Of a stretch of 37,763 nt of DNA, positions 1 through 37,763 are shown in pieces. Position 1 is the first letter of the stretch, and each line of letters starts with the position of its first letter. The stretch covers positions 1-37,763 of the forward strand of contig KE351685.1 in the NCBI GenBank assembly GCA_000415185.1. Direction: 5' to 3'. The notes under the pieces were generated by a model. It saw only the letters and a program-made list of their open reading frames with translations, searched no databases and was not told the origin of the DNA. Origin of the DNA: Enterococcus faecalis 13-SD-W-01. GTDB taxonomy: Bacteria; Bacillota; Bacilli; Lactobacillales; Enterococcaceae. Both the position numbers and the translations under genes were made by a program.

Positions 1-34
1 ATGCAGAAACCATGACATGGTTTCTGCATTTTTT
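1..34 (+). terminator. Rho-independent terminator of a gene left of the window
   Basis: A perfect 14-bp inverted repeat (arms 1-14 and 16-29) is followed by a T run at 29-34. The T run lies on the plus strand, so it ends a rightward transcript from outside the window. It could also stop ogt transcription from the other side, but the bases needed to judge that are not in view. Confidence 0.75.
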
Positions 35-51
35 CTTTACTATTTTGCTTC

Positions 52-519
52 TTATCCCCAAAGAGAGAGGCCTTCTAAGGCAAGTAATTGTTTCTTGATC
101 TGCAATCCTTCTTCACCTTTTCCCATGTAGCCTGTCAACTTTCCATTCTTTCCAATGACACGATGACAAGGAATCACGATAGGCAAAGGATTCACACTGT
201 TTGCTTGGCCAATCGCCCTGATAGCTTTCGGACGCTCGACAGAAACTGCGACTTCCTGGTAATTACGTGTTTCGCCATATGGTATCTTTTCTAGCGAATA
301 CCAAACACTTTGCTGAAAACTTGTACCGACTTGAATATCTAAAGGCAGCTGAAAATCTTTTCTTTTGCCTTCTAAATAATCAATCAATTGATGCTTTGCT
401 TCATTCAAAATCTCTTGGCTGGCTTCAGGACTTTCATCAATAGGAGAAAAAGAAACACGTGTTAGACCTTTGTCGCTGGCATTGATCCATAGATCCCCGA
501 TAGTTGTTGTGATTTTCAT
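52..519 (-). CDS. ogt: Methylated-DNA--protein-cysteine S-methyltransferase
   Basis: Suicide repair protein that moves the alkyl group from O6-alkylguanine (and O4-alkylthymine) in DNA onto its own cysteine. The 155-aa protein has the family signature IPCHRVIG with acceptor Cys118. The preceding AIRAIGQANSVNP segment contains the DNA-binding helix with the nucleotide-flipping arginine (Arg101). Residues 1-60 form the shorter, less conserved N-terminal domain. Length is normal for Ogt-type enzymes. It is a single-gene unit, transcribed divergently from the glycosyltransferase gene at 792. A TATAAT hexamer read on the minus strand at 619-624 is a possible -10, but I see no good -35 at 17 bp. 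Ogt and adaptive-response Ada C-terminal domains share this signature; the lack of an Ada N-domain favours Ogt. Confidence 0.95.
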   Translation of the reverse strand: MKITTTIGDLWINASDKGLTRVSFSPIDESPEASQEILNEAKHQLIDYLEGKRKDFQLPLDIQVGTSFQQSVWYSLEKIPYGETRNYQEVAVSVERPKAIRAIGQANSVNPLPIVIPCHRVIGKNGKLTGYMGKGEEGLQIKKQLLALEGLSLWG

Positions 520-662
520 ATATTTTTTGCCTCCAGCTGAATGCTAAAGACAAATGCCCTCCTTTATATAAACTGGTGCTGCATAATAATATACGCAATC
601 TCAGTGTTTTGGTTTTTGATTATACGATATCCAGCAAAAAATTTCAGCAATTTATTCGTTTC

Positions 663-671
663 TGCTATACT
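663..671 (+). promoter_or_regulatory. Possible extended -10 promoter of the lipid glycosyltransferase gene
   Basis: TGCTATACT is a TGN-TATACT extended -10 on the plus strand, about 120 bp before the ATG at 792. The -35 region at 643-648 (TTCAGC) is poor. The rest of the 520-791 spacer is AT-rich and shows no other clear signal. Confidence 0.35.
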
Positions 672-791
672 CGGAGTGTATCATATTTAAAAGGAAATTA
701 AAAAAGCAGATTGTTAAAAAAAAACATCTTTATTTTTTTATAAACTTCTAGTATGTTGGATACATAGACTATTGATGATAGAGGGAAAAAT

Positions 792-1727
792 ATGAAAATT
801 TCAATTGTAGCGCCGTGTTTCAACGAGGAAAAAACGGTTCCTATTTTTTTTGAAGAAATGGAAAAAATAAAAGGGGCCTATACATTTGAATATGTATTTG
901 TGAATGATGGTTCTAAAGATAACACTTTGAGCGTACTAAAAGAGTTGTCTTCAAACTATCCATATGTGCACTTTATTTCTTTTTCCAGAAATTTCGGGAA
1001 AGAAGCAGCTTTATACGCCGGTCTTCAAGAATCGACGGGTGATTTGGTCACAGTTATGGATGTGGATTTGCAAGATCCCCCCGAGTTACTGCCGGAAATG
1101 ATTGAACGGATCACAACTTCTGATGTAGACTGTATCGGAACAAGACGTGCAGATCGTACAGGCGAGCCGCCTATTCGCAGTTTCTTTGCGAAAACTTTTT
1201 ACAAATTGATCAATAAAATCAGCTCGACAGAAATGGTCGATGGGGCTCGGGACTTTCGTCTGATGACCCGTCAAATGGTTGATTCTGTGTTGGAACTGAC
1301 AGAATATAATCGTTTTTCAAAAGGCCTATTCAGTTGGGTAGGTTTCAAAACAGAATATATTTCTTTTGAAAACCGTGAACGCGTGGCTGGTGAGACTTCT
1401 TGGTCTTTCTGGAAATTATTCAGTTATTCAATCGATGGTATCGTCAATTTTTCTGACACTCCCCTAACGCTCGCTTCTCTGATTGGTGCTCTTTCGTGTT
1501 TTGGTTCTGGTATTGCACTGATTTTTATTATTCTTAGAGCATTATTCTACGGAGACCCTACTGACGGCTGGCCTTCAATGGTTTCGATCATGCTGTTTAT
1601 CGGTGGTATGCAGCTTTTATGTTTAGGGATCATCGGAAAATACATTGGCAAGATTTTCTTGGAAACAAAAAAACGTCCGATCTATATTGTCAAAGAACGT
1701 GATAAAAACAAACAAACAGATCAATAA
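792..1727 (+). CDS. GT2 family glycosyltransferase, CsbB/GtrB-like, membrane anchored
   Basis: The 311-aa protein starts with the GT-A fold opening SIVAPCFNEE, has the acidic metal/nucleotide motif in DVDLQDPPEL (90-99), and ends with two membrane helices (about 224-252 and 261-285) and a basic tail. This is the layout of enzymes such as GtrB, CsbB and YkoT, which move a sugar from a nucleotide donor to undecaprenyl phosphate at the inner leaflet of the membrane. The lipid-linked sugar then usually decorates wall polymers or lipoteichoic acid outside. Start ATG at 792 follows an AGAGGG ribosome site. No flippase or GT-C partner lies next to it, so the decorated polymer cannot be named. It is monocistronic, with a terminator directly after the stop. 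Confidence 0.88.
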   Translation: MKISIVAPCFNEEKTVPIFFEEMEKIKGAYTFEYVFVNDGSKDNTLSVLKELSSNYPYVHFISFSRNFGKEAALYAGLQESTGDLVTVMDVDLQDPPELLPEMIERITTSDVDCIGTRRADRTGEPPIRSFFAKTFYKLINKISSTEMVDGARDFRLMTRQMVDSVLELTEYNRFSKGLFSWVGFKTEYISFENRERVAGETSWSFWKLFSYSIDGIVNFSDTPLTLASLIGALSCFGSGIALIFIILRALFYGDPTDGWPSMVSIMLFIGGMQLLCLGIIGKYIGKIFLETKKRPIYIVKERDKNKQTDQ

Positions 1728-1754
1728 AAAAGAGCGCAATGCGTCTCTTTTTTT
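1726..1754 (+). terminator. Terminator after the lipid glycosyltransferase gene
   Basis: An A-rich arm plus GAGCGC pairs with GCGTCTC plus a seven-base T run. It overlaps the stop codon region, as short terminators in this window often do. Confidence 0.75.
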
Positions 1755-1793
1755 GTTTATTGTTATTTTTTGTTCTTTTCCGAGTGATAATAG

Positions 1794-1822
1794 TTGTACT
1801 TTCCGCCCTCTCTTTCTATAAT
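1794..1822 (+). promoter_or_regulatory. Sigma-A promoter of the 67-aa protein gene
   Basis: TTGTAC (1794-1799) and a consensus TATAAT (1817-1822) are separated by exactly 17 bp. The ATG at 1852 lies 30 bp after the -10, with AAGGGG as ribosome site. Confidence 0.75.
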
Positions 1823-1851
1823 AAGTTATATTTTATAAAGGGGTCCTTAAC

Positions 1852-2055
1852 ATGTTAGAAATTTTTTTTAGTAAAAACGGTATTGACGAAGAACAAATCA
1901 CTTATACTAAACCAGCTGATTTTTTAGCTGCACAATATTTGGAAGTACCACCTTTTGAAGACCATTACAAAGTGACTAAAGCGCTGATCGATGGTCAAGA
2001 AATCGAATTAGCGGATAAAACGATCTTAGGACTATTCAATTATCTAAATAAATAA
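1852..2055 (+). CDS. Small conserved cytosolic protein (DUF4649-like), 67 aa
   Basis: No function is known to me. The protein is acidic, has no signal peptide or membrane segment, and carries a YKVTKALIDGQEIEL segment typical of a small beta-rich fold. From memory it resembles the short DUF4649 proteins of lactic acid bacteria and streptococci; this is not verified. The coding call is strong despite the small size. It has its own promoter with 17-bp spacing, a ribosome site 8-12 bp before ATG, and a dedicated 14-bp-stem terminator. It is a self-contained single-gene unit between the glycosyltransferase and methyltransferase genes. Confidence 0.8.
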   Translation: MLEIFFSKNGIDEEQITYTKPADFLAAQYLEVPPFEDHYKVTKALIDGQEIELADKTILGLFNYLNK

Positions 2056-2076
2056 GAAATTATTTTGCTTGTTTCC

Positions 2077-2130
2077 AACGGCCTCTTAAATAATGGATTT
2101 TTGTCCATTTTTAAGAGGCCGTTTCTTTTA
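2077..2130 (+). terminator. Strong terminator after the 67-aa gene
   Basis: Fourteen-base arms at 2077-2090 and 2110-2123 pair perfectly (AACGGCCTCTTAAA and its complement). They are followed by TTTCTTTTA. Confidence 0.85.
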
Positions 2131-2145
2131 TAGTCATCGTTCTTT

Positions 2146-2154
2146 TGTTATAAT
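2146..2154 (+). promoter_or_regulatory. Extended -10 promoter of the methyltransferase-VOC operon
   Basis: TGTTATAAT is a consensus -10 with the TGN extension, 36 bp before the TTG start at 2191. The -35 position (TTTTAT) is weak, as is common with extended -10 elements. Confidence 0.65.
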
Positions 2155-2190
2155 GAACGATCAAATCATACTTACAAGGAGCGGAATAAA

Positions 2191-2790
2191 TTGGCAAATA
2201 AAGAGATTTTCGACCGTTTAGCAATGCAATATGATACTCCAGACCGAATCAAATTAGCCCAAATCATTACTGCTGAAATCAAGAAATATTTGGGAGATAC
2301 CTCAGAAAAAACATTGATTGATTACGGCAGCGGAACTGGTTTAGTTAGCCTTCCTCTCAGTTCCAGCTTTCGCGACGTCTTTTTGATGGACGCTTCTCCT
2401 GCAATGATGGAAGCAGCAGAACAGAAAATCCAAGCAGCTGAGGTGACAAATGTCCATACGGTGATCGCTGACTTTTTAAAGGATCAGAACGATATAAAAG
2501 GCGACATTATCCTTGTTTCTCTCGTTCTTCTGCATATCCCAGAGACCGAAAAAATCTTGCGAGAACTTTTCCAGCACTTGAACCCTGGCGGCACGTTGAT
2601 GATTGCAGATTTCGATAAGAATAAAAAAATCGATCATCCAAAAGTCCATAATGGGTTTGAGCAAGATGAATTACAAAAATTGCTTTTAAAAACTGGATTT
2701 TCTGAATCAGAAAGCCATACTTTTTATCACGGTGAAAAACTATTTATGCGTGAAGACGCTTCCTTATTCCTTTCGATTGGTATAAAATAA
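2191..2790 (+). CDS. Class I SAM-dependent methyltransferase
   Basis: The 199-aa protein has the AdoMet-binding motif I in LIDYGSGTGLVSL (42-54), the acidic residue after beta-2 in VFLMDAS (64-70), and a Methyltransf_25/11-like fold. Substrate is unknown. The start is a TTG at 2191, chosen because AAGGAG sits at 2176-2181 at the right distance and no ATG or GTG fits better. The VOC gene starts 31 bp after its stop, so the two probably form one transcript. Small free-standing methyltransferases of this type act on small molecules as often as on RNA or protein, so no product is proposed. Confidence 0.85.
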   Translation: MANKEIFDRLAMQYDTPDRIKLAQIITAEIKKYLGDTSEKTLIDYGSGTGLVSLPLSSSFRDVFLMDASPAMMEAAEQKIQAAEVTNVHTVIADFLKDQNDIKGDIILVSLVLLHIPETEKILRELFQHLNPGGTLMIADFDKNKKIDHPKVHNGFEQDELQKLLLKTGFSESESHTFYHGEKLFMREDASLFLSIGIK

Positions 2791-2821
2791 AGGTTACGCT
2801 AATAAAAAGGAGTGGAGTCGC

Positions 2822-3550
2822 ATGTCATTGATGATTGAAAAAACAATTCCTATGCTGCCTGCAAAAGATTTCAAAGAGACCCTTCGATTTTATAAAAATC
2901 TGGGTTTTGTGAACGATTATGAAAATGAAAAACGTTCTGGCGGTTACGCTGTCCTTCGGTATGAAGGGTTTATTTTTCATTTATTCGCCTACAAAAAGCT
3001 TGAAATCCCTACCCCAGTGAATATGATCAGCGTCCAAGTCCAAAATTGCGATGCTCTGTACGAAGCATTTCAGCAACAATTTTTAGAGAATACACAGGCA
3101 AAACTCAAGCGTACCGGCTTGCCTAAAATTAGTTTGCCGCGCGATTTGAATTCAGATCGTCGATTTACCATAACTGACCCGAATGGCAATCATTTTTTCT
3201 TTTTTGAACCTTATCCTAAAAAAGAAGACCAATCAAAAAGCCGTTTAGAAAAACTTTACCGCGAAAGCAATACGCTTGCCTATTCCCACGAAAGTCCGAT
3301 TGAAGCTATAAAAATGATGGAAAAAGGAATCGAAAAAAGCGATTTGACAAAAGAAGAACCTTTGACCGTCTTTCGCTCTTTCCTGCTTTTGGCCGATATG
3401 TACAATCTGCTTGACCAAACTGACTTAGCAGAAGAAAATTGGCAAAAAACAAAAGCTTGGTATGAAAAAGTTTCGCCTGACCAGCTTTCAAAGGATGATC
3501 ATTTTTATTTCAATGTATTGATGACTAAATTCAGCGATTCAGCTCATTAA
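2822..3550 (+). CDS. VOC-domain protein with C-terminal helical (TPR-like) extension
   Basis: Residues 1 to about 135 form one vicinal-oxygen-chelate (glyoxalase/bleomycin-resistance) domain: IPMLPAKDFKETLRFYKNLGF opens it (MLPAKDFKETLRFYKNLGF at its core) and FTITDPNGNHFFFFEP closes it. The usual first metal His is not evident in the opening strand (IPML), which is typical of bleomycin-resistance-like binding proteins rather than enzymes. Residues about 140-242 are helical and resemble a degenerate TPR pair (LLLADMYNLLDQTDLAEENWQKT). The whole is twice the length of a single-domain VOC protein. Ribosome site AAGGAGTGGAG precedes ATG. It is the second gene after the methyltransferase. Ligand and role are unknown; drug or metabolite binding is an inference. 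Confidence 0.82.
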   Translation: MSLMIEKTIPMLPAKDFKETLRFYKNLGFVNDYENEKRSGGYAVLRYEGFIFHLFAYKKLEIPTPVNMISVQVQNCDALYEAFQQQFLENTQAKLKRTGLPKISLPRDLNSDRRFTITDPNGNHFFFFEPYPKKEDQSKSRLEKLYRESNTLAYSHESPIEAIKMMEKGIEKSDLTKEEPLTVFRSFLLLADMYNLLDQTDLAEENWQKTKAWYEKVSPDQLSKDDHFYFNVLMTKFSDSAH

Positions 3551-3602
3551 AAAAACTGGTACCAAAAATCAGCGTTCTCTGATTTTTGGTGCCAGTTTTT
3601 TT
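3550..3602. terminator. Bidirectional terminator between the VOC gene and lepB
   Basis: A long, nearly perfect stem (AAAAAACTGGTACC... against ...GGTGCCAGTTTTTT, about 23 bp) with an A run on one side and a T run on the other. It separates two convergent genes and can stop both. Confidence 0.88.
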
Positions 3603-3607
3603 ATTTT

Positions 3608-4177
3608 TTATATTGTAGAGATTTCATTCAACGGCCAATAGCGGAAAACAACTTTTCCTTGGATCAGATCTTCGTCCACAAGACCGAAAATTCGGCTGTC
3701 TTTTGAAATCAGACGGTTATCTCCTAAAACAAGATATTTTCCCTCTGGAACAGTATATTCAAAATCACTCGTAAACTCTGTTGAATTTTCCGCCTGCGTT
3801 TGGAATGCTGTGTTGTACGAATATTCACTCTGCAGTTTATCATCTGCAAATTTCTTTTTGAACTCATCTAAATAAGATTCGTCATATTTTTTTCCATTGA
3901 TGATCAGCTGATCGTTTTCCATTTTAACGGTATCGCCAGGCATACCAATGATTCTTTTGACGATCATTCTTGACTCGTCTTCTGGTTCTTTGGTTGTGAT
4001 GATATCAAACCGTTCGTACTTCGAGATTTTGGAAGAAATCAATCGTTGTCCATCATTCAACGTTGGGTCCATAGAATGACCATTTACAGTTACTGGTGTA
4101 AAGACGTAGACCCGTGCTAGCAAAATTGCTGCTAAGACAAGGATAAGGATTCCCCAATTTTTCAAAAAATCTTTCAC
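3608..4177 (-). CDS. lepB: Signal peptidase I
   Basis: Membrane serine protease that removes signal peptides from secreted preproteins at the outer face of the membrane. The 189-aa protein has one N-terminal anchor (about 8-26), the catalytic serine in NGHSMDPTL (Ser35), the general-base lysine in MIVKRIIGMPGD (Lys74), and the box E motifs GDNR (152-155) and DSR (160-162). This is the short Gram-positive Ser/Lys type. The start is GTG at 4175-4177, set by TTGGAGG 8 bp upstream. Enterococci usually carry several paralogues, so a specific SipS/SipT-type name is not justified. It is a single gene with the bidirectional terminator at 3550-3602. Confidence 0.94.
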   Translation of the reverse strand: MKDFLKNWGILILVLAAILLARVYVFTPVTVNGHSMDPTLNDGQRLISSKISKYERFDIITTKEPEDESRMIVKRIIGMPGDTVKMENDQLIINGKKYDESYLDEFKKKFADDKLQSEYSYNTAFQTQAENSTEFTSDFEYTVPEGKYLVLGDNRLISKDSRIFGLVDEDLIQGKVVFRYWPLNEISTI

Positions 4178-4318
4178 TTCGTAGCCTCCAATTTTTAAAC
4201 TATTATTATTTACAGATTTGAAATGTATGCTTATCCTTAATTTTACAGGTTTTAGCTCATAAAGAAAAGGAATTTAAATTTCCGTGGACGAGGAAATCTA
4301 AGAAAAAATTTCTGCTAT

Positions 4319-4368
4319 AAAAAACTAGAGCCTTGGATTTCAAAAAACATGAAATCCAAAACTCTAGA
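4319..4368 (-). terminator. Terminator of the two-gene surface-protein operon
   Basis: Arms CTAGAG plus TTGGATTTCA (4325-4330, 4333-4342) pair with TGAAATCCAA and CTCTAG (to 4367). Read on the minus strand the stem is followed by a six-base T run. It lies just after the stop at 4424. Confidence 0.8.
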
Positions 4369-4423
4369 ATTTCCGCTTCACTTTTTCTAATAGTATAGCG
4401 CATCATTCTCTTAAAAGAAGCAT

Positions 4424-5194
4424 TTATGCTCTTTTTCTTCTTTGGCTTCTGCTGTAGATTTCTGCTTCTGCCGCAGTGCTGGTTTCTCTTTTTGCTACAA
4501 ATTTCAAACGATAAGGTTCGTGGTACCGAAGTCCATCTTTGACGAAATCCCCACCCATGATGAACAATCCTACAGGTTCAAGCGGTCCTTCATTTTCTTT
4601 CAAAGTAATCGCGCCGACTTCTTCTAAATCAGAATAACTGCGTCCAATCTTCAAACGGTAATCTGTATCAGAGACTTTTTTCACGTAATAATACGGATAT
4701 AACGTATTCCGATCAACCAAAAATCCATCCATCCGACCTAGATTATTGACCTTGATTTGTCCTTCTTCAATCAGATAACGCATATTATCTGCTAATTTTA
4801 ATTGGTAATCTTCATAATAATCGACATCGATTTCTTTCGTTGTTACTTTATCAAGACTTGCACCTGAATTGCGGTCTGCTTCTGTTTGGATGTTGAATGC
4901 TTCATCTGGAAGATATTTAACAAACAATTGTGTGACATCTGCTTTTGAATTCTTATCAAGAAAATAATAAAAAATATTCAATGCAGTAAAGTAAAGCAGA
5001 ACTAGAAATACCAATCCGTACAAGAAAAATTGCAGATAATTGTGGTTTTGCCATAAGCCAAAAATGATCCTTAAAATATACAAGGTCGGAATGACACTTA
5101 AAACCGTGTATCCTCTGTTCAAATATTTAGGACTGATATCTAAATAGCCTAAAAATTTATGCACACCATTGATCAAATCTAATAAAAAGGTCAT
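4424..5194 (-). CDS. Membrane protein of unknown function, 256 aa
   Basis: I do not recognise a characterised function; it may match a DUF restricted to lactobacilli and enterococci (DUF6681 comes to mind, unverified). An N-terminal amphipathic stretch is followed by two membrane helices (about 31-47 and 53-78). Then comes a soluble domain (80-240) rich in beta strands with DYQLKLADNMRYLIEEGQIKV and YYYVKKVSDTDYRLKIGRSY. It ends in the basic tail SRSQRRKRA. Its ATG overlaps the stop of the upstream Ser/Thr-rich protein gene as ATGA, so the two are translationally coupled. A paired role at the membrane is inferred from this coupling only. Confidence 0.8.
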   Translation of the reverse strand: MTFLLDLINGVHKFLGYLDISPKYLNRGYTVLSVIPTLYILRIIFGLWQNHNYLQFFLYGLVFLVLLYFTALNIFYYFLDKNSKADVTQLFVKYLPDEAFNIQTEADRNSGASLDKVTTKEIDVDYYEDYQLKLADNMRYLIEEGQIKVNNLGRMDGFLVDRNTLYPYYYVKKVSDTDYRLKIGRSYSDLEEVGAITLKENEGPLEPVGLFIMGGDFVKDGLRYHEPYRLKFVAKRETSTAAEAEIYSRSQRRKRA

Positions 5195-5673
5195 TCTGTA
5201 TCACCTGCCTGCTGCTCATACTGTTGGTTATATTGCTGATTATTCGTTTGTGCATCTGCCGCGCCTTGATCCGCTTGTGAGGAAGGTTCTTGCGTACTAG
5301 ATGTTGGCGAATCTTGCTGTGTATCGCTTGTTGTGTCAGCTGCATCATTTCCTGCAATAGTCGCTGCCGTACTTGTATCGGCTTCCTCTGTCGTTTCCTG
5401 TTGTGTTTCTGTATTTACTGTATATGTGTCTGATGTACCGGTATCTGTTGTCGGATCATACGTGTTTGATGTTACCGGGATCTCACTTGTTGTCTGTTCG
5501 GTCGTTTCCGTAATAGAGCTGGCTGGCTGTTCGCTTGTTGTTTGTTCAGTCGTTGCTTTCCCAGCATTTGGATTTCGATAACTAGAACTATTCACTACAC
5601 CAGTTGCAGTAGCAACAATTGTCGAAATCGTCAGTACAGCTATCGGTTTTAAAATTGGTGCTACTTTTCGCAT
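5191..5673 (-). CDS. Secreted or membrane-tethered Thr/Ser/Gln-rich low-complexity protein, 160 aa
   Basis: Residues 1-29 are a basic-hydrophobic export signal (MRKVAPILKPIAVLTISTIV...). The rest is a disordered, acidic Thr/Ser/Gln/Asn/Ala-rich chain with TTEQTTSE-type repeats and a C-terminal QQYNQQYEQQ stretch. There is no LPXTG motif and no lipobox, so it is either released or held by an uncleaved signal anchor. Low-complexity composition leaves little to compare by homology. The call is supported by a ribosome site (AGGAAGAG) before ATG and by the ATGA coupling to the two-TM protein gene. The plus-strand open frame on top of it is only the mirror of its skewed codons. Confidence 0.75.
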   Translation of the reverse strand: MRKVAPILKPIAVLTISTIVATATGVVNSSSYRNPNAGKATTEQTTSEQPASSITETTEQTTSEIPVTSNTYDPTTDTGTSDTYTVNTETQQETTEEADTSTAATIAGNDAADTTSDTQQDSPTSSTQEPSSQADQGAADAQTNNQQYNQQYEQQAGDTE

Positions 5674-5932
5674 GCTATCTCTTCCTTATCCTCATTTTTT
5701 GTTTCACTTAGTATCTTATATTTTTAACATAGTTTGTTTATTTTTTTCTTACATTTTTGTGAAGTTTTCTTAGCATTTTCTTTTTCCTATATTACATGCT
5801 GAATACTAACATCTTTTTTTCTTTTTGTTAAGAGGAAAAAGGATAGCGGAAATTCTATTTTTCGCGTATACGCCAAAAAAGCACTTTTCTAAACCACTTT
5901 TTCCAAAATAAAAAAGTAATAGATCGCTAAAA
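5674..5932. other. Divergent intergenic region with a GCGTATACGC palindrome
   Basis: This AT-rich spacer separates the minus-strand Ser/Thr-rich protein gene from ktrB. It holds a perfect 10-bp palindrome at 5864-5873, flanked by TTTTTC on the left and CAAAAA on the right. No convincing minus-strand -35/-10 pair was found, and no ORF is present. Confidence 0.4.
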
Positions 5933-5962
5933 TTGGGGTTTGGGAACTGCAACTGTTATACT
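5933..5962 (+). promoter_or_regulatory. Promoter of ktrB
   Basis: TTGGGG (5933-5938) and an extended -10, TGTTATACT (5954-5962), lie 18 bp apart and 34 bp before the GTG start at 5996. Because the promoter occupies the start of the longest open frame, that longer frame cannot be the translated one. Confidence 0.65.
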
Positions 5963-5995
5963 ATTAGAAAGAATGTCTTACAGGAGGAGCATTTC

Positions 5996-7396
5996 GTGGA
6001 ATTTCAATTTTTTTTCAGGCGAGCAAAGCGGCGTTTTCGGCGGTTCGTCACTAATCATTTTTCTTCTATCCAAATCATTGTTTTTTATTATATATTCATG
6101 ACGCTTGTTGCGTTAGGTCTTTTTTATATTCCATTTTTCAGAGTCCCAGGAAGTCATGCACCGTTTATCGATATGCTTTTTATGGCAATCAGTACCATTA
6201 GCGTGACGGGATTGACGACTTTTGATATCAACTCGATTTTCAATGACCATGGTGTCGTTTTGCTGGAGGTTTTGTTTCAGGTCGGCGGGTTAGGGATCAT
6301 GATGATTTCTACAGCATTTATCATTCTTTCAAAAAGACGGATTACTTTGCGACAGCGCCAATTGATTATGGCTGATATGAACCAGCCGCGCTTATCAGGT
6401 ATCGTCCGGCTGATTCGTACGACTTTTGCGATTTTGATTTGGTTCCAAGTGATTTTCGGCAGCTTCTTTTCTATTTATTTTTATTATCGCGGCTATTTTG
6501 ATAATTGGCGAGATTCGCTTTTTTATGGTTTTTATCAGGCTATTTCTGCCGTTACCAACTCCGGTTTTGATGTAACAGGCGAGTCGATCCAGCCTTTTGC
6601 CCATGACCATATTTTTCTTTTATCGATCATGTTTTTGATTTTTATCGGCGGGATAGGGTTTCCAGTCTTGATGGAATTTCGGGAATGGCTATTATATAAA
6701 CGAAAAAAACAAAAGCTGCCTTTCCGCTTTTCTTTGTTCACAAAATTAGCGGTTTTGGCATTCGTTGTGTTATTTGTAGTTGGAACGCTCTTGATCTACT
6801 TTCTTGAAAAAGATCATCTTTTCCAATCATCGACGCCACTTGTCCAATGGATCGATTCTATGTTTTATTCGATCACGACAAGAAATGCTGGCTTGCAAAT
6901 CCACGATTTAAACGAATTTCAAATCACTACTTTGATTGTTTTTTCTTTGCTGATGTTTATTGGCTGCAGTCCTAGTTCCGTTGGCGGCGGTATCCGAACC
7001 ACCACTGTTGCGATTATTGGGCTTTATCTGTATTCTTTTCTAAAAAGTGAAGATAATATCAACGTTTTCGGCCGTCGAATCGATCAGGATGATGTCAGAA
7101 AATCTGTAGTCGTCTTCATGCTTTCGTTAGGAATGTGCTTCTTCTGTATCGTCTTTTTAACAGCGACAGAAAATCAATCACTGATTTCGATCATCGTGGA
7201 AGTCACCTCCGCATTTGGAACGACAGGTTTGTCACTAGGAATCACAGCGGATTTATCAATAGTAGGAAAAATCACGATTGCTGCTTTGATGTTTATCGGC
7301 CGAATCGGCATGTTGTATACTTTGATGTTATTTGTACCAAAAGAAACACGAGATTTAGGTTATGAATATCCAACAGAAAAAATCATTATCGGGTAA
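5996..7396 (+). CDS. ktrB: KtrB/NtpJ-type potassium uptake channel subunit (TrkH family)
   Basis: Membrane subunit of a Ktr potassium transporter, normally sodium-dependent and gated by a cytosolic RCK protein (KtrA). The 466-aa protein shows all four pore-loop segments: STISVTGLTTF, ISAVTNSGFDV, YSITTRNAGLQ and TSAFGTTGLSLG. It also has the family loop SPSSVGGGIRTTT, spread over about ten membrane helices. I start it at the GTG at 5996, which has GGAGGAG 6 bp upstream. The open frame extends 21 codons further to a TTG, but that stretch contains the promoter. No ktrA is adjacent; Ktr subunits are often unlinked in enterococci. It is followed by a strong terminator. Confidence 0.93.
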   Translation: MEFQFFFRRAKRRFRRFVTNHFSSIQIIVFYYIFMTLVALGLFYIPFFRVPGSHAPFIDMLFMAISTISVTGLTTFDINSIFNDHGVVLLEVLFQVGGLGIMMISTAFIILSKRRITLRQRQLIMADMNQPRLSGIVRLIRTTFAILIWFQVIFGSFFSIYFYYRGYFDNWRDSLFYGFYQAISAVTNSGFDVTGESIQPFAHDHIFLLSIMFLIFIGGIGFPVLMEFREWLLYKRKKQKLPFRFSLFTKLAVLAFVVLFVVGTLLIYFLEKDHLFQSSTPLVQWIDSMFYSITTRNAGLQIHDLNEFQITTLIVFSLLMFIGCSPSSVGGGIRTTTVAIIGLYLYSFLKSEDNINVFGRRIDQDDVRKSVVVFMLSLGMCFFCIVFLTATENQSLISIIVEVTSAFGTTGLSLGITADLSIVGKITIAALMFIGRIGMLYTLMLFVPKETRDLGYEYPTEKIIIG

Positions 7397-7416
7397 AATA
7401 CCAATTTCCTCGATTT

Positions 7417-7460
7417 AGAGTTTTTAGGACAAGTTTCCTTGTTCTAAAAGCTCTTTTTTA
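7417..7460 (+). terminator. Terminator of ktrB
   Basis: A 17-bp stem with two G-U pairs (arms 7417-7433 and 7438-7454) is followed by TTTTTT. Confidence 0.85.
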
Positions 7461-7510
7461 TCTTTTTTTAATGCTCTTTTTTTACTATTTCTTTAAAAAA
7501 GGAAAACCGA

Positions 7511-7540
7511 TTTAACCTTTTTTTCAACATGTGGTATGAT
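7511..7540 (+). promoter_or_regulatory. Promoter of the murT-gatD operon
   Basis: TTTAAC (7511-7516) and an extended -10 TGGTATGAT (7532-7540) are 18 bp apart. The leader of about 50 nt carries a small hairpin at 7566-7581. Confidence 0.6.
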
Positions 7541-7565
7541 AAGTTGAATTTACTTGAGAATTTGT

Positions 7566-7581
7566 ACGTCATTTTTGACGT
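7566..7581 (+). promoter_or_regulatory. Small hairpin in the murT leader
   Basis: ACGTCA and TGACGT pair across a TTTT loop. The hairpin ends 4 bp before the GGAGG ribosome site of murT. It has no T run after it beyond five bases, so it may be an RNA-stability or initiation element rather than a terminator. Confidence 0.5.
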
Positions 7582-7597
7582 TTTTGGAGGTTACATA

Positions 7598-8947
7598 ATG
7601 GGAATACGCAGTCAATTCGCGATTGCAGTGGGTAAAACATCACAATGGGCATTAAAAACTTTTTTTAAAGGCGGATCAAGTCTGCCCGGAAAACTCGCTT
7701 TAAGAATCGATCCGCATATTTTAGACAGTTTGGCAAAAGACTACCAAGTCGTTGTCGTGACGGGAACCAATGGAAAAACATTGACGACCGCTTTAACTGT
7801 CAATATCTTGCGTCAGCAATTTGATGAGGTTTTGACGAATCCAACTGGTGCAAATATGGTGCAAGGAATCGTTTCAACTTTCTTACAAGCAAAACCGGCA
7901 AAAGGAAAGAAAAAATTTGCGGTACTTGAAATCGATGAAGCAAGTTTGAGCAAAGTAACAGAATATATCAAACCGGAGTTATTTTTGTTTACTAATATTT
8001 TCCGTGACCAAATGGATCGTTATGGTGAAATCTATACGACCTATCGAATGATTGTAGAAGGAGCAGCAAAATCTCCAGATGCACTGATCATCAGTAATGG
8101 CGATTCTCCTATTTTCAATTCTGTTGAAACAGTGAATCCCCGCAAATATTATGGGTTTGATCATCAAGAAGACGAAGAACAAATGGCACATTACAATACA
8201 GATGGTGTGTTATGTCCAAACTGTCACCATATCTTGCATTATAAAATGATCACGTATGCAAATCTTGGCAAATACTATTGTCCAAATTGCGGCTTCCATC
8301 GCCCAGAATTAGATTACCGTTTAACAGAAATCACACACATGGATAATGTTTCAGCTGATTTTGTTATTGACGGCAATGAATATGGGATCGAAGTCGGCGG
8401 AATGTACAATGTCTATAATGCATTAGCTGCTGCAGCTGTTGCTGAACACTACAACGTTCCTGCTGAAAAGATCCGCAAAGGTCTAGGATATGATGAAAAA
8501 GTCTTTGGTCGTCAAGAAGTGATTGAGATTGATGGCAAAAAATGTACGTTAGTCTTGGTAAAAAATCCAGTTGGTTTGAATCAAGTTATCGATATGATTG
8601 GTTTAGCACCTTATCCGTTCTCTCTTGTTTGCTTATTGAACGCCAATTATGCAGATGGTATCGATATCAGTTGGATCTGGGATGGTAATCACGAAGCATT
8701 TGCTGAAATGAATATCCCAGCAGTTATTGCTGGCGGTGAACGTCACGCAGATATGGCAACCCGGTTGAAGGTTGCTGGTATCCCTGAAGAAAAACTGAAA
8801 GAAACCAAAGAATTGACAGAAGTCATTGAAGATATCAAAAAACTGCCAACGGAGCATGTTTATATCCTTGCTACCTATACTGCTGTTCTGCAATTAAGAA
8901 AAGAATTAGCAAACCAAGGATACATCAAAGGAGGAATGGACCGTGGC
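7598..8947 (+). CDS. murT: Lipid II isoglutaminyl synthase, Mur-ligase-like subunit MurT
   Basis: MurT with GatD amidates the D-glutamate of lipid II to D-isoglutamine, a step needed for efficient peptidoglycan cross-linking. The 450-aa protein has the ATP-binding loop GTNGKT (56-61), the Mur-ligase central domain with [12 protein letters not shown], and the MurT-specific zinc ribbon with two CPNC pairs (Cys206/209 and Cys228/231). A C-terminal DUF1727 domain contains [12 protein letters not shown]. The start at 7598 is set by GGAGG 8 bp upstream; the open frame extends 23 codons upstream, but that stretch overlaps the -10 element. The stop codon is at 8948-8950, so the gene overlaps gatD by 8 bp. 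Confidence 0.95.
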
Positions 8948-9638
8948 TAATTATCAGCTGAATGTAGCGCATCTTTATGGAAATCTATTGAATACTTATG
9001 GCGATAACGGCAACCTTTTAATGCTGAAATATGTCGCAGAAAAATCAGGCATCGAGTTTCATTCCGAAATCGTCAGCATTCATGAACCTTTTGACCCTGA
9101 GAAATATGATTTAGTATTTTTCGGCGGCGGCCAGGATTTTGAACAAGTGATTGTTTCAAAAGACATCCAAAACAAAAAAGAAGCACTGACACAATATATT
9201 GAAAATGACGGCGTAATGCTGGCTATCTGCGGCGGCTTCCAATTGCTGGGCCACTATTACATGGGCGCTAATGGCGAAAAAATCCAAGGAATCAGCGCGC
9301 TGGATCATTACACACTGAGTCAAGAAAATAACCGATTTATCGGGGATATCGTGATTCACAACGAAGAATTCGGCGAAACTTACTATGGTTTTGAAAACCA
9401 TAACGGCCGGACATTCTTAGGCGAAGGCGAACGACCTTTAGGAAAAGTGGTTCAAGGCGAAGGAAATAACGGAGAAGACCAATCAGAAGGCGTGATTTAT
9501 AAAAATGTCTATGGCTCTTACTTCCACGGCCCTCTTCTTGCCCGCAATGAAAAATTAGCTTATCGTTTGATCCGTACCGCTTTAGAAAATCGTTACGGCA
9601 ACGTTGAACTTCCAGAAGAATTTGGAACTCCTGCTTAA
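8943..9638 (+). CDS. gatD: Lipid II isoglutaminyl synthase, glutamine amidotransferase subunit GatD
   Basis: Class I glutaminase-like subunit that supplies ammonia to MurT. The 231-aa protein has the nucleophile cysteine in [10 protein letters not shown] (Cys96), the oxyanion region [10 protein letters not shown] (59-68), and the catalytic histidine in [10 protein letters not shown] (His195). The triad acid is not in the usual position, as known for GatD. The start is GTG at 8943, supported by AAGGAGG 8 bp upstream, inside the last codons of murT. The overlap fits the obligate heterodimer MurT-GatD. The operon ends at the terminator 9647-9682. Confidence 0.95.
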
Positions 9639-9646
9639 AACAACAT

Positions 9647-9682
9647 AAAAAAGAGAGCCTTTAATCAAAGGCTCTCTTTTTT
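9647..9682. terminator. Bidirectional terminator after gatD
   Basis: A perfect 16-bp stem (AAAAAAGAGAGCCTTT and its complement) with an AATC loop, A run on one side and T run on the other. It can serve both gatD and the convergent lipoprotein gene. Confidence 0.9.
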
Positions 9683-9727
9683 ATGATCAATATTCAGTTT
9701 CAAACTATCACAGAGCTGTTATCCAAT

Positions 9728-10159
9728 TTAAACCTTACTGTCGAATAACAAATCACCTGAGATTTCGTCAATCACTTTCAGGCGCTGCGTATTTTTGATA
9801 AAGATGCTTTTATATTTTTTGGTTTGTTCTTCATCAAAAAGAAGAAGAACTCTTTTATTTTGGTTTTCAGACAGCGTTTTGACATTCAGATCATCCGCTC
9901 CATCTAAAACTTCCTTTAATTTCTGCGACTCTTCAAAACTAGATAATTGATCATCATCATCCTTAGACGCCTCTATTTTTTCTGGCTCTTTCAATGTATC
10001 CGATGTTTGTCTTTCGGAGGTCTCTTTTGACACAACTGCTTTTGAAGAAGTATTTGTTTCAGAAAAAGCAGTACTGCTCTTATCGCTCGCACTTTGTTTG
10101 CCGCAGCCAGCCAAAAGAAAACTTATAGCTATAAATGGTAAAACAATCCTTTTTTTCAT
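9728..10159 (-). CDS. Small lipoprotein of unknown function
   Basis: The 143-aa protein has a lipoprotein signal with lipobox LLAGC (lipidated Cys19 expected). It is followed by an acidic Ser/Thr/Lys-rich linker (about 20-90) and a compact C-terminal part (about 95-143) with NKRVLLLFDEEQTKKYKSIF. Exported and tethered to the outer membrane face. The frame is open for another 18 codons upstream, but starting at MKKR gives a textbook signal peptide. An AAGGGGG site lies about 12 bp before it. No function is recognised. It is the last gene before the bidirectional terminator. Confidence 0.78.
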   Translation of the reverse strand: MKKRIVLPFIAISFLLAGCGKQSASDKSSTAFSETNTSSKAVVSKETSERQTSDTLKEPEKIEASKDDDDQLSSFEESQKLKEVLDGADDLNVKTLSENQNKRVLLLFDEEQTKKYKSIFIKNTQRLKVIDEISGDLLFDSKV

Positions 10160-10216
10160 AAATGGACTCAACCCCCTTGTATCTAAAGTACCATCAAGAG
10201 AAAATACAAGCAAATA

Positions 10217-10503
10217 TAGAGGTTGTGAACAAAGTGTTTTGGCCTGAGTATTAAGACTCTTTTATCAGAGAAAATGGCTCTTCACATTTTTTCTGATAAA
10301 AGCTTAATACCGAAGGACAGCTTTGTGAACACCGTGGATAGAGGTCGTGAGCAACATGTTCTGCTTCAAGAATTAAGGACAAAAAAGTAAAAACAGCTTC
10401 TCATGTTTTTCACTTTTTTGAACTTAATTCCGAAGAAGCAATATTGTGAACACCGTTTAGAGGTCGTAAACTCAACGCTCTGCTTTGACCATTCAGTCCT
10501 TTC
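10217..10503. repeat. Tandem array of hairpin repeats (two full units and one partial)
   Basis: This gene-free stretch holds two units of about 120 bp (10217-10338 and 10339-10457), each opening with TAGAGGTYGTGA and ending with GTGAACACCG. A truncated third unit runs from 10458. Inside each unit an outer 8-bp pair (GTATTAAG/CTTAATAC in unit 1, GAATTAAG/CTTAATTC in unit 2) encloses a long inner stem (17 bp in unit 1, about 15 bp in unit 2). The loops are related 8-base sequences (GCTCTTCA, GCTTCTCA). The stems differ between units but keep pairing, so structure is conserved over sequence. The layout recalls the small modular repeats described in E. faecalis (EFAR), which I cannot confirm here. 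It lies downstream of the manA terminator. Confidence 0.75.
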
Positions 10504-10516
10504 TTATCCTCCCAAC

Positions 10517-10559
10517 AAAAAAACACCAAGCTTCACAATGCGGAAGCTCGGTGTTTTTT
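10517..10559 (-). terminator. Terminator of the serine hydrolase-manA operon
   Basis: Stem AAAACACC-AGCTTC against GAAGCT-GGTGTTTT, read on the minus strand and followed by a seven-base T run, 11 bp after the manA stop. Confidence 0.85.
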
Positions 10560-10569
10560 GTTTTTATTC

Positions 10570-11523
10570 TTATTTTTGGCCTGGTTCTGAAGCAATGATC
10601 GAAAGTTCGCCTTGGATCGTCCATTCTTGGATGTCATTTGGCAGAATGCAGCTTGCGCCCTTTTCCAATGGATAGGTTTTGCCATCTGCTACTAATTCGC
10701 CCGCTCCGTTGATCACTGTCATCAATGTGTAAGGTGCATGTTTCTTGAAGTCAAGTTTTCCTTTCACATCCCATTCGTAAACATTGAAGAATTCTGTCTC
10801 CAAATAGGTCACAACAGAAGAATTGCCTTTACGCATTTCTTTCACATGCAAATCTGGTGTTTTCGCCGGCACTGTTGTTACATCGATGGATTGCTGAATA
10901 TGCAATTCACGCGTGTTTCCTTCTGCATCTTTGCGGTCATAATCGTAGACACGATAGGTTGTGTCTGAACTTTGTTGTGTTTCTAAAATCATGATCCCTT
11001 TACCGATTGCATGGATCGTTCCGCTTGGTACATAGAAGAAGTCGCCTTTTTTAACAGGTACTCTTTTCAATAAATCATCCCAGCGTGCATCTTTGATCAT
11101 TTCAGCAAGCTCTTCACGTGTTTTTGCATGGTGCCCGTAAATGATTTCTGCGCCTGGCTCTGCATCAATAATATACCAGCATTCTGTTTTACCTAATTCT
11201 CCTTCGTGTTTCATCCCGTAAGCATCATCTGGATGGACTTGAACAGAAAGCTCATCTTCTGCATCCAAGATTTTGATCAGCAATGGAAAAACAGGCTCAT
11301 CAGGATTGCCGAAAAGCTCTTTATGTTCTGCCCATAGATCATCTAATTTTTGTCCTTTGAATTCGCCATTCTCAACGACACTAACACCGTGTGGATGTGC
11401 ACTGATTGCCCAGTCTTCACCGATTTTATCATTAGGGATATCAAAACCGAATACAGTACGCAGACGATTTCCTCCCCAAATTTTTTCTTGGAAAACTGGT
11501 TTTAAAAACATAGGTTCTTGCAT
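10570..11523 (-). CDS. manA: Mannose-6-phosphate isomerase, class I
   Basis: Interconverts fructose-6-phosphate and mannose-6-phosphate, feeding mannose into glycolysis or GDP-mannose synthesis. The 317-aa length is that of the short Gram-positive type I enzyme. Zinc-site motifs are visible: QVHPDD (His97), GKTECWY (Glu115) and the cupin segment FYVPSGTIHAIGKG with another metal histidine. The N-terminus FLKPVFQEKIWGGNRLR is typical. ATG at 11523 follows GAGGAG by 8 bp. It lies 48 bp after the serine hydrolase gene, probably co-transcribed, and ends at the terminator 10517-10559. Confidence 0.95.
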   Translation of the reverse strand: MQEPMFLKPVFQEKIWGGNRLRTVFGFDIPNDKIGEDWAISAHPHGVSVVENGEFKGQKLDDLWAEHKELFGNPDEPVFPLLIKILDAEDELSVQVHPDDAYGMKHEGELGKTECWYIIDAEPGAEIIYGHHAKTREELAEMIKDARWDDLLKRVPVKKGDFFYVPSGTIHAIGKGIMILETQQSSDTTYRVYDYDRKDAEGNTRELHIQQSIDVTTVPAKTPDLHVKEMRKGNSSVVTYLETEFFNVYEWDVKGKLDFKKHAPYTLMTVINGAGELVADGKTYPLEKGASCILPNDIQEWTIQGELSIIASEPGQK

Positions 11524-11571
11524 CTTTCATACTCCTCTCAAACATTCACTGACATTATACCACTATTTTTT

Positions 11572-12588
11572 TTATAACGCTTTCTCTTTCAAATAAGTCT
11601 CAATGATTTCATCGCGATTTTTAATGTATTCTTCTCTTTTATCTATTGGATGGACCCGATTTGAAAGAAAAACAAAGGCTTCTTGTTCTCGTACATCGAT
11701 CAGATAAAACGTACCTGTATAACCGGTATGATAAAGGATTGGATGCTGGTCTTTTTTATCGAATTTCAAGTCCCAGCCTAACGAACGTTTGCCTTTTTTA
11801 TTTGGTGTATGATCCGCCAATAATGCTTCGATCGTTTTTGTGTCAAAATAAGTGCCTGATTCGATTTTTCCTTTATTCAAATACATATCGACAAACTTCA
11901 AGCTGTCTTCTAAATCAATAAATAATCCCGCATTTCCTGCATGTTCTGCAAGTACTCTGGCTTTTGGATCATGCGTGATCCCTCGTAAAACTTCTCCCGA
12001 CTCGAGTTGTTCAGTAGGAACGATCTTAATTGAAGGCTGCGGCAAAAACAAGCTGTTCATCATTCCTAAAGGCATCAGCACCTGCTCTTCGAAAAGAGTC
12101 ACTGCGTCTTCTTGATAGATTTCTTCCAGCATCAAGCCTAATAAAATAGTCCCAGCATCTGTATATTTGACTGTCTGTCCTAATTCTTCTCCTGGCCGCA
12201 GTTTCAAGTAGGCGCTGATCAGTTCTTGCTGGTTCAATTGGTCGCGGTTTGGGATCCATGTTTTGATATCTGATGTGTGTGTCAATAAATGACGCAGTGT
12301 GATCGTCTGATTCTCAAACTTAGGTAAATAATCATGCAACGGAGCGTCTAAATCGATTTTCCCATCTTCCCACAAACGCAAAACCAAGGTCGTTGTTGCT
12401 ACGACTTTGGTCAATGAAGCCGCATCAAAAAGAAGATCTTCTGTCATCGGCTGCTGCTCCGGGACGACCTGTGCCTTGCCAGCAACTAGCTTTTCGACAG
12501 TGTTCTCTTTGACAAAAACTGCTGCTACCCCAGGATAGATTCCCTCGTTCATTTTATCTAAAATCATTTTTTTCGTTTCCGAATACAT
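11572..12588 (-). CDS. Serine hydrolase, beta-lactamase/PBP4*-like (esterase family)
   Basis: A 338-aa class-C-beta-lactamase-fold protein. The nucleophile motif is AASLTK (Ser58, Lys61), the second motif is KYTDAG (Tyr142, Asp144) in place of YxN, and the third is YHTGYTG (HTG instead of KTG). This combination fits esterases and D-aminopeptidase-like hydrolases more than true beta-lactamases. There is no signal peptide, so it is probably cytosolic. The start at 12588 is chosen because AAGGCGGG lies 6 bp upstream. The open frame runs 18 codons further, but that part encodes the terminator hairpin of the preceding gene. Substrate unknown. Confidence 0.86.
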   Translation of the reverse strand: MYSETKKMILDKMNEGIYPGVAAVFVKENTVEKLVAGKAQVVPEQQPMTEDLLFDAASLTKVVATTTLVLRLWEDGKIDLDAPLHDYLPKFENQTITLRHLLTHTSDIKTWIPNRDQLNQQELISAYLKLRPGEELGQTVKYTDAGTILLGLMLEEIYQEDAVTLFEEQVLMPLGMMNSLFLPQPSIKIVPTEQLESGEVLRGITHDPKARVLAEHAGNAGLFIDLEDSLKFVDMYLNKGKIESGTYFDTKTIEALLADHTPNKKGKRSLGWDLKFDKKDQHPILYHTGYTGTFYLIDVREQEAFVFLSNRVHPIDKREEYIKNRDEIIETYLKEKAL

Positions 12589-12617
12589 CGTTTTCCCGCC
12601 TTTGTCTAAAAAAGATA

Positions 12618-12663
12618 ATAAAAAGCCTGAAACATCAACCAAAATAGATAATGTTTCAGGCTT
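12618..12663 (-). terminator. Terminator of the two-domain VOC gene
   Basis: Arms 12651-12663 and 12623-12635 (ATGTTTCAGGCTT and its complement) form a 13-bp stem, followed on the minus strand by TTTTTATT. It ends only about 30 bp before the serine hydrolase start. Confidence 0.8.
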
Positions 12664-12687
12664 GCATTTAAATCAACAGGTTATGAG

Positions 12688-13524
12688 CTATTTTTTTGGA
12701 TTGCTGACGAACCACCATTCGATGCCGATTTCATCATAAACAGTCAACACTGTTTTCTTCTTATCGACAAAGAAATCTTTCTTCGCGCTTTCCAAATGCT
12801 TGATCAAATCATCCATGTTTTCTTGGCTGATAACAAATTTCAAAAAATCCAACCCGAGAACTTCATCTGTTGGTAATCCAATCGTCCCGCCATGCGCTTC
12901 TTTCAAACCTACATGAAAATCTCCTTCATTTAATACATGAAGTCCATTTTTTTCATCTTGGATCTCCAGCCCTAAAATATCACTTAGGAAAGCATGTTCC
13001 TTTTCAAGATCATCAACATGCAGATGGATCTTTTCGAAAGATGCATCTTTGGTCAATTTTTTGAATTGCTGGGTCGATTTTTCAAGTAATGTTTCTTGAT
13101 CCAACGCTTTTGGTTCTCCTGGATTTTCTTGTTTTTCACCATAATAGACTTCTAATTCATTGCCTTCTGGATCAGTCAAAAGAATCCCGATTCTTCCTTG
13201 TTCTTCTAAAGCATCTTTGATTGGATATTGTGCTTTTCGAATACGGAATAAGATATCCGCCATCTCTCCTTCAGTCGAGATGATCAGCGAAAAACGATTT
13301 AATTTCTTGATTTCCCCAGTGTGGTCATTTGCGCGTGGACTTTCTTCCAACAGCAGCATCTCACTACTTGGTTCCTCAGTACCAAAAATAGCTAGTTCAT
13401 TTTCTTCCCTTTTCAAGTCGAAGCCAACGATGTTCTTGTAAAAATCAATCATCTTATCTCTGTCTTTTACACGGATTGCTATACTTTTTAAATAAGTATC
13501 CGTCCCTAGTTTGAAATCGTTCAT
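12688..13524 (-). CDS. Two-domain VOC protein (CatE/catechol-dioxygenase-like), probably not a canonical enzyme
   Basis: The 278-aa chain has two tandem VOC modules (about 10-132 and 160-275), as in catechol 2,3-dioxygenase-like CatE of bacilli. The metal ligands look incomplete. The first module has SIAIRV where a His is expected, although the final acidic ligand (NELEVYYG) is present. The second keeps a His in KIHLHV but shows FLKFVI at the second His position. It may bind a ligand without dioxygenase chemistry, or use another metal set. ATG follows GAGGGGAGAG. It lies downstream of the efflux operon, separated by a 150-bp spacer with a TGACA...TGTCA palindrome. It has its own terminator. 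Confidence 0.82.
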   Translation of the reverse strand: MNDFKLGTDTYLKSIAIRVKDRDKMIDFYKNIVGFDLKREENELAIFGTEEPSSEMLLLEESPRANDHTGEIKKLNRFSLIISTEGEMADILFRIRKAQYPIKDALEEQGRIGILLTDPEGNELEVYYGEKQENPGEPKALDQETLLEKSTQQFKKLTKDASFEKIHLHVDDLEKEHAFLSDILGLEIQDEKNGLHVLNEGDFHVGLKEAHGGTIGLPTDEVLGLDFLKFVISQENMDDLIKHLESAKKDFFVDKKKTVLTVYDEIGIEWWFVSNPKK

Positions 13525-13640
13525 CTCTTGCTCTCCCCTCTATGTCAAAATACATTTTAACGATGGAAAGCACTTCTTTCAAGCAATAACTTCTTTTTAT
13601 TTAAGAATTTTCATTTTTATCTTTAAATAACGAAAGTTTT

Positions 13641-13655
13641 TGACAATTAATGTCA
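13641..13655. promoter_or_regulatory. Interrupted palindrome between the efflux operon and the VOC gene
   Basis: TGACA-ATTAA-TGTCA has the same 5-base half-sites as the twin operators in front of the TetR gene, but with a 5-bp spacer instead of 3. It could be an operator for the downstream VOC gene. It lacks a T run and is not a good terminator for the ABC operon. Confidence 0.4.
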
Positions 13656-13674
13656 TTTAAAGGTCAATTATTGT

Positions 13675-15564
13675 TTACGCGGCATCTTCTGAGAACTGAC
13701 TGTTGTACAAATCAGCATAGAATCCATTTTGTTCCATCAGTTCATCATGGGTGCCTGTTTCGACGATTGATCCTTGATTCATTACGATAATATTATCGGC
13801 GTCGCGAATCGTAGACAAACGGTGAGCAACAACGAAACTTGTTCTGTTTTCAAGCAGACGATTCATCGCTCTTTGGATCAATATTTCTGTCCGTGTATCG
13901 ACACTTGATGTTGCTTCGTCAAGAATCAATACATCTGGATTAGCTAAGAATGCACGAGCAATCGTGATCAATTGGCGTTGTCCTTGAGAAATATTGCTTG
14001 CATCTTCATTTAATACCGTGTCGTATCCTTCAGGCAGTTTTCTTACAAAATCATCCACGTGAGCGGCTTTTGCAGCTGCAATGATATCTTCATTGCTTGC
14101 TTCTTCATTTCCGTACTTGATATTGTCATAAATACTTCCTGTAAACAACCAAGTATCTTGCAGTACCATTGAGAAATGTTGGCGCAATGCTTCACGTGAG
14201 ATATCACGAGTGTCTTGTCCATCATAACGGATACTTCCGCCTGAAACGTCATAGAAACGTTCTAACAAGTTGATCAATGTCGTTTTTCCGGCTCCAGTTG
14301 GTCCAACAATAGCGACCATCTCGCCTGGTTTGACATCTAAACTGAAATCAGTCATCAACAGTTTTTCTTCTGTATAACCAAACTGAACATTTTCAAAGCG
14401 GACTTTGTATGGAGAATTTTCTTCTACAGGCAGTCCTGAAGTATCTTCCTTCATTTCTTCTTCATCTAACACTTCAAAAACACGTTCTGCTGAAGCAACG
14501 GTTGATTGGATCGTATTCATCAAACTAGCGATTTGGGTAATCGGTTGTGAGAATTGATTCGTATATTGCAAGAATGCTTGAACATCCCCAAGAGAAATAT
14601 TCCCATTTGCTACTTTGATCCCGCCTAAAACAGCGATAAAGACATAACCCAAGTTTTTAACAAAGTTCATCAAAGGCATGATGATTGCTGAGATAAATTG
14701 GGCTTTCCAGCCAGCTGCGTAAAGATTTTGGTTTTCTTCTTCAAAAATCTCTTGATCGCTTTTTTCATGGTTGAATGTCTTGACAACCGTATGACCAGCA
14801 TAGGTTTCTTCAACTTGGTTGTTTAATAACCCCAAACTTTTTTGTTGGTCTGCGAAAAAGACTTGAGATTTTGGTGCAACGATCATCACAACGATCAAAC
14901 TTAACGGAATCATGATTAAAGCCACTAATGTCAATTGCCAGCTGATGGTCAGCATCATGACGATGACCCCAACAAGTGTGACTGTACTTGTCACAAATTG
15001 TGTTAAGTTTTGTTGCAATGTGCTGGCGATATTATCCATATCATTGATTGCACGTGACATGATGTCGCCGTTGGTATGTGTATCATAGTAAGAAATTGGT
15101 ACACGGTTCATTTTCTTTTCTAAATCATGACGCAATTCATAAACAGTACGTTGAGAAACACGTGTCATGATAAATTGTTGTAAAAAGTTGAATACTGCAG
15201 AAATCAAATACATAGCGATTACTGTAAAAATGATTTGTGCAATCTTATCAAAATCAATCGGGAAGCTAGTGATCTGCTGACCTTGCTGCATTTGAGCTGC
15301 GCCAGTCATTACGCCTTTGAAAATCTCTGTTGTTGCTTTCCCTAAAACTTTTGGTGTTTGGATTTGGAAGACGACAGCTGCGATTGCTAAAACAAAAACA
15401 GAGACGATCGCTACCATCCGTGTTGACATGTAGCCAAATAATCGACGAACAGTTTTCCAGAAATTTTTCGGCTTCTCGCCTTTTGCTCCGATGTTTCGTC
15501 CAGGGCCGCCGCCCATAGGTCCATGTCCCATGCCTTTTGCCGGTGCTTTTTTTGCTTCACTCAT
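13675..15564 (-). CDS. Heterodimeric ABC multidrug exporter, consensus-ATPase subunit
   Basis: A 629-aa half-transporter: long Gly/Met-rich N-terminal tail (GMGHGPMGGGPGRN), six membrane helices, and a C-terminal ATPase domain. The NBD has Walker A GPTGAGKTT, a complete Walker B LILDEATSSVD with the catalytic Glu, and the switch His in VVAHRLST. Its signature, ISQGQRQ, is non-canonical. Together with the partner gene this is the pattern of EfrCD/LmrCD/BmrCD/TM287-288 exporters, where only one of two ATP sites is competent. It overlaps the partner gene as ATGA. Substrate drugs cannot be read from sequence. It may correspond to EfrB/EfrD of enterococci, not assignable here. Confidence 0.92.
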   Translation of the reverse strand: MSEAKKAPAKGMGHGPMGGGPGRNIGAKGEKPKNFWKTVRRLFGYMSTRMVAIVSVFVLAIAAVVFQIQTPKVLGKATTEIFKGVMTGAAQMQQGQQITSFPIDFDKIAQIIFTVIAMYLISAVFNFLQQFIMTRVSQRTVYELRHDLEKKMNRVPISYYDTHTNGDIMSRAINDMDNIASTLQQNLTQFVTSTVTLVGVIVMMLTISWQLTLVALIMIPLSLIVVMIVAPKSQVFFADQQKSLGLLNNQVEETYAGHTVVKTFNHEKSDQEIFEEENQNLYAAGWKAQFISAIIMPLMNFVKNLGYVFIAVLGGIKVANGNISLGDVQAFLQYTNQFSQPITQIASLMNTIQSTVASAERVFEVLDEEEMKEDTSGLPVEENSPYKVRFENVQFGYTEEKLLMTDFSLDVKPGEMVAIVGPTGAGKTTLINLLERFYDVSGGSIRYDGQDTRDISREALRQHFSMVLQDTWLFTGSIYDNIKYGNEEASNEDIIAAAKAAHVDDFVRKLPEGYDTVLNEDASNISQGQRQLITIARAFLANPDVLILDEATSSVDTRTEILIQRAMNRLLENRTSFVVAHRLSTIRDADNIIVMNQGSIVETGTHDELMEQNGFYADLYNSQFSEDAA

Positions 15565-17288
15565 GCTAAGTCCTCCTCTCTCAGTTGTGAATGAACGATT
15601 TCTTGATACGTTTCATTTTCGGCTAATAATTCATCATGGGTTCCTTTACCCACTAATTTTCCTTCATCTAATACAAGGATCGTATCTGCATCCATTACCG
15701 TACTTACCCGTTGTGCGACTAAAACAGTAATGCTGTCTTGCATATCTTTTTTCAATGCTGCGCGAAGTTTGGCATCTGTTTTGAAATCCAATGCAGAGAA
15801 TGAATCATCAAACACATATACATCGGCAGGTTTCACTAAAGCACGGGCAATCGCTAAACGTTGTCGTTGTCCGCCAGAGAAGTTGCTTCCGCCTTGTTCT
15901 ACATGGCTGTCCAATCCATCATCCATTTTAGAAACAAACTCTTTTGCCTGTGCGATTTCTAAAGCTTTCCAGATTTCTTCATCTGAAGCATCTGGCGAAC
16001 CGTATTTCATGTTTTCACGGATCGTACCAGAGAATAACACAGCTTTTTGCGGAACAAAACCAATCAACTCACGTAGATCGTGTTGTGTGACTTCATCGAT
16101 TCTTGTACCGTTCAATTTGATTGCGCCGCTTTCGATATCGTATAAACGAGGGACCAAATTGACCAGTGTTGTTTTACCTGAACCTGTTCCGCCGATGATT
16201 GCTACGATGTCGCCAGATTTTGCAGAAAAATCGATATTTTCTAAGGCAAGTTTTTCAGCACCATGGTAACGGTAGTTTACATTTTCGAATGTCAATGTTG
16301 CATTTTTATTTGCACGTTTTAACGGAAGCGGATTTTCTGGATCTTTGATTTCCACTTTTTCTGCCAATACCTCATTGATACGTTCTGCTGAAGCTTGCGC
16401 ACGAGGAACCATAATAAAGATCATTGATAACATCATGAAACTGATCAGGATTTGCATAGCATATGTCATGAAAGCAATCAGATTTCCGACTTCTAAGGTC
16501 ATATCTGCGATGTAATGTCCACCAAACCAAGTGATCGCTACGTTTGTCCCGCTCATGATCAATGTCATCAAAGGCATCATCAATGCAACGATAGAGTTTA
16601 CTTTGATTGCTGTGTTTGTGTAATCTTTATTCGCCATATCAAAACGTTTTTCTTCAAAACCTGCTTTATTGAAGGCACGGATTACACGTACCCCTGTCAA
16701 TCCTTCACGGAAAACAAGGTTCAAACGGTCTGTTTTTTTCTGCATACTTTTGAATAGCGGTACGGCAAAATACATGATCCCGCCGACTAAAACAAGCATG
16801 ATTGGTACAACGATCAAAAAGATCCGTGTCAATTCATGGTCTTTTTGATAAGCAAGGAAGCTGGCTCCAATCAATGTGATCGGTGCGTTGATCATCATAC
16901 GTAAGAACATTTGCATCACTAACTGGATTTGAGTGACGTCATTAGTTGTACGAGTGATCAATGACGCTGTTCCATATTTATCAAAGCTGTCTTTGGACAA
17001 ACTTTCTGCTTTTTTATAGACATCTGTCCGTAATTGTTTCCCTAATTTTTGGGATTCGCGCGTGGCGAAAAATGTATTTCCAATCGCAGCTGCGATACTG
17101 ATCAGAGAAAATCCGATCATGATAAAACCTGTGTGCCAGATATAGTCGATATCTCCTTTTGCCACACCTTTATCGATGATATTCGATGTTAGAGTAGGCA
17201 AATACAGGTCTGCTAAAACTTGAACAACCATGAATGCAACAGCTGCAAAAGCTGAGACCAAGGAAATTCTTTTAACGATTTTCAGCAT
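15561..17288 (-). CDS. Heterodimeric ABC multidrug exporter, degenerate-site subunit
   Basis: A 575-aa half-transporter with six N-terminal membrane helices and an ATPase domain from about 330. Walker A is GGTGSGKT (366-373) and the signature is the canonical SGGQRQR (471-477). The Walker B reads YVFDDSFSALD, so Asp495 replaces the catalytic Glu, and the switch histidine is Gln526 (LVAQRVST). These two changes mark the inactive ATP site of heterodimeric exporters. It pairs with the 629-aa subunit encoded directly after it (ATGA overlap) and is preceded by the TetR gene 20 bp upstream. Membrane export of lipophilic drugs or lipids is the family role. Confidence 0.92.
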   Translation of the reverse strand: MLKIVKRISLVSAFAAVAFMVVQVLADLYLPTLTSNIIDKGVAKGDIDYIWHTGFIMIGFSLISIAAAIGNTFFATRESQKLGKQLRTDVYKKAESLSKDSFDKYGTASLITRTTNDVTQIQLVMQMFLRMMINAPITLIGASFLAYQKDHELTRIFLIVVPIMLVLVGGIMYFAVPLFKSMQKKTDRLNLVFREGLTGVRVIRAFNKAGFEEKRFDMANKDYTNTAIKVNSIVALMMPLMTLIMSGTNVAITWFGGHYIADMTLEVGNLIAFMTYAMQILISFMMLSMIFIMVPRAQASAERINEVLAEKVEIKDPENPLPLKRANKNATLTFENVNYRYHGAEKLALENIDFSAKSGDIVAIIGGTGSGKTTLVNLVPRLYDIESGAIKLNGTRIDEVTQHDLRELIGFVPQKAVLFSGTIRENMKYGSPDASDEEIWKALEIAQAKEFVSKMDDGLDSHVEQGGSNFSGGQRQRLAIARALVKPADVYVFDDSFSALDFKTDAKLRAALKKDMQDSITVLVAQRVSTVMDADTILVLDEGKLVGKGTHDELLAENETYQEIVHSQLREEDLA

Positions 17289-17308
17289 CCTTTTTCCTTC
17301 TTTCTGTT

Positions 17309-17962
17309 TTATTTATATGCGCCTTTTTTTAACCAAGAGAGTTTCAACTGGAATTCTTTGACTGCTTGATCAATAGAATAGTCGTTCGATGCCGCATGAG
17401 ATTTATATGCGTGGGCAATTGTAGAGAAAACGATATTCATTAATACTTGGATCAGTAAATCCAATTCGTGATCATCTTTCACATCCAAGCATTCCTTGTT
17501 GATGACTTCGATCAAATCTTTGGCGTGTTTTTTATGATCGTGATGCGGCGATTGCTCGTGTTTTTCTTTTCTTGAAAGTTCAGGTGAAACTTTTTTTGAA
17601 GAACGATAATCCATATTCATAAAAAGATTACGGTAAAACGCTGAATTTTCTCCTTCAAGTATCTCCCGTATCATCTTTGAAAAATAAACCTCAAAGCCAA
17701 CAAATAGATCACCGTCAGCCTCTCTCATGATTTTCAGCATATCGCGGGAACTATCTTGCCTCAGTGTTTCAAAATAATAGAAATAAAGATCTTCTTTATC
17801 TTCAAAATATTGATAAAAACTGCCGCGCGGGATATCCGCTAACTTGACGATGTTCGCGATCGATGCTTCTTTTAATGGTACCCTAGAAAATTCTGTTTGA
17901 GCCGCTTTAAGCAAACGCCGCTGCTTTTCTTCTGGTAAATGAAAAAATGTCTGAGTGGGCAT
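17309..17962 (-). CDS. TetR family transcriptional repressor of the efflux operon
   Basis: The 217-aa protein has the TetR N-terminal helix-turn-helix: EEKQRRLLKAAQTEF, then IANIVKLADIPRGSFYQYFEDKEDLY (about 33-60). It continues into a diverged helical ligand domain with a His/Lys-rich loop (HEQSPHHDHKKHAK, about 138-151). First gene of the operon with both ABC subunits, 20 bp before the next start. Its own promoter is covered by two copies of a 13-bp palindrome, so autorepression and control of the transporter genes is the natural reading. The inducer is unknown. Ribosome site AAGGAG precedes the ATG. Confidence 0.92.
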   Translation of the reverse strand: MPTQTFFHLPEEKQRRLLKAAQTEFSRVPLKEASIANIVKLADIPRGSFYQYFEDKEDLYFYYFETLRQDSSRDMLKIMREADGDLFVGFEVYFSKMIREILEGENSAFYRNLFMNMDYRSSKKVSPELSRKEKHEQSPHHDHKKHAKDLIEVINKECLDVKDDHELDLLIQVLMNIVFSTIAHAYKSHAASNDYSIDQAVKEFQLKLSWLKKGAYK

Positions 17963-17987
17963 TTCAGCACTCCTTTCTTAAAAAAAA

Positions 17988-18015
17988 TGACACCTCGTCA
18001 CATGACACCTTGTCA
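17988..18015. promoter_or_regulatory. Two tandem TetR-type operators
   Basis: TGACACCTCGTCA (17988-18000) and TGACACCTTGTCA (18003-18015) are near-identical imperfect palindromes of 13 bp with a 15-bp period. They cover the expected start site and touch the -10 of the TetR operon promoter. This placement fits steric repression. Confidence 0.7.
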
Positions 18016-18042
18016 TTATAACATCATTTATGTGTTTTGCAA
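18015..18042 (-). promoter_or_regulatory. Promoter of the TetR-ABC-ABC operon
   Basis: Read on the minus strand: TTGCAA (18037-18042), 16-bp spacer, and TATAAT (18015-18020) with a TG extension. The predicted start falls inside the operator pair, about 45 nt before the tetR-family ATG. Confidence 0.75.
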
Positions 18043-18110
18043 GTATTTTTCACGGATGTTTTCATGAAAAGTTTTCTATCAAAATCCTAGCAGGAAATAC
18101 TGTAAATAGT

Positions 18111-18143
18111 AAAAAACCAGGACAGCTTAAAGCTGCCCTGATT
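18111..18143 (-). terminator. Terminator of the two-component system operon
   Basis: Stem ATCAGGGCAGCTT against AAGCTGTCCTGGT, read on the minus strand, followed by six T. It lies 7 bp after the kinase stop. Confidence 0.85.
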
Positions 18144-18150
18144 TAGCAAT

Positions 18151-19449
18151 TTATTCAAAAATATCCAGCTGTACACTGAATTTTTCTGCTGTACTTTTGA
18201 TTACCACATCGATATTCCTGTAGCTGTTTGCTGTACTGTAAAGCGAAGATAAACCAAGTCCGCTATGTTTTCTTTTCGTTGAAAATCCTTTTTCTTTAAT
18301 TGCGGCGATACTTTTTTTCATTTTCGCTGGATTTTCTACTAAAACGGTATAACCTGTTTCTTTTCTCATAAATTTACAGGTTATAATATAGGGTGTTTTT
18401 TCTGGAGGAAGCGTTTGGACTTCTTCCAATGCGTTATTCAAAATGATGGAGAGCATTCTTAAGAAATCAATCAAGTTGATTTCATGAAAAAACCAATCAT
18501 TGATTGTTTTCAATTCAAAAATGACCCCTTTTTCTTTACAACGCTGATAAAAGTCAAAAAGCAGACCTTGCAGCGGTACACTGCTAAGTTGAGTAACGAG
18601 CAGATACATGTTCTCATCATATAGCGGTTCTGAATAATCAATGATTTGTTCCAGCATTTGTTTGGCCGCAGGAAGATCCTCTTTTCGAATATATTCCGAC
18701 AACCCAATCAGCCAAGAGCGATAATCATGACGAAAAGCAGAACTCCACTCATTCTTTTTCTGTTCTTCTTTGAAACTTGTCATCAAATGTGCTAATTCTT
18801 GTTCACTTTGGATACTGCGATTGTAGATGGAAATACCAATGATCAATCCCAGCATCAGTAAAATCAAATTGATATTCGTAAAAAAATAAAGAAGATAATT
18901 TGATAATCTGACTGCTTCTGCGTGAAAAAAAAGAAACAGCAGCAAAATGCTAAGACACAGCAGCGACAGCAGGCGAAACTTCTTCTTTATTCCTAATAAA
19001 TTACGAATCCATCCCTTTTTTTGTTCCCATTTTCTTAACCCATAATAACAAATCAATGTGACAGCTGCTTCGAAAAAAGCGAGCCAAATTGCTTCTTCCA
19101 GACCGAGTGTTCTTGAAGACAGTGTATGGAACCTCAGCCATCGCAGACCATCAAAAGCGACACTCCAAAAAATCATAATCGTCGTTATTTGAAAGACCAA
19201 AAGCAACGCTGGCAACAACCAAGTATGCAGCTTTTGTATCAGTACATACATTTTATAAACAAAAAACGGAAGCAAAAGAAACAACATTTCTGTCCAGCTG
19301 TTCATCTCTTGAGTAATGATTGAAAAGAGACTTAAATAGCCTAAAGAAATCAAGAACTCCTTCCGTGAGAACAACTTCAAATGAAAAAGCAATATTGAAA
19401 CAGTAATCAAATAGACATCAATAATAATCACTTCTGGCAATAGTGTCAT
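18151..19449 (-). CDS. GHKL sensor histidine kinase, AgrC/FsrC-like
   Basis: The 432-aa protein has six or seven N-terminal membrane helices (to about residue 208), then a short coiled segment and a GHKL kinase core. Phospho-acceptor His241 is in FRHDYRSW, the N box is in SIILNNALEEV, and the G box is GLGLSSLYST. This is the HPK10 class that normally senses secreted peptides, as AgrC and FsrC do. Its start overlaps the response regulator stop as ATGA. No AgrB-type processing protease or AgrD-type peptide gene is seen in the window. The signal is therefore unknown: a distant peptide, or a non-peptide cue. Confidence 0.88.
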   Translation of the reverse strand: MTLLPEVIIIDVYLITVSILLFHLKLFSRKEFLISLGYLSLFSIITQEMNSWTEMLFLLLPFFVYKMYVLIQKLHTWLLPALLLVFQITTIMIFWSVAFDGLRWLRFHTLSSRTLGLEEAIWLAFFEAAVTLICYYGLRKWEQKKGWIRNLLGIKKKFRLLSLLCLSILLLFLFFHAEAVRLSNYLLYFFTNINLILLMLGLIIGISIYNRSIQSEQELAHLMTSFKEEQKKNEWSSAFRHDYRSWLIGLSEYIRKEDLPAAKQMLEQIIDYSEPLYDENMYLLVTQLSSVPLQGLLFDFYQRCKEKGVIFELKTINDWFFHEINLIDFLRMLSIILNNALEEVQTLPPEKTPYIITCKFMRKETGYTVLVENPAKMKKSIAAIKEKGFSTKRKHSGLGLSSLYSTANSYRNIDVVIKSTAEKFSVQLDIFE

Positions 19450-20225
19450 TTTTTATTATTCCTATCTTGAACAAATTTTTTTAATTTATCGATGCTTCGT
19501 TTTCCAAGTGTCAGCTGTCCTTTATTTTTAAATGTTACGATTTCTTCCGCACGATTGATTGACAAAATATTATCTATATTTATGAGATACGCTTTTAAAT
19601 CTTTGCAAAGACGTTCAGAACATAACGTTTCTTTGTATTTTTTGATTGTACCATTCACTAGCAGCTCTTCATCTTTTAGAACCAATACAACTTTATTTTT
19701 ATACCCGGGTGCACTTTCTAAATAAAGAATATCTTCATAGGAAATATAGTGATCGCTATTGCCGTAACGGACAACTGCCCAACTGTCTTTTTTGGGAGAA
19801 CTGCTGACAGGGATTGCCCATTCTTTTTTTAAACGTAATAAAAAGGATTGGATTTCTTTCCTATTTTGCTCGTATGTCATTTGTTTTACAATAAATGCGT
19901 TTGGATAAACATGCTGATTGATTGCTGTGATTGCTTTATCTGAATGAGAGGTCAGATAAACGATTTTACAGTCTTCACTTTTTTCCCGAATCTTTTCCCC
20001 TATATCAAGCCCATTGTAATGATAATTTAAATCGATATCCAAAAAAAAGAGATCATTTGATCGAATTTCGTTTGCGCGTACAAACTCCATAAATTGTGCT
20101 GGATTGAAATCATGGATGATCTCATATTCCATCGGTTTCCACAACGGTTTTGTCTCTTCTAAAATCTCACAAATCGTCTTTTCAAAAATCAAGCTGTCTT
20201 CCAAAATAAATATCCGTGTTGTCAT
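19446..20225 (-). CDS. LytTR-family response regulator, AgrA/ComE-like
   Basis: The 259-aa protein has a receiver domain (about 1-130) with acidic pocket ED at 9-10, phospho-acceptor Asp63 in FFLDIDL, Thr in YLTSHSD and Lys in FIVKQM. A LytTR DNA-binding domain follows (about 155-259, ISYEDILYLESAPGYKNKVVL). LytTR regulators bind pairs of 9-bp sites spaced by about two helical turns. The start at 20225 is set by GGAGGAG 5 bp upstream; the frame is open 15 codons further without a ribosome site. It lies directly after the polysaccharide operon terminator, so the operon is one possible target. Confidence 0.9.
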   Translation of the reverse strand: MTTRIFILEDSLIFEKTICEILEETKPLWKPMEYEIIHDFNPAQFMEFVRANEIRSNDLFFLDIDLNYHYNGLDIGEKIREKSEDCKIVYLTSHSDKAITAINQHVYPNAFIVKQMTYEQNRKEIQSFLLRLKKEWAIPVSSSPKKDSWAVVRYGNSDHYISYEDILYLESAPGYKNKVVLVLKDEELLVNGTIKKYKETLCSERLCKDLKAYLINIDNILSINRAEEIVTFKNKGQLTLGKRSIDKLKKFVQDRNNKK

Positions 20226-20388
20226 AAAATCTCCTCCATTTTTTAGTCCAATCAAGCCTAGTGTCTGCATAAAATCTTCGAAAAAATCGAACTGCTGTTA
20301 CATAAATCCTGCTAGCCAGCTCTCTTTTCATCATAGCCTTATTTGATTTCTCTCGCCTAATACATTGCTTCTTCTTATGCACACAGAA
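20226..20388. other. Leader region of the two-component operon
   Basis: No convincing promoter or gene is seen. It contains a perfect 5-bp inverted repeat with a 5-A spacer, TTCGA-AAAAA-TCGAA (20277-20291). A positively charged 66-codon open frame also crosses it into the regulator gene. Confidence 0.35.
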
Positions 20389-20423
20389 AACCGCGAGAAA
20401 ATAGAAATTCTCACGGCTTTTGA
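20389..20423 (-). terminator. Terminator of the polysaccharide operon (after galU)
   Basis: Minus-strand stem AAGCCGTGAGAA against TTCTCGCGGTT, followed by TTTTCT, directly after the galU stop. The T run is short. Confidence 0.65.
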
Positions 20424-20428
20424 GTAGT

Positions 20429-21301
20429 TTATAAGCGTGTGGAAAGTGTACGCAGATATGCTTTGAATGCTTCAGAAAATTCTGGATGTTTTAGACCATA
20501 CTCCACATTCGCTTGCAGCATCCCTAATTTATCGCCCACATCATAACGTTTCCCTTTAAATCGATGTGCAAATACACGCTGCGTACTGTTTAATGTATTG
20601 ATTGCATCTGTCAGCTGGATTTCGCCGCCGGCACCTGGTTCTTGCTTTTCTAAAATTGAAAAAATCTCCGGTGTCAGCAAATAACGTCCAATAATGGCTA
20701 AATTACTAGGTGCATCTGTTGGCGATGGCTTTTCAATAAATCCGTTGACATTGAAGAGATCTGCTTCAACTTCACTTTCTGGATCGATAATTCCGTATTT
20801 TTGGGTATCTTCTGGTAAGATTTCCATCACTGCAATCGTCGAAGCAGCTGTTTTCTGATAATTATCTATCAGCTGTTTTGTCAATGGCAATTGATCTTCC
20901 ATAATGTCGTCTCCAAGCATAACGATAAACGGTTCATTTCCGATAAATGCTTTTGCTTGTAATACAGCATGCCCTAGTCCAAGCGGTCTGCTTTGACGGA
21001 TAAAATGAAGATTGATATCGGTTGTTTCTTCTACTAATTTAAGCAACTCATCTTTCTGCTTTTGAATAAGATTATGTTCTAATTCAGCATTCGAGTCAAA
21101 ATGATCTTCAATCGGACGTTTCCCTTTTCCTGTAACAACCAAAATATCTTCAATACCTGAAGCAATAGCTTCTTCAACAATAAACTGGATCGTTGGTTTA
21201 TCGACGATTGGCAGCATCTCTTTCGCAATAGCTTTCGTAGCTGGTAAAAAACGTGTTCCTAACCCAGCTGCTGGTATGACAGCTTTTCTTACTTTTTTCA
21301 T
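20429..21301 (-). CDS. galU: UTP--glucose-1-phosphate uridylyltransferase
   Basis: Makes UDP-glucose from UTP and glucose-1-phosphate, the donor for capsule glucose, glycolipids and epimerised or oxidised sugars. The 290-aa protein opens with the nucleotidyltransferase motif [21 protein letters not shown]. It carries the sugar-binding segments VMLGDDIM and GFIEKPSP, and [10 protein letters not shown] near residue 230. Length is normal for GalU/GtaB/Cap4C. AGGAAAAG precedes the ATG. It starts 9 bp after the SLH-protein stop and is the last gene of the operon, so sugar-nucleotide supply is tied to polymer synthesis. Confidence 0.96.
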
Positions 21302-21310
21302 TTCTTTTCC

Positions 21311-24300
21311 TCATTTCTTCACGGCAATATCCCATTGTTCATATGGATCAGAGTTATTATTGCGGTAATAGATTTTGTTATATTTAACATTTTCTGTTTT
21401 ATTTGCCTGTAGTTTTGCTTTATTGTCTGCACTGATTTCGTTATATACAGGTGCATAACTTTGTAATATCTCTGATACACTGTTTCCATAAACAAGCATA
21501 TCGATTTTTGCAATATAATCAGCATTGGAAACTTCGTTATTTGTGATTACGGGATTTTTTACACCATTGATTTTAAACGCGATACTTTCAGAATTTATAT
21601 CTGGGTGTTGCTCGCCGATATTTTTGATTTTATTTTCTTCAATAACCGGAGACTCCCAATTCATGATCTTGATCGCATTATGCGTACAGTTTTCGATCAG
21701 ATTAGATAAAATCTTGACATTCGTGTGAGGACTTTGCGGTGTATACATATGTGTTCCAATTGCGATACTTAAATTTTTAAAATGATTGTTTCTGATTGTA
21801 ATGTCGTTATTCTTCGTATTGTCTTGCGAACTATATGCTCCAGAAAATCCGCCAGTATTTGGATCAGGAACATCCAAATTGATTGCCTCTTTTCGGTCAG
21901 CTTGATAATGGGATTCCCATACATCATTAATAAATCCGCAGCCTTCGATCAATGTATTTTCAGAAGCATCAAGTTCAATAAAGTGATGCTTGACGTACAT
22001 ATTTTTAAAAGTAATGTTAGAAATAGCCACATTTTTTGTGTGTCCCATTTCCAGCACAACACCTGGTTTGCTTTGATTATCGATAATAACGTTGCTATTT
22101 TCTGGGGCTGTAATTGTAACATCATGAACACCTTCATATCCATGGTATAATATTTTGTTTTTGATATCCGTATAATTTGCTAAAACAAATAGTCCAGAAT
22201 TTTGACTAGTCTTTTTCATCAAAACGTTATCTTGGAACTCAATCGTTGTATTTGATGGTATATAAAGCACATTGCTGACATCATAATCACCAGATGAGAT
22301 AGTGATTTTCCCGCCCCCATTTTCTTCAATCTGATCTAAGTATGAACGCAGCGTCCAATAAATACGAGTTTCTTCTGTATAAGAATATTTATTTCTGTAG
22401 GGTGTACTACTTTCTGTCAAAATAAAGTCCGTTTTCGTATCTTTAAAATAATTGATTTGATCTTTTTTATCCCCTGTATAATCAATAATAAAATAGTATT
22501 TATTGAGTGTCTTAACAGTATTGGTTTCTTTCATCTGCTGGATTTGCAAATCTGTCACCACTGGTTCTTTGATTGTTCCAGATTCGAAGGTATAAGAAGT
22601 AAGGTAAAATGCCCGAGAAACAGCATCAAACTGGTTTTTGATAATTGTACTGTTTTCTGCTCCTGTCAAAACAATTGCATTTACTCCTCCCTTTGTAAAA
22701 TCAACAGCGCCTGCACCGATCGATGTAAATTCAGAGTTTGAAATTACTGCATCCTTCCATACTTTCCCTTCAATAGCCGCTTTGCTTAATTTCGCAAAGC
22801 GCGTTTGATCAATCAAAATATTGCTCTGCATATCATTTACTACAGGATTCATCGTTCGCACACCATATTGATAACCAGAAATCGTGTTGTTTTTCAACTG
22901 GATATTTTGACTGACTGTATTATCAGACTTGCTCCAAGCTGCTGGTTTAGGTGCTGTACCGGCTGCCGGATCAATCAAAATCGCTGTACTGGCTGAATTT
23001 GTTGATTGGATAGTACTATCGTTGATGTTGATATCTTTTGATCCGATTACTTTTATCCCATAAGAAGCTGTGCTATTCGCATTGATTTGCAAGTTTTCCA
23101 ATTGAATATTTTGTGTGTGAGCTAAAAGAAAGAGCGTACTTTTTTCCACTTCAGAATTGATTTGAACGGACCCTTCTCCAATGATCTTACTACCAGATAC
23201 ACCATCATAATTCCCAACAGAATCTGTTTTACTTGCACTATCACTCTCTGAAAATGAAAAAAGCACAGCAGACGGTTTGACTTCTGAATTTCCGACATCA
23301 GCAGACTGATTGATGACTGCTCCGTCTTTTAAACGTAACGTGATAGAAGATGGAATATTGATTGTATAAGGAATCGTATAGGTTCCTTTATCTAAAACCA
23401 ACGTCCCTCCTCCAATAGAGTCCAAGTAATCAAGATAAGAACGAATCAAATAATAATTCTTTGTTGCATCGTTATAATATTTACTTCCTACCCAAGTGTT
23501 ATTAAAAGGTAATGTATCTGGATTGATTTCTTCATAATCACTTTCATATTTTTTTACTTCAATGGATTTGCTGTTATTTCCATAAGTACTCCAAAGATAT
23601 TTTGTACCAGTATAATTGCAGGCACTGACAGTATATTGATAGGTTCCTTCTGGCAATACTTCTTTATCTAACCAAGTTGTTTCTTTTGTGCTGGCGACTT
23701 TTTCCCAGTCACTTCCTTCTTTTTTTCTGTAAACCCAGTAGACAGTTGCTGTTCCTTTTGTATGCCAATCAAGCTGGACTGATCCGCCTTTGATTTGTTC
23801 CAAATGATCAATCACAGGTTCTTCTGGGGCAAAATTCGCTTGTTTAAGTGCATTATCAAAATTCACAAGAAATGCTGCATACATCTCTCTGGTACAAGGT
23901 TCATTCGGCATGAATTTTCCATCAGATCCAGAAATAACTCCTGCTTTTGCTAGTTCAGAAACAGCTGCTTTGGCATAACTGGGTATGTCCTCTTCATCAC
24001 TGAATGACATAGAAGGTTTTTTTACAATTAATTCACTATTGCGATAGCGTACGTAGTTGGAAAAAAATACGGCAATCTGCGCGCGCGTCACTGTACCTTG
24101 AGGAGAAAATGTCGTATCTGATGTACCATTTGCAATCTTATTGGCTTCTGCCCATGACACATAAGGTGCGTAGCCCCAAGAATTGTAGTCAATATCTTGA
24201 AATGATGACTTTTGAAAGGCTGGATCTTTTGGATCAATTTTGGAATATCTGCCTAAGATCGTAATGAATTGCGCTCTTGTCAGCTTTCCTTTAGGAGAAA

Positions 24301-24499
24301 AAGTATCTGGACTTGTTCCAGAAATCCATCCATTTTCATAACTCTTTACGATACTGCTGTAAGCCCAACTTTTAGGGTCCACATCTGTAAAAGGTAATTG
24401 TTCCTTCTTTGTATCAGCAAAAATCATGAGCGGATAGAATAAAAGAATAGATACAAGAAAAAACAGAACGGTCTGTTTCAGTTGTTTTGATCTTTTCAT
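21311..24499 (-). CDS. Secreted SLH-domain protein with two parallel beta-helix (pectin-lyase-fold) modules
   Basis: A 1062-aa exported protein. Signal peptide 1-28 (MIFA/DTKK cleavage). Three S-layer-homology domains follow (about 37-85, 100-150, 165-213), with binding motifs TRAQ at 74-77 and 138-141 and TREM at 203-206. A fibronectin-III-like domain spans about 229-316. Two beta-helix modules start near 345 and 711, each opening with RSYLD and GGG and then an IPS-x-T-I strand. Repeated N-N-x-I/F strands mark the helix turns. The fold is shared by polysaccharide lyases, hydrolases and epimerases; catalytic residues cannot be assigned. SLH domains bind pyruvylated wall polysaccharide. Its gene sits between the flippase gene and galU in the polysaccharide operon. 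It has no LPXTG motif. AAGGAG precedes ATG. Confidence 0.88.
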   Translation of the reverse strand: MKRSKQLKQTVLFFLVSILLFYPLMIFADTKKEQLPFTDVDPKSWAYSSIVKSYENGWISGTSPDTFSPKGKLTRAQFITILGRYSKIDPKDPAFQKSSFQDIDYNSWGYAPYVSWAEANKIANGTSDTTFSPQGTVTRAQIAVFFSNYVRYRNSELIVKKPSMSFSDEEDIPSYAKAAVSELAKAGVISGSDGKFMPNEPCTREMYAAFLVNFDNALKQANFAPEEPVIDHLEQIKGGSVQLDWHTKGTATVYWVYRKKEGSDWEKVASTKETTWLDKEVLPEGTYQYTVSACNYTGTKYLWSTYGNNSKSIEVKKYESDYEEINPDTLPFNNTWVGSKYYNDATKNYYLIRSYLDYLDSIGGGTLVLDKGTYTIPYTINIPSSITLRLKDGAVINQSADVGNSEVKPSAVLFSFSESDSASKTDSVGNYDGVSGSKIIGEGSVQINSEVEKSTLFLLAHTQNIQLENLQINANSTASYGIKVIGSKDININDSTIQSTNSASTAILIDPAAGTAPKPAAWSKSDNTVSQNIQLKNNTISGYQYGVRTMNPVVNDMQSNILIDQTRFAKLSKAAIEGKVWKDAVISNSEFTSIGAGAVDFTKGGVNAIVLTGAENSTIIKNQFDAVSRAFYLTSYTFESGTIKEPVVTDLQIQQMKETNTVKTLNKYYFIIDYTGDKKDQINYFKDTKTDFILTESSTPYRNKYSYTEETRIYWTLRSYLDQIEENGGGKITISSGDYDVSNVLYIPSNTTIEFQDNVLMKKTSQNSGLFVLANYTDIKNKILYHGYEGVHDVTITAPENSNVIIDNQSKPGVVLEMGHTKNVAISNITFKNMYVKHHFIELDASENTLIEGCGFINDVWESHYQADRKEAINLDVPDPNTGGFSGAYSSQDNTKNNDITIRNNHFKNLSIAIGTHMYTPQSPHTNVKILSNLIENCTHNAIKIMNWESPVIEENKIKNIGEQHPDINSESIAFKINGVKNPVITNNEVSNADYIAKIDMLVYGNSVSEILQSYAPVYNEISADNKAKLQANKTENVKYNKIYYRNNNSDPYEQWDIAVKK

Positions 24500-24670
24500 T
24501 CGGTTCTCCTTTTTATTTATATCTATATAGTTGTTTTTTGAACTTATTTCACAAAAGCATTCTCAAGAATTCTGTTCCTTTTCCTTCTTAATATTTCAAT
24601 CATAAATGCTGCTTTTCCTGAACAAATGGAAAAAACGCAGAAGTCTGTTACGGGTTCCTTCCCATTTGTT
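24500..24670 (-). other. Longest gap inside the polysaccharide operon
   Basis: 171 bp between the flippase stop and the SLH-protein start. An 8-11 bp pairing of ACAAATGG with CCATTTGT across a 32-nt loop could slow transcription but lacks a T run. TATATA and TATAAA hexamers lie before the SLH gene without a well-spaced -35. A separate promoter for the SLH protein and galU is possible but not shown. Confidence 0.35.
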
Positions 24671-26149
24671 TTACAAACTCGTATTGAAGACATTACTTTT
24701 CATTACTTTCAACAGTAATACATATAAAATGACGCTTAGTGCACCATAGCTTCCTAATACAAAAAAAGGATTAGAAAAAAGAATGATTTTTTTCAATAAA
24801 AATAAAAGGATCATCACACCAAACATGGCAATTTCATTTTTAGCATACTCTTTCAATAAAAAGTTCCAAGAAATACCAACTTTGTAAATCGTGTCAAAAC
24901 GATACATAATCATTATCAAAGAAAAAACAGAAGCAATCGTCGTCCCTAATAAAATCCCGATTACACCGTAAAAACGTGCAAGTATCAAGCTGACGATGAT
25001 ATTTGTCACACTGACGATTACACTGTTTGATAAAGTTGATTTGGTATTTCCGTTTGCGTAGAAATAGCGATAGATCAAATCTCTGACAATGTTAAATTGT
25101 TGACCAAAAATCGATACCAGAATACATAAAAAGAGCAAATGCGTTTGGCTTGAACCAAATTTTCCCCCTTCAAAAATAAGTTTCAAAAATGTTTCTCCTA
25201 CACAATAAAAACCTGCATAAATCAGACAGATAAATGCATGGAATAAAATCGTATAATTCCAAAAATATGTTTTTTCTTCTTTTGTTCCTAATTTAGCAAC
25301 GATTTTTGGATAAGCGTACACAGTCAAATTTCCAATCAAAAGATTATTGACCATCAACAACACTTGATTAGAAAAAGATAAAATCGTCAGCATCCCGGTA
25401 GCTAAATTCGAAGCAATCAGCGAATCAACAAGTGTCTGTATTTTATAGACTCCGCTGCTGACTAGAGTAGGAAAAAAAATCACAAATAATTTTTTTACAC
25501 CAGGTTCCTTGAGCGCTAAACTTGGACTATAGCGATATCCTGTTTTCAGTGCAATCGAAAGATCAAATACCACATTGATCACTGAGCCGGCAAGCAAGAT
25601 CAGCAAATAAAACTGCATGTTATGCAGATTAGTATAATAAAGTCCTAACGCCACTGCTGCATTGGCAAACAACATCGTATATTTGGGTATCAAATAACGA
25701 TCAGTCACTTGGTAATAAGCATTTGTCACTCCTTGAAGCGCCAGTAATCCCTGAATCAGGAAGACGAGCAAAAGATAGTCAGCGACATGCTGCTGGAATA
25801 AGTTTTCTCTATTACTCAACAGTGCAATTAACGGAACTTTGACAGCTAAGATCGTAACTACTAAGAAGAAAACAACTGCATATATGACTGTAATAAATGT
25901 ATTGATGACTTTTGCTGATTCTTTTTTGATATAAGCTGGAATAACTACTGTTGTTATCCCACTTGTTATAAATAAGAAAAGAAAGCTGGCAATATTAGTC
26001 GCAAAGTTATATGCATCCATTTGTGTGGAAGCACCAAACCGAGTGGCCGTATAACTTGATTTGTATAACGCGATGATTTGCGAGAATCCTGTCAAAAGAA
26101 TCATCAGCAATAATTGGATCGCATCTTTTCGGTTCCCTTTTTTCATCAT
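24671..26149 (-). CDS. MurJ/MviN-type MOP-superfamily polysaccharide flippase
   Basis: A 492-aa membrane protein with about 13-14 hydrophobic helices. It opens with the family region SQIIALYKSSYTATRFGAST and QMDAYNFATNIASF, which resembles the MurJ start. In this operon it is the only candidate to flip the undecaprenyl-linked repeat unit, i.e. the Wzx function. MurJ itself flips lipid II and is usually unlinked to polysaccharide genes, so substrate assignment comes from context. It overlaps the cytidylyltransferase stop as ATGA. The two methionines at the start leave a one-codon uncertainty. Confidence 0.87.
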   Translation of the reverse strand: MMKKGNRKDAIQLLLMILLTGFSQIIALYKSSYTATRFGASTQMDAYNFATNIASFLFLFITSGITTVVIPAYIKKESAKVINTFITVIYAVVFFLVVTILAVKVPLIALLSNRENLFQQHVADYLLLVFLIQGLLALQGVTNAYYQVTDRYLIPKYTMLFANAAVALGLYYTNLHNMQFYLLILLAGSVINVVFDLSIALKTGYRYSPSLALKEPGVKKLFVIFFPTLVSSGVYKIQTLVDSLIASNLATGMLTILSFSNQVLLMVNNLLIGNLTVYAYPKIVAKLGTKEEKTYFWNYTILFHAFICLIYAGFYCVGETFLKLIFEGGKFGSSQTHLLFLCILVSIFGQQFNIVRDLIYRYFYANGNTKSTLSNSVIVSVTNIIVSLILARFYGVIGILLGTTIASVFSLIMIMYRFDTIYKVGISWNFLLKEYAKNEIAMFGVMILLFLLKKIILFSNPFFVLGSYGALSVILYVLLLKVMKSNVFNTSL

Positions 26150-26577
26150 ACTTCCTTTAATCTAAACTCTTTTTTCAAACGTAATTGAGTTGAACTGATA
26201 TCTTTCGTATAAGGAAGAAAGACCACATCCACTCCCTGTTCATTTAATTCTTCTTTTGTTTTGATCCAGCGTGCATCCTGAGCCCAATCATCTCCTACAA
26301 AAATCGCGTCATATGAAAATTCTTCCCATGAAGCTTTTTTATCTAAAGTCGTTGCAATCTCGGCTTGATCAACTGCTTTTATGTTTTGGACAATATTTCT
26401 GCGTTCCTCTTCATTGATAACTGGCTGTTTATTTTTATAATTTTTTACAAGTTCATCACTATTTACTGCTACAATCAAAAAATCACAGTATTCTTTCGCT
26501 TGATTGATCAAATTCAAATGTCCAATATGAAACATATCAAACACCCCTTGCGTATAACCGATTCTATATTTTTTCAT
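26146..26577 (-). CDS. Glycerol-3-phosphate cytidylyltransferase-like protein (TagD type)
   Basis: The 143-aa nucleotidyltransferase has the signature GVFDMFHIGH (11-20) with the HxGH motif, FVGDDW and the C-terminal ISSTQLR motif in place of RTEGISTT. TagD enzymes make CDP-glycerol from CTP and sn-glycerol-3-phosphate. The operon also encodes a CDP-glycerol glycerophosphotransferase (30938-32089), which supports this substrate. Related cytidylyltransferases use ribitol-5-phosphate-like or ethanolamine phosphates, so the substrate is an inference. It overlaps the pyruvyl transferase end by 14 bp and the flippase start by 4 bp. Confidence 0.88.
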   Translation of the reverse strand: MKKYRIGYTQGVFDMFHIGHLNLINQAKEYCDFLIVAVNSDELVKNYKNKQPVINEEERRNIVQNIKAVDQAEIATTLDKKASWEEFSYDAIFVGDDWAQDARWIKTKEELNEQGVDVVFLPYTKDISSTQLRLKKEFRLKEV

Positions 26578-27664
26578 GTTTCTCTCCTTTCAAAAATCCA
26601 TCCAACTGATCAAATTGGTGCTGCGATTCATCAATCAGCGGGGCAAGCTGCAACTCGTATCGATTGGTTCGAACCGCTTCAAAACCTAGTGTATCCAACT
26701 GATCTGTCATCGTATATGCGCCTTGATAGCGGCTTGTTTTAATTGTATTCAACATTTTTTGATCATAGATGATAGGATAAACATTACTTTTACATAACCA
26801 ACCAAGAATCATGCCGTGAAAGCGCGTCGTCACAGTAAATTCAGAGCGATTAATCGTATCTATTACTGTATCCATGTTCCTACCGTCATATAACAAAACT
26901 TCACTTTCAAAATCAGGCGTACTTTTTTTGATCATCGTTTTGATTTCATTGATTGCCTGCTCATCCCCCTGTGCATTGCAAAAAGAAAGAAATTGGATAC
27001 GATAGCCTTGCTCTGCTGCTTCTTTTCCGATTCTGCTGACTGCTTCAAGATAAGCTGATTTATATTGTTTTAAAGCTGGGCGATCAAATTCAATCGGGAT
27101 GATCGTGACCTGCTTTTGTTTTTTCTTAGGCTTTAACGGATAACTGAACACAATATCGTTTGCTCCTCGAACTTGTTCCAAATGATTATACTTTTCCTTT
27201 GAATACTCATCTCGGAAACAGATATCGAAACATTTCGAAAAAAATTCTTCATAGGTTTGGTAAAACTTTAGGCTTTGAGATGGACCAAAGTTACTGCCTA
27301 AAACAAACAAAGGTTTTTCTTTTATCAAAAAATCCTGATAAGAAGACAGCGAATTTTCCCATTGCGGGCGTTCTATAAACATCGATCCGCCGACAATAAC
27401 TGATCCATCGACTTTCTTTTGAAAATAATTTTTTAACAGTTGACGTTTCAAGACGATTTGTGATAATCGGTTGATTCCTCTGTATAAAGTCCCTTCTTTG
27501 ATTGGCTTTACATTTGGCAAATCTGAAAAACTATCAGCAAATCTTGGCTGCATAGGCAAGTAAAAAAGTGTCTGCGGATAACGTTTCGCTAAAATACGAA
27601 CAAAAAGATCGTCTCCCAGATTTTGATAACAATATGCTTTTAGGAATACTTTTTTATTCATCAT
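26564..27664 (-). CDS. Polysaccharide pyruvyl transferase family protein
   Basis: The family transfers pyruvate from phosphoenolpyruvate to a sugar to form a ketal (CsaB, WcaK, EpsO, EpsI). The 366-aa protein has an N-terminal YQNLGDDLF motif (N-x-GD-D/N), VIVGGSMF and the family core VTTRFHGMILGWL with Arg and His in the active site. The start is set at 27664 (AAAGGA 7 bp upstream), one base after the preceding stop; a second ATG follows directly. No signal peptide, so action on the lipid-linked unit in the cytosol is likely. The neighbouring SLH-protein gene makes a ketal-pyruvate product the most meaningful prediction. Confidence 0.88.
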   Translation of the reverse strand: MMNKKVFLKAYCYQNLGDDLFVRILAKRYPQTLFYLPMQPRFADSFSDLPNVKPIKEGTLYRGINRLSQIVLKRQLLKNYFQKKVDGSVIVGGSMFIERPQWENSLSSYQDFLIKEKPLFVLGSNFGPSQSLKFYQTYEEFFSKCFDICFRDEYSKEKYNHLEQVRGANDIVFSYPLKPKKKQKQVTIIPIEFDRPALKQYKSAYLEAVSRIGKEAAEQGYRIQFLSFCNAQGDEQAINEIKTMIKKSTPDFESEVLLYDGRNMDTVIDTINRSEFTVTTRFHGMILGWLCKSNVYPIIYDQKMLNTIKTSRYQGAYTMTDQLDTLGFEAVRTNRYELQLAPLIDESQHQFDQLDGFLKGEKHEKI

Positions 27665-27665
27665 C

Positions 27666-28619
27666 TCACGTTCCTTTGATTGTTTTATAGAAATAAGGAT
27701 GAACAGCATTTAAAATGATTCGGAATTTTCTTTTCCGCGGAAGATCTTTTGCGAACAAGGTTCGATAGGCATTTTTCCGCAAAAAAGTTTGCATTTCCTG
27801 ATATTCCGGAAACTTTTCTTGCTGAAATTCGTACATCTGCTGTACTAATTTTTCTGCGATTCGTGTTTTCTTTATCCTTAATGCAGATTGGACTTGTTTC
27901 CAGTTATTTTCTTGACAAATTTTTTCTGCCGAACAAATCGCCTGCCATTCAGTAAGACGAGAAGGATTGAAAGCTGCTTCTTTTTTCATCATGGCACCTT
28001 GTTCATTCTCGTAATAAACATAAATCAATGGCGAACAAAGTCGTGCTCTGCTGATGTTCGAAGCATACGAAAACAAGAAAAGCATATCTTCACCAATCGT
28101 TATTTTTGTGTCAAAACGGAGCTGATACTTTTGGATCAATGTCAAATCAAACATTTTATTCCATAATGCTGTATTGACTTTTTGATAACGCAACGAGCTT
28201 TCAATGACTTCTTGGATCGTTGCTATTTTGCTAGGAAAAAATACATTTTTTTCTGTGTTTGCTTTCTTTACTTTATAACCGCCGATCGCTAAAGGATGAT
28301 TTTTCATTCCTTCAAGCAGTACCTCACAATAATCGTTCGTTATCTCATCATCGCTATCGACAAAGCAAACATATTTACCAGCTGCTAATGCTAATCCTTT
28401 GTTCCTTGCAGAAGAAACTCCGGCATTTTTTTGAGTAATGATACGAACTCTTGGATCTGCTACTTCTTGTAAAATCGTTCCTGTTTGGTCAGTAGAACCA
28501 TCATTAATCAACAGGATCTCGATTTGTTTGTACGTTTGACCAAGAAGCTGTTCGATACACTTTCTGATATAATTCTCACCGTTATAAACTGGAACAATAA
28601 TCGATACAAGTTCACTCAT
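27666..28619 (-). CDS. GT2 family glycosyltransferase (EpsJ/CpsI-like)
   Basis: The 317-aa enzyme begins with the GT-A motif VSIIVPVYNGENYIRKCIEQ, has LLINDGSTD and the DxD-type CFVDSDDEI (about 87-95). It continues to a basic C-terminal region without membrane helices. It adds one sugar to the lipid-linked repeat unit at the inner membrane face; donor and linkage cannot be read. Start overlaps the EpsG-like gene stop as ATGA and its own stop is one base before the pyruvyl transferase start. Confidence 0.9.
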   Translation of the reverse strand: MSELVSIIVPVYNGENYIRKCIEQLLGQTYKQIEILLINDGSTDQTGTILQEVADPRVRIITQKNAGVSSARNKGLALAAGKYVCFVDSDDEITNDYCEVLLEGMKNHPLAIGGYKVKKANTEKNVFFPSKIATIQEVIESSLRYQKVNTALWNKMFDLTLIQKYQLRFDTKITIGEDMLFLFSYASNISRARLCSPLIYVYYENEQGAMMKKEAAFNPSRLTEWQAICSAEKICQENNWKQVQSALRIKKTRIAEKLVQQMYEFQQEKFPEYQEMQTFLRKNAYRTLFAKDLPRKRKFRIILNAVHPYFYKTIKGT

Positions 28620-29770
28620 AATGACCCTCCGATAAAATGATAAGGCAATGTCTCACCTAAATTACGCATAATGATCAGTCGGTAAAAATAGGCTAGATAT
28701 AGTAAAATCAGCACAATATAAAGAAGGAAACGCATCCGTGTGCTCTTCACTTTGCTCAATAAATAAGGCATATACAATGTTTGACCAATCGAAAACATAA
28801 AAATGATCCGAGTGCTGTTAGGGATGATCATCGTCAACGAACAAATAATGGTTGTGAAAAGCGCCAAATTATAAAAGAATGTACTGTAGATATTGATTTT
28901 CTCAGGTGAGATCCGGGTATACTTTTCAAAAGCTGCTAAATCATCTTCTGGGTAATAAGAATGAATCGCCACAGCAATCACCAAAAACGTCAAATTGAAA
29001 AAAATAAAATCCCATTGGGTGTTATTGTTATCAAAAGCACTATTAAAATAATTCGTATACAAATTAAACGTAGTTGAAAGTCCGATCAGCATTTTGCGCA
29101 AAATACCTGAACCAAGATAGCTGACCACTACGATGATTGGCCCGTAGACAGGCGGAATCTTGATTTTTGGCAGAAAATACATAGGGATAAACGCGACTGC
29201 TGTCTTATGGAACAAAAAAGCAATGACCATCATGCATAGATACTTCACTAAGTTGCGTTCAACAATGTATTTAATAGCGAAAAGAAATACTGCTGTAGCA
29301 ATACTTTGCCGCATAATGTTCAAGGACGTGTTGAAGGATGCGCCAAAAATAAATAAGAAAATACTGAAACGGAGGTCAAGCGAACTATTTCTAAATGCTT
29401 GCCAGATAAAAAACAGCAGGACGGCATGCGTTAAGACAAATACCCATTGGACATCCCCCATACTCATGCCGATTTTTATCAAGTACTGGTACAAATATTC
29501 GTTTTTCAATTTATAATCCACACCTCTAAGAAGCTCTGGAATCTGCAAGGTGGAATAGACCGTGTAATCTGTACCAACTTTGTAGCGAAGTGCTGCTACA
29601 AGAAATAAGGGTATGATCGCCAAAAATGTGAAAATTTGATACTGTAAACTTTTTACATGTACTTTTTTTTCTCCAATCAGTACGTTGATTTTTTCTATAT
29701 TTTTTACGATGTACATTGCAATAAAAGCAAAGCATTCTGCTGCAAGAAACATAGTGATGTAAACAGCCAT
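28616..29770 (-). CDS. EpsG family membrane protein, probable repeat-unit polymerase (Wzy role)
   Basis: A 384-aa protein with about ten membrane helices. It carries the EpsG-family core VAALRYKVGTDYTVY and, after a long loop, SLNIMRQSIATAVFLFAI. EpsG proteins take the place of Wzy in many Firmicutes exopolysaccharide operons and polymerise repeat units outside the membrane. No other polymerase candidate is in the operon. It lies 14 bp after the GT4 gene and is coupled to the GT2 gene by ATGA. Confidence 0.88.
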   Translation of the reverse strand: MAVYITMFLAAECFAFIAMYIVKNIEKINVLIGEKKVHVKSLQYQIFTFLAIIPLFLVAALRYKVGTDYTVYSTLQIPELLRGVDYKLKNEYLYQYLIKIGMSMGDVQWVFVLTHAVLLFFIWQAFRNSSLDLRFSIFLFIFGASFNTSLNIMRQSIATAVFLFAIKYIVERNLVKYLCMMVIAFLFHKTAVAFIPMYFLPKIKIPPVYGPIIVVVSYLGSGILRKMLIGLSTTFNLYTNYFNSAFDNNNTQWDFIFFNLTFLVIAVAIHSYYPEDDLAAFEKYTRISPEKINIYSTFFYNLALFTTIICSLTMIIPNSTRIIFMFSIGQTLYMPYLLSKVKSTRMRFLLYIVLILLYLAYFYRLIIMRNLGETLPYHFIGGSL

Positions 29771-29784
29771 TTGTGTCCCCTTTT

Positions 29785-30924
29785 CTAATCCTCACTTATA
29801 TAAAACTGTGTCAATTCATCAGCGACGTGCGCCAAAGAGAATCCTTTTTCTGCAATCTTTTCTACGTATCGTTCTCGTGCTGATTTTTTTGCTGTTAAAA
29901 CGTGGTTCAGTGCTTCTGACCATTCTGTTTCTGTACTTGTCAAATCAACAAAACGATTCATTCCATTAATCAAATCGATTTCCTGTGTGATAATAGAAGA
30001 AAAACAGCAAGGCAGGCCATTAGCTTGCGCTTCAACACCGACTACTGGCAATCCTTCATAATGAGAAGGCAGTAAAAACAAATCAGACGCACTCATCAAT
30101 TGCGGAATATCTTTTCTGACACCTAAGAACCGCACATGTTCCATTATTCCTAATGCATTCACTTGTTTTTTGATTTCAGGTTCTAGCTCACCTTCTCCTA
30201 CAAGAAGCAGTACAGCTTTTGGCTCTTTTTTCAAAAATCCGGCAAATATTTTGATCAGTTGTTGATGATTTTTTTGATGGACAAAACGTCCTACGTGAAG
30301 AAGTGTTTTTTGATCTTTGGACAATTGTAATTCTGCTCTGATTTTTTGTCGGTCAGAAGCATTGAAGCGAAATTTTTCAGTATCTACACCATTATTGATG
30401 ATGCGATAATGAGAACTGTCAATTGTTTTTTTAGTAAACATAAATGAACCAGCTTTTCTAGCACATGCAAAATAATCAGTCGCTGTATAAGGAAAAAGCC
30501 ATTTAACCAGATTGCCCATCCAGATTTTCCATTTTTTATCATTGCCTGCATTATGCGAATGGATAATGATTTTTTTTGCACCGCTTAGTTTACTGATAGC
30601 AGCTACTTGCAGATTGAAAAAAATAGAACCTGAATTACAGTGGATGATCTGATAATCTTCTTTTTTGATCAATTGATATAATTTTCTCCAAAATTCTATT
30701 TTTCGTTTCAAGAAAAAACCTTTTGTATTTAGTTCAATGATTTTGCCGCCGCTGGACTCTATTTCTTGACGATACATAGCAAAAGAAGACTTTCGCGGTG
30801 CCAAGAAATCAAATTGGATCACCTGATGATCGATTTCTCGATAAATATTCAGAAGCATAGAAGACACACCGCCGAATACTTGACCGATATTCAATTGAAG
30901 GACTCGCACTGGTTCTTTTTTCAT
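29785..30924 (-). CDS. GT4 family glycosyltransferase (EpsF-like)
   Basis: The 379-aa GT-B enzyme has the N-terminal VLQLNIGQVFGGVSSMLLN acceptor region. It also has the second-domain marks LLHVGRFVHQKNH, LGVRKDI and SHYEGLPVVGVEAQANGLP, with the retaining-GT E-x7-E pair. It should add a sugar to the growing lipid-linked unit with retention of configuration. Three consecutive ATG codons follow GAGGAG; the third (30924) gives the best spacing (8 bp), the first (30930) is only 2 bp away. It lies 14 bp after the glycerophosphotransferase gene. Confidence 0.9.
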   Translation of the reverse strand: MKKEPVRVLQLNIGQVFGGVSSMLLNIYREIDHQVIQFDFLAPRKSSFAMYRQEIESSGGKIIELNTKGFFLKRKIEFWRKLYQLIKKEDYQIIHCNSGSIFFNLQVAAISKLSGAKKIIIHSHNAGNDKKWKIWMGNLVKWLFPYTATDYFACARKAGSFMFTKKTIDSSHYRIINNGVDTEKFRFNASDRQKIRAELQLSKDQKTLLHVGRFVHQKNHQQLIKIFAGFLKKEPKAVLLLVGEGELEPEIKKQVNALGIMEHVRFLGVRKDIPQLMSASDLFLLPSHYEGLPVVGVEAQANGLPCCFSSIITQEIDLINGMNRFVDLTSTETEWSEALNHVLTAKKSARERYVEKIAEKGFSLAHVADELTQFYISED

Positions 30925-30937
30925 CATCATTTCTCCT

Positions 30938-32089
30938 CTAATCCAAATTTATTTGTGCTAAGGCTAGTGCCCGTTGACAATTATTACCATCTTGGTACGC
31001 ATTGACTCGATCATTGACTTCTTTTCTTCGTTCAACAAAATCATCTTTAGCCATTGAAATATCCTCAATAAAGTGATAAACATCTTCTGGTGTTTTTAGT
31101 CGTGCACCTGGACGGAACCAATCAGGATCATCAACGGCAAATCCTCTAGTATCTTGATATGATTCCATGTCGTCTTCTGTAAATCCAATCGGCCGATCTA
31201 ATAATAGATAGTCATAAAAAACAGAGGAATAATCCGTCAGCAAAGCCGAAGAACCCGCAAGCCAAGTATATAAATCTAGATTTTCTGCTTTGAAACGCTC
31301 TTGATCATAGATTTTGATATGTTTGAATGGTTTTTTCGTTAATTGGACAGCATCTTGCAAAGGGTGTAACTTAACCGCTAATTCTATACCCGTTTCTTCT
31401 AACTTCTGATCGAGTGCTTCCCAATCCGCTGTTTCTGAAAAAATAGGTAATGACGAACCAAGCTCGCTGTCAGAATACCCCGTAATCGATGATTGTCGGA
31501 AAGTGGGCAGCCAGACAGTGTAAGGCTTTTGTTCGTTTAAAACAGTTTTATCATAGAAAACATCTGTCCGCGGATGCCCGCAGATCCAAACGTTTTTTTC
31601 CGGTACAGAAAACTTTCGGCTAACAATGGGACGGAAAAACTCAGAAGAGGCAAATGTCCAAGTATAAAACTGTTTATCAAAAGAATTCGTTTTTTGCGTC
31701 GATTGGTCAAATCCTTTGAAGGAAGTACCGTGCCACATTTGGATACTGATTTGGTTCTTTGCAGGTTTGATTGGTATCCGTCCAAAACAATAGTAGATTT
31801 TCGATGCAGTAAAATAATGCAGGCCGCCTTTTAATGGACTCGTGAATCGAACATTTTTAGCAATTGCTGATTGTTTTTTCCAATCGCTTGTACTGCAGAT
31901 GATTTGATATTTCTCGTTATAGCCGTTTTCAACGAGGTGCTGATACAACGATTCAATATTGTCCCGAAATCCCATATTGCTGTATAGCAGTATTTTGGTT
32001 TCTTTTTTGGGAATCCATTTGTTCAATAGCGAAAAAATGACAAATACTTTATTGATCAAAAAATTTTTGAGTTTTACGTTTCTTATCAT
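30938..32089 (-). CDS. CDP-glycerol glycerophosphotransferase (TagB/TarF/TagF-like)
   Basis: A 383-aa member of the Glyphos_transf family. Family marks: YCFGRIPIKPAKNQ, the catalytic WHGTSFKG (His at about 120), HPRTDVFY, LAVKLHPLQ and LTDYSSVFYDYLLLDRP. It transfers glycerol phosphate from CDP-glycerol to a lipid-linked glycan or an existing glycerol-phosphate chain. Length fits the primase/short TagB-TarF class rather than the long TagF polymerase, so a single or few glycerol-phosphate additions are likely. It starts in the base next to the preceding stop codon. Donor supply is explained by the TagD-type gene in the same operon. Confidence 0.92.
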   Translation of the reverse strand: MIRNVKLKNFLINKVFVIFSLLNKWIPKKETKILLYSNMGFRDNIESLYQHLVENGYNEKYQIICSTSDWKKQSAIAKNVRFTSPLKGGLHYFTASKIYYCFGRIPIKPAKNQISIQMWHGTSFKGFDQSTQKTNSFDKQFYTWTFASSEFFRPIVSRKFSVPEKNVWICGHPRTDVFYDKTVLNEQKPYTVWLPTFRQSSITGYSDSELGSSLPIFSETADWEALDQKLEETGIELAVKLHPLQDAVQLTKKPFKHIKIYDQERFKAENLDLYTWLAGSSALLTDYSSVFYDYLLLDRPIGFTEDDMESYQDTRGFAVDDPDWFRPGARLKTPEDVYHFIEDISMAKDDFVERRKEVNDRVNAYQDGNNCQRALALAQINLD

Positions 32090-32590
32090 TTATCCACCTA
32101 CTAACTGATTCGCGATTTTTTTAAAATCCTGGATAAATTGCGGATTGTGGCTGGCATGATTCGCCATCATTGTTTCAGATAAACGGTCATACGTATTGAT
32201 AACTTCTTCCAATTCATCCATTTCTTCGACAACGAGAATATTTTTCATTTCAGCTGCTACTTTTTTGGCAAAATCGACTTGATGATCGTTGACATGTTCG
32301 TGGAAACGATACTGTCTTGGGACAACGATTGGTATTTTGCCTTTCTCCAAAGCCATCATAAATGTTGCAGGGCCGCCATGAGTAATGATGATATCGGCTT
32401 TTTCCATATAGGCGTTCATCTCTTCAAATGAAATGATCGAACGAAACTCGCAAGCTTTCGGCTCATAGGAAGTAAAGCCAGTTTGGATAAAGACGTCTTC
32501 CTTGATTTTCCCTGAAGCTTTTAATTGATCCATTTTTTTGATCAAGCGTTCAAAGGATTGTTCATGCGTTCCCACGGTTACAAAAATCAT
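32090..32590 (-). CDS. Alg13-type glycosyltransferase catalytic subunit (CpsG/EpsF-type, GT28 C-domain)
   Basis: The 166-aa protein starts MIFVTVGTHEQSFERLIKKMD, the typical Alg13/EpsF opening, and has ADIIITHGGPATFMMALEKGK, the donor-binding loop. It supplies the catalytic half of a split GT-B enzyme whose other half is the Alg14-type protein encoded just before it. The pair adds the second sugar to undecaprenyl-PP-sugar. The start at 32590 is set by AGGAGG about 9 bp upstream and overlaps the previous stop as TAATG; the open frame continues 19 codons upstream inside the Alg14 gene. Confidence 0.9.
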   Translation of the reverse strand: MIFVTVGTHEQSFERLIKKMDQLKASGKIKEDVFIQTGFTSYEPKACEFRSIISFEEMNAYMEKADIIITHGGPATFMMALEKGKIPIVVPRQYRFHEHVNDHQVDFAKKVAAEMKNILVVEEMDELEEVINTYDRLSETMMANHASHNPQFIQDFKKIANQLVGG

Positions 32591-33039
32591 TAGAAGATCC
32601 CTCCTAAGCAGACAGCTTTCGGGTAGACAGTTTGCATTTCTTTCCATTGGACAATAAATGTATCTGTCACAGGATAAACAAGTTTTCCAGTAACAGTTGG
32701 TTTATCTACGCGGTCGAAAACTTCGATGTAGATTGTTTTCGCACCGAATAATTTTCCTAAATAAAAGAAAGGAACAGCTACTGCTGCGCCAGACGATATG
32801 ATCAAGTCCGGTTTTTCTTTTAATAATACTTTCAATGCTAAGAAGGTATTTTTAATAAGATTTTTTGCATTTCTATTTGTGGGAAAATGACAATTTATTT
32901 TTCTTTCTTCTGCTAACAAATGATTGGCATCTGTTTTATCGAAAGTAACCCAAAACCGCTCTTCGTTTTGCCAAAATTCTTTTAACATATATAAATGAGT
33001 CAAATGTCCGCCGCTTGAGCCAACTAGACAAACTTTCAT
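32590..33039 (-). CDS. Alg14-type glycosyltransferase membrane subunit (CpsF-like)
   Basis: The 149-aa protein has the GSSGGHLTHLYML opening, DLIISSGAAVAVPF and IYIEVFDRV, all typical of Alg14/CpsF/EpsE subunits that recruit the catalytic partner to the membrane and bind the lipid acceptor. It is encoded directly before the Alg13-type gene, sharing one base. It starts 21 bp after the sugar transferase gene. Confidence 0.9.
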   Translation of the reverse strand: MKVCLVGSSGGHLTHLYMLKEFWQNEERFWVTFDKTDANHLLAEERKINCHFPTNRNAKNLIKNTFLALKVLLKEKPDLIISSGAAVAVPFFYLGKLFGAKTIYIEVFDRVDKPTVTGKLVYPVTDTFIVQWKEMQTVYPKAVCLGGIF

Positions 33040-33060
33040 GAATAAATTCCTCTCTGCTGT

Positions 33061-33783
33061 TTAATACGCACCATTTGGATGAACCATGACACCAAATGTA
33101 CGAGTAATGATCAAAATATCTAATGAGATACTTCGATGTGTGATATATTGGATATCCAATTCGACCATTTCATCAAAATCCATTTCATTTCTTCCGCAAA
33201 CTTGCCACAATCCTGTGCAGCCAGGACGCACTAGCAAACGTTGAAGATCATGCTCCGAATATTCAGCGACTTCTGCTGTTAATGGCGGGCGCGGGCCAAC
33301 TAAACTCATATCACCTTTCAACACATTCCATAATTGCGGCAGCTCATCTAAACTATATTTGCGGATAAATTTTCCGATTTTAGTGATACGAGGATCATTT
33401 TTGATTTTGAACATTGCCCCTTTGATTTCATTCAAATGCTGCAATTCTGCTAAACGTTCTTCGGCATCCATGTACATAGAGCGTACTTTGTAGATTTTGA
33501 ATGGTTTGCCGTCTTTTCCAATTCTTTCTTGTACAAAGAAAATAGACGAACCAAATTCTTCAAATTGCATAAATAGTGCAATCATTAAGATGATTGGGGA
33601 AGAAAGGATCAATCCAGCAGCGCTGCCTAGAATATCGATCGTTCTTTTCCAAAAAAGGTAATACAGTTGCGTGAAGTAATCTGCTCTGCCTAAAGTTACT
33701 TTACTGATATGGTTTTCATTGAATAACTTTTTTTCAGAAACTTGTATTCTTGGTGGTTCATCTAGGTGAATGATTTTAGCCAT
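33061..33783 (-). CDS. Undecaprenyl-phosphate sugar-1-phosphate transferase (CpsE/WbaP/EpsL-like)
   Basis: Initiating enzyme of the repeat unit; it moves sugar-1-phosphate from a UDP-sugar to undecaprenyl phosphate. The 240-aa protein is the short form: about 45 N-terminal residues, one membrane (re-entrant) helix near 45-70, then the catalytic core. Core motifs are KVRSMYMDAEERL, DELPQLWNVLKGDMSLVGPRP and RPGCTGLWQVCGRNEM. The four-helix domain of full WbaP/CpsE is absent. The start is ATG at 33783, 8 bp after AAGGAG; a GTG three codons earlier is less likely. It overlaps cpsB by 8 bp. The transferred sugar is unknown. Confidence 0.92.
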   Translation of the reverse strand: MAKIIHLDEPPRIQVSEKKLFNENHISKVTLGRADYFTQLYYLFWKRTIDILGSAAGLILSSPIILMIALFMQFEEFGSSIFFVQERIGKDGKPFKIYKVRSMYMDAEERLAELQHLNEIKGAMFKIKNDPRITKIGKFIRKYSLDELPQLWNVLKGDMSLVGPRPPLTAEVAEYSEHDLQRLLVRPGCTGLWQVCGRNEMDFDEMVELDIQYITHRSISLDILIITRTFGVMVHPNGAY

Positions 33784-34522
33784 ATAGCTCACTCCTTATT
33801 ATTTTTTCGCCAAGGATAACGTTCTTCGCGTTTTTTTGTAGTTGTTCTGTGAGGGTGTCGTCAAAATTCTCTGTGATTTTTTGATAGGCATCTTTTAAAC
33901 AGATCCGGCGGTAAACTAAGTCATGGGCATCTGTAGCAATCGTATGTATCAATCCTTTTTCCAACATACTGAATGCCGCATCTTGGATATTTTCTCCATA
34001 ATCACCTAGCAAACTCCCTACATTCATTTGTGTGATTCCGCCTCTTTGTATGAACCAATCTAATAATTGCAGTTTTTTGCGGAATTTTTTGTTACGTTCT
34101 GGATGGACAATGACAGGGATATAACCTTTGTTCAATAAATAGATGAACTGTTTTTTTGCATATCTCGGTATGTGATCTGAAGGAAACTCCAAAAGAAAAT
34201 ATTGTTCTTTTGAATCAAGGAACAAGATATCTTTTCTTTCAAGATATGTTGGCAATTCTTTGGATATCCTTACTTCTTGTGCTGGGATCAATGTGATTGG
34301 GATTTCTTTTTTAATAAATTCTTTTTGCAGTTTTCCAACGAGTGTTTTGACCAATATTGCTGGATTTCCATACACTTCATTAAAATGCGGGCTACAGCAA
34401 ACATGAGTGATTCCTTGTTCTGCTGCTGCTTCCGCCATACGAAGACTAGTTTCAAGATCTTCTGCTCCGTCATCAATGCCGGGCAAGAGATGGCAATGCA
34501 AATCGATTATGACAGTCACCAC
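33776..34522 (-). CDS. cpsB: Capsule tyrosine-protein phosphatase, PHP type
   Basis: Metal-dependent (manganese in relatives) phosphatase that removes phosphate from the CpsD kinase tail. The 248-aa protein has the PHP motifs DLHCHLLPGIDDGA (8-21), CCSPHF, VHPERN and ATDAHD. Initiation is unusual: no ATG is available near the start; two consecutive GTG codons follow the cpsD stop after three bases, and the AAAGG site overlaps the first. Translation is probably coupled to cpsD. It belongs to the CpsC-CpsD-CpsB control module of Wzy-dependent polymers. Confidence 0.93.
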   Translation of the reverse strand: MVTVIIDLHCHLLPGIDDGAEDLETSLRMAEAAAEQGITHVCCSPHFNEVYGNPAILVKTLVGKLQKEFIKKEIPITLIPAQEVRISKELPTYLERKDILFLDSKEQYFLLEFPSDHIPRYAKKQFIYLLNKGYIPVIVHPERNKKFRKKLQLLDWFIQRGGITQMNVGSLLGDYGENIQDAAFSMLEKGLIHTIATDAHDLVYRRICLKDAYQKITENFDDTLTEQLQKNAKNVILGEKIIRSELYG

Positions 34523-34525
34523 CTT

Positions 34526-35221
34526 TTAGTAGTAATAGATGTTCTCTTTTTGCTGAATAGAATTGTTATATACGATTCCAACTAAATTGACGCCTCCTTG
34601 TTTCAAAAGGCGCTGTGCTTTCAATGTTCTGTCTTTGCGGCTGTTATTTTCGCTAACGACCATCACGGTGCCGTCCGTTTTGGAAGAAACGATCTGTGCA
34701 TCGGCAACTGCAAAAAGAGCTGGAACATCGATCAATATAATGTCGTAAATTCTTTTCGTTTTTTCCAAGACCGAATCAAATTTCTTCGAATTCAATAGTT
34801 CTGCAGGGTTGGGCGGAAAGGTTCCTGAGACTAAAACAGAAAGATTATCGATTTCCGTTTTTTGAATCGTTTCTGCTATTTTTTTGTCTGAACTCAATAG
34901 ATTGCTCAGACCGTCAACATTTAGCAGTTGAAAGGTTTTAGCCACTGTTGGTCGTCTCATATCTGCATCAATAAGCAGTACATTATAGCCAGCTTCCGCA
35001 TATACCACGGCAAGATTAGCTGCTGTTGTTGATTTTCCTTCTCCTGGATCGCCAGAAACGATAGTAAGGGTTTTTAGTTCTTTATCAGAAGAGACCGCGA
35101 ATTGAAGATTTGTGCGAATTTTTCGATATTGTTCTGATATAGGTGATTTTTTGTCGTACATCGTAATCAGTTCGATGTTGCTCGTATGTTTTCCCCGGCG
35201 TCTTTTTTTAAACAACTTCAT
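34526..35221 (-). CDS. cpsD: Capsule BY-kinase (tyrosine-protein kinase)
   Basis: Cytosolic autophosphorylating tyrosine kinase that works with CpsC to control chain length and export. The 231-aa protein has Walker A SGDPGEGKST (56-65), Walker A' LLIDADMRRP (82-91), Walker B IILIDVPA, and a C-terminal tail ending in ENIYYY, a three-tyrosine cluster that is the phospho-acceptor site. It overlaps cpsC by ATGA. The kinase needs the cytosolic end of CpsC for activity, as in other Gram-positive split systems. Confidence 0.94.
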   Translation of the reverse strand: MKLFKKRRRGKHTSNIELITMYDKKSPISEQYRKIRTNLQFAVSSDKELKTLTIVSGDPGEGKSTTAANLAVVYAEAGYNVLLIDADMRRPTVAKTFQLLNVDGLSNLLSSDKKIAETIQKTEIDNLSVLVSGTFPPNPAELLNSKKFDSVLEKTKRIYDIILIDVPALFAVADAQIVSSKTDGTVMVVSENNSRKDRTLKAQRLLKQGGVNLVGIVYNNSIQQKENIYYY

Positions 35222-35946
35222 ATAAGATTCTTTCCTCTGCTTTTTTTTCTTGTCTTATTCCCTATTTTTGAGACTGTACCAAGCAAGGGCTGTTCAAGTT
35301 TAGACACTACAAATTCTTCATCTTTTATTTTTTGATTGAATAGTTCAATCAATAAAATTGCTAAAGAACAAACAACTCCGCCAGCTGCGCTTCCTAGCAG
35401 CGTATATTTTTTCAAACTGGGAGAAACAGGTTTTCGGCTTTTTGCCGCTTTCGATAGAATCGTTATTTCATCTATCGTGTCTTTTAAACCACTTTTTGCA
35501 TTTTGCTGAAACGTCTCTGCCACTGCGTTAGCAATATCTCGTGCTTTTTCAGGTGTATTAGATGTTGCACTGATTGAAAACAGCATAGAATCTTCCGTCG
35601 TTTTTACAGAGACAGCTTCTTTGATAGCCGAGTTACTAGAAAAGTTAAATTCAGATTGTTCATTTAATGTTGTCCGTACTTTGTCCATGATGAAATTGCT
35701 TTTGATCATGTCGTTGTAGGTGTTGATCAGCAAAAGGTTCGTACTGATTTCATTTGCTTTCGTACTGACGGTATCAGCACTTGGCATACTGACCATCATT
35801 TCAGCAGAAGAACTGTATTTCGGCTCAATAAAAAAATGCGTACCTCCTGCCGCTAACAGCCCGCCCACACCTATTGAAAGAAAGATCAGCCACAACTTTT
35901 TCTTTAAAGCTTCCAGCAAATCCAATAGATTTATAATGTCATCCAT
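35218..35946 (-). CDS. cpsC: Capsule chain-length regulator / kinase modulator (Wzz family)
   Basis: The 242-aa protein has the two-helix Wzz layout: membrane helices about 18-40 and 176-196. Between them is an extracellular, helix-rich domain (about 41-175) that starts with the Wzz motif EPKYSSSAEMMVS. The basic C-terminal tail (KTRKKSRGKN) faces the cytosol and should activate CpsD. First gene of the operon, about 78 nt after the predicted transcription start, with AAGGAG upstream. No LytR-CpsA-Psr gene precedes it, unlike many streptococcal loci. Confidence 0.92.
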   Translation of the reverse strand: MDDIINLLDLLEALKKKLWLIFLSIGVGGLLAAGGTHFFIEPKYSSSAEMMVSMPSADTVSTKANEISTNLLLINTYNDMIKSNFIMDKVRTTLNEQSEFNFSSNSAIKEAVSVKTTEDSMLFSISATSNTPEKARDIANAVAETFQQNAKSGLKDTIDEITILSKAAKSRKPVSPSLKKYTLLGSAAGGVVCSLAILLIELFNQKIKDEEFVVSKLEQPLLGTVSKIGNKTRKKSRGKNLI

Positions 35947-36030
35947 TCCTTAGTCTCCTTATAAAAACACTTATTTTCAAAAAACGATTGATTTTTTATG
36001 TAAGTTTTCTGAAACAAACCCGCAACAGCT

Positions 36031-36059
36031 AGTATACGGCTCTCTTTCACCCCTTCCAA
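36031..36059 (-). promoter_or_regulatory. Main promoter of the polysaccharide operon
   Basis: Read on the minus strand: TTGGAA (36054-36059), exactly 17 bp, TATACT (36031-36036). The leader to the cpsC ATG is about 78 nt and AT-rich. Confidence 0.8.
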
Positions 36060-36064
36060 CTTCA

Positions 36065-36080
36065 TTGAAACCGTTTTTAA
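36065..36080. promoter_or_regulatory. Candidate cre (CcpA) site upstream of the operon promoter
   Basis: TTGAAACCGTTTTTAA matches the cre consensus WTGNAANCGNWNNCW with one mismatch in either orientation. It lies about 6 bp upstream of the -35 box. Cre sites in this place can act positively or by overlap with RNA polymerase; direction of control is unknown. Confidence 0.45.
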
Positions 36081-36114
36081 GTTTTTTTAGATTGTTTTTA
36101 TTTATTCACAAAAT

Positions 36115-36166
36115 AAAAAAAGACTGATTATCATTTACATAACGTAACGATAATCAGTCTTTTTTA
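36115..36166. terminator. Bidirectional terminator of xylB
   Basis: Perfect arms GACTGATTATC and complement (36122-36132, 36149-36159), extended by A and T runs on the outside. Located 45 bp after the xylB stop and upstream of the polysaccharide operon promoter, which it insulates. Confidence 0.88.
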
Positions 36167-36210
36167 TGTTTTTTGAGATTCAAAAATTCATTTATTATAA
36201 TATATAGATT

Positions 36211-37710
36211 TTAAGAACGCCATTCTGCTAGTTCATGACATAATTCTGCAGTCCTTTGGTAAGCCTTTTGATAGGTTTTATAGATTTTTTTGTATTTTTT
36301 CACGTTTTCTGGATCTGGTGTGATTTCTTTATCATAACTGACAAATGTTTCTGCACAGCTTTGCGCATCTTTAAATAATCCGCTCCCGATTGCTGCTAAC
36401 ATCGCTGCGCCCATTCCTGGTCCTTGCTCTGTCGTAAGTGTTGCGATAGTCGTGTCAAAAATATCTGCCTGCATTTGAAGCCAGTCAGGATTTTTTGCGC
36501 CGCCGCCAACGGAGATGATTTTTTTAAAGGTGCGATTCGCTGTTTTTTCCATGATTACTTGAGAATCCTTCAAAGAAAAAGTGATTCCTTCCAAAACAGC
36601 TCGGCTGAAATGCTTCATTCGATGTCTGGTGTCGATGCCAATAAAACTACCGCGGATCTGACTATCCGTGTGAGGTGTCCGCTCTCCAACAATATAGGGC
36701 GTGAATAATAACCCATCCGCACCTGGCGAAACTTCGTGGACTTCTGCCAGCAATTCAGAAAAATTGCTTTCTGGCGCGAAGGTTTCTTTAAACCAGTTCA
36801 GTGAATTGCCTGCTGCTAACGTCACACCCATTGAATAATAACTATCTTTCAAGGTATGATTGAACAAATGAAGTTCCCCGGCATACTCTGCTTTTGCGGA
36901 AGATTCAAAGGATAAGAAGACCCCGCTTGTCCCAATCGAAAGCATTCCGCTTCCTTCTTTTGTGATTCCAGCGCCTAGTGCTGCACAGGCATTGTCAGCT
37001 CCACCAGCAAATATAGGAACTTCTTTTTCAAATCCTAAAGCTTCTTGCAGCGCTGGTCGAAGTATACCTGTTTTTTCTGTTGATTCAAAAAGCGGCGGCA
37101 GCAGTTCTTCAGAAATTTGAAATTCATCGAGAATCTCCTTTGCCCATTTTTTTTGCGGTACATCTAACAAAAGCGTGCCCGCTGCATCAGAATAATCGAT
37201 CGAATAATTGCCAGTCAGCCAAAAAGAAAGATAATCTTTCGGCAACATCATTTTCTTTGTTTTTTTCCAATTTTCTGGTTCATTTTCCTGTACCCAGAGG
37301 ATTTTGGGAAGGGTAAATCCTTCTAATGCTTTGTTCTTCGTTTGTGCTAATACTTTTTCGCCCAAAGTATCCATGATTTTTTTGCATTGTTCTGTCGTCC
37401 GAACGTCATTCCATAAGATCGCTGGACGAATAACTTCATTTTTTTCATCGAGTAAAACAAGGCTGTGCATTTGTCCTGAAAAACTGATGCCGGCTAAATC
37501 TGTTTTCAAACTTGGCAGTTTCTTGATTAGTTCCATCAAGACAGTTTCCGCAGCTTTTAACCAATCATTTGGATTTTGTTCACTATAGCCAGCTTGAGGC
37601 GCTGCAAGTGGATAATCCGCACTAGCTTCTGCTGCCAATACGCCGTTTTCTTGAAAAACCAGTCCTTTTAATGAACTCGTACCTAAATCCATCCCTAATA
37701 CATATGCCAA
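36211..37710 (-). CDS. xylB: Xylulokinase
   Basis: Phosphorylates D-xylulose to xylulose-5-phosphate with ATP, for entry into the pentose phosphate or phosphoketolase path. FGGY-kinase motifs: MDLGTSSLKG at the start, ISFSGQMHSLVLLD, AILWNDVRT, GGADNACAALGAG, SIGTSGVF and VGGGAKNPDWLQMQADIF. About 500 aa, normal length. The start is uncertain: TTG at 37710 (10 bp after AAAGG) gives the usual AYVLGMDLG beginning; GTG at 37719 sits too close to that site. An ATG at 37761 keeps the frame open to the window edge. No xylA or transporter is visible within the window. Confidence 0.92.
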   Translation of the reverse strand: MAYVLGMDLGTSSLKGLVFQENGVLAAEASADYPLAAPQAGYSEQNPNDWLKAAETVLMELIKKLPSLKTDLAGISFSGQMHSLVLLDEKNEVIRPAILWNDVRTTEQCKKIMDTLGEKVLAQTKNKALEGFTLPKILWVQENEPENWKKTKKMMLPKDYLSFWLTGNYSIDYSDAAGTLLLDVPQKKWAKEILDEFQISEELLPPLFESTEKTGILRPALQEALGFEKEVPIFAGGADNACAALGAGITKEGSGMLSIGTSGVFLSFESSAKAEYAGELHLFNHTLKDSYYSMGVTLAAGNSLNWFKETFAPESNFSELLAEVHEVSPGADGLLFTPYIVGERTPHTDSQIRGSFIGIDTRHRMKHFSRAVLEGITFSLKDSQVIMEKTANRTFKKIISVGGGAKNPDWLQMQADIFDTTIATLTTEQGPGMGAAMLAAIGSGLFKDAQSCAETFVSYDKEITPDPENVKKYKKIYKTYQKAYQRTAELCHELAEWRS

Positions 37711-37763
37711 TGATTTCACGACCTTTCTTAAATGGTGTTCAAAAGCTAGCCCCTGCGGCATTA

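Follow-up and report, generated by a model that had tools for sequence, protein, structure and literature searches.

A capsule-type operon of Enterococcus faecalis 13-SD-W-01 encoding a putative pyruvyl transferase and a candidate SLH-displayed glycan-acting protein

In the 37,763-nucleotide stretch of Enterococcus faecalis 13-SD-W-01 analysed here (the window), we identified a capsule-type operon of 15 genes on the minus strand (35946-20429, wzd first and galU last) that carries a gene for a secreted protein with SLH repeats and beta-helix modules. We propose, with a probability of roughly 0.5, that this is a capsule operon with an SLH-displayed, glycan-acting accessory protein that docks and acts on polysaccharide. 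The polymer made by the operon would probably carry glycerol phosphate and ketal pyruvate as decorations, and the accessory gene between those for the flippase and GalU would supply a surface protein that is secreted and then held non-covalently by its SLH trimer. The second of its beta-helix modules (module 2) may act on or bind polysaccharide, most likely the operon's own polymer, in trimming, release or organisation. In favour of this capsule-linked explanation are the operon content, the likeness to a cluster of Companilactobacillus futsaii, the SLH pocket rule, the PEP-binding residues of the transferase, the family of module 2 and the nine-base gap before galU.

The features of the locus are collected in Table 1. 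Genes for Wzd, Wze, a phosphatase, a priming transferase, glycosyltransferases, a polymerase and a flippase are contiguous (the polymerase and flippase being assigned by family), and by its gene content the locus is an operon for a capsule or exopolysaccharide of the Wzx/Wzy type, such as lactic acid bacteria carry on plasmids or in the chromosome. For wzd, wze and php the assignment comes from tblastn matches to genes annotated as CpsB, CpsD and Wzz-type, not from Pfam. The pssD call reflects 72% identity to an annotated C. futsaii protein, and its partner is presumably pssE, judging from its family and position. The tagD-like protein, which shares 64% identity with a protein of the C. futsaii plasmid, reaches 73 bits against a glycerol-3-phosphate cytidylyltransferase cut-off of 165, and another nucleotidyltransferase model scores slightly better. 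If pyrT started at 27709, a longer alternative, it would run into the gene upstream.

Table 1. Genes of the capsule-type operon and parts of the SLH protein (window positions; residue numbers are those of the SLH protein, whose module borders are our choice)
Feature	Position	Strand	Basis or remark
Wzd-like chain-length protein	35218-35946	-	tblastn match to annotated L. plantarum plasmid-cluster gene
Wze-like tyrosine kinase	34526-35221	-	tblastn match to annotated L. plantarum plasmid-cluster gene
PHP phosphatase	33776-34522	-	tblastn match to annotated L. plantarum plasmid-cluster gene
Priming sugar-phosphate transferase (Bac_transf)	33061..33792	-	family match
PssE/PssD-type glycosyltransferase pair	32090..33039 (ORFs 32090-32647, 32590-33039)	-	
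CDP-glycerol glycerophosphotransferase family protein	30938..32089	-	family match
GT4 glycosyltransferase	29785..30930	-	family match
EpsG-family protein (putative Wzy role, from family)	28616..29770	-	
GT2 glycosyltransferase	27666..28619	-	family match
Polysaccharide pyruvyl transferase pyrT, 366 aa, capsule type (putative)	26564..27664	-	PF04230
Cytidylyltransferase-like, tagD-like	26146..26577	-	profile match below cut-off
MurJ-family flippase (putative Wzx role, from family)	24671..26149	-	
Secreted SLH + beta-helix protein, 1062 aa	21311..24499	-	PF00395, PF13229
SLH repeats	24263-24394, 24071-24202, 23885-24007 (span 23885..24394)	-	PF00395; about residues 36-216
Linker of SLH protein	about residues 220-318		sub-threshold FN3 match
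Beta-helix module 1	about residues 323-689		family-motif residues E and H lost
Beta-helix module 2	residues 690-1062 (21314..22432)	-	E871/N874/D876/D893/H917
galU, final operon gene	20429..21301	-	TIGR01099, 374 bits vs 326.8

That a pyruvyl transferase gene and an SLH/beta-helix gene share one operon, as the preliminary description held, is borne out by matches to PF04230, PF00395 and PF13229 within the same-strand run. The SLH gene is the third downstream of pyrT, the tagD-like and flippase genes lying in between, and it follows the flippase gene after 171 bases and precedes galU by 9. A consensus scan returned no terminator-like site in either gap; on the operon strand it placed weak sites at 24747-24729, near the end of the flippase gene, and at 24322-24306 within the SLH gene, and its count for the region was 17 sites against 12.4 expected. 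A single transcript from wzd to galU is plausible from this layout.

The pyrT product matches PS_pyruv_trans (PF04230; 1.3e-20, 74.9 bits against a cut-off of 25.3) and keeps equivalents of the PEP-binding residues S88, R148, R306, H308 and K328 of Paenibacillus alvei CsaB, which were mapped by motif spacing (intervals of 60, 2 and 20 residues agree) and not on that sequence. By these features it is a putative ketal-pyruvyl transferase of the capsule type. The association with CsaB made in the preliminary description did not hold. Against the CsaB model TIGR03609, which 89 of the 200 sampled class genomes match over cut-off, pyrT scores 61.2 bits and does not reach the curated cut-off of 213.1. 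In a tree that used 15 of 30 fetched CsaB proteins, CsaB forms one clade (99/99) and pyrT another with seven relatives, two of them nearly identical (98/95); a grouping of CsaB with pyrT is rejected by the AU test (p-AU 0.000261), the tool warning of long branches, pyrT included. The acceptor motif GYYGF, present in 15/15 CsaB rows, is replaced by AYCYQ in pyrT, one residue shorter, and the loop-1 Arg (R207), also present in 15/15 rows, is Glu (loop-1 spacing of P. alvei CsaB agrees in one of three rows). Since pyrT has neither CsaB identity nor the acceptor motif, pyruvyl-ManNAc is not expected from it. Its seven nearest relatives in the order sample adjoin other polysaccharide genes.

The SLH protein has a signal-peptide-like N-terminus, judged by eye, and three SLH repeats (PF00395; 1.6e-30, 105 bits against a cut-off of 20.8). 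A published rule equates a Gly29/Trp13/Arg43 pattern across repeats with binding of ketal pyruvate (PMC6081394). The residues concerned are W45/G61/R75, W108/G125/R139 and Y175/G191/R204 in the successive repeats, and all three predicted grooves are complete (G61-W108-R204, G125-Y175-R75 and G191-W45-R139), one with Tyr for Trp. By the rule, the trimer is predicted to fit a sugar bearing ketal pyruvate. Liganded SLH structures described in the same paper hold pyruvyl-ManNAc, and in SpaA and Sap the principal site is the G2 pocket (PMC6081394). In the SLH protein of Enterococcus florum, repeats 1 and 3 no longer have Gly29 (by eye), which leaves a single predicted pocket, with Tyr, and this pocket is G2.

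The trimer could instead bind peptidoglycan or another anionic glycan without any pyruvate, its proximity to pyrT being incidental. A Paenibacillus SLH protein is said to bind without pyruvate, though our literature search turned up no such paper, and E. florum keeps its SLH-beta-helix protein without a PF04230 match. Non-pyruvylated anionic polymers are allowed as SLH ligands by the authors of PMC6081394. However, the window protein has three intact predicted pockets where that of E. florum has one, a comparison of two proteins, too few for a statistic, in which the pocket left to E. florum is the main one of SpaA and Sap, and we consider pyruvate-free binding unlikely.

The draft genome contains two PF04230 matches, pyrT and a transferase on contig C36, and no CsaB over cut-off (61.2 and 97.9 bits against 213). 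That pyrT makes the SLH ligand is possible, although we lean against it; that the C36 transferase does so is improbable, and the rest of our confidence falls to neither. Were it the C36 enzyme, that enzyme would make a pyruvylated polymer of the ManNAc type to which the SLH protein docks, and pyrT would only decorate the capsule. The C36 transferase is somewhat closer to CsaB than pyrT is, with the higher score, a position beside CsaB in the tree (93/85, not starred) and an acceptor loop of CsaB length with two aromatic residues (Phe, Phe) and Ser at the F16 position. Its locus includes a TagA-family glycosyltransferase (TIGR00696, TagA/WecG, 167 bits against a cut-off of 69), and the acceptor of CsaB is ManNAc-GlcNAc-PP (PMC10435577). 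However, it lies far under the CsaB cut-off and does not keep the S88 and loop-1 Arg positions, and the UDP-ManNAc-dehydrogenase-like gene of its locus attains 329 bits against a UDP-ManNAc-dehydrogenase cut-off of 459, though it passes the cut-off for nucleotide-sugar dehydrogenases. A TagA-family gene is also found at the C12 locus of the same genome, and a second genome (G027) with a 63% identical transferase in a similar-looking locus has no SLH match.

Beyond its SLH repeats, the protein matches the right-handed beta-helix family PF13229 (35.3 bits against 25.9), and the whole protein matches PHROG 2234 (tail spike) at 6.9e-40, with the best stretch at residues 720-992. Module 2 is matched by 62 phage records, each at less than 60% identity, of which 37 are from Bacillus phages; phage tail spikes commonly act on surface glycans. 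Searched against the PDB, a family profile of 11 rows of our selection (A3) retrieves the PfbA structures 3zpp and 4mr0 at about 1e-39, while a two-row profile (A1) gave nothing useful. Twenty columns of A3 are invariant in 11/11 rows, E871, D876, D893 and H917 among them; outside A3, three streptococcal rows have Glu in place of D876, and both D876 and H917 are missing from L115. The motif of the PfbA/PHROG 2234 family, E-x-x-[QN]-x-[DE] ... G-[TS]-H, is present in module 2, and by alignment and spacing E328, Q331, E333 and H377 of PfbA are the counterparts of E871, N874, D876 and H917. On these sequence matches module 2 is a member of a beta-helix family that contains phage tail spikes and pneumococcal PfbA, and it is likely to have a glycan partner, as a putative glycan-acting module.

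By score, the closest relatives after the E. florum protein come from one Bacilli genus, perhaps Exiguobacterium-like, and are solitary. An SLH donor within that genus was considered and set aside, 0/8 of its genomes having an SLH match (four of its loci, L126-L129, were compared by tblastn and two were read). The reported ligands of PfbA include fibronectin and plasmin, and lyase activity was undetected on the panel tested (PMC3718772). In view of that panel, the role of module 2 may be binding and not cleavage. The beta-helix body of the preliminary description is borne out as one of a carbohydrate-related family. The properties of PfbA, together with the shared cleft motif, would also suit an adhesin of the PfbA type in which SLH repeats replace LPXTG and the beta-helix binds outside glycoconjugates unrelated to the capsule polymer. 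We doubt this reading: the gene sits inside a capsule operon, the best relatives other than that of E. florum are solitary, and the family includes tail spikes.

SLH proteins are as atypical of this lineage as the preliminary description stated, with a match in 1/15 genus genomes, 2/105 family genomes and 2/395 sampled order genomes, the second of the latter being a lone 25.6-bit repeat (the order and class surveys are samples of 395, 200 and 250 genomes). In the genome itself (draft, 95 contigs), the only SLH matches are those in the 21311-24499 protein. Because SLH is so rare here, an SLH gene within the operon is more than chance would give; two family genomes in 105 are too few for an association statistic. 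A tblastn search with the SLH protein covered 40 loci (29 galU regions, eight other regions and L009-L011), and the sole match was the E. florum locus (L010); two peptide patterns run over named genomes likewise matched E. florum alone. Of the galU regions, some cut by contig ends, 26 belong to further genomes in the genus and three to other contigs of this one, with the broken galU pieces of G034 left out. We considered whether the stretch before galU regularly bears such a gene across the genus; none of the 29 regions has an SLH-protein match.

The evolutionary pairing proposed for the two genes is not supported: SLH and transferase genes occur independently, the very finding that the proposal had named as counting against it. 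The genomes of the seven pyrT relatives have no SLH match and E. florum (draft, 99% complete) has an SLH gene and no PF04230 match, which rules out strict co-occurrence. Against the capsule-linked explanation, our searches yielded no more than two such SLH-beta-helix proteins, E. florum keeps its G2 pocket with no PF04230 match, and SLH and transferase genes lie apart elsewhere. The patchy distribution would accord with a mobile gene inserted by chance and useless to the operon, as would a transposase-like ORF near the E. florum copy (by eye) and annotated transposases near a Pontibacillus relative. However, an open frame of 1062 codons with intact pocket and family motifs, on the operon strand and 9 bases from galU, makes such a passenger very improbable.

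The anchoring of SLH proteins in Bacilli has been linked to CsaB and to the pyruvyl-ManNAc of secondary wall polymers (PMC6801904, PMC6081394). Here the same SLH pocket signature occurs in an enterococcal-family genome without an over-cut-off CsaB, beside a capsule-type pyruvyl transferase. In its most specific form our explanation would be a CsaB-independent, self-contained display, in which the operon adds pyruvate to a non-ManNAc capsule of its own making, and an SLH enzyme docks on those pyruvate ketals and edits the same polymer; we regard this as quite unlikely, but if true it would make the SLH ligand range wider than pyruvyl-ManNAc. The case bears on whether SLH domains can recognise pyruvate when another sugar carries it and whether a capsule can bring along a docked glycan-active protein of its own, and two rival transferases in one genome offer a clean two-gene test.

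Several known systems share parts of this arrangement. PfbA of Streptococcus pneumoniae has a homologous beta-helix core and the conserved cleft motif of module 2, but is an LPXTG-anchored adhesin with one beta-helix, and a streptococcal relative (L018, 3.7 kb) has no adjoining capsule gene (by eye). Tail spikes of PHROG 2234 belong to the same beta-helix family as module 2, but are virion proteins. The E. florum protein (NZ_BJCC01000008.1) combines three SLH repeats with a module 2 of 41% identity to that of the window protein; it has neither linker nor module 1, and its gene is solitary in the 37 kb read.

Among exopolysaccharide and capsule clusters of lactic acid bacteria that include a pyruvyl transferase, a similar one is on the Companilactobacillus futsaii plasmid NZ_CP064861.1, where eight window genes are matched by tblastn in similar order: php (33%), the priming transferase (56%), pssD (72%), the glycerophosphotransferase (47%), GT4 (52%), GT2 (34%), pyrT (36%) and tagD (64%). 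That cluster differs in its own annotated polymerase and flippase, neither matching those of the window, in an extra acyltransferase and in an earlier tagD, and the 19.5 kb that we read contains neither an SLH nor a beta-helix gene (the record's annotation is incomplete, and tblastn covered the fetched stretches).

SLH genes clustered with csaB are already known in Paenibacillus, and the earlier word 'undescribed' was too strong: in P. alvei, csaB, tagA and tagO lie in one cluster with two SLH-protein genes, slhA and spaA (PMC6801904). The window shares with that locus a ketal-pyruvyl transferase gene, as predicted for pyrT, next to an SLH-protein gene, and with SLH/CsaB anchoring in Bacilli generally an SLH trimer with Trp/Gly/Arg pockets. 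In contrast to P. alvei, the transferase is not CsaB, and a Wzx/Wzy capsule operon takes the place of the TagO/TagA locus; this non-CsaB, lactic-type capsule context is new. Among 12 CsaB genomes drawn from the best-scoring of the 89 over cut-off, SLH matches number 17-89 per genome, compared with three, in one protein, here, and by hand count at least 7 of the 12 have SLH within 20 kb of csaB.

A run of 15 genes on the minus strand of the window makes up a polysaccharide operon (see table). The preliminary description had placed a pyruvyl transferase family gene (here pyrT) and a gene for a secreted SLH-beta-helix protein in one such operon, and both its coordinates and this observation are confirmed; the protein has 1062 residues. 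The SLH gene begins 171 bases downstream of the flippase gene and stops 9 bases short of galU, and a consensus scan detected no terminator-like sites in either gap; weak sites occur within the SLH gene and near the end of the flippase gene. The LytTR-type and histidine-kinase-like genes located 3' of galU may control the operon. The window copy of galU and three further galU-like copies of the same genome (73–74% identical) are distributed over contigs C91, C12, C94, and C52, and further capsule-type loci are present on C12 and C36.

Coordinates and content of the operon and of other loci discussed
Feature	Location	Strand	Content
Operon, 15 genes	35946 to 20429	-	
Genes 1–7		-	wzd, wze, PHP phosphatase, priming sugar transferase, pssD/pssE-type pair, CDP-glycerol glycerophosphotransferase family
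Genes 8–12		-	GT4, EpsG-type polymerase, GT2, pyruvyl transferase (pyrT), tagD-like cytidylyltransferase
Genes 13–15	in the 35946–20429 run	-	MurJ-family flippase, SLH-beta-helix protein, galU
pyrT	26564–27664	-	
SLH gene	21311–24499	-	
Genes 3' of galU	18151–20270	-	LytTR-type regulator, histidine-kinase-like gene (named by eye)
Second polysaccharide locus, same genome (L011)	G000:C36:1–12000, 1575–11796		pyruvyl transferase (next to CsaB in the tree), TagA-family gene, nucleotide-sugar dehydrogenase
Similar locus, genome G027 (L056)			likened to the C36 locus
ORF of genome G361 (L023)	814–1632		272 residues, single SLH match, rhodanese-like C-terminus (by eye)

The three SLH repeats of the protein score above the Pfam cut-off and can be aligned to the SLH region in structures of Sap. 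A site beside SLHn is described as requiring Gly29 of SLHn, Trp13 of SLHn+1, and Arg43 of SLHn+2, with Tyr also accepted for Trp13 in SlhA (PMC6081394). These residues are present at 3/3 sites (G61-W108-R204, G125-Y175-R75, and G191-W45-R139), and from its sequence the trimer looks fit for ketal pyruvate. SLH domains had been considered atypical of lactic acid cocci, and this is borne out by our surveys. Matches were found in 2/105 genomes of the family (this one and Enterococcus florum), in 1/15 genomes of the genus (this one only), and in 2/395 sampled genomes of the order, the second being one weak repeat. No signal peptide was seen by eye in the 272-residue ORF of G361. In E. florum the SLH-beta-helix gene is solitary with a transposase-like ORF nearby (by eye), and no PF04230 match was found in this genome in the survey of the family, where PF04230 is common (45/105 genomes, 44 of them above cut-off). 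In the E. florum protein, inspected by eye, Gly29 is missing from repeats 1 and 3 and Trp from repeat 2, which leaves one site, G2, with Tyr. This difference goes in the direction expected if pocket maintenance were tied to pyruvylation, yet two proteins are too few for a statistic and G2 serves SpaA and Sap as their main site (PMC6081394).

PyrT was considered as a CsaB, the SLH-linked ketal-pyruvyl transferase, and this is ruled out. Its score with the CsaB model (TIGR03609; cut-off 213) is 61 bits, and in a tree of 30 rows it groups with seven relatives from the order (98/95; two of the seven nearly identical), while 15 CsaB proteins form a separate group (99/99). Constraining pyrT to join CsaB was rejected (p-AU 0.000261), although the tool cautioned about long branches coming together, that of pyrT included. 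Equivalents of R148, R306, H308, and K328, to which PEP binding by CsaB is tied (PMC10435577), are kept in pyrT; the YYGF acceptor motif and loop-1 Arg207 are not kept in the alignment. PyrT is therefore probably an active pyruvyl transferase for another acceptor sugar than that of CsaB.

The proposed pairing of the two genes is not supported. PyrT matches at 1e-15 occur in 8/395 genomes of the order, this one and seven others. The seven relative loci (14–20 kb each, some cut by contig ends) match further glycosyltransferases of the operon in 7/7 cases and the priming transferase in 5/7; the SLH protein is matched in 0/7 of these loci and in 0/7 of the genomes. Together with E. florum, which carries SLH without PF04230, these genomes argue against pairing. 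All 12 genomes picked for CsaB above cut-off have 17–89 SLH matches each, at least 7/12 with one no more than 20 kb from csaB (counted by hand).

The ligand of the SLH protein might instead be made via a second PF04230 protein of the genome, encoded on C36. In the tree this transferase is placed next to CsaB with support of 93/85 (not starred); its 97.9 bits are nevertheless far under the CsaB cut-off of 213. Its locus includes a TagA-family gene above cut-off and a dehydrogenase whose best specific model, UDP-ManNAc dehydrogenase, scores below cut-off; in Paenibacillus alvei, csaB, tagA, tagO, and two SLH genes share one cluster (PMC6801904). However, G027 has a similar locus and no SLH match. 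Weighing the intact predicted pockets, the operon context, and the transferase family against the results on CsaB identity and pairing, we consider the original interpretation partly supported, and place the probability that the operon's own polymer is the dock of the SLH protein at about one in three.

The body of the protein consists of two related beta-helix modules (residues about 323–689 and 690–1062; 27% identity, 5e-14). The protein matches PHROG 2234, a tail spike, at 6.9e-40 via module 2; 62 phage records are also matched by module 2, each under 60% identity. Matches occur in 25/250 genomes of the class sample, this one included. In eight genomes of one genus the homologue reaches 1e-58 to 1e-62, and it stands alone in both of the loci that were read. 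Two chromosomal tail-spike relatives of 366–367 residues (L130 and L131, f17/g93 genomes) share a neighbourhood; neither signal peptide nor adjoining phage genes were seen there by eye. A streptococcal relative bears an LPXTG-type anchor, and the annotation of a Pontibacillus relative gives it a stalk domain, so a single beta-helix family is combined with different anchors.

An eleven-row profile of the family (A3) retrieves PfbA structures at about 1e-39. E871, D876, D893, and H917 are invariant among its hand-picked rows. In a wider 22-row alignment E871 is absent solely from module 1, D876 is Glu in three streptococcal rows, and D876 and H917 are both missing from L115. Since module 1 is without the E and H, its role is probably structural or binding. 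E871, N874, D876, and H917 of module 2 correspond, with agreeing spacing, to E328, Q331, E333, and H377 in the cleft of PfbA, a protein for which PMC3718772 reports that lyase activity was not found. A glycan is the likely partner of the beta-helix body, and cutting is putative.

Pyruvylated EPS has been reported for a lactic acid bacterium, Pediococcus pentosaceus (PMC6801904), and none of the titles and abstracts retrieved from an open-access library described an SLH protein within an enterococcal capsule operon. The cluster on a conjugative plasmid of Companilactobacillus futsaii resembles the operon in gene order, with tblastn matches to php, to the priming transferase, and at identities of 72% for pssD, 64% for tagD, 47% for GlyPT, 52% for GT4, 34% for GT2, and 36% for pyrT. 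It differs in its polymerase and flippase, which do not match those of the window, and an SLH gene is neither annotated nor matched. On plasmids of Priestia aryabhattai and Lactiplantibacillus plantarum, pyrT is followed by a MurJ-type flippase, and here too the SLH protein has no match.
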